A program made the translations under genes and the position numbers. Below are positions 1 through 64,000 of a stretch of 64,000 bases of DNA, in pieces. The notes under the pieces are model-generated. The model worked only from the letters and a program-made list of their open reading frames with translations. It made no database searches and had not been told where the DNA came from. Source of the stretch: Pantoea sp. Ep11b (GTDB lineage Bacteria > Pseudomonadota > Gammaproteobacteria > Enterobacterales > Enterobacteriaceae); assembly GCF_040783975.1 (NCBI RefSeq), contig NZ_CP160631.1, positions 3,286,001 to 3,350,000 on the forward strand. The letters run 5' to 3'. The first letter of the stretch is position 1, and each line of letters opens with the position of its first letter.

Positions 1-95
1 GAAATATCAGCCAGCGGAACGGGGCCTTCATGAGAGTGAAGGGCAACGTCCAGCATGGCAGTCACGGCATAACGTCCTTTGGATGTCAGTCTCAT
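1..95 (-). CDS. iscR: Fe-S cluster regulator IscR (N-terminal part, cut by window edge)
   Basis: The first 31 codons read [20 protein letters not shown] and onward, the conserved winged-helix N-terminus of IscR, the Rrf2-family [2Fe-2S] regulator of the isc operon. The gene runs off the left edge, so the cluster-binding cysteines are not visible. It is the first gene of the expected iscRSUA operon and is preceded on its own strand by a recognisable promoter and IscR sites, with trmJ upstream as in E. coli. The identification rests on the N-terminus plus the synteny. Confidence 0.93.
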
Positions 96-150
96 AGCGT
101 ACGACCTCAATAGCGTCCGGTTATCGGAGGATTAGCAACAGATGCGATGA

Positions 151-179
151 AGTCTGACATTCCTGAGTAAATTGGTCAA
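151..179 (-). promoter_or_regulatory. iscR: iscR promoter
   Basis: On the minus strand a -35 TTGACC (174-179) and a -10 CAGACT (151-156) are 17 bases apart. The stretch around them is nearly identical to the E. coli iscR promoter as I remember it, including the AATTTACTC spacer. The start point would lie about 50 bases upstream of the iscR ATG. Confidence 0.75.
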
Positions 180-181
180 CT

Positions 182-233
182 ATTTAACCTGGTAAAACAC
201 TCAGGTATTTAACCTGGTAATTTACTCAACTAT
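182..233 (-). promoter_or_regulatory. tandem IscR type 1 binding sites
   Basis: Two half-palindromic sites (182-208 and 207-233) share the direct repeat TATTTAACCTGGTAA at 181-195 and 206-220, exactly 25 bases apart. Each resembles the type 1 IscR motif (ATA-CYTGACT...AGT-RGTAT). A third related element overlaps the -35. In E. coli holo-IscR represses its own operon through type 1 sites here. The assignment is by similarity and position. Confidence 0.6.
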
Positions 234-240
234 TAACGGC

Positions 241-978
241 TTATTTTTTATCGCTTTTCGGCTTTTCAAACGACGAGAGCATCCCGCGCAGAATATTGAG
301 TTCGTCGCGTTCGGGACGCGCACGGGTGTAGAGACGGCGCAGTTTACTCATCACCTGGCCTGGCGTCGCTTCACGGATAAAGCCGCTGTTCAGCATCATC
401 TGTTCCATATGCTGATAGAAGCGTTCGAGGTCATCGACCAGCGGATAGGGAGACGCTTCATACGTCGGTTGTGGGGTCGCCTGCTCCTGCGACTGCAGCC
501 AGGCCATACGCACTTCATAGGCGATGATCTGCACGGCCATCGCCAGATTCAGCGAGCTGTATTCCGGGTTCGCCTGAATGGCGACATGATAGTGGCACTT
601 CTGCAGCTCTTCATTGGTCAGGCCAACACGTTCGCGACCAAATACCAGCGCAACCGGTGCCTGCTGGGCCTCTTCCACACTTTTCACGCCACATTCGCGT
701 CCATCCAGCATCGGCCAGGGCAGCGAACGGGAACGGGCGCTGGTGCCCACCACCAGACTGCATCCGGCAATCGCCTCATCCAGCGAGTCGACGATTTTAG
801 CGTCGCCGATCACATCGCTGGCACCGGCCGCCAGGGAGATCGCCTGGGAGTCAGGCTTGACCAGCGGATTCACCAGATAGAGGTTGGTTAAACCCATGGT
901 TTTCATGGCGCGGGCCACGGAACCCATGTTACCGGTATGGGAAGTTTCGACCAGCACGATACGGATATTTTGCAACAT
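241..978 (-). CDS. trmJ: tRNA (cytidine/uridine-32-2'-O-)-methyltransferase TrmJ
   Basis: This 245-aa SPOUT-family methyltransferase adds a 2'-O-methyl group at position 32 of the tRNA anticodon loop using S-adenosylmethionine. The N-terminus ([20 protein letters not shown]) and the later segments [14 protein letters not shown] and [14 protein letters not shown] form the knotted SAM-binding site typical of TrmJ. Length matches E. coli TrmJ. It lies between iscR and suhB, its usual place, and is transcribed divergently from suhB. Confidence 0.95.
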
Positions 979-1037
979 GATTAGGGATACTCAGAAACGG
1001 GTCAGTAAAATCAGTGGAGAGAATCCTAACATAAAGC

Positions 1038-1066
1038 AGGACATTTACCGAACACACTGCTATACT
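1038..1066 (+). promoter_or_regulatory. suhB: suhB promoter
   Basis: An extended -10 (TG at 1058-1059, TATACT at 1061-1066) lies 17 bases after AGGACA (1038-1043), a partial -35. It is 45 bases before the suhB start and faces suhB. Confidence 0.5.
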
Positions 1067-1110
1067 CCGCGCCGTTTTCCCCGTTCTTTAACATCCAGCG
1101 AGAGATACCG

Positions 1111-1914
1111 ATGCATCCAATGCTCAACATTGCCGTGCGCGCAGCGCGCAAGGCCGGAAATTTAATTGCCAAATATTATGAAACCCCGGACGCCGTCGAA
1201 GCCAGCCAGAAAGGCAGCAACGACTTCGTAACCAATGTTGACCGCGAAGCAGAACGCCTGATTATCGAAATTATTCGTAAATCTTATCCAAAACACACCA
1301 TCATCACCGAAGAGAGCGGTGAACTGGCGGGTGAAGATCAGGACGTTCAATGGGTTATCGATCCGCTGGATGGCACCTCCAACTTTATTAAACGTTTACC
1401 CCACTTTGCCGTCTCTATCGCGGTGCGCATTAAAGGCCGCACTGAAGTCGCCGTGGTTTACGACCCGATGCGTAATGAGCTCTTCACCTCGTCACGCGGT
1501 CAGGGCGCGCAGCTGAACGGCTACCGTCTGCGCGGCAGCATTGCACGCGATCTGGATGGCACCGTTCTGGCGACCGGTTTCCCGTTCAAAATGAAGCAGC
1601 ATGCGCCTGCCTACATGAACATCCTCACTAAGCTCTTTACGCAGTGCGCCGATTTCCGCCGCACCGGTTCTGCTGCGCTGGATCTGGCTTATGTCGCGGC
1701 CGGTCGCGTGGATGGCTACTTCGAGATTGGCCTGAAGCCGTGGGATTTCGCCGCGGGCGAACTGCTGGTGCGTGAAGCGGGCGGTCTGGTCACCGACTTC
1801 ACCGGTAACCACGGCTATCTGCTGTCAGGAAACCTGGTGGCAGGTAACCCGCGCGTGGTGAAAGCGATGCTGTCAGGCATGCGCGATGAGCTGAGCGAAG
1901 CGTTAAAACGCTAA
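1111..1914 (+). CDS. suhB: inositol-1-monophosphatase / rRNA transcription antitermination factor SuhB
   Basis: A 267-aa protein of the Mg-dependent inositol monophosphatase fold, the same length as E. coli SuhB. The metal-binding motifs are visible: E67-E68 in TEESGE, D84-P-L-D87-G-T89, and W211-D212-F near the C-terminus. In E. coli SuhB hydrolyses inositol phosphate in vitro, but its main cellular role is with NusA/RNA polymerase in the rRNA antitermination complex. It is a single-gene unit with its own promoter and a strong terminator. Confidence 0.96.
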   Translation: MHPMLNIAVRAARKAGNLIAKYYETPDAVEASQKGSNDFVTNVDREAERLIIEIIRKSYPKHTIITEESGELAGEDQDVQWVIDPLDGTSNFIKRLPHFAVSIAVRIKGRTEVAVVYDPMRNELFTSSRGQGAQLNGYRLRGSIARDLDGTVLATGFPFKMKQHAPAYMNILTKLFTQCADFRRTGSAALDLAYVAAGRVDGYFEIGLKPWDFAAGELLVREAGGLVTDFTGNHGYLLSGNLVAGNPRVVKAMLSGMRDELSEALKR

Positions 1915-1925
1915 GTTGCAGACGC

Positions 1926-1956
1926 AAAAAAAGGCGGCCTCCTGGCCGCCTTTTTT
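1926..1956. terminator. bidirectional Rho-independent terminator after suhB
   Basis: A perfect 7-bp stem GGCGGCC/GGCCGCC (1933-1939, 1944-1950) with a TCCT loop is flanked by seven A on the left and six T on the right. It can serve suhB and the convergent membrane-protein gene. Confidence 0.9.
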
Positions 1957-1974
1957 ATTGCCTGTTAAGGCCGA

Positions 1975-2988
1975 TTAACGACGTTCGTGTGACAGCACCT
2001 GACGAGGCTGAGTACGACGACCCACCATCCCCATCACGCCAGCCAGCACAGCTTCGATAACCAGCAGGATCAGGGCATACCAGCTTGCTTTAGCGGTCGC
2101 GGCAGCGGCTTTCTCACCGGCTTCACGCGCTTTCTGTTCAGCCTGCTGTTTCAGTTCCTGATATTTCTGCATCGCCTGCTGATAGTTCTGCTCGGCTTTA
2201 GCTACGATCTGATCCACTTCTTCATCGCTTTTACCGGTGCGGGCTTTGATAATATTTTTCAGCGCATCGCGGTCGGCAGCCTGCAGCGTATCCGAGTGAC
2301 GATCCATCACGCCTTTTAACCAGTTAGTCAGATCAGTATCAGCTGTCTCAGGATGATTCGCGGTATTACTTGCCTGGTTCTCAGCGTTCTGCGCTTCATT
2401 ATTCGCATCCTGCTTCAGGTTCTCTGGCTGTAATTCCGGCTTGCCGGTCTGACGTAAAGTGGTTTCCAGTTCATTCTGCAGGCTGTCGAGATTAATATTA
2501 TTTTCCTGCAGTTTTTCTTTCGCCATCTGAGTAACCGAAGGCGCGGCGGCGGAAATACCACTGCCCAGTGCCTGGAAACCGGAACCCAGAATATTCATGG
2601 CACCACCTAATACGCTGGTTGCCAGCGCAATCGCCAGGTAAATAGTGAAAATTGTGCTAACGCCGAACATCAGTAAACCGTGCATGGCGCCTTCACGCTG
2701 AGCCAGACGGCCTGCGACATAACTACCCGCGGCCATCGCGACCAGCATTTCAATGGCCGTCCAGACCAGTGCACCAGTACCAATGCCGTCGAGAGGGTTC
2801 TGTTCTTTCATCGGATCAATGGTGGTGGCACCAATGGCCGTACCCAGCAGCGTCAGAATGATATGAACGATTAACGCACAAATAACACCGGCAAATACGG
2901 CGCTCCAGGAAATACGCTTTAACGGTAATCCCGCGGGCCCGGTCGCCAGCGTTTCGGTGTAGCCATTATTAAAACGGGTATCAGCCAT
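1975..2988 (-). CDS. membrane protein of unknown function with long coiled-coil region
   Basis: This 337-aa protein is not one I can assign a function. It has hydrophobic segments near residues 28-50, 75-95 and 105-130, then a charged, Gln/Ala/Glu-rich stretch (about 155-295) with heptad-like character, and a final membrane segment (about 300-320) ending in a basic tail. Relatives in Pantoea and Erwinia are, from memory, annotated as a 'CAP-Gly protein', but I see no CAP-Gly motif. The N-terminal membrane block resembles the TIGR04086/YrzE-type fold. It is monocistronic and convergent with suhB. Confidence 0.8.
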   Translation of the reverse strand: MADTRFNNGYTETLATGPAGLPLKRISWSAVFAGVICALIVHIILTLLGTAIGATTIDPMKEQNPLDGIGTGALVWTAIEMLVAMAAGSYVAGRLAQREGAMHGLLMFGVSTIFTIYLAIALATSVLGGAMNILGSGFQALGSGISAAAPSVTQMAKEKLQENNINLDSLQNELETTLRQTGKPELQPENLKQDANNEAQNAENQASNTANHPETADTDLTNWLKGVMDRHSDTLQAADRDALKNIIKARTGKSDEEVDQIVAKAEQNYQQAMQKYQELKQQAEQKAREAGEKAAAATAKASWYALILLVIEAVLAGVMGMVGRRTQPRQVLSHERR

Positions 2989-3190
2989 GAAATATACTCC
3001 TCACAATAAACAGAAACTGTTCTGAACTTTTATCATCCTGACGGCGGAATGCCGTTTTGGTATTAACAGCGTAGACAGGGAATAGTTTTTTCTCCACTAA
3101 AGCGGATAGAGAAAAAATTAACGGGGTGAATTTAAAGATAATTAACGGGGAAACGCGGACGGCGGGAATTTAATTCCCGCTGCGTTTCAG

Positions 3191-4189
3191 TCAGAAAGGA
3201 CGAATGCCACCGGCTGGCGTCATCCGGGCGGCCTGCCATAAGGCCACTCCGGCTACGATTAAAATCAGGCTCCCGATCAGGGTCAGCAGCGGCATGAGCA
3301 GCCGGGACGTTCCGGCCTCTTCGCTCGGCTGCGCCAGGCGCTGCGCCACCGTACGCGCCTGCTGAACCAGCAGACCAATGGCCGAAATCGTCAGCGCCGT
3401 GCCCAGCGCCATCACCGCAGCGGAGAGAACGCCCCAGAGATAGACTCCGATCACTTTGGCGAACAGCAGCATCATAATCGCGCCGGAACAGGGGCGCAGT
3501 CCCATCGATAGCACCACCAGCAGCTGGGTTTTCACGCTGACATTGCCGCTCAGCTGCTGCGGAGTCGGCAGATGGGCATGACCACACCCACACTGATCGC
3601 TGTGCTGATGGTGAGGGGAATGCGGCGTCAGCGGCTGGAACGACTGAAACGGCGGTGCCGCTCGCGGACGCAGCGCCCGCCACAGCGCCCGCAGCGCCCG
3701 ATACCCCATCACGATCCCCAGCCCCATCACCAACAGGTAACTGCCCCTCTCCAGCCAGAAACTGCTGAGGTGCAGCTGACGCGACGAGGTTTTCAGCAGC
3801 ACCAGCATCACCGTCACCAGGGCGATCGCCACCGAGCCCTGCAGCAGGGAGGCCAGCAGCGTGAGTCTGATACTGGTTTTTACGCGGCCCGGATGGGTCG
3901 CCAGAAAGGTAGTGATCACCACTTTACCGTGGCCCGGCCCCAGCGCGTGCAGCACGCCATAGAGCAGGCTGAAGATCACCAGTGAAAGGCCAGCCTGATG
4001 AGGCTGCGCCGCCACCTGCTGTAACAGCCAGGTCATCTGCTGGTGCAGATCTTTCTGCCACAGGACGCTCTGCAGCAGGATCTGCGGCCAGCAGAACCAG
4101 ACCAGCCCCGCAGTGCTGATAAACAGTGCCGCCATCAGCCAGAGTGGCCAGCGCCGGGGCACCCGGTTCGACCGGGCGATCACTGACAT
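3191..4189 (-). CDS. NicO-family nickel/cobalt (or zinc) transporter
   Basis: A 332-aa polytopic membrane protein with the NicO/RcnA signature HALGPGHGKVVITTF at about residues 82-96, followed by a TSIRLTLLASLLQGSVA helix and a second conserved helix GLRPCSGAIMMLLF. The cytoplasmic loop between them is rich in histidine and cysteine (HSPHHQHSDQCGCGHAH), a probable metal-binding segment. The gene overlaps by 10 bases the end of a DUF1007 gene. This pairing is the ZevA/ZevB arrangement described for zinc handling in Haemophilus, so zinc as well as nickel or cobalt is possible. The substrate cannot be read from sequence. Confidence 0.87.
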   Translation of the reverse strand: MSVIARSNRVPRRWPLWLMAALFISTAGLVWFCWPQILLQSVLWQKDLHQQMTWLLQQVAAQPHQAGLSLVIFSLLYGVLHALGPGHGKVVITTFLATHPGRVKTSIRLTLLASLLQGSVAIALVTVMLVLLKTSSRQLHLSSFWLERGSYLLVMGLGIVMGYRALRALWRALRPRAAPPFQSFQPLTPHSPHHQHSDQCGCGHAHLPTPQQLSGNVSVKTQLLVVLSMGLRPCSGAIMMLLFAKVIGVYLWGVLSAAVMALGTALTISAIGLLVQQARTVAQRLAQPSEEAGTSRLLMPLLTLIGSLILIVAGVALWQAARMTPAGGIRPF

Positions 4190-4806
4190 GTCAGCACCAC
4201 CGTCTGCGCAAACTGGCGACCCAGATCGAGTTCTTCCGCCGGTGCGTCCGCCTTATCCAGTGACAGCGCATACTGCTTCAGCGCGTCGTCAGGCTTTGGC
4301 GTGTTCAGGGTTAACCGGCAGCGCGTCTGCAGCGCGGGTGGCAGCGTCAGGGCACCGGGGTTGTCATAGAACATATCGACAAAATAGGTGGGATCGAACG
4401 TCAGGATCTCAAAGCGCTGTCCGGCCAGCGTTGGCGGTTCCGCCAGCGGCAGAATGAACTCCAGCACTGCTTTGTGGCCGCTGCGCGACAGGTTGTATTC
4501 CGTTGGCAGATTCAAAAACTTTACCCGCTGTTGGTTATGCCAGATTTCCGAAAAGTAGTGCTGTCCCAGCACGTTGGCCATCACCTCCGCCGCCAGCTTC
4601 TTCCACACCACGCTGCCAGGCTTCGCCTCGCCTGCGTCATAGAGCAGATCGGCAGAGGTAATCTCATCCATGGTCCAGATCATCTTCAGGCCGGTAAAGG
4701 TGTCATCCTTCGCCACCAGCTCAGTTTTCATGTCGATGAAGCTATGCGGATGGGCCAGCAGCGCCGGACTCGCGGTCATCAGCAAAAGAAAAAGTGCACG
4801 TTTCAT
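4180..4806 (-). CDS. DUF1007 periplasmic protein (ZevA-like)
   Basis: This 208-aa protein starts with a signal peptide (KRALFLLLMTASPALLAHPHS) whose mature N-terminus carries His residues, typical of DUF1007. The motif PHSFID and the pattern of short beta-strands fit the family. It lies directly upstream of, and overlaps by 10 bases, the NicO transporter gene, so the two are probably co-translated. In the Haemophilus ZevAB pair the DUF1007 member is the periplasmic partner. A role in metal delivery is inferred from that pairing. Confidence 0.85.
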   Translation of the reverse strand: MKRALFLLLMTASPALLAHPHSFIDMKTELVAKDDTFTGLKMIWTMDEITSADLLYDAGEAKPGSVVWKKLAAEVMANVLGQHYFSEIWHNQQRVKFLNLPTEYNLSRSGHKAVLEFILPLAEPPTLAGQRFEILTFDPTYFVDMFYDNPGALTLPPALQTRCRLTLNTPKPDDALKQYALSLDKADAPAEELDLGRQFAQTVVLTCQ

Positions 4807-4922
4807 AATGTTATAAAGTAACGTTTCCGATGAAAAGGATCCAGAGGTAACAAAATTTTGTGACCCGCCTTAAACCTCCGGCAAATAAACCGCGCAAACC
4901 GCGCAACCGCTAACGGGGTTGA

Positions 4923-4930
4923 CTATTCTT
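4923..4930 (+). promoter_or_regulatory. csiE: possible sigmaS-type -10 of csiE
   Basis: CTATTCTT (4923-4930) matches the extended -10 preferred by sigmaS (C at -13) and sits about 32 bases before the csiE ATG. csiE of E. coli is sigmaS- and cAMP-CRP-dependent. A CRP site was not convincing here. Confidence 0.3.
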
Positions 4931-4961
4931 AGCTCAAAATAGCCTGCTGGAAATCTGATTG

Positions 4962-6230
4962 ATGAGTTCTGCTACCCCTTTGGCACCACTCTTCACCCGT
5001 TCACAGCGTCAGTGCCATCTTTTATTGCTGCTATTTCTGCCAACACCCGCGCTTACACTTGAAAAAGTCTGCCAGCTGAATGGCGTCGATCCTGCTGTTG
5101 CCCGACAGGATATCGCGGATGTGGGCCTTGAGATACAGCGATATCACCAACTGGAGTTGCACCAGATGGTCGATGGCAGCTTTCGCCTTCATGGTACAGA
5201 GTTGGATCGACGCCTTTGTCTGCTGCACAACCTGCGACGCAGTCTGCGCCTGTCGACGGATTTCGTCTGCGAGCAGTTCGCCGCCCCCCTGCGTCAGCGC
5301 CTGAAGGTAATGAAGATCGAGAAGGCGCTGTGGGATGAGACCAATCTGCAGGCGCTGATCCAGCACTGCAGCCTGCGCATGAAGCGTGATTTCAGCGACC
5401 GCGACCGGCTGTTTTTGCAGATCTATATGAAGTATGGCCTGTGTCAGCGTCAGCCGGTGCTGTTCAGTGAAACCCAGCGCGCGTGGCTACAGCATAAAGC
5501 TGAACGCCAGGCCGCAGAGGATGTGATTCATCACTGGCGAAAACGCTGCAATCCTGCCCCGCCCGTCAGTGAAACGGACTTCTGGACGTTGCTGTTCAGC
5601 CAGATCCATACGCCTGGCGTGGAGACAGTTGCCCATCCTGCGGAAACGCAACTTCTGCAGGCCACTCAGCAGCTGATCGATGACTTTGAGCAGTGTGCCG
5701 GGGTCACCTTCGCCGACCGCGCCGAGTTGCTGCACCAGCTCTATCCGCACCTGACCCAGGCGCTGGACCGCACCCATTTCAGTATCGGTATTGATAATAG
5801 CGTGGCCCTGGATGTCAGCCGCCTCTATCCCCGGCTGCTGCGCACCACGCAACAGGCATTGCAGCGGTTTGAGCAGCACTATCAGGTGACGTTTTCTCAG
5901 GAAGAGGTCAGTTTAGTGACCATCATTTTTGGGGCCTGGCTGATGCAGGGCAGCGCGCTGCAGGAGAAGCAGGTGCTGCTGCTGACCGGTGACGATGCCG
6001 ATCTGGAACAGGATGTTGAGCAGCAGATCCGGGAGATTACCCTGCTGCCCGTCAACATTACCTATCAGGATGTGAAACTGTTTCAGCGGGAGGGCGCGCC
6101 GCGGGATGTGGACATTATCATTTCACCCTACCCCACCTCACTGCCGCTCTTCTCGCCGCCGCTGGTGCATGCTGAATTGCCGCTGACGCTACACCATCAG
6201 CAGCGCATTCGTTATTTGCTGGAGTCGTAG
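4962..6230 (+). CDS. csiE: stationary-phase-inducible protein CsiE
   Basis: A 422-aa protein aligning along its whole length with E. coli CsiE (for example AIGIDN-type, LYPRLLRTT and VSLVTIIFGAWLMQ blocks). The family has an N-terminal helix-turn-helix-like part and PRD-like repeats, which suggests a regulator, though the function is unknown. ATG at 4962 is preferred over TTG at 4959. The 3' end overlaps that of the convergent hcaT by 19 bases. Confidence 0.92.
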   Translation: MSSATPLAPLFTRSQRQCHLLLLLFLPTPALTLEKVCQLNGVDPAVARQDIADVGLEIQRYHQLELHQMVDGSFRLHGTELDRRLCLLHNLRRSLRLSTDFVCEQFAAPLRQRLKVMKIEKALWDETNLQALIQHCSLRMKRDFSDRDRLFLQIYMKYGLCQRQPVLFSETQRAWLQHKAERQAAEDVIHHWRKRCNPAPPVSETDFWTLLFSQIHTPGVETVAHPAETQLLQATQQLIDDFEQCAGVTFADRAELLHQLYPHLTQALDRTHFSIGIDNSVALDVSRLYPRLLRTTQQALQRFEQHYQVTFSQEEVSLVTIIFGAWLMQGSALQEKQVLLLTGDDADLEQDVEQQIREITLLPVNITYQDVKLFQREGAPRDVDIIISPYPTSLPLFSPPLVHAELPLTLHHQQRIRYLLES

Positions 6231-7360
6231 CCCGGACGCAGAAACAGCGCAGGCAGCGCGACCAGTGCCATCACCCAGAAAAGATGCCCCTGCAGATGGG
6301 CGAACAGCACCCCGCAGATCATGGTCATGATCGCAATCCCGCCGCCCATCGCCAGCGCCGAATAGAGCGACTGCAGCCGGATTACCTCCGCGCCCTGCCG
6401 CGCGGCAATAAAGCGCATCGCCGCCAGATGACAGACAGTAAAGCTGCCGCAGTGAAGGATCTGCGCCACAATCAGCAGCGGCAGCGCGGTGCTGGCTCCC
6501 ATCAGGCTCCAGCGGATCAGGGCACAGACGCCCGAGAGCAGCAGCAGATCGCGCGCGCTCCAGCGGCGGAACAGGCGATTGCTCAGGGCAAAGATGATGA
6601 TTTCCGCCACCACGCCCAGCGACCAGAGATAGCCCACCATCGAGGCAGAATAGCCGCTCTCCTGCCACCAGATCGCACTGAAGCCGTAATAGGCGGCATG
6701 CGCCCCCTGCAGCAGCGTCACGCAGAGCATAAATCGCCAGACCGCCTTTTCCCGCAGCAGGTCACGCCAGACCTGCCAGCCGCCGCCTGCGGCGCTCTGC
6801 CGTTCGTTGCCGTGCGGCTGAGTCGCGGGCTTCAGCATCATCCCACTCAGCATGGCGATAACGCCGACGGAGAGCAGCAGCAGAATCGCCTGAGAGGAGT
6901 AAGCACTGACCAGCACGCCGGTTAAGGCTGAGCTGACCACAAAGGCCAGCGATCCCCACAATCTGACCGGCCCGTACGCCAGGCCAATCTGCTGCGTCCA
7001 GGTCGCGGCCAGTGCATCGCTAAGCGGCACCAGCGGCGAGAAGAAGAGGTTAAAACCGATCATCACGGTCAGCAGCCACATCCACTGCTCCCCTGCCCAG
7101 AAACCAGCAGCAAACAGAGAGGTCATCAGTGCCAGCAGGCGCAGTGCGGTGATCAGCCGGCCGGGATTACGGACCTGCGAGGCGATCAGCAGGCTGCCGA
7201 CAAAACGCGCCACCATACCGCAGCCCAGCAGCAGGCCAATTTTTTCCGCATCCAGCCCGGTGCCTTTCAGCCAGACGCCCCAGAATGGCAGATAGATGCC
7301 GTAACAGAAGAAGTAAGTGAAGTAGCCCAGTCCGAGCCATCTGGCAGACGCGATTGCCAT
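6212..7360 (-). CDS. hcaT: MFS transporter HcaT (3-phenylpropionate transporter family)
   Basis: A 382-aa major facilitator with about 12 membrane segments. The N-terminus (ARWLGLGYFTYFFCYGIYLP) and the segments GFNLFFSPLVPLSDALA, GYLWSLGVVAEIIIFALSN and ILHCGSFTVCHLAAMRFIAA match E. coli HcaT closely. ATG at 7360 is chosen because a GGAGGG ribosome site lies just before it; the frame extends 33 bases further upstream without such a site. No hca catabolic genes are in view, so the true substrate here is uncertain. Confidence 0.9.
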   Translation of the reverse strand: MAIASARWLGLGYFTYFFCYGIYLPFWGVWLKGTGLDAEKIGLLLGCGMVARFVGSLLIASQVRNPGRLITALRLLALMTSLFAAGFWAGEQWMWLLTVMIGFNLFFSPLVPLSDALAATWTQQIGLAYGPVRLWGSLAFVVSSALTGVLVSAYSSQAILLLLSVGVIAMLSGMMLKPATQPHGNERQSAAGGGWQVWRDLLREKAVWRFMLCVTLLQGAHAAYYGFSAIWWQESGYSASMVGYLWSLGVVAEIIIFALSNRLFRRWSARDLLLLSGVCALIRWSLMGASTALPLLIVAQILHCGSFTVCHLAAMRFIAARQGAEVIRLQSLYSALAMGGGIAIMTMICGVLFAHLQGHLFWVMALVALPALFLRPGYDSSK

Positions 7361-7433
7361 ATTCCCTCCAGCAGGTGTGCCGCATGGCAGCATAAGTGGG
7401 CGCTACTCTGGCAGAGCGCCGCGGTACAGGCAA

Positions 7434-7463
7434 TAAAAAAGGATGGCAGATGCCATCCTTTTT
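7434..7463. terminator. terminator of glyA
   Basis: The stem GGATGGC/GCCATCC (7441-7447, 7452-7458) with an AGAT loop is flanked by A6 on the left and T5 on the right. In the glyA direction the hairpin is followed by a T-run. Confidence 0.85.
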
Positions 7464-7488
7464 ATGCTGTTTCACAACGGGTTAGCGA

Positions 7489-8742
7489 TTATGCATAAAC
7501 CGGCAGACGGCCGCAGATATCCAGCACTTTCTGTTTGGTGCGCTCAATGGTCGCTTCATCATTGATGTTGTCCAGCACGTCGGCGATCCAGCCCGCCAGT
7601 TCACGCACGTCAGCTTCTTTGAAGCCACGACGGGTTACTGCCGGAGTGCCGATACGGATACCGGAGGTAACAAACGGGCTTTTCGGATCGTTTGGTACGC
7701 TGTTTTTGTTGACGGTGATGTTGGCACGGCCCAGCGCCGCATCCGCCTCTTTACCGGTCAGGTTCTTGCTCACCAGATCGATCAGGAACAGATGGTTGTG
7801 CGTGCCGCCAGAAACGATGTCGTAGCCGCGCGCAATCAGCACCTCTACCATCGCTTTGGCGTTTTTTGCTACCTGCTGCTGGTAGGTTTTGAATTCCGGC
7901 TCCATCGCCTCTTTGAAGGCCACGGCTTTACCGGCGATAACGTGCATCAGAGGACCACCCTGACCGCCCGGGAAGACCGCCGAGTTCAGTTTCTTGTAGA
8001 ACTCTTCGTCGCCGTTTTTCGCCAGGATGATGCCGCCGCGCGGACCCGCCAGGGTTTTGTGGGTGGTGGAGGTCACGATATGGGCATGCGGGATCGGGCT
8101 TGGGTAGACCTCAGCGGCCACCAGACCGGCAACGTGTGCCATATCAACAAACAGCCAGGCGCCGACGCTGTCCGCGATCTCGCGCATTTTCGCCCAGTCG
8201 CAGACGCCGGAGTAAGCTGAGAAGCCGCCGACAATCATTTTTGGCTTGTGGGTTTTCGCCAGTTCAGCCAGTTCGTCGTAGTCAATTTTACCGGCTTCAT
8301 CGATACCGTAAGCCACGACGTTATAGAGTTTGCCTGACAGGTTAACCGGTGAACCGTGAGTCAGGTGTCCACCGTGCGCCAGGTTCATGCCAAGAATAGT
8401 ATCGCCCGGCTGCAGCAGCGCCGTGTAAACCGCAAAGTTAGCCTGGGAACCGGAGTGTGGCTGCACGTTAGCGTAATCGGCACCAAACAGCGCTTTAGCG
8501 CGGTCGATAGCCAGTTGCTCAACGATATCAACGTATTCACAACCGCCGTAGTAGCGTTTGCCCGGATAACCTTCAGCGTATTTGTTGGTGAGCTGAGAAC
8601 CCTGCGCCTGCATAACACGCGGGCTGGTGTAGTTTTCAGAAGCAATCAGTTCAATGTGCTCTTCCTGACGCACTGTCTCCTGCTCCATTGCCTGCCACAA
8701 CTCGGCATCGTAATCGGCAATGTTCATATCACGCTTTAACAT
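7489..8742 (-). CDS. glyA: serine hydroxymethyltransferase
   Basis: This 417-aa PLP enzyme interconverts serine and glycine with tetrahydrofolate and supplies one-carbon units. The family motif [12 protein letters not shown] carries the PLP lysine, and [14 protein letters not shown] and the N-terminal [16 protein letters not shown] match E. coli GlyA at the same length. AGGAG precedes the ATG. It is divergent from hmp, and a PurR box lies in the shared upstream region, as in E. coli. Confidence 0.98.
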
Positions 8743-8854
8743 CCGGATCTCCTGACTCAGCTAACTTTCTGACGGTATTTACCCCTCTTCAGGGGCGAAG
8801 GCCCACAGTGTAAACCGTTTTAACAGGTGAAGGTAGGGTGAACCGCCTCTTTTT

Positions 8855-8870
8855 ACGCAAACGTTTGGCT
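8855..8870 (-). promoter_or_regulatory. PurR operator (glyA)
   Basis: The stretch ACGCAAACGTTTGGCT fits the PurR consensus ANGCAANCGTTTNCNT at all but one defined position. It lies 113 bases upstream of the glyA start in the glyA-hmp intergenic region, where E. coli also has PurR control. The 325-base intergenic region (8743-9067) otherwise holds the NsrR site near hmp; I could not identify MetR sites with confidence. Confidence 0.75.
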
Positions 8871-9025
8871 GGCACTGGCATCGCCTTTTTACACCTTTTG
8901 CCGTGCCTGCCACACGGTGTTCCTCCCCCGCCCGCGACCGCCGTTTTTTGCCATGCACACAAAAGTTGCCACTCTGACAGCCTGAAAAAGGAGCCACATA
9001 TTTACAGCGTGGACCGTTCAGCCAT

Positions 9026-9048
9026 AAGATGCATTTAAAATACATCTT
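9026..9048 (+). promoter_or_regulatory. hmp: NsrR operator of hmp
   Basis: An almost perfect 11-1-11 inverted repeat, AAGATGCATTT-A-AAATACATCTT, matches the NsrR consensus and lies 19 bases before the hmp ATG. NsrR is the nitric-oxide-sensing Fe-S repressor of hmp. The site would overlap the core promoter. Confidence 0.88.
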
Positions 9049-9067
9049 TTAACCTGAGGTCCTTTTT

Positions 9068-10252
9068 ATGCTTGATGCCCAGACAATCGCCACCGTTAAA
9101 TCGACCCTGCCTGCCATCGCCGCCTGCGGCCCGGCGCTGACCGCACACTTCTATGACCGCATGCTGTCGCGCCATCCGGAACTCAAAAATGTCTTTAACA
9201 TGAACAACCAGCGCAACGGCGATCAGCGGGAAGCACTGTTCAATGCGATCTGCGCCTACGGTGCTAACCTGGAGAACCTGGCCGTGCTGCTGCCTGCGGT
9301 AGAGAAGATCGCCCAGAAACACACCAGCCTGAATATTCAGCCTGAGCAGTACGCCATCGTTGGCGAGAATCTGCTGGCGACCATTCAGGAAATGCTGAAT
9401 CCGGGCGATGAGGTGCTGGCGGCATGGGGACGCGCCTATGGCGTGCTGGCGGATCTGTTTATCCGGCGGGAAGAGGAGATCTATCAGGCAACAGAACAGC
9501 AGACCGGCGGCTGGCGCGGCACCCGCGCCTTTCGCATCAGCGCCATTGAGCCGCAGAGCGAGGCGATCAAGAGCTTTACCTTCACGCCGGTCGGTGACGG
9601 CCCGGTTGCCGCCTTTAAACCAGGTCAGTATCTGACGATTCATCTGCAACCCGCCAGTTTCGCCCATCACCAGATTCGTCAGTATTCACTGACGCACCTC
9701 AGCAACGGCAAAGATTATCGTATCGCGGTGAAACGTGAGGCGCAGGGCACGGTCTCAGGCTGGCTGCATGAGCACGGCCGGGTGGGCGATGTGCTGCAGC
9801 TGGCCGCGCCGCACGGCGACTTCTTCCTGGATATCGACTCTGTCACCCCGGTGGCGCTGATCTCTGCGGGCGTCGGGCAGACGCCGATGCTGGCGATGCT
9901 GCATGCGCTGGCGGCCAGCCACCATCCTGCGCCGGTCAGCTGGCTGCACGCGGCGGAGAACGGTAAACAGCACGCCTTTGCCGAAGAAGTTCGTGACACG
10001 GGGGCACCGCTCTGCGATTTCGCCAGCCGGGTCTGGTATCGCCATCCTACGGCTGACGATGCCGGTCGTTATGATGCGGAGGGCGTGATGGATATCAGTC
10101 AGCTCTCTGCGCGGCTCACCTTACCCGAAACGCACTTTTACCTCTGTGGTCCGCTGGCCTTCATGCAGCATGTGGTGGCGCAGCTGCGTGATGCCGGGGT
10201 GACAGAAACACATATCCACTACGAACTCTTTGGCCCGCATAAAGGGATGTGA
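9068..10252 (+). CDS. hmp: flavohemoglobin, nitric oxide dioxygenase
   Basis: A 394-aa protein that converts nitric oxide to nitrate with O2 and NADPH. The N-terminal globin domain (1-140) shows the B10 tyrosine (Y29 in HFYDRM) and the proximal haem histidine H85 (AQKHTSLNI). An FAD-binding domain (about 150-255, RQYSLTHLS) and an NAD(P)-binding domain (about 260-390, [16 protein letters not shown]) follow. The length is close to the 396 aa of E. coli Hmp. Expression is probably induced by nitrosative stress through the NsrR site just upstream. Confidence 0.97.
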
Positions 10253-10261
10253 CAGCCCCAT

Positions 10262-10288
10262 AAAAAAAGTCCGCAGCGCGGGCTTTTT
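10262..10288. terminator. terminator between hmp and glnB
   Basis: A 7-bp stem (10268-10274 with 10278-10284, one G-T pair) is preceded by an A-run and followed by T5. It can act for both convergent genes. Confidence 0.8.
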
Positions 10289-10306
10289 GTTCTGCCGAAG
10301 AGAGAA

Positions 10307-10759
<453 letters not shown>

Positions 10760-10823
10760 CTACGCCAGGTACTGCGACCGATCCGGGCCGTGGCACACCC
10801 GGTCAGCACAAGGTGTTTCCGGG

Positions 10824-12158
10824 CTACTCTTTAAAATCACTGGCATCCAGTTCATGGCGGGAGAGCAGCTTGTAAAACTCGGTGCGGTTGCGTCCGGCCA
10901 GGCGTGCGGCATTGGTGACGTTGCCTTTGGTCATCTGCAGCAGTTTTCGCAGGTAGTTCAGCTCGAACTGATTGCGGGCCTCCGCAAAGGTCGGCAACGC
11001 GCTGTTTTCGCCGCTTAACGCCTGCTCCACCAGCGCATCGCTGATCACCGGCGATGAGCTGAGCGCAACGCACTGCTCAATCACGTTCACCAGCTGGCGG
11101 ACGTTGCCCGGCCAGCTGGCGGCCATCAGGCGCTTCATCGCATCGACCGAAAAACTGCGCACCTGAGGTTTATGGCGCTCCGCGGCCTGACGCAGCAGAT
11201 GATTCGCCAGCAGCGGGATATCCTCCGTGCGCTGATGCAGCGCCGGAATTTTCAGGTTCACCACGTTGAGGCGATAGAAGAGATCTTCGCGGAACTCTTT
11301 TTTCTCCATCGCTTTTGGCAGATCGCGATGCGTCGCAGAGATGATACGCACATCAATATCAATATCGTGATCGCTGCCCAGCGGCCTGACCTTGCGTTCC
11401 TGCAACACCCGCAGAAGCTTTACCTGCAGCGGCTGAGGCATGTCGCCGATCTCATCCAGAAACAGCGTGCCGCCGCCCGCGGTTTTAAACAGGCCGTCAC
11501 GGGCGCTGACCGCTCCGGTGAAAGCCCCTTTCGCATGTCCGAACAGCTCGGACTCCAGCAGCTGCTCCGGCAGTGCGCCGCAGTTGATGGCCACAAAGGG
11601 TTTACCGTTGCGCGGGCTGGCGGCGTGGATCGCCTGTGCCAGCATCTCTTTGCCGGTGCCGCTCTGGCCGTTAATCAGCACGCTGACGTCTGACTGCGCC
11701 ACCATGTGTGCCTGCTCCAGCAGCCGCAGCATCAGCGGACTGCGGGTAACAATCGCCTCGCGCCAGCGGTCGTCGCTGACCGGTGCCTGCTGAGCCAGCG
11801 CCTCATCAATTGCTTTATAGAGCGCATCCCGATCCACCGGTTTGGTCAGGAAGCTGAACACGCCCTGCTGAGTGGCGGAAACAGCATCCGGGATGGAGCC
11901 ATGCGCGGTCAGGATAATCACCGGCAGACCGGTATGGCGTTTCTGAATCTCGCCAAACAGCGCCAGGCCATCCATTTCATCCATCCGCAGATCGCTGATC
12001 ACCAGTTCGATTTTCTCTTTCTGCAGCAGACGTAACGCTTCGGGTCCGCTGGCCGCTGTGGTGACCTGATAACCTTCGCTGCGCAGACGCATTCCCAGCA
12101 GCTTCAGCAGGCTGGGATCGTCATCCACCAGCAGCAGTTTTGCCGCCTGTCTGACCAT
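10824..12158 (-). CDS. glrR: sigma54-dependent response regulator GlrR (QseF)
   Basis: A 444-aa NtrC-type activator. The receiver domain has phospho-acceptor D56 (VISDLRMDEMDG) and K106. The AAA+ domain has Walker A GQSGTGKE (164-171) and the sigma54-contacting GAFTGA loop (211-216). A C-terminal Fis-type helix-turn-helix (NVTNAARLAGRNRTEFYKLL) binds DNA. Its ATG overlaps the qseG stop by one base (TAATG), so it is translationally coupled. The expected target, glmY with a sigma54 promoter and four TGTC-N10-GACA-like sites, lies just upstream of this operon. Confidence 0.95.
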   Translation of the reverse strand: MVRQAAKLLLVDDDPSLLKLLGMRLRSEGYQVTTAASGPEALRLLQKEKIELVISDLRMDEMDGLALFGEIQKRHTGLPVIILTAHGSIPDAVSATQQGVFSFLTKPVDRDALYKAIDEALAQQAPVSDDRWREAIVTRSPLMLRLLEQAHMVAQSDVSVLINGQSGTGKEMLAQAIHAASPRNGKPFVAINCGALPEQLLESELFGHAKGAFTGAVSARDGLFKTAGGGTLFLDEIGDMPQPLQVKLLRVLQERKVRPLGSDHDIDIDVRIISATHRDLPKAMEKKEFREDLFYRLNVVNLKIPALHQRTEDIPLLANHLLRQAAERHKPQVRSFSVDAMKRLMAASWPGNVRQLVNVIEQCVALSSSPVISDALVEQALSGENSALPTFAEARNQFELNYLRKLLQMTKGNVTNAARLAGRNRTEFYKLLSRHELDASDFKE

Positions 12159-12817
12159 TACTGTTCCTCCTCCTGCGGCAGCGCCGTGCCGTGACCGTTG
12201 TCAGAGACATCCGGCGCTTTGCGTGACGAGAGCTGACGCTCAATGTCAGTCAGCCGCTCCAGCTTATGCTGTGTGTCACTGAGTTGTTGCTGTTGTTTCA
12301 CCATCTGCTGGCGCGTCGCCTCCAGCTGGGCATCGCTGCTCTGCTGGAGATGCGCATAACGGGTGCGTGCCTCGCTCAGGTCGAGCTGCGCGGTCTGATT
12401 GCTGCGCCAGAGCTGAATCAGCGGGCGCAAAGAGGAGGGGAAGTCGCTGCTGTAGCGATCCAGGGTTTCCACATAGCGACGACGCTCGACGGGCGTGACG
12501 TTGCCGTTGGACATCAGCACGCCCTGCTTAAAGGCGCGCGACCAGCTCTCAGCTGGCCAGCGGTGGGCTTCTGCCCGGGCTTCGGCGGGGGAAAGATGCT
12601 CCGCGCAGTCGATCGCCCGCATCCAGTAGAGGGGATTATTCAGCGCCTCGCCCTTCTCCACCGGCCACAGGTCGTTGCAGCGGATCGCCAGATAATCAGC
12701 GACTCTGACCTCGGGTTCCGCCACCTGATGGCCTGACGGCAGAGAGGAGGTGGCCGGGGAGGTCGTACAGCCGCAGAGCAGCAGCGTGCTCAGCAGCAAA
12801 GCGGGTAAATATTTCAT
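12158..12817 (-). CDS. qseG: outer-membrane lipoprotein QseG
   Basis: This 219-aa lipoprotein has a lipobox LCGC with acylated C17 after a short hydrophobic leader, then a helical body with a coiled-coil stretch rich in Gln (about 150-190). In enterobacteria QseG interacts with the sensor kinase GlrK and is needed for its signalling. It sits between glrK and glrR in the operon, three bases after glrK. Confidence 0.9.
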   Translation of the reverse strand: MKYLPALLLSTLLLCGCTTSPATSSLPSGHQVAEPEVRVADYLAIRCNDLWPVEKGEALNNPLYWMRAIDCAEHLSPAEARAEAHRWPAESWSRAFKQGVLMSNGNVTPVERRRYVETLDRYSSDFPSSLRPLIQLWRSNQTAQLDLSEARTRYAHLQQSSDAQLEATRQQMVKQQQQLSDTQHKLERLTDIERQLSSRKAPDVSDNGHGTALPQEEEQ

Positions 12818-12820
12818 CGG

Positions 12821-14248
12821 TCAGACATTCCCGGCTGTGGTGTTCAGTTCAATTCGAAAACAGACGTCAGCCTGCTCGCAGGGGACCAGCGTCAGGTCGC
12901 CGTGCATCCGGCGCAGGCAATCCTTGGCAATACTGAGTCCCAGCCCGCTGCCTTTTACCGGCCCTTTGCGCTGCTGGCTGCCCTGGAAGAAGGGTTCGAA
13001 AATCATCGCCTGCTCTTCCAGCGGGATCGGCGTTCCGCTGTTCGCGACCTCAATCCATATCCTGTCGCCCTGCTGCTGACTGCGCAGCCAGATGGTACCG
13101 GATTCGCTGCCGTAGTTCACGGCGTTCGAATAGAGGTTATCAATGACCCGCATCAGTAACGTCGGTTCAGCAAGGCAGTGGCTGACCTGGAGATCGACCA
13201 CCGTCTGCATCAGTTTGGCGCGCGCAGAGAGTGCATGGGCGTTAACCACGTTCTCCACGATCTCCGTCACGCTGACCGGTTCAAGCTGAATCGGGCCATC
13301 CGCCAGTTTGCGGTTGTAATCCAGCAGTTGCTCGATCAGGCGCTGCAGATGGCGGCTGCTGCCGTCGAGGATGGTCACCACCTCTTTCTGGTCGGCGTTC
13401 AGCGATCCAGCGACCTCATCAGCCAGCAGCTCGGTGCCTTCGCGCAGGCTGGCCAGCGGCGTTTTCAGCTCGTGAGAGAGATGGCGCAGAAACTCGTGAC
13501 GCTGCGACTCCAGCCACTGCAGCCGTTCGCTGAGCCAGACGATACGCTGCCCCAGCGAGCGCAGCTCACGCGGGCCGCGAAATATTACGCTGTTGCCCAG
13601 CTCCCGGCCCTCTCCCAGCCGGTTGATCATGCGTTCGATGCGCTTAACCGGGCCGATGATCATGCCGGTAAACAGCAGCATCAGCGCCAGGCTGATGATA
13701 AACAGAATCAGCGCCTGCCAGCCGAAAAACTGGCCACGATCGGCGATTTCGCGCTGCAGTTGCAGGCCGCGCGAAAAGACCACCTCGCGCGTCTCCTGCA
13801 CCATCTGCGCGTTGGTGACGGAGAAGCGGTCCAGCGCCTCGGCGGCGCGCGGAACGGGGTTGCCGTTATCACATTGCAGCGGCGTCAGCAGCGGCAGGGT
13901 CGCCTGCAAAATCCGGAACACCGGCAGCTCAGGCAGGCTGGCGCTGTGCGAGTTCAGCATCTGACTGTAACGGGTATGCTGAGTCTGATAGAGGCGAGCC
14001 AGTGAGGCATCATCCAGCACACAATACTGACGATAGCCGCGCTCCAGCTCAACAGCCGTTCGTGCCATCGCCTCACTTCTGCGCACGTCGGTGAAGGTGT
14101 TGCGGTTGGTGTCCGCGGCCTGTTCGCTTAACGCAGAGAGACTCTCCCACGCCTGCCAGGCCAGCACCAGTAACGGCAGCAGGACCAGAACAAACGCCAT
14201 CAGCACCAGCTGACGCAGCGAGCGGGGAAATAAACGCCATTTTTTCAC
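12821..14248 (-). CDS. glrK: sensor histidine kinase GlrK (QseE)
   Basis: A 475-aa membrane kinase: TM1 at about 12-32, a periplasmic sensor (about 33-176), TM2 at about 177-198, HAMP (about 199-250), a HisKA domain with phospho-acceptor H259 (LRHLSHELKTPLASL) and a HATPase domain (NLYSNAVNYG, GSGLGLSIAKD). It phosphorylates GlrR to activate sigma54-dependent transcription of glmY. It is the first gene of glrK-qseG-glrR(-glnB). Confidence 0.95.
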   Translation of the reverse strand: MKKWRLFPRSLRQLVLMAFVLVLLPLLVLAWQAWESLSALSEQAADTNRNTFTDVRRSEAMARTAVELERGYRQYCVLDDASLARLYQTQHTRYSQMLNSHSASLPELPVFRILQATLPLLTPLQCDNGNPVPRAAEALDRFSVTNAQMVQETREVVFSRGLQLQREIADRGQFFGWQALILFIISLALMLLFTGMIIGPVKRIERMINRLGEGRELGNSVIFRGPRELRSLGQRIVWLSERLQWLESQRHEFLRHLSHELKTPLASLREGTELLADEVAGSLNADQKEVVTILDGSSRHLQRLIEQLLDYNRKLADGPIQLEPVSVTEIVENVVNAHALSARAKLMQTVVDLQVSHCLAEPTLLMRVIDNLYSNAVNYGSESGTIWLRSQQQGDRIWIEVANSGTPIPLEEQAMIFEPFFQGSQQRKGPVKGSGLGLSIAKDCLRRMHGDLTLVPCEQADVCFRIELNTTAGNV

Positions 14249-14315
14249 GCAGCCGTTTCCTCAGAAAGTTGCTGTCTGGATGCTAGCGGACTCTGCTGGC
14301 GGAAGAAAGGGGAAG

Positions 14316-14528
14316 AAAAGAAAACGGCAGGCTCAATGGCCTGCCGCTGGCGCGACGCGTGAGGCATCGCGTAAAAATGGGTGGAGCCTTACTCAACGTG
14401 ACGTCCGGTGGTTGATAACGCAAGCGATTATCGGTCAGGTGGACGGCAGGCTCCGTTTGGTGCGTCATTCGGGCTTTATGAGCTCTTTTCCGCCAGGCGG
14501 GGCAATCATAAACAGGTGAATGAGCAGT
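14316..14528 (-). ncRNA. glmY: small RNA GlmY
   Basis: On the minus strand the sequence begins ACTGCTCATTCACC and has CGAATGACGCA about 55 bases later, the conserved blocks of the GlmY/GlmZ 5' domain. It ends with an 8-bp terminator stem CGGCAGGC/GCCTGCCG (14325-14346) and a T-rich tail. Location between purL and glrK is the E. coli location of glmY. GlmY sequesters the adaptor RapZ, which protects GlmZ and raises GlmS synthesis. The start is set by the promoters just upstream; the 3' end is approximate. The RNA looks longer than the 184 nt of E. coli GlmY. Confidence 0.88.
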
Positions 14529-14534
14529 GCCAGA

Positions 14535-14563
14535 ATTATAGCAAGTTCCGTGCCAGAAAATAA
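14535..14563 (-). promoter_or_regulatory. glmY: sigma70 promoter of glmY
   Basis: A perfect TATAAT (14535-14540) on the minus strand has a weak TTATTT (14558-14563) 17 bases upstream. It would start at about 14528, the same point as the overlapping sigma54 promoter. Overlapping sigma70/sigma54 control of glmY is known from E. coli. Confidence 0.65.
14540..14555 (-). promoter_or_regulatory. glmY: sigma54 promoter of glmY
   Basis: TGGCACGGAACTTGCT on the minus strand is a full match to the sigma54 consensus TGGCAC-N5-TTGCW, with GG at -24 and GC at -12 giving a start near 14529. Confidence 0.92.
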
Positions 14564-14639
14564 ATCATTATATTTTTCAGCGGATTGAATCTTTATGCCG
14601 CTGAGAGGCTGCGAAAAGTCTGATGGTCATTGTCCGATC

Positions 14640-14753
14640 TGTCTCCGGCAGGCGACACTAATCGGCGGCCCTGATGCTGTCATTGAAAATCAACAGGATA
14701 GATGTCGCCATACAGCGACAGTGCCCTGTACCCGCTGTCGCTATTTGCCAACA
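14640..14753 (-). promoter_or_regulatory. four GlrR binding sites upstream of glmY
   Basis: The GlrR motif TGTC-N10-GACA occurs exactly at 14640-14657 and 14703-14720, and with one mismatch (AACA) at 14678-14695 and 14736-14753. They lie about 110-225 bases upstream of the glmY start, the normal enhancer distance for sigma54. E. coli has three such sites as I recall; here four can be seen. Confidence 0.8.
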
Positions 14754-14760
14754 GCATCAC

Positions 14761-14796
14761 AAAAAAACAGGAGGCACACTGGCCTCCTGTTTTTTT
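14761..14796. terminator. terminator of purL
   Basis: The 8-bp stem CAGGAGGC/GCCTCCTG (14768-14775, 14782-14789) is flanked by A7 and T7 and lies 12 bases after the purL stop. Confidence 0.9.
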
Positions 14797-14808
14797 CAGC
14801 GGTCGGTA

Positions 14809-17800
14809 TTAACCCAGTTGCCTGCGCGCATTACGGAAGATACGCATCCACGGACCATCCTCGCCCCACTCGGCCGGATGCCAGGAGTTGCTGACGGTAC
14901 GGAACACGCGCTCCGGATGCGGCATCATGATGGTGACGCGACCACTTTCGTTGGTCACGGCGGTGATGCCGTTCGGTGAACCGTTCGGGTTAGCCGGATA
15001 GGTTTCTGTCACCTTGCCGAAGTTATCGACAAAGCGCAGGGCCACCAGGCCTTTCGACTCCAGCGCCGCCAGGTGCGCAGCGTCACGAACTTCCACAAAG
15101 CCTTCACCGTGGGAAACGGCGATCGGCATATGTGAACCGGCCATGCCATCCAGCAGCAGTGACGGACTGGCGGCCACTTCGACCAGGCTGAAGCGTGCTT
15201 CAAAACGCTCAGACTGGTTGCGGACGAAGCGCGGCCAGAGGTCGCTGCCCGGGATCAGCTCGCGCAGATTCGACATCATCTGGCAGCCGTTACAGACGCC
15301 CAGCGCCAGGGTCTGCGGGCGGTGGAAGAAGGTTTCGAACGTGTCACGCACGCGTGGGTTAAACAGAATCGATTTCGCCCAGCCTTCACCGGCACCCAGC
15401 ACGTCGCCGTAAGAGAAGCCGCCGCAGGCAACCAGCGCCTGGAAGCCATCCAGATCGCGGCGTCCGGCCAGCAGATCGCTCATGTGCACGTCAATCGCGG
15501 TAAAACCGGCCCGGTCAAAGGCGGCCGCCATCTCTACATGTGAGTTAACGCCCTGCTCACGCAGCACCGCCACTTTTGGCCGTGCGCCCGTCGCGATCAT
15601 CGGCGCCGCCACATCTTCCTGCGGATTAAAGGTCAGATGGACGTTCAGGCCAGGATCGCTGTCGTTTTTCTTCGCGTCATGCTCCTGATCGGCACACGCC
15701 GGGTTGTCACGCAGGCGCTGCATCTGCCAGGTGGTTTCAGCCCACCAGGTGCGCAGCGTGGTCCGGCTTTCGCTGTAGACCGCGCTCTCTCCGGCGCGGA
15801 TCACAAAGCGATCGCCCGGCTGTGCGCTGCCCAGCAGATGAGTGCAGGCCGCCAGGCCGTGATCCGCCAGGATCTGCTCAACCGCTGCGCGATCGGCGGC
15901 GTTGATCTGGATCACCGCGCCCAGCTCTTCGGTGAAGAGCGCGGCCAGGGCATCGCTGCCCAGCGAGGCGATATCCACGTCGACGCCGCAGTGACCCGCA
16001 AAGGCCATCTCCGCCAGTGTCACCAGCAGACCGCCATCGGAACGGTCGTGATAGGCCAGCAGTTTCTGCTCCGCCACCAGCGCCTGAATCGCATTGAAGA
16101 AACCGGCCAGCTGTGTGGCATCACGCACGTCCGCCGGTTTGTCGCCAAGCTGGCGATAGACCTGCGACAGCGCGGTTGCGCCCAGCGTGTTCGCGCCATT
16201 ACCAAGGTCGATCAGCAGCAGCAGGTTATCCTGATCGGCCTGCAGCTGTGGCGTAACCGTGCGGCGGACATCTTCGACGCGCGCAAAGGCGGTGATGACC
16301 AGCGACAGCGGCGAGGTCATCTCACGCTGTTCGGTGCCTTCCTGCCAGCGGGTTTTCATCGACATCGAATCTTTGCCGACCGGGATGGTGATCCCCAGCG
16401 CCGGGCAAAGCTCTTCGCCGACCGCTTTCACCGCCGCATATAACCCGGCATCTTCACCCGGATGACCGGCTGCGGACATCCAGTTGGCCGAGAGCTTCAC
16501 GCGCTTCAGTGAACCAATCTGAGTGGCCGCCAGGTTTGTCAGGGCTTCACCGACCGCCAGGCGTCCCGAAGCCGCGAAGTCCAGCAGCGCCACCGGCGAA
16601 CGTTCGCCCAGCGCAAAGGCTTCGCCGTGATAGCTGTCGAGGCTGGCGGTGGTGACCGCGCAGTTGGCAACCGGGATCTGCCACGGACCGACCATCTGGT
16701 CGCGCGCCACCATGCCGGTCACGCTGCGGTCACCGATGGTGATCAGGAAGGTTTTTTCTGCCACGGCGGGCAGATGCAGGACACGGTTCACCGCATCGAC
16801 CAGCGTGATCCCGTCACGCTGCAGAGCCTCGCCCTGAGCCTGCAGGGTGACGACATCCCGCGTCATCTTCGGTGTTTTACCCAGCAGGACATCAAGCGGC
16901 ATGTCGATCGGCTTATTGCCGAAGTGACTGTCTTCCAGGCTCAGATGCAGCTCTTCGGTCGCTTCGCCGATGACGGCGAACGGCGCGCGCTCGCGCTGGC
17001 AGATCGCCTCAAACTGCGCCAGCTGGTCAGGGGCCACGGCCATCACATAACGTTCCTGCGATTCGTTGCACCACACTTCCAGCGGGCTCATGCCTGGCTC
17101 GTCGCTCAGGATGTCGCGCAGGTTAAAGCGGCCGCCACGACCGCCGTCGCTGACCAGCTCCGGCATGGCGTTGGAGAGACCGCCGGCACCCACGTCGTGG
17201 ATAAACAGAATCGGGTTTTTGTCGCCCAGCTGCCAGCAGCGGTCGATCACTTCCTGACAGCGGCGTTCCATCTCCGGGTTGTCACGCTGGACCGAGGCGA
17301 AGTCGAGATCGGCATCCGACTGACCTGAGGCCATTGATGACGCCGCACCGCCGCCCAGGCCGATATTCATGGCCGGACCGCCCAGCACCACCAGCTTCGC
17401 GCCTACGGAGATCTCCCCTTTCTGCACATGGTCGGCACGGATATTACCGATGCCGCCCGCCAGCATGATCGGCTTGTGATAGCCGCGCAGTTCGGTGCCG
17501 TTGTGGCTGGTCACCTGCTCTTCATAGGTACGGAAGTAACCGTTCAGCGCAGGACGACCAAATTCATTGTTAAACGCCGCGCCGCCGAGAGGGCCTTCGG
17601 TCATGATCTCCAGCGCACTGACGATGCGGGCCGGTTTGCCGAAGTCCTCTTCCCACGGCTGTTCGAAGCCCGGGATACGCAGGTCAGAGACCGAGAAGCC
17701 CACTAGGCCCGCTTTTGGCTTGGAGCCGCGTCCGGTGGCACCCTCATCACGGATTTCCCCCCCGGAACCGGTCGCCGCACCTGGCCACGGCGAGATCGCC

Positions 17801-18696
17801 GTTGGGTGGTTATGCGTTTCGACCTTCATCAGGATGTGTGCCGCTTCCTGATGCCAGCGATATTCATCCTCTCCGGCGTCCGCAAAGAAGCGTCCCACTT
17901 CGGAGCCTTCCATGACGGCGGCGTTATCTTTATAAGCAGAGAGCACGTAGTCCGGCGTCTGCTCCATCGTATTCTTGATCATCTTAAACAGCGATTTCGG
18001 CTGCTTCTCGCCGTCGATCACCCAGTCGGCGTTGAAGATCTTGTGACGACAGTGCTCCGAGTTCGCCTGGGCGAACATATAGAGTTCGATGTCGTTTGGA
18101 TTGCGGCCCAGGGCAGTAAACGCTGCCACCAGATAGTCGATTTCATCGTCGGCCAGCGCCAGACCCAGCGCGGTGTTTGCCTGAACCAGCGCCTCACGGC
18201 CCTCGCCCAGCAGATCCACACTTTTCACCGGCTGCGGCGTATGGTGCGCGAAGAGCTGCTCAGCCTGCGCCAGATCGCTGAAGACCGTTTCCATCATGCG
18301 ATCGTGCAGCAGCGTACCCAGCATCTGCCACTGTGCTTCCGTCAGCTGCGGAGCCTGCACATAAAAGGCCAGACCGCGCTCCAGACGGCGCACCTGCGGC
18401 AGTCCGCAGTTGTGGGCAATGTCGGTGGCTTTGGAGGACCAGGGGGAGATGGTACCGGGACGGGGCGTCACCAGCAGCAGACGCCCCTGCGGGGCATGTT
18501 CAGCCAGAGAGGGACCATATTTCAGCAGGCGCTGCAGACGGCTCTGTTCGTCGGCGCTTAAGGGCGTGCTGACATCAGCGAAATGGATGTACTCAGCGTA
18601 AATATCACTCACCGGCAGATGAGCGTCCTGAAAGCGGGTCAGCAGTTTGTTTACACGAAATGCCGACAGGGCGGGCGAACCACGCAGAATTTCCAT
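14809..18696 (-). CDS. purL: phosphoribosylformylglycinamidine synthase
   Basis: This 1295-aa enzyme carries out step 4 of purine synthesis, amidating FGAR with glutamine and ATP. It contains the N-terminal PurS-like part, two AIRS-type halves (GVGDKNPI-like and [12 protein letters not shown] motifs) and a C-terminal glutamine amidotransferase domain with the nucleophile in [11 protein letters not shown] and the HGEG block. ATG at 18696 is chosen because [17 protein letters not shown] matches E. coli and gives the same 1295 aa; the open frame continues 57 codons upstream into the promoter. A PurR box precedes it. Confidence 0.97.
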
Positions 18697-18759
18697 TAAT
18701 AAGTCTCTCGTCAGGGCGCCGGGCGACGCAAATTGGGCGCAACAGGGAAAACGGGGCGT

Positions 18760-18788
18760 ATTATAGAGAAAGCGACCTCGCGACGAAA
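18760..18788 (-). promoter_or_regulatory. purL: purL promoter
   Basis: On the minus strand TATAAT (18760-18765) follows TTTCGT (18783-18788) by 17 bases. The -35 lies inside the PurR box, so repression by occlusion is expected. Confidence 0.7.
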
Positions 18789-18798
18789 CCGTTTGCGC
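18783..18798 (-). promoter_or_regulatory. PurR operator (purL)
   Basis: GCGCAAACGGTTTCGT on the minus strand matches the PurR consensus ACGCAAACGTTTTCGT at 14 of 16 positions and overlaps the -35 of purL. Confidence 0.8.
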
Positions 18799-18962
18799 AG
18801 AATTTTTGGCGACCCGGATTTGCCTGAATTTTGCGCAAAAGCTGCTATAAAAGTTGCTCAGCGTCATTTTGTTGCGCAGAATGCCCCTCGCTCTGGGAGT
18901 TCAAAGAAGATAAATACTGCCTTTAAAAGACAGAGGCCTTAGAGCCAGCGAGAGATAACTAT

Positions 18963-20941
<1,979 letters not shown>

Positions 20942-20971
20942 TTATAGCGATCTCCTCCTGCGTGTCGAAAC

Positions 20972-21610
20972 TTATTCCAGCTGTTGCAGCTCACCGGCAG
21001 GTGTCACGCGCCAGCGATGCTGACAGAAAAAGAGCAGCGGGTTGTCCTGCTTGCTGTCGCTGTAGCCGCTGTAGAGCTGCAGCGGTGTGCCGATTTTCTC
21101 TTCGAGTTGCGCCACCTTTTCATGCCCCAGGCAGCGCATCGACAGTACCCGGCCGCCCCAGCCGCGCTGCATCTGGCTGGCGATCAGTTTGACCCGCGGC
21201 AGAAACGCCGAGTCGTAATAGACCTGCTCCACCAGCGACTGCGGCGATCCGGTAATCAGCCAGACATCGGCATCATCACTGCCCAGGTATTCGGTCAGGC
21301 GCTGCTGCACCACCGGAAAGGCTCTGACGCGCAGACGGAACCACTGCGCAAATTCGGCTTCCAGCCGCAGCAGGGTCTGTTCTGAGCGGCCAAAGGTAAT
21401 CGACCAGAGCAGCAGGCTCATGGGCCAGCGGGCGGCCCGCCCTTTCAGCAGCAGGCCGATCCCCACCACCGGCAGCAGTGGTACCACCAGCAGCAGATTG
21501 AGCGGGCGGCGACGCAGCAGATAGCGCATAAAGGTGCCAAACATATCCTGCTGGTGCAATGTGCCATCCAGGTCGAAAAATACGATGCGACGATGTGTTC
21601 CCCTGGTCAA
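20972..21610 (-). CDS. pgpC: phosphatidylglycerophosphatase C
   Basis: A 212-aa HAD-superfamily hydrolase (E. coli PgpC/YfhB). Motif I is FFDLDGTL (nucleophile first Asp), motif II VWLITGSPQSLV and motif III near GYSDSKQDNP. A hydrophobic segment at about 36-55 anchors it to the inner membrane. It dephosphorylates phosphatidylglycerol phosphate. Confidence 0.93.
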   Translation of the reverse strand: MTRGTHRRIVFFDLDGTLHQQDMFGTFMRYLLRRRPLNLLLVVPLLPVVGIGLLLKGRAARWPMSLLLWSITFGRSEQTLLRLEAEFAQWFRLRVRAFPVVQQRLTEYLGSDDADVWLITGSPQSLVEQVYYDSAFLPRVKLIASQMQRGWGGRVLSMRCLGHEKVAQLEEKIGTPLQLYSGYSDSKQDNPLLFFCQHRWRVTPAGELQQLE

Positions 21611-21763
21611 ACAGCTCTCCTTCAGACAGATTCCGGGATGTTAAGAATAGTGTAGCCATCATCAGGCGGCTCGGCGATGCGTGTCATTTTTAATTCCGAT
21701 GACTACAATGCCTGATGAATAGTTTATTCTTCTCCGATTATCCCTGAATATTGAGGATTGGGC

Positions 21764-22603
21764 ATGAGTTCATTGCTGCGCATTCGCCAGCTTTATCCCC
21801 GTCTGGCATTGAACGAGCGTCGGCTGGCGGATTTTTTACTGTCGCAGCCCGATCGGGCGCGCCACCTGAGTTCGCAGAAGCTGGCGGAAGAGTCCGGCGT
21901 CAGCCAGTCAAGCGTCGTCAAGTTTGCCCAGAAACTGGGATACAAAGGTTTCCCGGCGCTGAAGCTGGCCCTGAGTGAGTCACTGGCGGACAAGGATGCC
22001 ATTACCGTGCATAACCATATCCTCAGCGACGACCCGCTCAAGATGGTGGGCGAAAAGCTGCTGACCGAAAAACTTTCGGCGATCCGTGCCACGCTGGATA
22101 TTAACAGCGAAGAGAAGCTTAACGACGTGCTGCAGCTGCTGAAGAATGCCCGGCGTATTCTGCTGGTGGGCATCGGCGCATCGGGCCTGGTGGCAAAAGA
22201 TTTCTCCTGGAAGCTGATGAAGATCGGCATCAATGCGGTCGCGGAGCAGGACATGCACGCGCTGCTGGCCAGCGTTCAGGCGATGGGGCCTGGCGACGTG
22301 CTGCTCGCTATCTCCTATACCGGAGAGCGGCGAGAGATGAATCTGGCGGCGCAGGAAGCCGCGCAGGTGGGCGCCGACGTGGTGGCCTTTACCGGCTTTA
22401 CCCCTAATACGCTGCAGCAAAGTGCCAGCTACTGTCTCTACACAGTGGCCGAAGAGCAGAGCACCCGCAGTGCGGCGATCTCCTCCACCACGGCGCAGCT
22501 GGCGCTGACCGATCTGCTGTTTATGGCGCTGGTGCAGAACGATCCTGAACGCGCTTCCAGCCATATCCGCCACAGCGAGGCGCTGGTGAAAAAGCTGGTC
22601 TGA
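21764..22603 (+). CDS. yfhH: RpiR-family transcriptional regulator YfhH
   Basis: A 279-aa regulator with an N-terminal HTH_6 domain (about 1-77, SQSSVVKFAQKLGYKGFPALK) and a SIS sugar-phosphate-binding domain (about 125-255, LLVGIGASGLVAKDFSWK). It matches E. coli YfhH at the same place between pgpC and yfhL. The ligand is unknown. ATG at 21764 follows GAGG by seven bases. Confidence 0.9.
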   Translation: MSSLLRIRQLYPRLALNERRLADFLLSQPDRARHLSSQKLAEESGVSQSSVVKFAQKLGYKGFPALKLALSESLADKDAITVHNHILSDDPLKMVGEKLLTEKLSAIRATLDINSEEKLNDVLQLLKNARRILLVGIGASGLVAKDFSWKLMKIGINAVAEQDMHALLASVQAMGPGDVLLAISYTGERREMNLAAQEAAQVGADVVAFTGFTPNTLQQSASYCLYTVAEEQSTRSAAISSTTAQLALTDLLFMALVQNDPERASSHIRHSEALVKKLV

Positions 22604-22658
22604 TCAGCGGCAGCGCGTATAATACCCGCGCTTTTTCTGTTGTTATCAGGTGGGAAAG

Positions 22659-22907
22659 ATGGCGCTGTTGATTACGTCCCGATGCATTAACTGCGATATG
22701 TGTGAACCGGAGTGCCCGAACCAGGCCATTTCACTGGGCGATGCGATCTATGAAATCGATGTCAGTCGCTGTACCGAATGCGTCGGCCACTATGAGGTGC
22801 CGACCTGTCAGCAGGTCTGCCCTATCGACAACACCATTATTACCAACCCACAGCACATCGAATCACGCGATGCGCTGTGGGAGAAGTTTGTGCTGCTGCA
22901 CGGCTAG
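22659..22907 (+). CDS. yfhL: 4Fe-4S ferredoxin YfhL
   Basis: This 82-aa ferredoxin has [12 protein letters not shown] and [18 protein letters not shown] motifs, giving two 4Fe-4S clusters of the Alvin type with an insertion between the second-cluster cysteines. ATG at 22659 (MALLITSRC) matches E. coli YfhL. Its stop overlaps the acpS stop by four bases. Confidence 0.95.
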
Positions 22908-23284
22908 CTTTCGATAATCACCGTGGCACAGGCGTAGTGACGCTCATCGGCCAGGGTGACATGAACCCGGTTTACCCCCAGGTTCTGCGCCACTTCCGCC
23001 GCATGCTGGAAGAAACGGAGCCCCGGCTTGCCCAGCTCATCGTTGTAAACTTCAAACTGATTAAACGCCAGCCCGCCGCGAATGCCGGTGCCAAAGGCTT
23101 TGGCCGCCGCCTCTTTGACCGCAAACCGCTTGGCGAGAAAGCGCACCGGCTGATGATGGGCCTGATACTGCTGCCATTCCGCTTCGCTCAGGACCCGACG
23201 CGCCAGCCTGTCACCGGCGCGTTCAATCACCCCGGCGATGCGTTCAATCTCAACGATGTCGGTGCCCAGTCCCAGAATAGCCAT
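22904..23284 (-). CDS. acpS: holo-[acyl-carrier-protein] synthase
   Basis: A 126-aa enzyme that transfers phosphopantetheine from CoA to [15 protein letters not shown] at the N-terminus and [15 protein letters not shown] carry the Mg-binding Asp and Glu. Its ATG overlaps the pdxJ TGA by one base. Confidence 0.97.
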
Positions 23285-24015
23285 CAGCGACGCGCTTCAC
23301 GCAGCAGCTGTTTCATCTCTTTCACGGCATCCGGCAGGCCACTCATCACGGCCCGGCCGATAATGGCATGGCCGATGTTCAGCTCGTGCATTTCCGGCAG
23401 CGCCGCAATCGGCAGCACGTTGTGGTAGGTCAGACCGTGACCGGCATTCACCTTCAGCCCCAGGCTGGCGGCAAAGGTCGCGGCGTGACGGATCCGCGCC
23501 AGCTCGGCGTCGCGCGCCAGCCCCTCTGGTGCTTCGGCGTAGGCACCGGTGTGGATCTCGATGTAGGGTGCGCCGCTGGCCACCGCCGCCTCGATCTGGC
23601 GATGGTCGGCATCGATAAACAGCGACACCAGGATGCCCGCATCACTCAGCAGACGCACGGCCGCGTTCATCTTCTCCTGCTGCCCGGCCACATCCAGACC
23701 GCCTTCGGTTGTCACTTCCTGACGTTTTTCCGGCACCAGGCAGCAGAAATGGGGGCGGATATCACAGGCGATGCCGATCATCTCATCGGTAACGGCCATC
23801 TCCAGATTCATGCGCGTCTGGATGGTGTCACGCAGGATACGCACATCACGGTCGGTGATATGACGCCGATCTTCGCGCAGGTGAACGGTAATGCCATCCG
23901 CGCCCGCCTGCTCGGCGATAAACGCCGCCTGCACCGGATCGGGATAGTTTGTGCCGCGGGCATTACGCACCGTGGCAATGTGATCGATATTGACGCCTAA
24001 CAGCAACTCAGCCAT
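23284..24015 (-). CDS. pdxJ: pyridoxine 5'-phosphate synthase
   Basis: A 243-aa TIM-barrel enzyme making pyridoxine 5'-phosphate from deoxyxylulose phosphate and 3-amino-2-oxopropyl phosphate. [26 protein letters not shown] and [12 protein letters not shown] are the family motifs. ATG at 24015 gives the E. coli N-terminus MAELLLGVN and has GAGG six bases upstream. Confidence 0.97.
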
Positions 24016-24087
24016 GACCATCCTCACTTCTTTTCCATCGTGATGTTGAGTGTACCGCGCAAACCACGCCAGGCGGTACGACCCGCG

Positions 24088-24816
24088 CTATTCATCTGCC
24101 TGTTCAGGCTTTTTCTTCGGGACAAACTGGCGAAACAGCTCCTGACTTTTCAGCGGCTTGCCGCCCAGATAGGGTTTGAGGGCGATGCGGGTAAAGCGTT
24201 TGGCGGCGCGCAGCGTGGCGGCGTCAGGAAAATTCCGCTCAGACAGGGCCCGCAGTTCGCGGCCGGTAAAGCTGCGCTGACCGACCACCAGGCTGGCGAT
24301 AAAGCCGCGCTCTTCGCGGTAGCTGTAGGTCATCTCATCGCTGACCGCCTCGCCACTGCCGGCGCAGTGCAGGAAGTCGACGCCATAACCCAGATGACCG
24401 AGCAGCGCCAGCTCAAAGCGGCGCAGCGCCGGTTCCGGCTGACCGTGGGTGGAGGCTAACGCCTGAAGGCAGTTGAGATAATCGAAGAAGAGTTCGGAGA
24501 AGGGAAACTCCTGCTGCAGCACGCGGGAGACCAGCTCATTGACGTAAAGACCGCAGTAGAGCGTGATGCCGCTGAGCGGTAAGGCCAGCGACACCGCTTC
24601 GGCATTGCGCAGGGTTTTAACTTCACCGCGCCCGCTCCAGCGCACCAGCAGCGGAGTAAAAGGCTGTAACGCACCTTTCAGCTGCGAGCGCCGCGACCGG
24701 GCGCCCTTAGCCAGTACCCGCACCCGCCCTTCGTTTTCGCTGAACAGGTCGAGCAGCAGACTGGTTTCGCTGTAGGGACGACTATGCAGCACAAAGGCGC
24801 GTTGCCAGCCTTCCAT
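24088..24816 (-). CDS. recO: DNA repair protein RecO
   Basis: The 242-aa RecF-pathway mediator that loads RecA and anneals SSB-coated DNA. N-terminal OB-fold ([19 protein letters not shown]) and helical C-terminal domain match E. coli RecO in length. ATG at 24816 lies four bases after the era stop. Confidence 0.96.
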
Positions 24817-24820
24817 TGAA

Positions 24821-25726
24821 TCAGAGATCGTCTGTATAACCCAGGCTGCGCAGCGCACGTTCGTCGTCTGCCCAACCGGATTTCACTTTCACCCACAGTT
24901 CGAGATGCACTTTGGCTTCAAACATCTCTTCCATATCCCTGCGCGCTTCGGTGCCGATGACTTTAATTTTGGCACCTTTGTTGCCAATCACCATCTTCTT
25001 CTGGCCTTCGCGCTCAACCAGAATCAGGCCGTGGATGTCGTAACCGCCGCGTTCGTTCGTCACGAAACGCTCGATCTCCACCGTCACCGAGTAAGGCAGT
25101 TCCGCGCCCAGGAAGCGCATCAGTTTTTCACGGATCATCTCCGACGCCATGAAACGCTGAGAGCGGTCGGTGATGTAATCTTCCGGGAAGTGATGATCGG
25201 CCTGCGGCAGATGCTTGCGGGTAATCGCCGCAATGGTATCGACGTTCTTGCCGCTTTCCGCCGAGATCGGCACGATATCGAGGAAGTTCATCTGCTGGCT
25301 CAGGAACTGCAGATGCGGCAGCAGAACGGTTTTGTCCTGGATGTTGTCGACCTTATTGACCGCCAGGACCACCGGCACTTTGTTGTCGCGCAGTTTGTTC
25401 AGCACCATCTCGTCATCGGGTGTCCAGCGCGTGCCTTCGACCACGAAGATCACCAGCTCAACGTCGCCGATCGAACTGCTGGCTGCGCGGTTCATCAGAC
25501 GGTTAATGGCACGCTTCTCTTCCATGTGCAGGCCGGGGGTATCGACGTAGATCGCCTGATAGTCGCCCTCGGTGTGAATGCCCATGATGCGGTGGCGCGT
25601 GGTTTGCGGCTTGCGCGAGGTGATCGACACCTTCTGCCCCAGCAACTGGTTCAGTAAGGTGGATTTACCGACGTTGGGTCGGCCAACAATCGCGACAAAG
25701 CCGCAATAAGTAACGTTTTCGCTCAT
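24821..25726 (-). CDS. era: GTPase Era
   Basis: A 301-aa essential GTPase of 30S ribosome maturation. G1 GRPNVGKS, G3 DTPGL, G4 NKVD and a C-terminal KH domain ([15 protein letters not shown]) that binds the 3' end of 16S rRNA are all visible. Unlike in E. coli, where rnc and era overlap, 141 bases separate rnc from era here. Confidence 0.97.
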
Positions 25727-25867
25727 TCGAGTCCTGAATTGTTCAGCGCCTGAAAGGGCGCCGAAAGAGTGCTATTTGAATCGTGTGTCATTCAGCGTCT
25801 GCTGACGCCGGGACAGCTCTGCGTCTGGTGTTATCGCGCCACAGCGGACGCCGTGACGCCGGCAGAA

Positions 25868-26662
<795 letters not shown>

Positions 26663-26678
26663 TTAATCAGACAATAAT

Positions 26679-27653
26679 TTAGTGAATACCGCCGATGCGA
26701 CTGAATCGCACGCCGGTTGGCCACTGCCCTTCTTGTTTCTCAAAGCTCATCCAGATAGCGACCGCTTTACCCACCAGATTACGCTCAGGGACAAAGCCCC
26801 AGTAGCGGCTGTCGGCGCTGTTATCACGGTTGTCGCCCATCATGAAGTATTGCCCTTTCGGCACTACCCAGGTCGCCTGCGGCTGACCCGGCTGCTGAAA
26901 ATACATGCCCGCCTGACTCTGCGCTTCGTTAACCAGCAGGATGTCATGCGTAACGTTGCCGATGGTCTCTTTGCGGGTTCCCAGGCGCAGTCCGCCGCGC
27001 AGCGTATCGCCCTGCGGCACCTGATAGAAGCCGTTGCCGGTTTCGTTGCCATCAAAGCCGCTGAAGGTCTGAATAAAATTGCTCGGTTCCACGTCAGTGT
27101 AGGTCACCGCTAACGCCGACACGCAGGCTTTTTCATCGGTGCAGGCCGGTTTCACCGTCAGCGTTTTGCTGTAAGGATCATAGATGACTTTGTCGCCCGG
27201 CAGGCCAATCACGCGCTTGATGTAGTCCAGGCTCGGATCTTTCGGGTATTTGAATACCGCGATATCACCCCGTTTTGGCTCACCGGTCGGGATCAGCGTG
27301 GTCTGGGTAATCGGATCCTTGATGCCGTAGGCAAACTTCTCCACCAGAATAAAATCGCCAATCAGCAGAGTCGGCATCATCGAGCCCGACGGGATCTGGA
27401 ACGGCTCGTAAATAAACGAACGCACGATGAAGACCACGGCCAGCACCGGGAACACGGAGGCGGTGGTTTCCACCCAGCCTGGCTGAGAAGAGACCTTCGC
27501 CAGCGTTTTGCTGTCGAGCGCATTACCGGTCTGGGCCTGGGCCGCCGCCTGTTTCGCACGACGCTCAGGCGCCCATTTGAACCGATCAATAACCCAGACG
27601 ATGCCAGTAATCAGCGTCGCTATCGCCAGAATCAGGGCGAACATATTAGCCAT
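26679..27653 (-). CDS. lepB: signal peptidase I
   Basis: A 324-aa inner-membrane protease that removes signal peptides. Two N-terminal membrane segments (about 4-22 and 62-78) precede the catalytic region with S91 (IPSGSMMPTL) and general-base K146 (DYIKRVIG), and the box GDNRDNSADSRYWGFV. It is cotranscribed with lepA, nine bases downstream. Confidence 0.97.
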   Translation of the reverse strand: MANMFALILAIATLITGIVWVIDRFKWAPERRAKQAAAQAQTGNALDSKTLAKVSSQPGWVETTASVFPVLAVVFIVRSFIYEPFQIPSGSMMPTLLIGDFILVEKFAYGIKDPITQTTLIPTGEPKRGDIAVFKYPKDPSLDYIKRVIGLPGDKVIYDPYSKTLTVKPACTDEKACVSALAVTYTDVEPSNFIQTFSGFDGNETGNGFYQVPQGDTLRGGLRLGTRKETIGNVTHDILLVNEAQSQAGMYFQQPGQPQATWVVPKGQYFMMGDNRDNSADSRYWGFVPERNLVGKAVAIWMSFEKQEGQWPTGVRFSRIGGIH

Positions 27654-27662
27654 CAGAAATCC

Positions 27663-29462
27663 TTATTTGCTGTCCTTACCGACATGCAGAATGGCGAGGA
27701 ACGCTTCCTGTGGCAGCTCAACGTTACCTACCTGCTTCATGCGTTTCTTACCATCTTTCTGTTTCTGCAACAGTTTCTTCTTACGGCTGACGTCGCCGCC
27801 ATAACATTTGGCCAGCACGTTTTTACGCAGCTGTTTTACCGTCGAACGGGCGATGATGTGGTTGCCGATGGCAGCCTGAATCGCGATGTCGAACTGCTGA
27901 CGCGGGATCAGATCTTTCATCTTCTCCACCAGGTCGCGTCCGCGATAAGGGGCGTTGTCGCGGTGCGTAATCAGCGCCAGCGCATCCACACGTTCACTGT
28001 TAATCAGAACGTCAACGCGCACCATGTCCGAAGGCTGGAAGCGTTTGAAGTTGTAATCCAGCGAGGCGTAACCGCGCGAGGTTGACTTCAGACGGTCGAA
28101 GAAGTCGAGCACCACTTCTGCCATCGGAATTTCATAGGTCAGCGCAACCTGCTTGCCGTGATAAACCATGTTGGTCTGCACGCCACGCTTCTCAATACAG
28201 AGCGTAATGACGTTGCCCAGGTACTCCTGCGGCAGCAGCATGTGACATTCGGCAATCGGCTCACGCAGCTCTTCGATGTTGTTCAGCGGCGGCAGCTTGG
28301 ACGGGCTGTCGACATACACCACTTCACCACTGGTGGTCACCACTTCATAGACTACCGTCGGGGCGGTAGTGATCAGATCGAGGTCATATTCGCGCTCCAG
28401 ACGCTCCTGAATGATCTCCATGTGCAGCAGACCCAGGAAGCCGCAGCGGAAACCAAAGCCCAGCGCCGTCGAGCTTTCTGGCTCATAGAACAGGGAGGCG
28501 TCGTTCAGGCTCAGTTTACCCAGCGCGTCGCGGAAGGCTTCATAGTCATCAGAGCTGATCGGGAACAGACCGGCATAAACCTGCGGCTTCACTTTTTTAA
28601 AGCCTGGCAGCGCTTTGTCCGCCGGATTACGCGCGGTGGTCAGCGTATCGCCCACAGGTGCGCCGAGAATGTCTTTGATGGCGCAGACCAGCCAGCCCAC
28701 TTCGCCGCAGTTCAGTTCGGTGCGGTCGACCTGTTTCGGCGTGAAGATCCCCAGACGGTCAGCATTGTAGGTCTGACCGGTACTCAGGACTTTGATCTTG
28801 TCGCCTTTGCGCATGGTGCCGTTTTTCACACGCACCAGCGAGACAACACCCAGGTAGTTATCGAACCAGGAGTCGATGATCAGCGCCTGCAGCGGGCCAT
28901 CCGGGTCGCCTTCCGGCGGCGGAATATCGCGCACCAGACGTTCCAGCACGTCCGGTACGCCAACGCCGGTCTTGGCGGAACAGCGCACCGCATCGGCAGC
29001 GTCGATACCGACGATATCTTCAATTTCCTGCGCGGCGCGCTCGGGATCGGCGGCGGGCAGGTCAATCTTGTTCAGAACCGGCACCACTTCCAGATCCATC
29101 TCCATCGCGGTGTAGCAGTTCGCCAGTGTCTGCGCTTCAACACCCTGACCGGCGTCCACCACCAGCAGTGCGCCTTCACAGGCTGCCAGTGAGCGGGAGA
29201 CTTCGTAGGAGAAGTCAACGTGGCCCGGGGTATCGATGAAATTGAGCTGGTAAGTTTCGCCGTCTTTCGCGTGGTAATCGAGTGTCACGCTCTGGGCTTT
29301 GATGGTAATGCCACGCTCGCGCTCCAGATCCATGGAATCGAGAACCTGCGCAGCCATCTCACGGTCAGTGAGGCCACCACAGATCTGAATAAGGCGGTCA
29401 GAGAGCGTAGATTTACCATGGTCGATGTGAGCGATGATGGAGAAATTTCTTATGTGCTTCAT
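27663..29462 (-). CDS. lepA: elongation factor 4 (LepA)
   Basis: A 599-aa translational GTPase. G1 [10 protein letters not shown]3 DTPGHVDF and G4 NKID are present, followed by EF-G-like domains and the LepA-specific C-terminal domain. Length equals E. coli LepA. It is the first gene of lepA-lepB-rnc-era-recO-pdxJ-acpS. Confidence 0.98.
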
Positions 29463-29651
29463 TTATTGGGATATCTTCGCTTAAAATTCAGTTGAAAATC
29501 TGAGCACAGACACATTCAGGAAGATCGCTCTTTACCCACAATCCTGTCAGCCTCATTAATGACGACGCATATTACACTGTTAACGCCGCGCATAAAAGAA
29601 TGGAACGTGGTGGAAGCGAAACAGATATCTGCGCAGGGCAGAACAGACAAA

Positions 29652-29670
29652 GGCCGCGGAGTACGCGGCC
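29652..29670. terminator. possible terminator after rseC
   Basis: The stem GGCCGCG/CGCGGCC with a 5-base loop lies 10 bases past the rseC stop. The following minus-strand sequence is only moderately T-rich, so strength is uncertain. Confidence 0.5.
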
Positions 29671-29680
29671 TGGACACAGG

Positions 29681-30145
29681 TTACGCTTCGCTTTCAACAC
29701 GCAGCGCATCGGGCGGTAAGGCAACGCTGAGAATGACGGGCTGAAAGGCTTCGCGATCGCCAAATTTCATCGACACGCCTTTGGCGACGATGAATCCACC
29801 GATGCCGCCCAGCAGCGCGCCACAGGCGGCCGCCAGGTCGCTGCCGAAGAGCGACTGAAACAGCCCCGCCACCAGAAACAGGCCAAAGAGCGGCGTCATG
29901 TAGACCAGCAGTGCCGATCCGAGCAGGCTGCTCTCTTTAATGCCCAGCTCAATGCGCTGGCCCGGCTGCAGCGGCTTGCTGCTGGCGATCTGCATCACAT
30001 GCGCATTCTTCGGGCCGAGCTTGTTGAGCATATGGCTGCCGCAGCCTTTACGGGCCTGGCAGCTGTTGCAGGAGGTTTTTGCTTCCGTGTGCAGCGTGGC
30101 GATACCATCCTGCCATGCCACCACGGTGGCCCATTCTCTCATCAT
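29681..30145 (-). CDS. rseC: SoxR-reducing / sigmaE regulatory protein RseC
   Basis: A 154-aa inner-membrane protein with an N-terminal cysteine cluster (CNSCQARKGCG) and two central membrane helices (about 73-110). RseC positively affects sigmaE output and belongs to the system that re-reduces SoxR. Its ATG overlaps the rseB stop (ATGA). An ATG codon follows immediately, so the start may be one codon later. Confidence 0.93.
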   Translation of the reverse strand: MMREWATVVAWQDGIATLHTEAKTSCNSCQARKGCGSHMLNKLGPKNAHVMQIASSKPLQPGQRIELGIKESSLLGSALLVYMTPLFGLFLVAGLFQSLFGSDLAAACGALLGGIGGFIVAKGVSMKFGDREAFQPVILSVALPPDALRVESEA

Positions 30146-31098
30146 TTTTGTGACCCCAGGTCGATGCTGTCCGCAATACGTTTCGCGGTAGAGGGCGGCA
30201 GTTCGCCGATCACCGCAATCTCGCTATTATTGCGCACAACGGTCTGGACCGTACGACGTCCAGTGCGCAATGTCTGCGTGTTACTGGTTTTATCGGCCGG
30301 CGTCACGTTAATGGCAAAGCTAAACAGCCCATCGCTGTAGAGCTTCGACTCCATATTTTTATTCAGGCCCGGCAGCGTACGACGGTTCTGCGACACCAGC
30401 GACATCCCGGCGGGTAACCAGCCAGGCTGCCAGCTGAGCGTCACCGCGTCCCCTTTCGGCACGGAGAGCGATGGCGGCAGATTCGCCTTTTCCAGCCCCT
30501 GCATCAGGTTGCGCACGCCCTCATCCACCGCAAAGCTGATAACACGGAACTGCTCCAGCGTTTCACCATCGCGGTCGAGCAGGTCGATGCGCAGCGGCAG
30601 CCTGGTGTCCACGTCCAGCCAGACCACATAACTGTAGCGGGTGCCGTCACGCGACACGATGCGCAGCACATCGCACATCTGGTCGGCGATGCGCGAGCGG
30701 CCAACCGTGATGAAATCGTAGGCGGAGGAGAGCCTGGCGAAATCCGCAAAAATCACCGAAGGCAGTGCATCGATGATGTGCGTGCCGGGAAGGGAAAAGG
30801 GATCGAGTCCGGGTTCGAAATAGCTGATATCGTTGCCACGCTGGATCACTTCCCGGCGCGGTCCATCCATCTGCAGCAGCTGCGCAAAAATCCGGTTATC
30901 GATCACCGCGTGACGATAACGCAGCGATTCAATGCCGATGCGGGAGACGTTGATATAGGCGAATTCGTAGTTGAGGTTCTGGCTTGCCTGCTCCATCTGC
31001 TGCAATAGCGCCCCGGACGCAGAGGTTTGCGCCGGGGCCGCAGATGACCAGAACAGACTGCCTGCCAGCAGGCTAACAGCATACCAAAGCGGCTTCAT
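30142..31098 (-). CDS. rseB: sigmaE regulatory protein RseB
   Basis: A 318-aa periplasmic protein with a signal peptide (about 1-23, cleavage near APAQT). It binds the periplasmic domain of RseA and protects it from DegS until lipopolysaccharide signals release it. The lipoprotein-carrier-like fold spans about 27-210. It starts within the last codon of rseA. Confidence 0.95.
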   Translation of the reverse strand: MKPLWYAVSLLAGSLFWSSAAPAQTSASGALLQQMEQASQNLNYEFAYINVSRIGIESLRYRHAVIDNRIFAQLLQMDGPRREVIQRGNDISYFEPGLDPFSLPGTHIIDALPSVIFADFARLSSAYDFITVGRSRIADQMCDVLRIVSRDGTRYSYVVWLDVDTRLPLRIDLLDRDGETLEQFRVISFAVDEGVRNLMQGLEKANLPPSLSVPKGDAVTLSWQPGWLPAGMSLVSQNRRTLPGLNKNMESKLYSDGLFSFAINVTPADKTSNTQTLRTGRRTVQTVVRNNSEIAVIGELPPSTAKRIADSIDLGSQK

Positions 31099-31751
31099 TA
31101 CTGCTGCTGCTGTCCTAATGATTGGTTTCCGGGAACATCAACCTGAGCCTGTTTTGGCGCACTGGTTTCAAACTGCAGCTGATCCGCGTGCAGGCGACGC
31201 TGAAGTTCATAGTCCTGCAGCATGGCGTTTACACGACGACGCTGGTCCTGCACCTGCTGATTGGCGCTGTTGGTATCAAACGCATCAGAAGGTACGCCCA
31301 GGCTGACCGGAGAGGCTTTGCCCATCATTGGCAGCGTGTTGAAGACCGGCGAGTCGGATGTCTGCGTGGCACTGCCCTGCGGCTGGTTGTAGTGCTGAAC
31401 ACCCACAATGACCGCCAGAGAAACACAGGCCGCGACGCCCACCTGGGTCAGTTGCGCAGCCCACGGACGCGCTTTTTTCCAGAACGGCATTTTTTCCCAG
31501 CGGGAAGGTTCTGGCTGAGCTTCAGGGATCAGCGTAGTCACCGTACGCAGCGGCTCTTTTTCAATGGCCGCCGCAACGCGCGCAGAGATATCAAAATGCA
31601 GATGCTCGCCAACATCACCGCGCATTGTGTCGCGAATCAGATGATAGCTCGCCCAGCTTTTCTGTAATTCTGCGTCCTTCGACAGGGCGGAAAACAGCTC
31701 GTTGTCTAAGGTTTCACCATCCATTAAAGCGGAAAGTTTTTCTTTCTGCAT
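31098..31751 (-). CDS. rseA: anti-sigmaE factor RseA
   Basis: A 217-aa single-pass membrane protein. The cytoplasmic N-terminal domain (MQKEKLSALMDGETLDNEL) binds sigmaE; a membrane helix lies at about 100-120 (VGVAACVSLAVIVGVQHY), followed by the periplasmic domain cut by DegS and RseP. It follows rpoE after 30 bases in the same operon. Confidence 0.96.
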   Translation of the reverse strand: MQKEKLSALMDGETLDNELFSALSKDAELQKSWASYHLIRDTMRGDVGEHLHFDISARVAAAIEKEPLRTVTTLIPEAQPEPSRWEKMPFWKKARPWAAQLTQVGVAACVSLAVIVGVQHYNQPQGSATQTSDSPVFNTLPMMGKASPVSLGVPSDAFDTNSANQQVQDQRRRVNAMLQDYELQRRLHADQLQFETSAPKQAQVDVPGNQSLGQQQQ

Positions 31752-31781
31752 GCCTATGTACCCTTCCAGTAGCCGTTATCA

Positions 31782-32357
31782 CTAACGTTGGATAAGCGGT
31801 TGAACTTTGTTATCAATGGCCTCTCGCGCACGAAAGATACGTGATCGAACAGTGCCTACCGGGCAATCCATAATGACGGCGATCTCTTCATAACTCAGAC
31901 CGTCCAGTTCCCTGAGGGTGATTGCCATACGCAAGTCCTCGGGTAGCGCCTCGATGGTACGAAAGACAATTTGTTTCAATTCGTCAGACAACATTAAGTT
32001 CTCAGGGTTCGAAATTTCTTTTAATGCACTCGCACTTTCGAAATTTTCCGCGTCAATCGCATCCACATCGCTGGATGGCGGACGACGCCCCTGAGCAACC
32101 AGGTAATTTTTCGCTGTGTTAACCGCAATGCGGTACAGCCAGGTATAAAACGCGCTATCGCCCCGGAAAGAGTCCAGTGCGCGATACGCTTTAATAAAGG
32201 ATTCCTGTACTACATCTGGCACGTCGCCCGAAGGAACATAGCGTGAAACCAAACTCGCCACTTTGTGCTGGTAACGAATCACCAGTAAGTTAAACGCTTT
32301 TTGATCTCCCTTCTGTACCCGCTCGACAAGGACCTGATCCGTTAACTGCTCGCTCAT
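31782..32357 (-). CDS. rpoE: RNA polymerase sigmaE factor
   Basis: A 191-aa ECF sigma factor, nearly identical to E. coli RpoE (MSEQLTDQVLVERVQKGDQK start). It directs the envelope-stress response. Start at 32357 follows the known N-terminus although the preceding TTACCTCGG is a poor ribosome site; translation is probably coupled to the leader ORF that overlaps it. The gene heads rpoE-rseA-rseB-rseC. Confidence 0.97.
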   Translation of the reverse strand: MSEQLTDQVLVERVQKGDQKAFNLLVIRYQHKVASLVSRYVPSGDVPDVVQESFIKAYRALDSFRGDSAFYTWLYRIAVNTAKNYLVAQGRRPPSSDVDAIDAENFESASALKEISNPENLMLSDELKQIVFRTIEALPEDLRMAITLRELDGLSYEEIAVIMDCPVGTVRSRIFRAREAIDNKVQPLIQR

Positions 32358-32430
32358 CCGAGGTAATGTCTCCCCAAATTCTAAATGCATAAAGTAACTG
32401 CCAGCACATCTCATCATTCTGAGCAAGCAT
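32290..32430 (-). CDS. rseD: rpoE leader peptide, RseD-like
   Basis: A 46-codon frame (MLAQNDEMCWQLLYAFRIWG start, then DITSDERA) covers the rpoE leader and runs 68 bases into rpoE in another frame. E. coli has a leader ORF, rseD, in the same place whose translation is coupled to rpoE. The ATG at 32430 lies right at or just before the sigmaE start point, so translation of the sigmaE transcript may begin at the later ATG (32409). Identification is by position and general appearance. Confidence 0.5.
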   Translation of the reverse strand: MLAQNDEMCWQLLYAFRIWGDITSDERAVNGSGPCRAGTEGRSKSV

Positions 32431-32434
32431 GCGC

Positions 32435-32463
32435 TTAGAGTTGTGATGTGGTGCGAAGTTCAC
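32435..32463 (-). promoter_or_regulatory. rpoE: sigmaE-dependent promoter of rpoE
   Basis: On the minus strand GTGAACTT (-35) is followed after a 16-base spacer by TCTAA (-10), as in the autoregulated rpoE promoter of E. coli. Confidence 0.8.
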
Positions 32464-32705
32464 TTTTCGCCCTGATATTTACTGCTCCGATGGCCGTTAC
32501 ACGGGTTGTTCGTTTTCGTTCAGTGTAAGGAGCACAAATCGCTGGCAGAGTAACCTATGACAACAGCTTTTTCATCATTAAATCCGTCAGGTTTTATGCG
32601 TTTGCTATAAAAAACATGACGAAGAAGCGCACCATTTTAACTCATTGATCAGATTCGGATTCAGAAAGCCGTTCGCCAAAACACACCCTGCGCTGTTTAA
32701 AATAC

Positions 32706-32734
32706 TTCACAGCAGACCCGTTCGGGCTTATGCT
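32706..32734 (+). promoter_or_regulatory. nadB: nadB promoter
   Basis: TTCACA (32706-32711) and TATGCT (32729-32734) with a 17-base spacer face nadB; the predicted start near 32741 lies just before the NadR box. The 336-base region 32431-32766 thus holds the divergent rpoE and nadB promoters. Confidence 0.7.
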
Positions 32735-32746
32735 CAGGTCAGGTCC

Positions 32747-32764
32747 TGTTTAGTAAATTAAACA
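32747..32764 (+). promoter_or_regulatory. NadR operator
   Basis: TGTTTAGTAAATTAAACA is a perfect palindromic NadR box (TGTTTA-N6-TAAACA) two bases before the nadB ATG. It should confer NAD-dependent repression. Confidence 0.88.
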
Positions 32765-32766
32765 TT

Positions 32767-34389
32767 ATGATGAAAACAACCCCGGATTATCAGTGTGATG
32801 TTTTAATTGTCGGCAGCGGTGCTGCCGGATTGTCGCTGGCGTTACGGCTGGCAAAGCAGTATCAGGTGACCGTTCTCAGTAAAGCGCAGGTTAATGAAGG
32901 CTCGACGCTCTATGCACAGGGCGGCATTGCTGCGGTATTTGATGAGACAGACAGCATCGAGTCACACATCGAAGATACGCTTATTGCTGGCGCAGGCTTG
33001 TGCGACCGCGAGGCGGTCTCCTTTGTGGCCAGCAATGCGCGTCACTGCGTGCAGTGGCTGATCGACAATGGCGTAGCCTTTGACCTCGATCCCCAGGCCG
33101 CTGGCGATATGCGCTATCACCTGACGCGTGAAGGCGGCCATAGTCATCGCCGTATTCTGCACAGCGCGGACGCCACCGGCCACGCGGTGGAAACCACTCT
33201 GGTAAGCCAGGCGCTAAGCCATCCCAACATCCGGATTCTGGAGCGCACCAACGCGGTCGATCTGATCCTTTCAGACAAAAGCGGACTGCCTGGCCCCCGC
33301 CGGGTGATAGGGGCCTGGATCTGGAACCGGAATCGCGAGCAGGTTGAAACCTGTCAGGCGCGAGCCGTGGTGGTCGCCACCGGCGGCGCGGCCAAAGTCT
33401 ATCAATACACCACCAACCCCGATATCGCCTCCGGTGACGGCATCGCGATGGCGTGGCGTGCGGGCTGCCGGGTCGCCAATCTGGAGTTTAATCAGTTTCA
33501 TCCGACCTGCCTGTTTCATCCGCAGGCGCAGAATTTCCTGTTAACCGAAGCCCTGCGCGGCGAAGGGGCCTGGCTGCTGCGTCCCGACGGCAGCCGTTTT
33601 ATGCCCGACTTCGATGAACGCGCAGAGCTGGCCCCGCGCGATATCGTCGCCCGGGCCATCGACCATGAGATGAAGCGGCTCGGCGTCGACTGTATGTATC
33701 TGGATATCAGCCACCAGCCCGAAGCCTTTGTGCGCGCCCACTTCCCGATGATCTACGAGAAGCTGCTGACCTTTGGCTTTGATCTCACCAAAGAGCCGAT
33801 CCCGATTGTGCCCGCCGCGCACTACACCTGTGGCGGCGTGGTCGTCGACCAGCATGGACAGACCGACGTCAGCGGCCTGTTTGCCATCGGTGAAGTGAGC
33901 TACACCGGCCTGCACGGCGCAAACCGCATGGCGTCCAATTCGCTGCTGGAGTGTCTGGTCTACGGCTGGTCTGCCGCCGAAGAGCTGATGCGTACCCTGC
34001 CCGCCATTGAGGCCGTCACAGAGCTGCCCGCCTGGGATGAGAGCCAGGTGGATGATGCGGATGAGCGCGTGGTGATCCAGCACAACTGGCACGAGCTGCG
34101 GCTGTTCATGTGGGATTACGTCGGCATTGTCCGCACGACCCGGCGGCTGGAGCGGGCATTACGCCGCATCACTCTGCTTCAGCAGGAGATAGATGAATAT
34201 TATCGTCATTTCCGCCTCTCCAATAATCTGCTGGAGCTGCGGAACCTGGTGCAAGTGGCGGAACTGATGGTGCGCTGTGCGCTGGCGCGGAAAGAGAGTC
34301 GCGGCCTGCACTTTATCCGCGACTATCCGGCATTACTGCCGGAGGCGCTGCCGACCGTGCTGGCCCCTTCTGGCTACATAAAAAGGTAG
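32767..34389 (+). CDS. nadB: L-aspartate oxidase
   Basis: A 540-aa FAD enzyme that oxidises aspartate to iminoaspartate, the first step of NAD synthesis. The dinucleotide-binding motif [18 protein letters not shown], the [15 protein letters not shown] substrate region and [17 protein letters not shown] are present. A second ATG directly follows the first. The 3' end overlaps the convergent trmN by 16 bases. Confidence 0.97.
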
Positions 34390-35123
34390 AACGCCTGCGT
34401 CAGGCCGCACCACTCATCCGAATAGCGGGTGTCGGGCGCGCGGATAGCGAGGCGCTCCAGCAGCGTTTCTCCGGCCTGCGGCGAGAGCCCCAGCACGACG
34501 CGGTGTGGCGGACGATGAGCATACTCCGCCACGTCCAGCCGGAAGCGCAGATGCCAGCCATCGGCCTGCGCCAGCGTGATAAATGTCTGACCAATGTCCA
34601 CGGGCAGCACCACGCAGAACATCCCCTCCTCTTCGATCAGTAACGCCGCACTGCGCAACAGCGTCTGATGGTCCAGCGAGGCCGTGGCGCGGGCGCTGTC
34701 GCGGGCCGCGCTGGCGCAGGCTACGCCCGGCGCAAAATAGGGCGGATTGCTGACAATCAGCGAATAGCGTTTATCGCACGCCTCCGCCCAGCTGGCGATA
34801 TCCTGCTGATGAACTGCGATACGCGCCGGCCAGGGTGACTGCTGCACATTTTCCTGCGCCTGCTGCGCGGCGTCGGCATCCAGCTCCACCGCATCGATGG
34901 CAATATCTGACGGCGTACGCTGCGCCAGCATCAGCGCGATCAGTCCGCTGCCGCTGCCGATATCAAGAATGCGCCTGACCCCGGCAACCGGCGCCCAGGC
35001 CCCCAGCAGAATGGCATCGGTGCCCACCTTCATCGCACAGCGGTCGTGTGCGACAAAAAATTGTTTAAAGGTAAATCCGTTATTGTTTAACTGTGGCCGT
35101 TTACGCGGCTTATCCTGCATCAT
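34374..35123 (-). CDS. trmN: tRNA1(Val) (adenine-37-N6)-methyltransferase
   Basis: A 249-aa Rossmann methyltransferase (E. coli YfiC/TrmM). The SAM motif [17 protein letters not shown] and the catalytic SNPPYF motif for N6-adenine methylation are visible. It modifies A37 of tRNA-Val. It is divergent from srmB. Confidence 0.94.
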
Positions 35124-35287
35124 TCGTCACTACCATCGATTTTTCCTGCCGTCCGGCAGCGCATGAGTGTAACGTGACAACAGCGTGATTTCACGTAACA
35201 GACAACGCCGGACACAGCCGGAACGGATTAACAGATGAAGATTCACTCTGATCTGTCTATAATCAGCGCCCCAAACTGAGGTAGACC

Positions 35288-36616
35288 ATGACAGTAACCA
35301 CATTTTCCGAACTCGAACTTGACGAAAGCCTGCTACAAGCGTTGCAGGAAAAAGGCTTTACGCGCCCAACAGTGATCCAGGCTGCTGCAATTCCGCCCGC
35401 ACTGGAGGGCCGCGACGTTCTGGGTTCGGCACCTACCGGGACCGGGAAAACGGCCGCGTATCTGTTACCGGCGTTGCAGCACCTGCTTGATTTTCCGCGC
35501 AAGAAATCCGGCCCGCCACGTATCCTGATCGTGACCCCGACCCGCGAACTGGCGATGCAGGTCGCCGACCATGCGCGTGAGCTGGCGAAACATACCCATC
35601 TGGATATCGCCACCATCACGGGCGGTGTGGCCTATATGAACCACGCCGAAGTGTTCAGCGAAAACCAGGACATCGTGGTCGCCACCACCGGCCGCCTGCT
35701 GCAGTACATCAAAGAAGAGAACTTCGACTGCCGCGCCGTCGAGACGCTGGTGCTGGATGAAGCGGACCGGATGCTTGATATGGGCTTTGCCCAGGATATC
35801 GAAACCATCGCGGCAGAAACCCGCTGGCGCAAACAGACGCTGCTCTTTTCCGCCACGCTGGAAGGCGACAACATCCGCGACTTCGCGGAGCGTCTGCTGA
35901 ACGATCCGGTGGAGCTGGAGGCCGATCCGAGCCGCCGCGAGCGCAAAAAGATCCAGCAGTGGTACTACCGCGCGGACGATCTGGACCACAAGACCAAATT
36001 ACTGATCCACCTGCTGCAGCAGGAGGACGTGACGCGCAGCATCGTCTTCGTGCGCAAGCGTGAACGTCTGCATGAGCTGGTGAGCTGGCTGCACGAAGCG
36101 GGGATTCGCACCAGCTATCTCGAAGGCGAAATGGTGCAGGCCAAGCGTAACGAAGCGATTAAACGCCTGAGCGAAGGCCGCGTAAACGTGCTGGTGGCGA
36201 CCGACGTCGCCGCACGCGGTATCGACGTTGAGGAGGTCAGCCACGTCTTCAACTATGATATGCCACGCACCGCCGATACCTATCTGCACCGCATCGGCCG
36301 TACCGGTCGCGCGGGCCGTAAAGGCATCGCCATTTCGCTGGTTGAGGCGCATGACTTCGTTCTGCTGGGCAAAATCACCCGTTACGTGAACGAGCCGATC
36401 AAAGCGCGTGTGATTGATGAGCTGCGCCCGGTTACGCGCGCACCGAGTCCTAAAACCACCGGAAAACCGTCGAAAAAGGTGCTGGCGAAGCGTGCCGAGA
36501 AGAAAGCAAGCGAAACGGAAAAACCGCGCGTGAAGAAACGTCATCGCGACGCGAAAAATGTCGGCAAACGCCGCAAGGCAAGCGGCAGTGCACCAGCGAA
36601 CGAGAATGCGGAATAA
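35288..36616 (+). CDS. srmB: ATP-dependent RNA helicase SrmB
   Basis: A 442-aa DEAD-box helicase for early 50S ribosome assembly. Q motif near FTRPTVIQ, motif I APTGTGKTA, motif II VLDEADRM, SAT and HRIGRTGRAGR motif VI are intact. The C-terminus is a basic, lysine-rich tail. A TATAAT (35258-35263) lies upstream. Confidence 0.95.
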   Translation: MTVTTFSELELDESLLQALQEKGFTRPTVIQAAAIPPALEGRDVLGSAPTGTGKTAAYLLPALQHLLDFPRKKSGPPRILIVTPTRELAMQVADHARELAKHTHLDIATITGGVAYMNHAEVFSENQDIVVATTGRLLQYIKEENFDCRAVETLVLDEADRMLDMGFAQDIETIAAETRWRKQTLLFSATLEGDNIRDFAERLLNDPVELEADPSRRERKKIQQWYYRADDLDHKTKLLIHLLQQEDVTRSIVFVRKRERLHELVSWLHEAGIRTSYLEGEMVQAKRNEAIKRLSEGRVNVLVATDVAARGIDVEEVSHVFNYDMPRTADTYLHRIGRTGRAGRKGIAISLVEAHDFVLLGKITRYVNEPIKARVIDELRPVTRAPSPKTTGKPSKKVLAKRAEKKASETEKPRVKKRHRDAKNVGKRRKASGSAPANENAE

Positions 36617-36630
36617 ATCGTCGCCGCAAT

Positions 36631-36663
36631 AAAAAAATCGCCTCGCAGGAGGCGATTTTTTTT
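36631..36663. terminator. terminator of srmB
   Basis: A 9-bp stem AATCGCCTC/GAGGCGATT with a GCAG loop is flanked by an A-run and T8. Confidence 0.9.
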
Positions 36664-36832
36664 ATTTAACAGAGAGTAACAGCCCTTTCATCCCGCTTTT
36701 ACGGTCAGCGTACGCGCTTTAAAAGAGTGCTGGCCGGGCATCCAGAGTCAGATGCCCTATCCCCTTAATTTGTCTGCTAATAGTTGCTGTGTGCGCTTTG
36801 CGCTCTTTTTCAGCACCCGTAAACTCAGGCGC

Positions 36833-37216
36833 TTAAAGGCTTTCAGTAAAAGTACGGGTAATGACATCGCGCTGCTGCTCTGGCGTCAGGGAGTTAAAAC
36901 GCACCGCGTAGCCTGACACACGGATGGTCAGCTGCGGATAGTTTTCCGGATGCTTAATGGCATCTTCCAGCGTTTCGCGGCGCAGAACGTTGACATTCAG
37001 ATGCTGTCCGCCTTCCACACGAACCTGAGGCTTGATTTCAACCGGCACTTCACGGTAAGTGAATTCGCCCAGTTCACGGATGGCGACGACCTGATCTTCT
37101 TCATAGCCCGCTTTGGCACAGAGGCAGCGTGCTTCGCCTTTCTCTTCGTCCAGCAGCCAGAATGAGTTCAGTAATTCTGCATTGCTGCATTGAGTGATCT
37201 GGATTCCAGTGATCAT
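36833..37216 (-). CDS. grcA: autonomous glycyl radical cofactor GrcA
   Basis: A 127-aa protein homologous to the C-terminal glycyl-radical region of pyruvate formate-lyase, with the [10 protein letters not shown] motif around the radical glycine. It replaces the damaged part of PFL after oxygen exposure. ATG at 37216 reproduces the E. coli N-terminus MITGIQIT. An FNR site lies upstream. Confidence 0.96.
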
Positions 37217-37263
37217 AATTGCGTCTCCCGGGTAATACGTGAATAAATCAATTTTGAGGCCCC

Positions 37264-37305
37264 GGTATACCACCCTAAATTTATGGCAGCTTTGACCTGT
37301 ATCAA
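37264..37305 (-). promoter_or_regulatory. grcA: FNR site and promoter of grcA
   Basis: On the minus strand TTGATACAGGTCAA (37292-37305) matches the FNR consensus TTGAT-N4-ATCAA with one mismatch. A TATACC (37264-37269) follows at the spacing of a class II promoter, placing the site at about -41.5. Confidence 0.72.
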
Positions 37306-37459
37306 TATTAATCAGCTATAAAATCGCCTTTCACGCTAACCCCTTGATCTCACAACGCCCTCGCTTTCAACTTAATTTGTATTTTTTCAAATTATTTTAC
37401 CTTCTGCTCTGTGTCCGGAACCGCTAAGCTTACTGACATTAACGCGAAGGGAGTGAAAT

Positions 37460-38140
37460 ATGGCTGAGAAGCTGACCTGGCACGACGTGCTGGCCGAAGA
37501 GAAAGAGAAACCCTATTTTGTCGAGACGCTGAAGCAGGTCGCCGATCGACGTGCGGCGGGCGTGACCGTCTATCCGCCCCAGAAAGATGTGTTCAACGCC
37601 TTTCGCCTGACGGAACTGGGAGACGTTAACGTGGTGATCCTGGGTCAGGATCCGTATCACGGCCCCCATCAGGCGCACGGCCTGGCCTTCTCGGTGCTGC
37701 CTGGCGTTCAGGTGCCGCCCTCGCTGCAGAATATCTATAAAGAGCTGGTGCAGGATATTCCCGGCTTTGAGAAGCCTGACCACGGTTTTCTCGAAAGCTG
37801 GGCTAAACAGGGTGTGCTGCTGCTGAACACGGTGTTAACGGTTGAGGCGGGGAAAGCGCATTCTCATGCGAAATTCGGCTGGGAGACGTTTACGGACAAC
37901 GTGATCGCGGCGATCAATCAGCACTGCGAAGGGGTGATTTTCCTGCTGTGGGGATCCCACGCGCAGAAGAAAGGCAGCATCATCGATCGCCAGCGCCATC
38001 ATGTGTTGCAGGCGCCGCATCCGTCGCCGCTCTCCGCGCATCGCGGCTTTTTCGGCAGCAGACACTTTTCCACCACCAATGAACTGCTGACTGCGGCCGG
38101 TAAAAAGCCGGTGGACTGGACGCCGGTGTTACCGGCTTAA
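37460..38140 (+). CDS. ung: uracil-DNA glycosylase
   Basis: A 226-aa family 1 UDG that excises uracil from DNA. Catalytic D64 is in GQDPYHG and the histidine in [13 protein letters not shown]. The length is close to that of E. coli Ung. A GAAGGGAGTG ribosome site precedes the ATG. Confidence 0.97.
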
Positions 38141-38151
38141 CGCCAGAACGC

Positions 38152-38179
38152 ACACGGCCGCGTCAGTGCGCGGCCGTGT
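38152..38179. terminator. strong hairpin between ung and grpE
   Basis: A perfect 11-bp GC-rich stem ACACGGCCGCG/CGCGGCCGTGT with a 6-base loop separates the convergent genes. No T-run follows on either strand, so it may stall or protect RNA ends rather than be a classical terminator. Confidence 0.6.
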
Positions 38180-38197
38180 CAGGGATTCCGGGATGAA

Positions 38198-38779
38198 TCA
38201 GCCTTTGGCTTTGGCCACCGCCACCATCGCCGGACGCAGCAGGCGACCATTCAGCGTATAGCCACGCTGCATCACCAGCATGACATGGTTCGGCTCAAAC
38301 TCTTCAGACTCCATCATCGACATCGCCTGATGCACTTCCGGGTTGAACGGCACGCCTGTCTCTCCGACCACTTCGACACCGAACTTACGCACGGCACCCA
38401 GCAGGCCTTTCAGGGTCAGTTCGATCCCTTCAATCATCGACGCCAGCTGTGGGTCTTCTTTGTTCGCGACTTCCAGCGCACGTTCCAGGCTGTCGATAAC
38501 CGGCAGCAGTTCGTTGGCAAACTTTTCCAGCGCGAACTTGTGCGCCTTCTCAACGTCCATCTCAGTACGACGACGAATGTTCTCGATTTCAGCCTGCGCA
38601 CGCAGCTGAGCATCGCGTACACCGGTCTGCGACTGCGCTAATTCAGCTTCGAGCTGAGCAATACGCTCATCACGCGGATCCACCTCTGTTGCTGTCTCCG
38701 CGTCCTGAGGTTGCTGCTGATCCTGCTGAATTTCGTCTGAGACTTGCTCGTTTGGGGTGTTCTGTTCTTTACTACTCAT
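38198..38779 (-). CDS. grpE: nucleotide exchange factor GrpE
   Basis: A 193-aa co-chaperone of DnaK: acidic N-terminus, long coiled-coil helix (about 40-130) and C-terminal beta domain ending [19 protein letters not shown] at 38779 (MSSKEQ) has GGAG six bases upstream. A sigma32 promoter lies upstream. Confidence 0.96.
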
Positions 38780-38821
38780 GAATTTCTCCGCGTTTTGCAC
38801 ATTCATTTCGCTGGTTGGCTT

Positions 38822-38852
38822 ATTATGGGGATTGGTATGACGGATTCAAGGG
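38822..38852 (-). promoter_or_regulatory. grpE: sigma32 heat-shock promoter of grpE
   Basis: On the minus strand CCCTTGAA (38845-38852) and CCCCATAAT (38822-38830) are separated by 14 bases, a near-consensus sigma32 promoter (CTTGAAA-N11-16-CCCCATNT). The start would be about 35 bases before the ATG. Confidence 0.88.
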
Positions 38853-38901
38853 AACCTATCACATTGCCTTGCCGTTTTGGCTTATAAGGAACACCGACCA
38901 G

Positions 38902-39780
38902 ATGAACAAACACTTTAACTGCATTGGTATTGTGGGTCATCCGCGCCATCCCACCGCGTTAACCACGCATGAGATGCTCTGGCGCTGGCTGACGGCCAAA
39001 GGTTATCAAGTGATCGTTGAGAAGCAGATTGCGCAGGAGCTGTCGCTTCACGACGTAGAAACGGGCACGCTGGCGGAGATTGGTCAGCAGGCGGATTTAG
39101 CGGTCGTGGTCGGCGGTGACGGCAACATGCTGGGCGCGGCGCGCGTGCTGGCGCGTTATGACATCAAAGTGATCGGCATTAACCGCGGGAACCTGGGCTT
39201 TCTGACTGACCTGGACCCGGACAATGCGCAGCAGCAGCTGGATGAGGTGCTGCAGGGCAACTATTTCGTCGAGAGCCGCTTTCTGCTGGAGGCGCAGGTC
39301 TGCAAGTCGGACTGCTCGCCGCGCATCGGCTCCGCCATCAATGAGGTGGTGCTGCATCCCGGTAAAGTCGCGCACATGATCGAATTCGAAGTCTATATCG
39401 ATGAAGTGTTCGCCTTCTCTCAGCGCTCCGACGGACTGATTATCTCCACGCCGACCGGCTCCACAGCCTACTCTCTCTCTGCGGGCGGGCCTATCCTGAC
39501 ACCTTCTCTGGAAGCTATCGTGCTGGTGCCGATGTTCCCGCATACGCTCTCGGCAAGACCGCTGGTGATCAACAGCAGCAGCACCATTCGCCTGCGCTTT
39601 TCTTCGCGCCGCAGCGACCTGGAAATCAGCTGCGACAGCCAGATCGCACTGCCGATCCAGGAAGGTGAGGATGTGCTTATCCGGCGCAGCGCCAATCATC
39701 TCAACCTGATACACCCGAAAAATTACAGTTATTTCAATACGCTGAGCTCTAAACTGGGCTGGTCAAAAAAATTGTTCTGA
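38902..39780 (+). CDS. nadK: NAD kinase
   Basis: A 292-aa enzyme phosphorylating NAD to NADP. The GGDGN motif ([14 protein letters not shown]), [10 protein letters not shown] and the [18 protein letters not shown] region are present. ATG at 38902 gives the same length as E. coli NadK. It diverges from grpE. Confidence 0.97.
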
Positions 39781-39800
39781 AATCCGGCCTCCCCTCTTTA

Positions 39801-39838
39801 CTGGATAAAAAACCAGTTTATACTGTATGAAAAACCAT
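39801..39838 (+). promoter_or_regulatory. recN: LexA boxes at recN promoter
   Basis: Two adjacent LexA-like sites, CTGG-N8-CCAG (39801-39816) and CTGT-N8-CCAT (39823-39838), flank a TATACT -10 (39819-39824). E. coli recN has two tandem SOS boxes in the same place. Both are imperfect compared with CTGT-N8-ACAG. Confidence 0.6.
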
Positions 39839-39864
39839 ATGTGTTTATTCGTACAGGTGAACCT

Positions 39865-41526
39865 ATGCTGGCCCAACTGACCATCAGTAACTTTGCTATC
39901 GTTCGTGAGCTCGACATTGATTTCCAACGCGGTATGACAGCAATCACGGGTGAGACCGGTGCCGGTAAGTCCATTGCGATCGATGCGCTGGGGTTATGTC
40001 TGGGTGGTCGTGCCGATGCCGACATGGTGCGTCAGGGTGCCAGCCGGGCCGATCTCTGCGCCCGCTTTCAGCTTAAATCCTCCCCTTCTGCCCAGCGCTG
40101 GCTGACAGAAAACCATCTGGATGACGGCAACGAGTGTCTGCTGCGCCGCGTCATCAGTGCAGACGGTCGCTCCCGCGGCTTTATCAACGGCACGGCCGTG
40201 CCGCTTTCTCAGCTGCGCGATCTCGGCCAGTTACTGATTCAGATCCACGGTCAGCATGCCCATCAGCTTCTGCTTAAGCCCGATCACCAGAAACATCTGC
40301 TGGATGCCTATGCCGGTCACGACGATCTGCTGCAGCAGATGCGCGCCAGCTATCAGACCTGGCACCAGAGCTGTCGCACCCTGGCGCTGCATCAGCAGCA
40401 GGCGCAGGAGCGCGAAGCACGTCGCGAGCTGCTGCAGTATCAGCTGAAAGAGCTGAATGACTTTGCGCCGCAGCAGGGCGAATATGAGCAGATCGACGAA
40501 GAGTACAAGCGCCTGGCCAACAGCGGCCAGCTGCTCTCCACCAGTCAGCAGGCGCTGCAACTGTTAGCTGACAGCGATGACAACAACCTTCACAGTCTGC
40601 TCTACAGCGCGCGTGAGATGATCGCTGAACTCACCTCGCTGGATGAGAAGCTGAACGGCGTGCACAACCTGCTGGAAGAGGCGGCGATTCAGCTGAGCGA
40701 AGCCAGCGACGAGCTGCGCCACTACTGCGACAGCCTGGATCTGGATCCGAACCGCCTGTATGAACTGGAACAGCGTATTTCGCGTCAGATTGCTCTGGCG
40801 CGTAAGCATCACGTCACGCCGGAAGGGCTGCCTGAACTGCATCAGCAGCTGCTGGCAGAAGCCGAGCTGCTGTCACAGCATGAGAGCGACCAGGAGAGCC
40901 TGCAGTCACTGGTTGGTGAGCACTATCAGGCCGCGCTGAAAAGCGCGGAGCAGCTGCATCAGCAGCGCGGTCACTACGCCGATGAGCTGCAGCAACTGAT
41001 TACCCAGAGTATGCACCTGCTCTCTATGCCGCATGGCCAGTTCCGCATCGCGCTGGCCTTTAATCCGGACCAGCTCACCGCAGACGGTGCCACCCGCGTC
41101 GATTTCCAGGTGACAACCAACCCGGGTCAGCCTCTGCAGCCGCTGGGCAAAGTCGCCTCCGGTGGTGAGCTGTCCCGTATCGCGCTGGCGATTCAGGTGA
41201 TCACCGCGAAGAAAATGGAAACCCCGGCGATGATTTTCGATGAAGTCGATGTCGGGATCAGCGGCCCGACCGCTGCGGTGGTCGGTAAACTGCTGCGTCA
41301 GCTGGGCGAGTCCACGCAGGTCATGTGTGTGACGCACCTGCCGCAGGTCGCGGGTTGTGGTCATCAGCACTTCTACGTGAGTAAAGAGACCGATGGCGCG
41401 ATGACCGAAACCCACATGCAGCCGCTGGACAAGCGGGCGCGTCTGCAGGAACTGGCGCGACTGCTGGGCGGCAGCGAGGTCACCCGCAATACCCTGGCGA
41501 ACGCAAAAGAACTTTTAGCCGCATAG
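39865..41526 (+). CDS. recN: DNA repair protein RecN
   Basis: A 553-aa SMC-like ATPase for double-strand-break repair. Walker [17 protein letters not shown] at the N-terminus, a central coiled coil (about 150-370) and the C-terminal signature [13 protein letters not shown] plus Walker [12 protein letters not shown] are intact. ATG at 39865 matches the E. coli length. Confidence 0.97.
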
Positions 41527-41711
41527 CAGCGCACTTTTTTAACCCACCGTGGTCATATGCTTGCTCTGTAGAGGTTTCCAACAGCGAAAAGGTTTATTAT
41601 CATCGGCACTTATGTCGCCAGAGTAATAAAGCCTGCCGCAGGCAGAGTTCAGATTTTGATGGCAAGAAACCGCCTGTTAAAGGCGTTTGGCCCCGGAAAA
41701 GGAATGTTTAG

Positions 41712-42059
41712 ATGCGCTGTAAAACGCTGACTGCCGCGGCAGTGGTAATGTTAATGATGACCGCCGGATGTTCCACCTTAGAGCGCGTGGTCTATCGTCC
41801 TGATATCAACCAGGGCAACTACCTGGTTGCCAACGATGTGGCCAAGATCCATAACGGTATGACACAGCAGCAGGTGGCCTATACGCTGGGCACACCGATG
41901 ATGAAAGATCCGTTCGGCAGCAACGTCTGGTATTACATTTTCCGTCAGGAGCCGGGTCATGAAGATGTGAAACAGCAGACGCTGACGCTGACCTTCGATG
42001 GCAACGGTGTACTGACCAACATCGATAACAAGCAGAATCTCTCCCAGAGCGGCAACTGA
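41712..42059 (+). CDS. bamE: outer-membrane assembly lipoprotein BamE
   Basis: A 115-aa lipoprotein of the BAM complex. The signal peptide ends in lipobox MTAGC with C20 as the acylated residue; [11 protein letters not shown] and the [15 protein letters not shown] stretch are typical of BamE/SmpA. Confidence 0.96.
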
Positions 42060-42115
42060 TCGAACAGCAGACCGTCTGCATCCCGGAGAGTCTGCAAGTC
42101 TGCAAGACAGACAGC

Positions 42116-42140
42116 AAAAAGGCGCACTGAGCGCCTTTTT
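42116..42140. terminator. terminator of bamE
   Basis: GGCGC/GCGCC stem (42121-42125, 42131-42135) extended by A5/T5 pairs. It probably also serves the convergent ratA-rnfH pair. Confidence 0.8.
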
Positions 42141-42177
42141 TATGGCCGTTATCCGCCAGCACTGGCGCGACACGGCC

Positions 42178-42471
42178 CTACTTTTTGCTTTCCGCCGCGC
42201 GCTCTGCGCGCTGACGCCGCAGCTCTTTAGGATCGGCAATCAGCGGACGATAAATCTCGATACGATCGCCCTCATTAATCACGTCATCCAGCTTCACCGG
42301 CCGGCTGTAAACGCCCACTTTGTTGCTGCTGAGATCGATCTCCCGACGCAGCTCAAGTAATCCGGAGGCGTTGATGGCCTGTTCGACCGTGCTGCCCTGC
42401 TCCACCTTCACATAGAGTTGATACTGCTTATCGGGCAGCGCATAGACCACCTCGACGGTGATATCAGGCAC
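42178..42471 (-). CDS. rnfH: RnfH family ubiquitin-like protein
   Basis: A 97-aa beta-grasp protein (E. coli YfjF/RnfH, RatB). [35 protein letters not shown] is typed by its conserved C-terminal block. GTG at 42471 ([13 protein letters not shown]) is the best start; it overlaps the ratA stop by eight bases, as in other enterobacteria. Function is unclear. Confidence 0.9.
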
Positions 42472-42898
42472 GGTAGACCTCTTTGGCGCGCTGCGTGAAC
42501 GCCTGCACCATGCTGTTGGCCAGCTCTTTGAAAATGCGTCCAAAGGCCATCTCAACCAGCATATTGGTGAATTCGAACTCCAGGCTGAGCTCAACCTTGC
42601 AGGCGTCATCGCCCAGCGAGACGAACTTCCAGCCGCCGGTCAGCTTGCGGAACGGCCCGTCAACCAGCTGCATGTGAATGCTCTGGTTGTCCGTCAGCGT
42701 GTTGCGGGTGGTAAAGGTTTTGCTGATGCCCGCTTTCGACACATCCACCGACGCGGTCATCTCATTTTCAGACGCATCCAGTACGCGACTACCGGTGCAG
42801 CCCGGCAGGAATTGCGGATAGGCATCCACATCATTTACAAGTTGGTACATCTGCCCGGCACTAAACGGGACCAGCGCCGAACGACTAATCTGAGCCAT
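42464..42898 (-). CDS. ratA: RatA, START/coenzyme-Q-binding-like protein
   Basis: A 144-aa protein of the polyketide cyclase/COQ10 START family. [20 protein letters not shown] and [14 protein letters not shown] match E. coli RatA (YfjG). E. coli RatA was reported to bind 50S subunits and block 70S formation, while COQ10 relatives bind ubiquinone. It is divergent from smpB. Confidence 0.92.
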
Positions 42899-43056
42899 AA
42901 TGGTTCCTGTTCATCACGAAACCGCTGAATAATAGCATTTTCAGCGATTAAACAAAAATGTCCCTGAGTAAGGGTGTGCTAGAATATCCCGTTTCCTGCC
43001 GCCCTGCTGGACTGGGGATGCGATAACCGACTAAGTGATGTAAAATACGCCGCACT

Positions 43057-43539
43057 ATGACAAAGAAAAAAGCACACAAACCCGGTTCTGCCACTATTGC
43101 CATGAACAAACGCGCCCGTCACGAATACTTCATCGAAGAGGAGTATGAGGCGGGATTATCGTTACAAGGATGGGAAGTCAAATCGCTTCGTGCCGGTAAA
43201 GCCAACATCAGCGACAGCTACATTCTGCTGCGCGATGGGGAAGCCTTTCTGTTCGGTTCAACCTTTCAACCCTTAGCCGTTGCCTCCAGCCATGTGGTCT
43301 GTGACCCGACGCGCAGCCGTAAGCTGCTGCTGAAGCAACGTGAACTTGACTCCCTTTATGGCCGCGTCAATCGCGAAGGTTACACCATCGTGGCGCTGTC
43401 GCTGTACTGGAAGAACGCCTGGTGCAAACTGAAGATTGGTGTTGCACGCGGTAAGAAAGAGCACGACAAGCGTGACGATATCAAAGACCGCGAATGGAAG
43501 CTGGATAAAGCACGTATTATGAAGAATTCAGCGCGCTAA
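43057..43539 (+). CDS. smpB: SsrA-binding protein SmpB
   Basis: A 160-aa OB-fold protein that delivers tmRNA to stalled ribosomes. [36 protein letters not shown] and the basic C-terminal tail ([19 protein letters not shown]) are present. ssrA follows 43 bases downstream. Confidence 0.97.
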
Positions 43540-43582
43540 CCACTGGATTTTAAGCTGTTTAGTTGCTAGTATTTGAAGTTCT

Positions 43583-43944
43583 GGGGCTGATTCTGGACTC
43601 GACGGGATTGTGAAGCCTTAGGAGCATGCCGAGGGGCGGTTTGCCTCGTAAAAAGCCGCAAAAAAATAGTCGCAAACGACGAAAACTACGCTTTAGCAGC
43701 TTAATAACCTGCTCTGAGCCCTCTCTCCCTAGCTTCCGCTCTTAAGACGGGGATCAAGAGAGGTCAAACCCAAAAGAGATCGCGTGGATGCCTTGCCTGG
43801 GGTTGAAGCGTTAAATCCAATCAGGATAGTCTGTTAGTGGCGTGTCTGTTCGCAGCTAACCGGCGAATGTAAAAACTGACTAAGCATGTAGTGCCGACGG
43901 TGTAGTAATTTCGGACGCGGGTTCAACTCCCGCCAGCTCCACCA
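43583..43944 (+). ncRNA. ssrA: transfer-messenger RNA (tmRNA)
   Basis: The 362-base RNA begins GGGGCTGATTCTGGACTCGA and ends with the tRNA-like acceptor GTTCAACTCCCGCCAGCTCC plus ACCA. The tag frame (43672-43704) encodes ANDENYALAA followed by two stop codons. It rescues stalled ribosomes together with SmpB. Its 3' end is the likely attachment site of the island that follows. Confidence 0.98.
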
Positions 43945-43989
43945 AAATTCTTCAAAGATGGTTCCAGTGCCATCCGCAGAAGTCCTGAA

Positions 43990-44022
43990 AGCCCGCACGG
44001 CACAAGCCCTGCGGGCTTTTTT
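43990..44022 (+). terminator. terminator after ssrA
   Basis: The stem AGCCCGCA/TGCGGGCT (43990-43997, 44010-44017) with a 12-base loop is followed by T6. Confidence 0.75.
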
Positions 44023-44089
44023 GTGCCCTCAATTTATCCCGCGAAGTCTGATGCCAACTAATTAAATCCGAACCTTTTAGGCCCATTGA

Positions 44090-44128
44090 TAGGCCCAACG
44101 AAAAGCTCTGTTGTTTTCGTTGGGCCTA
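44090..44128. repeat. perfect 15-bp inverted repeat before the integrase gene
   Basis: TAGGCCCAACGAAAA (44090-44104) and TTTTCGTTGGGCCTA (44114-44128) are separated by nine bases and end 18 bases before the int ATG. It could form a strong hairpin in the int leader or bind the integrase or its excisionase near the attachment site. Confidence 0.85.
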
Positions 44129-44146
44129 AACGCATGGAGACTCCCC

Positions 44147-45388
44147 ATGGCAAGAAAAACCAAGCCGTTAACTGATACGGAAATCAAAGCCGCCAAACCT
44201 AAAGATGCCGATTACCAGCTGTATGATGGTGACGGGCTTACTCTGTTAATCAAGTCCAGTGGTAATAAGCTCTGGCAGTTCCGTTACTATCGACCTCTGA
44301 CAAAGCAGCGAACCAAGCAGAGCTTCGTTGCCTACCCTGCCGTCTCACTTTCTGATGCGCGAAAACTTAGAGCCGAATCTCGAGTTTTATTGGCAAAAGA
44401 TATCGATCCTCAGGATCATCAGAAAGAACAGGTGAGGAATTCTCAAGAGGCCAAAACCAATACCTTCTTGTTAGTTGCCGATCGTTGGTGGAATGTGAAG
44501 AAAGCCAGCGTAACAGAGGATTATGCCGACGATATCTGGCGCTCGCTTGAGAGAGATGTTTTCCCAGCAGTTGGTGATATCAGTGTCACTGAGATTAAGG
44601 CTCATACTCTGGTTAAAGCAGTGCTGCCAGTTCAGGCCAGAGGTGCATTAGAGACAGTCCGACGCCTTTGTCAGCGTATTAATGAAGTCATGATTTACGC
44701 GCAGAACACAGGCTTGATTGATGCAGTTCCTAGTGTCAATATCGGAAAAGCATTCGAGAAACCGCAAAAGAAAAATATGCCGAGCATCCGCCCGGATCAA
44801 TTTCCACAGTTAATGCAAACAATGCGTAAGGCAAGTATCAGTGTGTCCACGCGGTGTCTGTTCATGTGGCAGCTTCTCACCATTACCCGCCCTGCCGAAG
44901 CTGCTGAGGCTCGATGGGATGAGATCGATTTCAATGCTAGCGAATGGAAAATTCCTGCAGCTCGAATGAAGATGAACAGGGACCATACGGTTCCACTATC
45001 CGATGAGGGTCTCTCTATTCTGGAAATGATGAAGTCACTCAGTGGTGGCCGAGAGTTTATCTTTCCCAGTCGTATCAAACCAACCCAGCCGATGAACAGC
45101 CAGACTGTGAATGCGGCACTCAAGCGCGCTGGTTTAGGAGGCGTACTCGTATCTCACGGTTTGCGTTCTATCGCCAGTACGGCACTCAATGAAGAAGGAT
45201 TTCCTCCTGATGTTATTGAGGCAGCACTGGCTCATGTAGACAAAAATGAGGTACGTCGCGCTTATAACCGTAGTGATTATCTTGAGCAACGGCGACCGAT
45301 GATGCAATGGTGGGCTGATTTGGTAAGCAAGGCCGACAGCGGAAGTAGTGTTGAAAACGGGAAGAGGGTGTTCAAACTCGTTGGCTAA
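44147..45388 (+). CDS. tyrosine-type site-specific integrase (P4/CP4-57 family)
   Basis: A 413-aa recombinase. The N-terminal DUF4102 arm-binding domain (LTDTEIKAAKPKDADYQLYD) is followed by a core-binding domain and a catalytic domain with the Arg of TITRPAEAAEARW, the HGLR box and the H...Y pair in AHVDKNEVRRAYNRSDY. It lies directly after ssrA, where such integrases recombine. ATG at 44147 has GGAGA upstream. It appears intact. Confidence 0.95.
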   Translation: MARKTKPLTDTEIKAAKPKDADYQLYDGDGLTLLIKSSGNKLWQFRYYRPLTKQRTKQSFVAYPAVSLSDARKLRAESRVLLAKDIDPQDHQKEQVRNSQEAKTNTFLLVADRWWNVKKASVTEDYADDIWRSLERDVFPAVGDISVTEIKAHTLVKAVLPVQARGALETVRRLCQRINEVMIYAQNTGLIDAVPSVNIGKAFEKPQKKNMPSIRPDQFPQLMQTMRKASISVSTRCLFMWQLLTITRPAEAAEARWDEIDFNASEWKIPAARMKMNRDHTVPLSDEGLSILEMMKSLSGGREFIFPSRIKPTQPMNSQTVNAALKRAGLGGVLVSHGLRSIASTALNEEGFPPDVIEAALAHVDKNEVRRAYNRSDYLEQRRPMMQWWADLVSKADSGSSVENGKRVFKLVG

Positions 45389-45539
45389 GTTTCAAGTTGG
45401 CCTGGTTTGAATGACTAGTTTTCCTGTAAAAAATAGCATTAGCCCTGACCGATTTAGTAGGTAGATTACAATCGAATCAGGGTGGTCAGCTTTGACTCAA
45501 AAGGTCTCTTCGCTTTGCAAGTATAGCCAGAGCCTTCTC

Positions 45540-45626
45540 TTGACAAAATCGGTGTATCCTGTAATTTGAGCGCGCGCTCCCCGGCTCTCGCGCGCGATCA
45601 TACCTACACGCGCTTCTCAGGTATGT
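45540..45626 (+). other. promoter-like motif followed by two inverted repeats (possible small RNA)
   Basis: The 301-base gap 45389-45689 has no convincing gene. It does have TTGACA (45540-45545) with TAATTT (45562-45567), then a GC-rich palindromic stretch (about 45570-45596, GCGCGCG arms) and CATACCT/AGGTATG arms (about 45599-45626). This could be a short transcript with hairpins or simply the 3' region shared by the convergent genes. Confidence 0.25.
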
Positions 45627-45689
45627 GTTTGATCTCAAAGGCATTTATGTCTGCGAATAGGACAGGATTGTGAAGAGGGGGGACGCGCC

Positions 45690-46622
45690 CTAATTCTTCG
45701 TTGTTTTCCTATAAATGCTTTCCAGCCTAAGCTCTTGAAAGACTCTCTGCCTAATCAAAGCTCTTTCCTTCCAGTTGTCTTCATAGATGATTTGCTCATC
45801 TAGTCTTACATATACTACGCAGTTGCCTTTATCTGAGAAATGCACGTTTCTATACACCGCCAGCACTTTTCTGTTTACGATGATCTTGTTTCCATTCTGC
45901 ACTGCTGTTCCAGGCAGAGTTTGGATCTGGTGCGGAGTTTTTCCGAGTATTTGTTTGGCAAATGGCAAGACTGTCAAGCTATCTCGAATATGCGATTGGG
46001 CTCGTGTTATTCTTGTTAGATGTCGCCATGCATAATTGCTGATGGATATCGTTCCAAGGCAGCTGGATACAATTCCTCGGATTTTAGAAAATCTAGGACG
46101 AGACCATTCTCGTACTTGAGCAGTAGTGGTGAATACTGGAACGGTAAACTTTCCCATTCCACGTATAGGTTCGCGCTGTTTATGTATAAGTCGCTCGATT
46201 TCAAATCTGGAGGCTGGTGTCAGAATGTGATTTTCAGAAACTGATAAGGTCTCAATTGGCGTTTTTTTGTCGATGAGCTTCCAGTAAATCTTTGTTTCTG
46301 GATCAAGGCGTACCCAAATTAAAATTACGGGTTGATTGGTAGCTTTCCACTTTCTCAAGTGATCTTTATCAATATTCTGTAAGCGCCATCGATTTTTTGT
46401 CGGCGTCCACCGCCCGAAGCTTGATCCGGTTTTAACTTGCACAGCTACTTGTGCGTGGGTTGGGCTGGGAAAATTGACTGGATACTTCAACTGAAGATCA
46501 AGGGCCCCTATTCCTTCTCCACGCATGGTCTCACGTAGAGCTTCTCCATTGAAAATTAGAGATAACACACTTGCAGCCAAATTCTCACCAGCATTGCCTT
46601 GGTCGAAATCAAAAATGTTCAT
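45690..46622 (-). CDS. DUF4365 domain protein (PD-(D/E)XK nuclease-like)
   Basis: A 310-aa protein. Residues about 1-130 carry the DUF4365 pattern: GNAGENLAASVLS helix, GIGALDLQLKYP with the candidate acidic residue, AVQVKTGSSFGRW with the Q-x-K core, and LRKWKATNQPVILIWV followed by KIYWKLID. This is the fold of a restriction-endonuclease-like domain. The C-terminal half is unassigned. ATG at 46622 is preferred over the preceding TTG. It stands alone between the integrase and the STAND gene, and a defence or DNA-processing role is inferred. Confidence 0.75.
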   Translation of the reverse strand: MNIFDFDQGNAGENLAASVLSLIFNGEALRETMRGEGIGALDLQLKYPVNFPSPTHAQVAVQVKTGSSFGRWTPTKNRWRLQNIDKDHLRKWKATNQPVILIWVRLDPETKIYWKLIDKKTPIETLSVSENHILTPASRFEIERLIHKQREPIRGMGKFTVPVFTTTAQVREWSRPRFSKIRGIVSSCLGTISISNYAWRHLTRITRAQSHIRDSLTVLPFAKQILGKTPHQIQTLPGTAVQNGNKIIVNRKVLAVYRNVHFSDKGNCVVYVRLDEQIIYEDNWKERALIRQRVFQELRLESIYRKTTKN

Positions 46623-46838
46623 CAAATTTCCGTGTAATTATCATGCTGAACTTATCAGCAATTTTGAATACAGCGACAGTAGAATCTAATCGACTGTCTA
46701 ACACATATTAGGATCAACTTAGGGATGCTAGGGAGTGACTGCTGTGTGTTACGACAGCAAACACATGGCAGTTTTCTACTTGTCTTGACAGGCTGTAAAC
46801 GACCAATTGCATCCGTTCAAGAATGGACCAGGAAAATC

Positions 46839-49698
46839 CTAAGCCTCCGGTAAATGGTTGCTTTCTCGCCGCTTCAGCTCTTCCAATCTCCCCACCAACG
46901 CATTTTTATACTTCCCTGCCTGGCACGCCTCCAGCGCTGCCTCCGTTTGCTCGATTGCTGCCTCTGTTGCACCCAATGCTTCATGGCATTTACTAAGCAA
47001 CTCATGATAACTAGCGATGCGCTCAAGCCCTTTTTTATCGTCTTTGGCAAGCACAAGAGCACGTTCAGCGGTCTTCAATCCATCGCCAAGTTTGCCAACT
47101 CCTAATTCTGCCTCTGCCTTGCGATACAATAGCCAATGGTCCATGTTGAGGACTTCAGGCGGAATCTTCAAGATTGTATCCAACGCCTCATCCGACATTC
47201 CGGCTAAAAGGTACATTTTGGCGATTGCGCGTGCGTCATAACTCCTGAATCCAGGTTTACTCCCTAGTGCCGTGGCAAATACAACCCCGGCCGCCGTGAT
47301 TCTATCGCGTAAATCAGTCTTTCCTGCTTCGCCTGCTGCTACTGCAGTATTACCAAGCGACTCGCACGCACTAATCCATTGGCTCTTATCAACCAATTCG
47401 GGTGGCATGGAGAGAATCTCTGGGAATCCCTCAGCCAGCGCCACGCAAATCTCCGGATGCTGATAGGCAAAAATGGAGGTGAAAGACAGGTAGGCCTCAT
47501 AAAATTGGTCTAGTCCTTCTAAAGCCGACAGAGCAATCACATCTGCAAGAGACTGCACCTGCTCAGTATTGCTCACCGCCTCGTTGGCAACCTTCCTGTA
47601 GGAGCGAAGTCGCGCGACGGATGCTAATGAGACTCGTAATGGAACATCCCACGGAGCTGCGATAACTCGCTCGACGAGAGTTTGCATTGCATGCGCTCCC
47701 GCCATTTTAATTGATTCGTCGGCCTTGTTCTGTGTCCCCATATGCGCAATCTGTAGATAAGTTGCATGCCACTCGGGACGAATCTCTAGAAGCTTTTGAA
47801 AGCAGCTCAGAGCCTCTTCAAATCTACCGCAGCGGCGCAATGCCTTGCCCTGATGGTGCAAAAGCTCGAGATTCTCTTCAGATGCTGGATCTCCTTGCTG
47901 AGCCTTGCCATATTCTTCTGCACAAGCACCGAAGTACTGAAGTCGATCGTCATGATCCAGTGAATAGGCAAATGCCTCTTGCGCATCGATGACACAAAGC
48001 AGCTCTTGCAATGGCGCTCCGCAGTGAATACTTCGGCGATGAAGTTCCTGATCTTTTACAAGATTACGGCCACTATCCAGTTGCAACAAAGCGTAAGTCA
48101 GCCAATCTGGCTGCTGGGTCTGACGTCGCTTATAGCTTTCCGTAAGCTGAGATGTGCATAAGTGAATCTGTCGAATTACACTAGGGAGCATCTCCCCCGA
48201 GTGCTTTTCAACATACTGCGAAACGGCGGTGGCAATGAGTTCGACATCTGGTTTGTCACGAACGGCTTGGCAGATGAGGTCGTGCACAGACAGAAGCCCT
48301 GGCGCGACTGCAGGTTTTAGTATCGACAGACGCTGAAGGTGAAACTTTACGGCGTGCCCTAGGAAATGCCCGAGAAACTTGGCGTCATTCGAGAATGATC
48401 CAGAGTTTGCAATCTTTTGCAGACCAAGGAGATATCTTGAGTCCAATCTCTGCAAGATATTGCCCATAATTGCTGCGCCATTACTATCTGAAATGACCTG
48501 CGGTTCGGCGAGTATTTCTTCATAGACTTCTTCGCGCGGTACGTTTTCGGCTTCGACCAGCTTACGAACAGTTGCGAGAATAAGGGGGAGAATCTACAAG
48601 CCTCGATAAATTTTGCTGCTGTTGCACTTAGCCTATTACTGTCCTCGCCCAAAATGGCGGCAGCCACCTCCGCCGAGGCTGTAGGCATATGAAGCACTGA
48701 TTTGCTCGCTGGATTGAGCTGTGAAGTTACTATTACATGACCGCCTCGCTCGAACCCCTTCGAGAGATCATCAAGTGAGTTCTCGACTAACTCACGCTCC
48801 AGGCTGTCGATAACAAGCAACGTCTTATAGTTATTGAAGATGCCCGCCACATTAACAGCGACGCCACCTCTAGCGCGTTGAACTGAACTTAGCGAGGAGT
48901 CCGGCTTCCAGTCCCCCCAGAGATCCATAAGTAGTTTTCGTAACGCGAACCTTCCTGATGCAGGTAGTCGATAGTCGCCTGCGTCTTACCAGAGCCGCTG
49001 ATGCCGGTTAGTAGACAAACACGGTTTCCCTGAGCGAAGTGGTCGCGTATTGCAACCACCACAGCAGCATCGGAGACGTGATTTTCACATGATGCAGGAG
49101 CCTTGCCATAATAGGCATAGTTGTCGAGGTCTTGGGAAAAACCAGGGAAAAAACCGGTATAGAAAGCAGCAGCCGTGTGATTCTGCGTGGAGAATTCGAA
49201 GATTAGCCTTGCCAACTCGCGTGCATCAAGAATGTTAAGCCGCTCTCCATGTTCCTGAGCGATCGCCGTGCTATTGAATTTCGCGCGAAAAGATTCTGGC
49301 TCCTCTTGGCTGCATATCAGATAGATTTTTTGGGGCAACTTACCTGCTGAATGATCAAGGACATGCTTAATATCGTTCTCGATCTTAGCGTAAGTCGTAA
49401 CGGGGGCTTCGGGGATAGCGCCCTCTGTATCTTGCCCGGCTGACGCTTTGCTAACCTTGCCATGAAAGTACTCTTTCTCTGCGCTGTATTCACCGGCGAT
49501 CATGAAATCTTGCGAAAAGGTGTCGATAGTGTATCCAACAGGCCGATATTCTTTATTAATCCCGTGATGGATTAGGCGATTTTCCTCGAGCAATTCAATG
49601 AGACTATGTCCAACGATCTCGAGAGAAGAAGCATCTAGCTCGACGACTTCGCCGATTAGGTTACCAATGATTCTTTTTTTAATAAGGTCGGACTGCAT
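46839..49698 (-). pseudogene. Avs-like STAND NTPase gene with two frameshifts
   Basis: Restoring one base at the C6 run 48913-48918 and one at the G5 run 48584-48588 joins three frames into a 953-aa protein. The N-terminal domain (1-180) looks like a restriction-endonuclease-type domain (GYTIDTFSQDFMIAGEYSAE; D59 and E70 candidate residues). The P-loop is GISGSGKT (232-239) and a Walker B TLLVIDSL lies about 60 residues on. The C-terminal half has TPR-like repeats (for example FEEALSCFQKLLEIRP). This effector-STAND-TPR layout is that of antiviral Avs proteins. Unbroken reading within each segment suggests recent breakage or sequence errors. ATG at 49698 is preferred to TTG at 49743. Confidence 0.75.
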
Positions 49699-49701
49699 AT
49701 G

Positions 49702-49718
49702 CTCTCTCTCTCTCTCTC
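49702..49718 (-). repeat. dinucleotide repeat (GA)n at the ribosome site of the STAND gene
   Basis: (CT)8C on the plus strand, read as G(AG)8 in the mRNA, ends four bases before the ATG at 49698 and takes the place of the Shine-Dalgarno sequence. Slippage here would change spacing, and also the frame if the TTG at 49743 were used. Confidence 0.9.
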
Positions 49719-50153
49719 GCTCGCTCAAGTTAGGATCAGCCAACTAAACGCTGATAAGCTGGGTACGACGGGTGGAGGAGTGGCTTCACGATAATCACCA
49801 CTCACCCGCATGGTAGCTATTGCTTGTAATTATTGGAAGTCCAGACTGTAAAGAATATCTGGCCGATACCCTCATGAGCGTCCGCTTTAGATTCGCCTAG
49901 TGTGAGAATGCATGCGCCGATTTATAATCTACGTTACTACGTAAAATGTTGACCTGTTCCTCGTTGATTAATACACCGCGATGTTGGTAATGTCTTCATA
50001 CAGCTATGAATATTCACTTAATTAAAAAGTGCTTAACGAGGAACTACTAATTTTTTATCCATAACCTTTGTTTAAACATTGGCGGCAAAATGGTAAAGCA
50101 AAGATAATCTACTAACTTACATCTAAATAACTTGCTGCAAAGATAAAAACCAA

Positions 50154-50179
50154 AGCATGACAGCAATTACTGCCATGCT
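50154..50179 (-). terminator. terminator of the MBL/protease/helicase operon
   Basis: Arms AGCATGACAG and CTGCCATGCT (one mismatch, loop CAATTA) lie 16-41 bases past the helicase stop; the minus-strand sequence beyond is TTGGTTTTTATC. The rest of the 450-base gap 49744-50194 is AT-rich with no gene that I can support; it probably contains the STAND gene promoter. Confidence 0.6.
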
Positions 50180-50194
50180 TATTTTACAAACAAC

Positions 50195-52354
50195 CTACAT
50201 GTAAGACAGAGCTTTTCTTATAAAACCAATCTCAAAATCAGTTAAGTATGTATAAGAGTTTTTATCTTTTAAAATCAGAGTATTAATAACTGAGTCGATA
50301 TCATCGGCATTATCAAAGTGATTGTTGTTGAATATTTTTTTTGCGATTTGATTTGGCACACCGAACTCCTCAAGAGAGTTAACTGCTGCAGGGTAATAAA
50401 AATTTTCTAATGTAGATGCAAAAGGTTTGTAATCCCCATATGTATACCCAAACCTCTTGAATATTACCTCCTGAATATCACTAACAGCGTAAATTATTAT
50501 AGGCAAATTATAATTAACAAGACTTTTCTTAAAATTGAATACAGATTGAACAGCATCATCTATGGTATAGGTTTTATCCCTTCCTCCCCAGAAATTAAAA
50601 TCCTCGAGAATCAGTGTTTTATCGTCCACTTTATTTATAACATCACAAAGTTTTTTATGAAGCTGTGAAGCACTTCTAACTGTACCTCCTCCCATCGAAG
50701 ACACATTAAAGTTATCAAATAATATGTTTGAGAGATGCAGCAATTCATTAGATGTAGGATAAATGCTATCCCAGCGCATCAATGGATTCCACGCATTACA
50801 TTTTTCGATTAATTTTTCCGCAAAACTTATAAGTTTGTTTGGATCAATACCTTGGTGTTTAAGTAATATTTGCATAGGGAGCACATCTTGCTCATAAAAC
50901 TTTCTCACTCTATTTTTATTCTCATCATTAACATCTTGACCTAAATGTAGTAGTAATGACTCTGACGCATTTTCACTCTGAGTTACAACAGGAATATCTA
51001 TATATGGAAGTTCAATTTGTGGTTTTTCACCAAAAATAAAAACATTCCCAACATAATGCTCAAACATCCGTCCAGAACGACCAGATATGTTATTGAACGT
51101 AAACATATCCAACTTGGTTCTTCTGGTGATACAGTCATCGTAGATAATAATATTTTTGGCATTAGTGTTTACACCTTCTATTAAAGTCGATGTGCAAATT
51201 AGAATGTTTATTTTTGATTCATTAAACAAATCCACAATTAATGAACCTACTGCCCTTGGGAGCTGTGCATGATGGTAGGCAATCCCATGCCGTAAGCCGT
51301 CAATCAATGACCACTTATCATGGAAATTTACAGAAAGCCAACTAGCAAGATCATTATTTGCATTATCAGGAGAAAGTATATTAGCCGCAAGCAATCGGCA
51401 CATTAGCGAACTAACTCTTTTGGGTGATTTACAATAAATGACTGTTTGTTCATTCCTACCGACATTTGATAAAATATCTTTTAGGATTTCATCTCTTTCA
51501 ACATCAACCTTTGCATCAGCACCAGTGGTTTTTAACTTATGGTAAAACTCATTAGTTGCTACTGTGGTATACGAATCAAACCTTAGAAAAATACATCTTA
51601 ATTCCTGCTCGATTCCTGAAAAAAGACCATTTATTCGTGGTCCTAGCATGTAAAATCTCTTACACTTTGAATATAGCTCCTTAAATGCAAGATTGAGTCG
51701 ATCACAACGCTCGTCATTTTTACTTGATGGTGCAAGCTTGTAAAATTCGTCGATAATAAAGAAGTCGACTGAGCTTATGCTATATTCTAAAACTCTTTCT
51801 TGTGTAAGAATAAAAACATTTCGCTCACTCGGTTGTTGTGACACTTGAGTGATGATCTTGTAATTATCTTTATACTTATAGAGTTTTTTCTTTAACTCAT
51901 CTATCAAAGCAATTGTTGGAACAACTATTACTACATTGTTAAATTCGTTGCTAGCAATCAAAGCTTCAATAATGAGGCTTTTACCAAAACTTGTTGGCGC
52001 ACTCAATATTACATTTTCACCAGTCATAATTCTGTGAAAAACTTCAGCTTGGCGAATGTGGAAAACCTTTGTTTCATCCTGCGGAGTAGTGAAAATAGCC
52101 TTCCTAAATTCATCTTTCGATGTACTATTATTATCAATGTAAGGGAAAAGTCCTAATTCACCGAGGATATGGTCCAAAATGAAACCATTGGTCATTTCAC
52201 TTTTACGTTCCATGGCCCTAATAACAATATCCTGAACTAATGACTCATTAACATGTCCGTTGAATTCGTTTACTAAAGATAATAAAAAATCATCCCATTG
52301 TGAAAACATTGGATTATTCAATTTAGTCTTAGCTTCTTGGTACCACTGGCTCAT
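50195..52354 (-). CDS. Ski2-like superfamily 2 helicase (HamB-like)
   Basis: A 719-aa helicase. Motif I is LSAPTSFGKS (117-126), motif Ia VVPTIALIDEL, motif II IIDEFYKL with an unusual DEFY (202-205). The second RecA domain has HHAQLPR, TSTLIEGVN (388-396) and ISGRSGR (423-429), the arrangement of Ski2/Hel308-like enzymes and of HamB of Hachiman systems. The C-terminal 280 residues are helical and unassigned. The gene overlaps the preceding HamA-like gene by four bases (ATGA), so the proteins are probably made together. AT-rich composition suggests transfer. Confidence 0.85.
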   Translation of the reverse strand: MSQWYQEAKTKLNNPMFSQWDDFLLSLVNEFNGHVNESLVQDIVIRAMERKSEMTNGFILDHILGELGLFPYIDNNSTSKDEFRKAIFTTPQDETKVFHIRQAEVFHRIMTGENVILSAPTSFGKSLIIEALIASNEFNNVVIVVPTIALIDELKKKLYKYKDNYKIITQVSQQPSERNVFILTQERVLEYSISSVDFFIIDEFYKLAPSSKNDERCDRLNLAFKELYSKCKRFYMLGPRINGLFSGIEQELRCIFLRFDSYTTVATNEFYHKLKTTGADAKVDVERDEILKDILSNVGRNEQTVIYCKSPKRVSSLMCRLLAANILSPDNANNDLASWLSVNFHDKWSLIDGLRHGIAYHHAQLPRAVGSLIVDLFNESKINILICTSTLIEGVNTNAKNIIIYDDCITRRTKLDMFTFNNISGRSGRMFEHYVGNVFIFGEKPQIELPYIDIPVVTQSENASESLLLHLGQDVNDENKNRVRKFYEQDVLPMQILLKHQGIDPNKLISFAEKLIEKCNAWNPLMRWDSIYPTSNELLHLSNILFDNFNVSSMGGGTVRSASQLHKKLCDVINKVDDKTLILEDFNFWGGRDKTYTIDDAVQSVFNFKKSLVNYNLPIIIYAVSDIQEVIFKRFGYTYGDYKPFASTLENFYYPAAVNSLEEFGVPNQIAKKIFNNNHFDNADDIDSVINTLILKDKNSYTYLTDFEIGFIRKALSYM

Positions 52355-53799
52355 GAGTTTAGTTCCTTCTGCAAAGCACTATTAACTTCATTAATATCCG
52401 AAACTGGGAAATAAAAAACCCGAAGATCAATTAAGTTAATGATACTTCCCTCTGTATCTTTTTGTAATAGTTCTCTGCAACTAGCAACCTTTTCATTGAA
52501 CAGGAGTAAGAAATCATCTTTGTTATAATTTTTAATTAACTCACTATCATGCATTATGAATACTGGAATTATTATTTTATCGAATCTTTCTTCTAATTCC
52601 AAATTAGAATCTGCTAGTCGTTTTAATTTTTCTCTATGAGGCCATGAATCATCTATTTCCGACGTGAGCATAATCAATCTGTTTTTTATCGACTTAACAT
52701 CCAATATATATTTAATACTTTCAATTGCAGACAGAGTTGCTTCCTCAATACTTTGAGTAACCGCGGACGCGCCAATCCAAAGTTCAATCCCATCAAAATT
52801 AAGCACGGCATGAGTACATGAGAAAGTTTTATTGTTCACATCGAAGACTTTATTCATTATTGGGATTGTCGAGTAAGACTCTCGGATCGCTATATGTAAA
52901 CAAAGGTCACCTAAAGCATTTAAATCATCAACAGGATAACGAGATCTAGCATATTTGAATAGACTCCTATCACTTCCATTAAAATTGGTTTTTTCTTTAT
53001 GTGACAAAGAATAATCTATGATCCAATCATATACAGATTCAGTAAACTCGCTGATATTCCATTGTTTCATTGTAAAACCTATATCAATCCCTTTGATATT
53101 TGGATGATCCGCATTGCAATTGATACAATACTTAAATGGTGAGGAAGGGTAATCAGGTGATTTGTATTCAACTCCATCTTGCACTGTTATCTTTACATCG
53201 TATTTTTTCACTATATCTTGCATACCAGCATCAATAAGAAAATCTTTTACAGATAATGCATATAGTGTATTTCCCCCTTGTTGAACTAGCAAAATCCCTA
53301 TGCAATATTGCTCATGCATTATCGGTGAACCGGACATACCACTGTATTTAGTAACTGTATTAGATTGGGAAACTTCAAAACTATATTCACGACTACTCAT
53401 ATGTGAAAATGTGTTTGTTACTTTAACCCTGATAGGTGCATGGTAATGCTCTTTCTCTACAGGATAGCCGCAAGATTTAACATCACTATCCAAATTAACA
53501 GCGGTTGAATAAAGCGGTATTGCGGTATTTATCGTCCCTTCAGGTACAGTTAATATAGCCATATCTAAACTTTCATTGCTATAAATGCATTCAGCATCAA
53601 TCCCTTGTCCAAGAGAAAATAAATCACTTGAGAGAAATATTTTTATTGATGAAGCGCCATTTACAACATGATTCGCCGTTAACAACAGATCGTTTGCTAT
53701 AGAAAAGCATGTCCCTCGCATTGTTGAATTATTGGGTAACAAGGCATTGAGTATATATATACATTCAAGATTAAACTCTTCTAATATTCTATTTGTCAT
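52351..53799 (-). CDS. trypsin-like serine protease fused to HamA-like (DUF1837) domain
   Basis: This 482-aa protein has an N-terminal trypsin-like domain (about 8-190) with a complete triad: H44 in LLTANHVV, D79 in ESLDMAIL, S156 in SGMSGSPI. A CINC pair (C225, C228) may be part of a zinc site. The C-terminal region (about 245-480) resembles DUF1837/HamA: NALGDLCLHIAIRESYSTIP and then NFDGIELWIGASAV. In active HamA the last element has E-x-K; here it is A344-S-A346, so nuclease activity is probably absent. The ATG overlaps the MBL gene stop and its own stop overlaps the helicase start (both ATGA). No signal peptide, so the protease should act in the cytoplasm. The HamA assignment is from motif memory. 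Confidence 0.75.
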   Translation of the reverse strand: MTNRILEEFNLECIYILNALLPNNSTMRGTCFSIANDLLLTANHVVNGASSIKIFLSSDLFSLGQGIDAECIYSNESLDMAILTVPEGTINTAIPLYSTAVNLDSDVKSCGYPVEKEHYHAPIRVKVTNTFSHMSSREYSFEVSQSNTVTKYSGMSGSPIMHEQYCIGILLVQQGGNTLYALSVKDFLIDAGMQDIVKKYDVKITVQDGVEYKSPDYPSSPFKYCINCNADHPNIKGIDIGFTMKQWNISEFTESVYDWIIDYSLSHKEKTNFNGSDRSLFKYARSRYPVDDLNALGDLCLHIAIRESYSTIPIMNKVFDVNNKTFSCTHAVLNFDGIELWIGASAVTQSIEEATLSAIESIKYILDVKSIKNRLIMLTSEIDDSWPHREKLKRLADSNLELEERFDKIIIPVFIMHDSELIKNYNKDDFLLLFNEKVASCRELLQKDTEGSIINLIDLRVFYFPVSDINEVNSALQKELNS

Positions 53800-54929
53800 A
53801 GTTCCACCTCACAAGAACTCATTAAAAGCTTTATCATTGGATAGTTTTTTGCAATGTCAGCGACGAACCAGTCTGGTATTACATCAAGAGCATAATTAAA
53901 ATATATCTCGATTTCCTTATTACTATTAACAAAAGCAATTCTTGCTAAAGTTTCTAGGTCTGGGTGTCCATGCGAATTACCATTGGTGCTAATAAAGTAT
54001 TTCGGACTATTTATTCGCCTTAGAAGCTCTAGACTCGTATTATTTTTGCTTCCATGGTGAGAGATCTTGACAATATCAACATTTAAAATCCTCTCACTTT
54101 GTAGCTCTAACCAATCAGTAACAACAGTCGCATTACAATCCCCTAAATAAAGAATTCTTTTTCCATCAAACTCAATTAAGAATGAAAAACTACTCCTATT
54201 CGTTGGTGAAGTATCATCCTCAAATTTCGTATTTGCTAGCGCTTCTATAGAGCATTGGTTGATAGAGGAAACTCTATGATTATCATTCAATTCCCCTCTT
54301 AATCCTCCGATGTATTTTTCGAAAGCATCATAATAATCTTTACTAATGACGCGAGGCTTTATCCTTCGCTCTGATAATTTGCATTGCCAAAACTGTTGAA
54401 GTTCGCAAAGAGAATCTTGGATTGGACTAATCAGAGTAAATTTAACAGAACCAATTTCGAAAAACTCGCATACACCCCGATAAACAGCACCACCAGAGAC
54501 AACCGGATTACACTCGATGCCTTTACTGGATAACATATAAGAAAGTGATGATCCTTCAGAATATCCAATTAGCTCTTTATCTTCAATAGCAGAACACTCT
54601 TCAGAGAGAGCACGTAGTTTCATCTCAACATTACGCTCTGCTTGAGAAAACTCATTCAGTTTACCAAACAGCTGCTCTGCACCATTGAAATATACCTGGC
54701 CGATAGTTGGGCAATATGGATGGTCGAGCAATTTTATTATTCCATTGATATGATCATTATCAATATGTGTAACAATAATTGAATCAATTTTTGCTACATG
54801 TCCAATAATGCAGTCTTTCCAGTCATTGAAAGACTGCGCGGTTCCTCCATCGATCAAGATAAACTCACAATCTGTCTGTATAAAAATACAGTCCCCGTTG
54901 CCAGCTTTAAGCATTCTGATTTTGAGCAT
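53796..54929 (-). CDS. ComEC/Rec2-like metallo-beta-lactamase-fold protein
   Basis: A 377-aa MBL-fold hydrolase. The metal motif is H55-I-D57-N-D59-H60, the HxDxDH form of ComEC-type members; D264 (YLGDCNA) and H291-H292 (KISHHGSKNN) complete the site. It is the first gene of a three-gene coupled operon with a trypsin-like protease/HamA fusion and a helicase. MBL proteins of this kind also accompany trypsin-like proteases in type I AVAST and related conflict systems, which supports a role in defence. No signal peptide or membrane segments. Confidence 0.85.
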   Translation of the reverse strand: MLKIRMLKAGNGDCIFIQTDCEFILIDGGTAQSFNDWKDCIIGHVAKIDSIIVTHIDNDHINGIIKLLDHPYCPTIGQVYFNGAEQLFGKLNEFSQAERNVEMKLRALSEECSAIEDKELIGYSEGSSLSYMLSSKGIECNPVVSGGAVYRGVCEFFEIGSVKFTLISPIQDSLCELQQFWQCKLSERRIKPRVISKDYYDAFEKYIGGLRGELNDNHRVSSINQCSIEALANTKFEDDTSPTNRSSFSFLIEFDGKRILYLGDCNATVVTDWLELQSERILNVDIVKISHHGSKNNTSLELLRRINSPKYFISTNGNSHGHPDLETLARIAFVNSNKEIEIYFNYALDVIPDWFVADIAKNYPMIKLLMSSCEVEL

Positions 54930-55469
54930 CGCCTACACTCTTCTTGAAGAAAAATCTACCATACACTACGGTTCTATAAATGTATGATACTTCATTAGCT
55001 TACTTCAATCTATGTAGCGATAGAGCATTGGTAGATGTTACGATACGCGGTTATTTCACGATGAATTCTGACGTAAAAACATCAGGACGAGTATCAATAT
55101 CTGCAGCTCTGTGGCTACTTACCTGAGGTACACTCATACAGAAATTGTGCTGTTGCGAACCTGCACCAGGCGAGGAACAATGCCCAAGAAATGAATTTCA
55201 GATTAGAATCGTCGTCTGATACTATAAAGCGATCGAGATGGAAAAACATTAGTTCACTGAAACTACAAGACAACTATGTCTCATGTAGTATGAGACTTTG
55301 GTCAAAATGCTTTCCTTGAACAACATCACGTAAGCGAGGATTCCTGATAACTTGCGTATTATCTGAGGATGGGGTCTCTAAGGCAGCCTTGCCACAACCT
55401 GATTAACTCAATGAAATCCTGTGATACCTCACAGGAAGCTAAAACATCCAAACTTAATTAGTTTGAAAC
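54930..55469. other. 540-base AT-rich region without a recognised gene
   Basis: No frame longer than a few dozen codons looks coding. The part near 54930-55010 must hold the promoter of the MBL operon (minus strand), but I could not fix its elements. No tRNA, repeat array or CRISPR was seen. Confidence 0.5.
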
Positions 55470-56339
55470 TCATTTTCTCTTGAACATAAATTCTTCAAGC
55501 ATCTCTTTAAATTCACAACTAAACCATTTAACGAGCCTTCCGCGGATAGTCTCCTCTCTATTACCAGTATCATATTCCCATCTAGCTGGATTAACTTTTT
55601 TATCTTCTTCACAAAGGTAAGGTATTAGATTTTTGTAAACTTGACGTTTAGTTCTCCAGCCTTCGCGAGGGGTAATATCTCTAAGAATAGTAACAAGGAG
55701 CTCTTTCATATATTCCAGATCTGTCAGTTTATTTTTCCCACCAATGCTTGAATTGTTTTTTTTGCATGCTCGGTCAAAAGAGACCATAAGTCGATGATAA
55801 TCTGATGATGCTCTATCCTCACTTCGTGTCATATAGTTATCAATATAATAAAAAGCATCGAGCAATAAACTGCAACTCCCTTTTTTATCACCTGATTCAA
55901 ATTGGAATTGAGCACAGTAAAAATCATCATAAGCCATAGAGAGAGATAAATCTTCACAATTCTCAACATATAGACTCGCAAGCCCAGTCAATTTCCCACC
56001 AACTATCCTCTTACGATTTTCCGCCCGAACTTCCGCATAGGTTTTCTTATAAAGAAAAGGCCTCTCAACCATTATCCCACCAACATTTATAAATTCTTTG
56101 GAATAACGAATGCTATCACTATTGTCCATATCCAAAATCGGTTGCCCGTTTTTTTGTGCTATTTCAATAATCTTGAAGTCTTCAATTTTATCGCGAGCAC
56201 TTTGCCTGTAAGTACGCAGAATGTTTTGGTTACTTTCTTTTTTATCTGATTCAAGTTTTCGTTCTAGCTCAGAAGATTTGTCCTCAATAGCAGCACAGAC
56301 TTGTAGATAGAAATCATCAAAAAAAATCCACACCCACAT
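55470..56339 (-). CDS. hypothetical protein, 289 aa
   Basis: I do not recognise this protein. A charged, probably coiled-coil segment (about 20-55) is followed by a mixed region with repeated aromatic residues (SMAYDDFYCAQFQFE, LLLDAFYYIDNY) and a lysine-rich helical C-terminus. No catalytic motif or signal peptide stands out; the first few residues are hydrophobic but short. It diverges from alpA and shares the AT-rich composition of the defence operon. It may be a phage-island accessory protein. Confidence 0.7.
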   Translation of the reverse strand: MWVWIFFDDFYLQVCAAIEDKSSELERKLESDKKESNQNILRTYRQSARDKIEDFKIIEIAQKNGQPILDMDNSDSIRYSKEFINVGGIMVERPFLYKKTYAEVRAENRKRIVGGKLTGLASLYVENCEDLSLSMAYDDFYCAQFQFESGDKKGSCSLLLDAFYYIDNYMTRSEDRASSDYHRLMVSFDRACKKNNSSIGGKNKLTDLEYMKELLVTILRDITPREGWRTKRQVYKNLIPYLCEEDKKVNPARWEYDTGNREETIRGRLVKWFSCEFKEMLEEFMFKRK

Positions 56340-56459
56340 CCCTCATGAAAAGTAAATCCCTAAAGTGATTTTATTTTAATGTTACTTCCAGTGTATGACA
56401 GCCCCAGCGTGGTTGGCAATATGGACCCACCCGAACAAACGTATATTAAGGAAGCCAAG

Positions 56460-56699
56460 ATGTTACAAAACCACCTCTCCTCCCATACATCCAGTTACGC
56501 AAACGTTCCTGATTCACCGAGGATCTTGAGGCTAAAAGAAGTCATGAAAAAAATGGGAATTTCACGCTCAACCATATACGACTGGCTCAATCCAAAATCG
56601 CCACGCTACGATGAAACATTTCCAAAACAACGACAACTGGGAAGACAATCCGTTGGCTGGCTGGAGTCAGAACTGAACGAATGGGTAATGCGACGTTAG
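56460..56699 (+). CDS. AlpA-family excisionase/regulator
   Basis: A 79-aa MerR-like DNA-binding protein. RILRLKEVMKKMGISRSTIYDWL is the helix-turn-helix and the C-terminal GRQSVGWLESELNEW is the AlpA wing. ATG at 56460 has AAGGA seven bases upstream; the open frame extends further but lacks a ribosome site. In CP4-57 and P4 elements AlpA activates the integrase or acts as excisionase, which fits the ssrA-side integrase of this island. Confidence 0.9.
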   Translation: MLQNHLSSHTSSYANVPDSPRILRLKEVMKKMGISRSTIYDWLNPKSPRYDETFPKQRQLGRQSVGWLESELNEWVMRR

Positions 56700-56864
56700 A
56701 TATCATTTTACCGTATCAGTGAACCGGGGCAATTCCCCCGGTTTGCTCCACAAAATCACATTCCTCGCCCGTAATTCGAATGCAAAAAAAAACAGACCTG
56801 TACTACCGCAGTGAATACCTGACAGCGATGTTGCTGTATCGATTTTTTTCATTGCGGAGGCTAC

Positions 56865-57596
56865 ATGTCTGATTTCACAGAACAGGGCATTAATGTCCTG
56901 AAGCAACATTTATCCATTCTTCCCGGGCATATAACCAGTATGGTGCTGGAACATATACGCCAGAGCATTCATTACGAACCGGTGATTGGCATCATGGGGA
57001 AATCAGGGGTCGGAAAATCCTCGCTTTGCAATGCCCTTTTTGAACATCCTCTCAGCCCGGTCAGTCATGCGGAAGGCTGCACACGTAAACCTTTGCACTT
57101 TAACCTGAATGCAGGGGGACGCTGCCTGACGCTGGTCGATCTGCCGGGCGCAGGTGAATCGCTGAAGCATGATGAGATATATCGTCAGATGTATCAGGAA
57201 CAGTTACCGAAGCTGGATCTCATCCTCTGGGTGATGAAAGCCGATGACCGGGCCTGTACCACAGACGAAGAGTTCCACCGTTTTCTACTGGATTGTGGCG
57301 TATCGACAGACAGCATTGTTTTCGTTATCAACCAGGCTGATAAAGCTGAGCCATCGCTGGAATGGGATCGTGAAAAAGGCTCTCCTTCTGCAGAGCAACT
57401 AATGACGCTCACAGCCAGAAGTGCTGCCGTTTCACGCCAGTTCTTTACCCCTTACCCGGTTAGTGGCATACAAGAAAACCTTGTATCTTACTCGATAACG
57501 TTGTTAGCAGGCTTCATGATTCCGTGTAACTTTAATTCTTTGAAACCTGCAGACAACGCATTTAAATTTTTAATAAAACACTTTCATTTTTTATAA
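56865..57596 (+). CDS. YfjP/YeeP-type GTPase, C-terminally truncated
   Basis: Residues 1-205 are a GTPase domain: G1 GIMGKSGVGKSS, G3 VDLPGAG, G4 VINQADK. Family members in CP4-57-like prophages are about 290 aa; here the frame ends at 243 aa and the last 40 residues (from about SGIQENLVSYS) do not look like the family. The end was probably replaced or deleted. It keeps its place after AlpA as in CP4-type islands. A good GGAGG precedes the ATG. Confidence 0.8.
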   Translation: MSDFTEQGINVLKQHLSILPGHITSMVLEHIRQSIHYEPVIGIMGKSGVGKSSLCNALFEHPLSPVSHAEGCTRKPLHFNLNAGGRCLTLVDLPGAGESLKHDEIYRQMYQEQLPKLDLILWVMKADDRACTTDEEFHRFLLDCGVSTDSIVFVINQADKAEPSLEWDREKGSPSAEQLMTLTARSAAVSRQFFTPYPVSGIQENLVSYSITLLAGFMIPCNFNSLKPADNAFKFLIKHFHFL

Positions 57597-57614
57597 ATTC
57601 ATTAATGGAAAATT

Positions 57615-57887
57615 TCATTTATTTAATCGAAGAATCGCACTACCTCTTCCCCCTATAGCAATACATTCGCCACTATAGACATCTATATAATATTTAATTG
57701 GATTAGGCATACTTTCCATCATCCATGGAAGATCCTCAGAGAATTTTAAATCTGAAGTTGAAATAACCCAAACAGACTTACCATCAAAAAAGGTTATCAC
57801 AGCCTCATGAAAACGCTCATCCCAACCATGACCGGTTTCTCTCGCATATTCTTTGGCAATTTCAACAGCTTTACTTTCCGTTATCAT
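57615..57887 (-). CDS. small protein, probable toxin-immunity partner
   Basis: A 90-aa protein (MITESKAVEIAKEYARETG) with a pattern of helix then four strands ending YYIDVYSGECIAIGG, which resembles YrhB/Imm35-type or PepSY-like immunity folds. ATG at 57887 has GGAG at seven bases and overlaps the preceding 80-aa frame by four bases, the classical toxin-immunity arrangement. The function is inferred from context only. Confidence 0.6.
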   Translation of the reverse strand: MITESKAVEIAKEYARETGHGWDERFHEAVITFFDGKSVWVISTSDLKFSEDLPWMMESMPNPIKYYIDVYSGECIAIGGRGSAILRLNK

Positions 57888-58126
57888 TGCTGAACTCCAT
57901 ACCAAACATTATACATCAACCCTCCAACCATTACTGGCCCCAAAAGAATACCTGCGGTTTCATGCCGCAACAATGTATAGGTGATTTCATATGTATTTCC
58001 AAGAGGGAATTTAAAGCCTTCAATGATATATTCCCTACTCATCCCTCTGGCTCTTAACAAGCCGATAGTTTCAGCTAATGACTCTTCGAGGTATCGTGAC
58101 CTGCCCCCAGTATTAGATACAACCAT
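57884..58126 (-). CDS. C-terminal fragment of a probable polymorphic toxin
   Basis: An 80-aa frame (SRYLEESLAETIGLLRARG...) whose ATG overlaps the stop of an IS transposase remnant, so its upstream part has been lost to the insertion. It is directly followed by a small overlapping gene of immunity type. Such a 70-80-residue tip is what remains when an Rhs or CdiA C-terminus is truncated. I cannot name the toxin class. Confidence 0.45.
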   Translation of the reverse strand: MVVSNTGGRSRYLEESLAETIGLLRARGMSREYIIEGFKFPLGNTYEITYTLLRHETAGILLGPVMVGGLMYNVWYGVQQ

Positions 58127-58653
58127 CAGTTAGTAATGTCGGTTTGTTTACCCTCACATTTTACATTCCGCCACCGTGCTGCAAACTCTGATGGCGTCTG
58201 ATAATTGAGTGCTGAATGCGGACGACACTCGTTATAATCCTGCCGCCAGTCATTGAAGATTCTTCTGGCGTGAACGATGTCGCTAAACCCGTGCTCATTC
58301 AGGACAAACCTGTTAGCCTGCAGGCACGACGTTGCGACAGACCGGTCACATCACACATTAACACCACGGCTTCCCGCTTCTGGCCTGTCGTTAGTGCTTT
58401 CGCCCCGGAGCCACCTGAAGTGCCTCCTTATCCAGCATGGCTTCTGCAGGCAGTTTCCTGAGTCTGGCGTTCTCTTCCTGAGGCGACTTCAGGCGCTTAA
58501 CCCCGGGCGCCTCCATGCCGCCATACTTCTTGCGCCAGGTGTAAAAGGGCGTTGGAAATAGCGTGCTTACGGCAGAGTTCATGGGCAGAAACCCCGGTTT
58601 CAGCCTCGCGGAGAATACTGATGATCTGTTCGTCTGAAAAACGCTTCTTCATG
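58126..58653 (-). mobile_element. IS3-family insertion sequence remnant
   Basis: On the minus strand 58653 begins an orfA (MKKRFSDEQIISILREAETG) that is frameshifted about 35 codons in and then continues (WRKKYGGMEAPGVKRLKS, EEENARLRKL). A start of orfB (LCDVTGLSQRRACRL-like) runs to about 58312, where it jumps directly to the orfB C-terminus (DWRQDYNECRPHSALNYQTP) ending at 58126. The middle of the transposase, including most of the DDE domain, is deleted. No clear terminal inverted repeats were found. Confidence 0.85.
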
Positions 58654-58798
58654 GGGGAGTCCTCATGTGACTTATGAAGACATGACTAACATCGCGGTGT
58701 GTTAATCAACGGGTAGCTGGTCATCATCATTGAGTTTCAACGTTATAACGATAAACCTTATTACATTCTCACCGCGTTCCCGGATTGATAGGTACAAA

Positions 58799-59095
58799 AT
58801 GCAAAACTTCTATTTTCTTGATCAACTGGTTTTTGGTTACTTCAACCAGGACGCTGACATCATCAATGATGGTGAGGATACGATCGAGGGAATCATCCGG
58901 TTATACAAAAAATCTGCGCCAGACTGGATGCTTAACGATCTTATCGAAGAGGTGGACGAATTTATCGCTGCTTATGGCTCTGGTGTTGAAGAGGCGTTCA
59001 GGCAACGATACGAGTTTGACTTCTCGCCTGAACTCTGGGAAACCACTGCACGCGAATTTCTGATGACAGTGCGAAAGCTTTCGTCTGAGAAATAA
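58799..59095 (+). CDS. CdiI-family contact-dependent inhibition immunity protein
   Basis: A 98-aa protein (DQLVFGYFNQDADIINDGED, TIEGIIRLYKKSAPDWMLN) matching a widespread family annotated as contact-dependent growth inhibition immunity protein. ATG at 58799. It has no cdiA beside it, only an IS remnant and another truncated toxin tip, so it is an orphan immunity gene, perhaps kept for protection against neighbours. Confidence 0.8.
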   Translation: MQNFYFLDQLVFGYFNQDADIINDGEDTIEGIIRLYKKSAPDWMLNDLIEEVDEFIAAYGSGVEEAFRQRYEFDFSPELWETTAREFLMTVRKLSSEK

Positions 59096-59240
59096 ACGTC
59101 TGGGAGGTGAGTTTGATGAGGAAAAATAAATGCCCGGTGAGGCGCAAAAAAAAGAATCGAATAACCCGAAAGAGGACAGATCGACCTATCTGTTTGCACT
59201 CCACCAGCCCTGACTAACAATCCCCCCCACCTCTCCCTAA

Positions 59241-59265
59241 AAAGCCTGCAACCCCGCAGGCTTTT
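59241..59265. terminator. Rho-independent terminator near the right island end
   Basis: AAAGCCTGC/GCAGGCTTT stem (59241-59249, 59256-59264) with T5 after it. It lies 35 bases after CTCCACCA (59199-59206), much as the ssrA terminator follows ssrA. The remaining gap to 59610 shows no gene. Confidence 0.8.
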
Positions 59266-59610
59266 TCGTCTCTTTAATTTCCCAAAAACCACTCTAACCT
59301 GCCCATCTTAAGCTCAGTTACCCTCGCTCCTCTTCCCACGCGCATCCCTTTTCACCGCACCAACCCAGCGCACTGATATTTTGCACTGCATCACACTTAT
59401 CACTTCGATAATTCACTTACCCATTGATAATAAATGATTTTTACATTGGCACAGTTCCTGCAAACTTTTTAATTACGTAGCTCTGCAGGGCTGAGGATCT
59501 CAGACCTGCATCAGCCATTAACCGTCTGGATGCAGACGACATCAGCAAATTCTGCACAGAGCAGGCTGAATCTGGCTGCATAACAGAGCGTAATTCTGGG
59601 AGAGAGTGCA

Positions 59611-60873
59611 ATGACCTCAATTAGCGAACCGGTGGTAATAGCGAAACACAGTAAATGGGTGCAGCTTCTGCTTGGCTTACTTTGCATGGCGGCGATTTCC
59701 AGCCCGCAGTATGTCTGGACGCTGCTGACTAAACCGATGATAGCTAAACTTGGCGTGGGGCTCGCGGAACTGCAGGTGACCTTCTCGCTGCTGATTATTC
59801 TGCAGACCTTTTTCTCACCCTTTCAGGGTCGGCTGGTCGAGCGTTTTGGCCCGCGACTGCTGATCTCTATCGGTACGCTGATGGCTGGCTTCAGCTGGGT
59901 GATCGCCGCCCGGGTCGACAGCCTGGCATCACTCTATCTGGTCTATGGCTGCCTGGGCGGGCTGGGTACGGGGATCGTTTATATTGGCGTGGTCGGTCTG
60001 GTGATGAAGTGGTTTCCACAGCAGCGCGGTTTTGCTGCTGGAACCGTGGCAGCGGGCTACGGCATGGGCGCGATTTTTACCACCTTCCCCATTTCCATCT
60101 CGCTTAACAGTTACGGCCTCGAACAGACCATGACGGTCTTTGGCCTGATCTTCGCCGCCGTAGGTCTTCTCGCCAGCCAGAACTTAAGGCTGCCTGAAAC
60201 CAGCATGATGACACCGGTCAGCAGAAAATCCGCACCCGTAGTGGGCCAGCGCCAGTTTAAATCCGGGGAAATGCTGCGCCAGCCGCTGTTCTGGCTGATG
60301 TTCATGATGATGACGATGATGTCGACCTCGGGACTGATGGTGACGTCGCAGATGGCGATTTTTGCCGAAGACTTCGGCATCAGCAAGGCGGTGGTTTTCG
60401 GTATGGCCGCACTGCCCCTCGCGCTCACCATCGATCGTTTTACCAACGGCTTGACGCGACCGCTGTTTGGTTTTATCTCCGACCGTTATGGGCGCGAAAA
60501 CACCATGTTTATTGCTTTCGCGCTGGAAGGCGTGGCGATGACGCTGTGGCTGGCATGCCGCGAAGACCCCTTGCTGTTCGTCCTGCTCTCAGGCGTCGTC
60601 TTCTTCGGCTGGGGTGAAATCTTCTCGCTGTTCCCCTCCACGCTCACCGACACTTTCGGCAGTGAAAATGCCTCAGCCAACTATGGCTGGCTCTACATCT
60701 CTCAGGGAATCGGCTCGATCTTCGGCGGCCCGCTGGCGGCGCTGATGTATCAGCACACCCATAACTGGCATTTAGTTTTTGGCTGCGCGATCACCTTCGA
60801 CTTTATTACCGCCGGGCTGGCGTTATGGGTTCTTAAGCCGTGGCGGGCACGGTTTATGCGTGCGCAGCAGTAA
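59611..60873 (+). CDS. MFS transporter, oxalate/formate antiporter type
   Basis: A 420-aa major facilitator with 12 predicted membrane segments, G-R-L-V-E-R-F-G-P-R loop 2-3 motif, GLGTGIVYIGVVGLVMKWFPQQRG and FGFISDRYGRENTM. These are features of the OFA (oxalate/formate antiporter) family. No oxalate catabolism genes are near, so the substrate is uncertain. GGGAGAGAG precedes the ATG. Base use is like the chromosome, not the island. Confidence 0.85.
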   Translation: MTSISEPVVIAKHSKWVQLLLGLLCMAAISSPQYVWTLLTKPMIAKLGVGLAELQVTFSLLIILQTFFSPFQGRLVERFGPRLLISIGTLMAGFSWVIAARVDSLASLYLVYGCLGGLGTGIVYIGVVGLVMKWFPQQRGFAAGTVAAGYGMGAIFTTFPISISLNSYGLEQTMTVFGLIFAAVGLLASQNLRLPETSMMTPVSRKSAPVVGQRQFKSGEMLRQPLFWLMFMMMTMMSTSGLMVTSQMAIFAEDFGISKAVVFGMAALPLALTIDRFTNGLTRPLFGFISDRYGRENTMFIAFALEGVAMTLWLACREDPLLFVLLSGVVFFGWGEIFSLFPSTLTDTFGSENASANYGWLYISQGIGSIFGGPLAALMYQHTHNWHLVFGCAITFDFITAGLALWVLKPWRARFMRAQQ

Positions 60874-61106
60874 TTTTAAAAGCTGCGAACCCCGGTCGCC
60901 TGCCTGCTGTGGAATCTCAGATGGCGCTGTCAGCCCAGGCGACTGGTTCACCGGTTGCTAAGGATGTCAGATGATTGTCCGGCGAAGCGGATAGCATCAG
61001 CCGTATTCAGTGCTGCCCTGCCCCGCGAAGGCTGGCCGGAATGGACGCTGGCAACTCAAACATGATGGGCTTAGCCGGGACCCGAAGCCCCGGCCAGCAC
61101 TTCCCC

Positions 61107-63077
61107 TTAAAAACTGTAATCCACCGCCGCAAAATATCTGCGGCCATCTTCGTTGTAGCTGTAGTCGTCGCGATTGAGATCTTTATCGGTCAGGTTCAGC
61201 ACCCCGGCCCGGATCTTCACCGCTTTACTCACCTGATATGACCCGCCCGCATTCCAGATCGTGTAGCCGCCTGGCGTGGCGTTGCCGTTGGTGACGGTGC
61301 GGCTTTGACCTTTGTAGTTCGCGGAAAGGTAGAAGCTCCAGTCCACCAGCGGTGTCCAGTCGAGCGTGGCGTTGCTGGTGTGGAACGGCAGTTCAGACAG
61401 CGGTTTATTGCCGCCATTACTCAGGTCGCGGGCATCGTTGTAGGTGTAATTGAGCTTCAGGTTCAGTGTGTTGCTCAACGGCAGGCCGAGTTCGGTTTCC
61501 AGCCCGCGGATACGCGCTTTGTTTACGTTGTAATAACGGAAGATCGGATTGTCGCTGGCGTCGAAGCCGGCAAAGTTCTGGTAGGTCGGCGCCAGACCGC
61601 GGTTAGCGGTGCGGATCACCGTGATCATGTCGTCGATGTCGTTCTGGAACACCGTCGCGCTGGCGGTGACGCCCTCAAGCGGCCCTTTCTGACCGGTGTA
61701 ATAGAGGCCGAACTCCAGACTTTCGCTGGTTTCCGCTTTCAGATCTTTACTGCCGACGACGTTACAGCTGCCGCGACAGGAGGTGCTCTGCCAGTCCGGG
61801 CTGAGCTGAAGCAGCGACGGCGCTTTAAATGCAGATGCCCAGCCCCCTTTCATCGTGATGCTCTCCGTCGCGTCATAGACCAGATAGGCACGCGGACTCC
61901 AGTTGACGCCATAGTTTTCGTGGTCATCCATACGCACGCCGCCGGTCAGCGCCAGATTTTCCAGGATGTGCCACTCATCTTCCAGGAACATCGCATACTG
62001 GTTCGCCTGGGTGCTGCCGCCATTTTTCATGTTTACGGCATCGTCCAGCTTATCGTTACGGTATTCACCGCCAAAGGTCAGGAACTGAGTATATTCGCCC
62101 AGCGGGATAACCACTTTGCCGTCGAGTGAGTTGTTTTTTGACGTGATGGTTTCCGCGTTTTTATTTTCGATGTTCTCACCGTAGAAACGCAGTTCGGTAT
62201 TTGCCCCGCCCCAGCGGCCCGTATGGCCGAGCGAGTAGTTTTCGCGTTCGAGACGGTTTTTATCCAGGGTGTCGGAATCCCGATCCTGACGATCCTTTCC
62301 ATAGCCGAACGTGATCTCCTGATCCTTGTCCGGTGTCAGTGAGAATTCGACGTTGGCGTTACGTGAGGTCGAGCCTTCGATGCGCGGCTGACCCGTGCTG
62401 CCGCTGGCGGAGCGGGCCTGATCTTTGTTGCGTTTACCCAGCGCGCCATAGACTTTCACGCCCAGTAGATCCTCCACCAGCGGCCCGCTGGTAAAGAAGC
62501 TTCCGTTGCCGCTGTCGCCGCGATCGCGGTGCGCCTGAACGGTGGTGTCGGCGCTCAGCGTGCCGTGCCATTCCGTGCCCACTTTACGGGTGATGATGTT
62601 GACCACACCGCCCAGCGCATCGGAACCATATAAGGAGGACATCGGCCCGCGCACCACTTCGATGCGTTCGATCGCGTCGGCCGGGATCCAGCTCAGATCA
62701 AAGTCGTTGTGGCGGAAGACGGCGTTGCGGGAGTTGACGCGTTTGCCATCGATCAGGATCAGCGTATAGCTGCTGCCCAGCCCGCGAAGGCTGACCCCCT
62801 GGCGGTTGTCACTTTCGTTGGTGATCTGCACGCCAGGCACATCCTTCAGCACCTCTTTAAGGTTCTGTACCGGTTTTTTCTGCAGATCGTCGCGGGTAAT
62901 CACGCTGATACTGGCTGGCGCATCCTTCAGGTTCTGTTGGATCGCAGAGGCCGTCACCACCATCTGATCTTCACTGGCGTCAGCTTCGCGGACATCCTCC
63001 GCCATCACCGGCATCGCGGCGGCAATCAGTTGTGCGAGCAGCCCGGCTTTCACTGCCGGTGTCATTGAAATCTTCAC
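61107..63077 (-). CDS. cirA: TonB-dependent catecholate siderophore receptor CirA
   Basis: A 656-aa outer-membrane receptor that aligns end to end with E. coli CirA. Signal peptide (about 1-26), TonB box EDQMVVTAS, plug domain ([44 protein letters not shown]) and 22-strand barrel ending in aromatic F (AAVDYSF) are visible. It imports ferric catecholates such as dihydroxybenzoylserine. GTG at 63077 is used, with GGAGAG seven bases upstream. It lies 54 bases after an iron ABC binding-protein gene in the same direction. Confidence 0.92.
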
Positions 63078-63131
63078 GCTTTTTCTCTCCGTGAGGTAAA
63101 AAGCCCCGGCAGCCCGGAGCCGCGTCCCTTT

Positions 63132-64000
63132 TTACTCTGTCCAGTAAGTGCCGGTCGGTTCGACGGCGAGGAACTGTTTATAAAGTTGTTTTTGTGTCTG
63201 CTGCGGATCGAGATCGGCAAACTTCTGCGGATAAAACGCTTTGGCGAAAACCTGAACGGCCAGCACGTTATAGGGGGAGTTGTAGTAGTTATGCCAGATG
63301 CCGAAACTGCGGCCCGCTTCCACCGCCTTCAGCGTGCTGATGCCTTTGCGCGCCAGCAGTGGCTTCAGGCTGGCGCTTGCCTGCGCTGGCGTGGTCTGCG
63401 CACCCAGCACTAAACCGGCAGGCTGCGGATCGCCCGCTTTCGGCGGTCTGGCTCCGCCGCTGACCAGATAGACATCCGGCTGCGCGTCGATGACCTTTTC
63501 CAGGTTCACCTGACCAAGCGGGCCCGGCAGCAGCGGCCTGGCGATATTCACTCCGCCCGCCAGATCGATAAAATCGCCCATGTTGCCCTTGCCGGCCGAG
63601 CGGCAGCACTCATCCGCCGTGGAGGCGCGCAGCTCGATAAAGACGGTGGGTTTATCCTGTTGTGGGATGGTCTGCGTGACGTCAGTAACGCGCCTGATGT
63701 TCTCCTGATAGAAGCGGATATAGTCCTGCGCCTGCTTCTCGCGGTTCAGCACCTTGCCCAGCAGTGCCATACTCGGCAGCGTATTTTTCAGCGGCGAGGT
63801 GCGGAAGTCGACAAATACCACCGGCACGCCCGCCTTCTGCAGTTGCTTAACCAGCTCACTTTCGCGGCCCGGCCCGTGACCCGACAACCCGAAAATCGCC
63901 AGTTGCGGATTCAGCTTCAGCACATTTTCCGGGCTGATGCTGTCGGCGCTGGTGGTGCCGATCAGCGGGATGTTGTCGATCTGTGGGAACTTCGCCCGGT
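63132..64000 (-). CDS. iron-siderophore ABC transporter substrate-binding protein (N-terminus outside window)
   Basis: The visible 289 residues belong to the periplasmic binding protein family of FepB/FecB/BtuF (PF01497): NIPLIGTTSADSISPENVLKLNP, PVVFVDFRTS, PTVFIELRASTADEC, GDFIDLAGGVNIA and the C-terminal LAVQVFAKAFYPQ. The frame continues off the right edge. Its place before cirA suggests a role in ferric-catecholate uptake; permease and ATPase genes would lie outside the window. Confidence 0.88.
   Translation of the reverse strand, partial: RAKFPQIDNIPLIGTTSADSISPENVLKLNPQLAIFGLSGHGPGRESELVKQLQKAGVPVVFVDFRTSPLKNTLPSMALLGKVLNREKQAQDYIRFYQENIRRVTDVTQTIPQQDKPTVFIELRASTADECCRSAGKGNMGDFIDLAGGVNIARPLLPGPLGQVNLEKVIDAQPDVYLVSGGARPPKAGDPQPAGLVLGAQTTPAQASASLKPLLARKGISTLKAVEAGRSFGIWHNYYNSPYNVLAVQVFAKAFYPQKFADLDPQQTQKQLYKQFLAVEPTGTYWTE

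What the first reader, a model, noticed from the sequence alone, without database searches (positions are those of the whole stretch)
50195..54929. Three-gene MBL / protease-HamA / helicase operon: a Hachiman-like system with two extra modules
The genes overlap by four bases each and share AT-rich composition, so they form one transferred unit. The helicase (Ski2-like) and the C-terminal DUF1837-like domain are the HamB-HamA core of Hachiman. Here HamA is fused to a trypsin-like protease with full triad H44/D79/S156 and an upstream ComEC-type MBL protein is added. MBL plus trypsin-like protease is known as an add-on of type I AVAST and other conflict systems. Joining this pair to a Hachiman core suggests a new effector type that kills by proteolysis rather than DNA cutting. 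The system could be known under another name.
Basis: partly seen in the sequence, partly recalled or inferred. Interest (0 to 1): 0.85.

Follow-up and report, generated by a model that had tools for sequence, protein, structure and literature searches.

The report
Hachiman variant with protease-activated nuclease
Three bacterial genes form an anti-phage alarm in which a DNA-sensing helicase is predicted to switch on a protease that unlocks a DNA-cutting enzyme; this design was published in 2025 as HamMAB, so the locus is a further example and not a new kind of system.

Summary

The "new effector that kills by proteolysis" reading does not hold. This architecture is HamMAB, published in Science in November 2025 (PMC12799240): the protease cuts two gating loops of a pro-nuclease (HamM), which then degrades DNA. 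The window meets the features I could test: protease triad, metal motif, lost HamA nuclease motif, two low-confidence loops at the mapped cut positions. One qualification: the second cut residue is Val (V220), where 113 of 118 aligned sequences have Ile and 5, window included, have Val. PADLOC already holds a full-length trypsin-HamA model. New member of a known kind.

The parts
53796..54929 (-). HamM: MBL-fold (ComEC-like) predicted pro-nuclease, 377 aa
   Evidence: Lactamase_B 2.1e-8; NCBIfam Avs1a 9.4e-74, below that model's cut-off; PADLOC LmuA 3.5e-79, Avs1a, RTasMBL; best Foldseek match ComEC MBL domain 9ic4; HxDxDH 55-60, D264, H291-H292, H322 in 118 of 118 (which of these bind metal is recalled)
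54567..54569 (-). I121 codon, gate-loop 1 cut-site residue (aligns with I118 of the probable PflHamM)
   Evidence: I in 113 and V in 5 of 118; alignment with P0196; inside the pLDDT<50 segment 107-123
54270..54272 (-). V220 codon, gate-loop 2 cut-site residue (aligns with I218 of the probable PflHamM); Val here
   Evidence: I in 113 and V in 5 of 118, window one of the 5; inside the pLDDT<50 segment 206-221
52351..53799 (-). Protease-dHamA fusion, 482 aa (trypsin-like about 1-205, HamA domain about 215-482)
53668..53670 (-). Protease H44 codon
   Evidence: 91 of 91; coordinates
53563..53565 (-). Protease D79 codon
   Evidence: 91 of 91
53332..53334 (-). Protease S156 codon (GMSGSP)
   Evidence: 91 of 91
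52762..52821 (-). Degenerate HamA nuclease motif: S327, A344, A346 where stand-alone HamA has D, E, K
   Evidence: no E at 344 and no K at 346 in 91 of 91; S327 invariant in 46 of 46; alignment with 20 stand-alone HamA
50195..52354 (-). HamB: Ski2-like superfamily 2 helicase, 719 aa
   Evidence: DEAD and Helicase_C; PADLOC HamB 7.5e-298; PDB 8zue_B 1e-87; motifs AxxxxGKS at 119, DEFY at 202, GRSGR at 425
43583..43944 (+). tmRNA gene beside which the island starts
   Evidence: ARAGORN
44111..45388 (+). Integrase-like ORF next to the tmRNA gene (family recognised from the translation, not run against a library)
   Evidence: ORF listing
56379..56699 (+). AlpA-type island regulator
   Evidence: Phage_AlpA 1.8e-21

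Best explanation
This is a HamMAB (nuclease-protease Hachiman) anti-phage operon. HamB senses aberrant or damaged DNA and hydrolyses ATP; this triggers oligomerisation of the catalytically dead HamA domain, which brings together and activates its fused trypsin-like protease; the protease cuts HamM after I121 and probably V220 in two disordered gating loops; the opened MBL active site degrades DNA without discrimination and the infected cell stops or dies. Shown here: the gene trio, its co-inheritance, intact protease, metal-motif and helicase residues, loss of the HamA nuclease motif, and the two low-confidence loops with their conserved residues. Shown by others in a homologue (PflHamMAB): defence, cleavage after both Ile, DNase activation, control by ATP and DNA, need for oligomerisation. 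Inferred: that the window's own copy works in the same way, and that Val at 220 is cut.
Against: Nothing was assayed for this copy. V220 departs from the usual Ile; in PflHamMAB mutation of either Ile abolished defence, so if Val is not cut this copy could be weaker or depend on one gate. Residue 228, just outside the low-confidence segment, is also nearly invariant (I in 110, V in 7, L in 1 of 118), so conservation alone would not single out 220. The MBL gene's 6:6 ratio rests on 12 changes. P0196 as PflHamM rests on species name, a contig length that I recall as that of CP010945, and Ile at exactly 118 and 218, not on the accession.
Confidence: 0.93

Rival explanations
1. A new effector type that kills by proteolysis of host proteins, with the MBL protein in an accessory role.
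For: Protease triad intact and HamA nuclease motif lost, so the HamA half itself is unlikely to cut DNA.
Against: The MBL motif residues are invariant, the MBL gene was upstream in 13 of 13 fusion loci, and it carries the residues that align with the two mapped protease sites. In PflHamMAB proteolysis was absent when HamAB was incubated with other proteins, and the nuclease, protease and helicase active sites were each needed (PMC12799240).
Confidence: 0.03
2. Canonical Hachiman: HamA is still a nuclease released by HamB, with protease and MBL as extras.
For: HamA fold and HamB similarity to 8zue_B.
Against: All three catalytic positions replaced: S327, A344, A346.
Confidence: 0.02
3. A decaying or inactive copy kept by hitch-hiking on the island.
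For: A neighbouring NTPase-TPR gene in the same island is broken; V220 is off consensus; the MBL gene shows 6 synonymous to 6 non-synonymous changes against the Chimaeribacter copy.
Against: Three intact overlapping ORFs; few protein changes in HamB and the fusion; catalytic motifs intact; V220 shared with Chimaeribacter; Val occurs at one or other site in 10 of 118 aligned sequences, never at both.
Confidence: 0.04

Closest known systems
HamMAB, nuclease-protease Hachiman (PflHamMAB of Pseudomonas fluorescens; PMC12799240)
   Same: Gene order MBL, protease-HamA, helicase; HamA nuclease motif lost; protease, metal-motif and helicase residues intact; two gating loops with a conserved aliphatic residue at the mapped cut positions.
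   Different: Window MBL is 39% identical to the probable PflHamM P0196 (40% over 95% of the query); Val in place of Ile at the second site; host in Enterobacterales (inferred: the genome listed as same genus, G603, is the record deposited as Enterobacter ludwigii EnVs2).
Canonical Hachiman HamAB (PDB 8vx9; that this is the ECOR31 system is recalled)
   Same: HamA fold and HamB helicase.
   Different: HamA there is the effector nuclease with D-GEXK (PMC12799240); the HamB chains are only distantly alike (4.2e-6).
E. coli Hachiman structure 8zue, molecules named Anti-bacteriophage protein A and B (AbpAB)
   Different: The N-terminal domain of L032 is a Cap4 nuclease and not a protease, and no MBL match lies in the flank held. 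8zue itself was not scanned for domains.
AVAST type I (Avs1a MBL, Avs1b protease-STAND)
   Same: MBL and N-terminal protease of the same families, MBL gene upstream; both cut-site positions are I or V in the loci that I take for AVAST (L015, L016, L018, L051).
   Different: Sensor is a STAND NTPase and not HamA-HamB.
Lamassu with MBL-protease pair
   Same: MBL gene followed by a protease-fused protein (L052).
   Different: Sensor is an SMC-like ATPase.

Membership tests
HamMAB (nuclease-protease Hachiman) | MBL gene immediately upstream of protease-HamA, HamB downstream | tested here: met
   recurs in 13 of 13 and 12 of 12 loci
HamMAB (nuclease-protease Hachiman) | Catalytic triad of the trypsin-like protease | tested here: met
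HamMAB (nuclease-protease Hachiman) | HamA D-GEXK motif absent | tested here: met
   S327, A344, A346; no E or K at 344/346 in 91 of 91
HamMAB (nuclease-protease Hachiman) | MBL metal motif intact | tested here: met
   HIDNDH 55-60, D264, H291-H292, H322
HamMAB (nuclease-protease Hachiman) | Two disordered gating insertions in the MBL protein | tested here: met
   pLDDT<50 only at 107-123 and 206-221; low confidence is taken as a sign of disorder
HamMAB (nuclease-protease Hachiman) | Ile at the first mapped cut position | tested here: met
   I121 aligns with I118 of P0196
HamMAB (nuclease-protease Hachiman) | Ile at the second mapped cut position | tested here: inconclusive
   V220 aligns with I218 of P0196; Val in 5 of 118, Ile in 113; whether Val is cut is unknown
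HamMAB (nuclease-protease Hachiman) | Loops cover the MBL active site in the model | not tested
   Model coordinates are not returned by the tool; only confidence and secondary structure
HamMAB (nuclease-protease Hachiman) | Phage defence; protease-dependent DNase | not testable with these tools
   Needs bench work
Hachiman in general | HamA (PF08878) plus HamB Ski2-like helicase | tested here: met
   PF08878 83 bits against cut-off 25; PADLOC HamB 7.5e-298; 8zue
Canonical Hachiman with HamA nuclease | Intact D-GEXK | tested here: not met
AVAST type I | STAND NTPase fused behind the protease | tested here: not met
   HamA follows the protease and no STAND family was listed for the fusion; Avs1b matches only residues 26-194 of 482

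The most novel reading that the evidence does not exclude
In this lineage (window and Chimaeribacter, both V220) the second gate has drifted to a Val P1 residue, so that either the protease accepts beta-branched aliphatics in general (Val is also at aligned sites in loci that look like AVAST and Lamassu) or activation rests mainly on one gate, as reported for EpiAvs1a. Either would give a natural series for mapping protease specificity across unrelated immune systems.
Probability: 0.2. Interest if true: 0.3.

Novelty: new member of a known kind. Interest (0 to 1): 0.22.

Why it matters
It removes a candidate 'new effector type' from the list by showing that it is a copy of a system whose mechanism is already worked out. 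It also gives a check of that published mechanism on other data: protease fusion goes with loss of the HamA nuclease motif and presence of the MBL gene, and the two cut-site residues stand out in otherwise variable loops. For annotators, PADLOC files this fusion as HamA1, which hides that the effector is the MBL gene beside it.

Tried and rejected
Killing by proteolysis: rejected on published data for the homologue and on the invariant motif of the MBL protein.

phmmer of the single fusion protein against solved structures found nothing at E 0.01; the profile found 8zue and serine proteases. The 50 Foldseek rows shown for the fusion model held no HamA entry; 8zue_A appeared in the VIA-align list.

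E. coli genomes searched with the MBL and fusion DNA: no match. Viral contigs with the fusion profile: none confirmed. Phages: one record, a HamA-half match of 23% identity without annotation. Plasmids: 4 records, one of them covering at least 80% of the query.

A copy of the tmRNA 3' end on the far side of the island was sought and not found in the window, so the right end of the island is not defined. ORF 55470-56339 was considered as a fourth gene: no family, and by tblastn among the loci held it is found only in the near-identical Chimaeribacter island, so it is not counted as a part. Promoter scan of 54800-55500: one promoter-like site, on the + strand (1.7 expected), none on the minus strand; one terminator-like site on the minus strand at 55436-55417 (0.4 expected), between that ORF and the MBL gene.

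Rows dropped: 3 of 93 homologues of the fusion under 440 aa. Of 463 MBL homologues found, 120 were listed and 117 of these (355 aa or longer) used. The motif alignment held 20 stand-alone HamA, L032, L040 and 11 protease-fusion rows; 7 of the 30 loci L020-L049 (L024, L025, L045-L049) were left out because my HamA profile did not pick them up, so their motif was not judged, and fusion loci L005, L007, L008 and L009 were not put in. One of the 20 (L037) is an ORF piece of 156 aa beside an internal stop, and one (L031) has A for the G of GEXK. L002 (near-identical) and L005 (contig ends) were left out of the distance test.

Cases that do not fit neatly. L040/L056: a HamA domain protein with an MBL gene upstream; it lost D and E but keeps K, has no protease match by Pfam or by my profile although a GYSGTP stretch is visible, and its MBL protein lacks most of loop 1. 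L019: protease without an MBL match.

Full report
What is there. Three minus-strand genes, each overlapping the next by ATGA, lie in a stretch with G+C of 0.33-0.36. In order of transcription: a 377-aa MBL protein, a 482-aa trypsin-HamA fusion, a 719-aa helicase. They sit in a genomic island next to the tmRNA gene, with an integrase-like ORF at 44111-45388 and an AlpA-type regulator at 56379-56699. Bases 45351-57460 are 97.2% identical to a stretch of Chimaeribacter coloradensis (L002; the locus ends at the 45351 side, so the match may go on there), so the island contents have moved, or been kept, between these genomes.

HamA is catalytically dead. In 91 of 91 aligned sequences the position of the GEXK glutamate is A, V, I or L and that of the lysine is S, A, I or V. 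I then set fusions beside stand-alone HamA proteins from the class and order scans (7 of 369 and 24 of 394 genomes with a match, the window's genome counted in both). All 20 alignable stand-alone proteins keep D, E and K; none of the 11 protease-fusion rows put into that alignment, the window included, keeps any of the three (L041 and L014 are the same record; what was left out is told under Tried and rejected). No MBL match was found beside those 20 genes in the flank held, at most 1.5 kb. Of the 24 genomes of the order scan, 3 have an MBL match next to HamA: the window's, G603 and G475 (L001, L041, L040).

The trio is conserved. In the genome-contig scan 18 loci came back. The 13 that encode a protease-HamA fusion (L002-L014) all have the MBL gene immediately upstream; HamB follows in 12 of 12 with sequence there, in two of these (L004, L012) as two ORFs. 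Four of the other five (L015-L018) carry the MBL gene and a protease at the head of a much longer protein; L015 has a NACHT domain behind the protease, and the others were not run against Pfam, so calling them AVAST rests on layout and length. The fifth (L019) has a protease and no MBL match. A Plesiomonas plasmid carries the trio, fusion 73% identical, with a 1356-base helicase annotation followed by an IS4-like element. Distances of the four modules correlate 0.92-0.97 over 12 loci, and 0 of 2000 permutations reached these values.

What it is. The paper PMC12799240 (Science, November 2025; I read the abstract, the whole of Results and Discussion and the figure legends, not methods or supplements) describes this architecture as HamMAB: in about 5% of Hachiman systems a protease is fused to HamA, with an MBL gene upstream; D-GEXK is absent in virtually all; and in PflHamMAB the protease cleaves HamM after I118 and I218 in two gating loops, turning it into a DNase. 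Protease, nuclease and helicase active sites and both Ile were needed for defence; the dead HamA acts through oligomerisation. Of 11 papers holding the string 'HamMAB' this was the only one on the subject by its listing, and it was the only one holding Hachiman, trypsin and metallo-beta-lactamase together. Of the 17 papers listed I opened this one only.

Testing the loops here. P0196, a 374-aa P. fluorescens protein on a 6,998,154-base contig, has Ile at exactly 118 and 218 and is probably PflHamM (that this is the length of CP010945 is recalled). These residues align with I121 and V220 of the window. Across 118 sequences both positions are I or V in 118 of 118, the only such positions within 107-123 and 206-221; 228, outside, is nearly so (117 of 118). 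The window's MBL model has exactly two segments with pLDDT under 50, 107-123 and 206-221, a prediction made without the paper's data. In the loci that look like AVAST or Lamassu the aligned residues are I or V (L015, L016, L018, L051, L052). L053, an MBL gene beside an SMC-like ATPase with no protease match in the locus, lacks most of loop 1; but so does L056, which lies beside a HamA gene. The MBL fold is closest to the ComEC MBL domain 9ic4.

The local peculiarity. Position 220 is Val in 5 of 118, window included, and Val is shared with Chimaeribacter, whereas the 92% relative P0094 has Ile. Five other sequences have Val at 121, and none has Val at both. This suggests that the protease tolerates Val, but it has not been assayed.

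Against my reading. Nothing was measured for this copy; the MBL gene shows 6 synonymous and 6 non-synonymous differences from the Chimaeribacter copy, too few to judge; and L040/L056 shows that not every MBL-HamA locus fits the simple rule.

Verdict. Observation confirmed; interpretation partly supported; a further member of HamMAB. Interest 0.22.

Noticed in passing
46839-49743 (-): An NTPase/TPR-repeat gene is broken into three ORFs in different frames; in Chimaeribacter coloradensis (L002, about 11074-13953) nearly all of the tblastn matches lie in one frame.
   Followed up: partly
45690-46625 (-): DUF4365 protein (1e-9), possibly nuclease-like (recalled), a candidate second defence gene in the island; 96% identical in L002.
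   Followed up: no
55470-56339 (-): 289-aa protein without any family match, upstream of the MBL gene; among the loci held found only in the Chimaeribacter island.
   Followed up: partly
43583-57596: Island next to the tmRNA gene with integrase-like ORF, AlpA and a GTPase gene; no second copy of the tmRNA end in the window, so the far boundary is open.
   Followed up: partly
Possibly an independent acquisition.
   Followed up: partly
L052 5965-10738 (IMG/VR contig): MBL gene, a protein with protease-profile match and a C-terminal ABC-3C domain (Trypsin and CTD7 both under their Pfam cut-offs) and, after one short ORF, an SMC-like ATPase, on a contig filed as viral: Lamassu-like layout with the same pair.
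   Followed up: partly
L053 730-1701 and 3253-5319 (IMG/VR contig): MBL gene without most of the first gating loop, near an SMC-like ATPase and with no protease match in the locus: possible ungated relative.
   Followed up: partly
L004 8434-10613 and L012 5031-7243: HamB lies in two ORFs in these two HamMAB loci, from Marinomonas gallaica and Pseudomonas taiwanensis.
   Followed up: no
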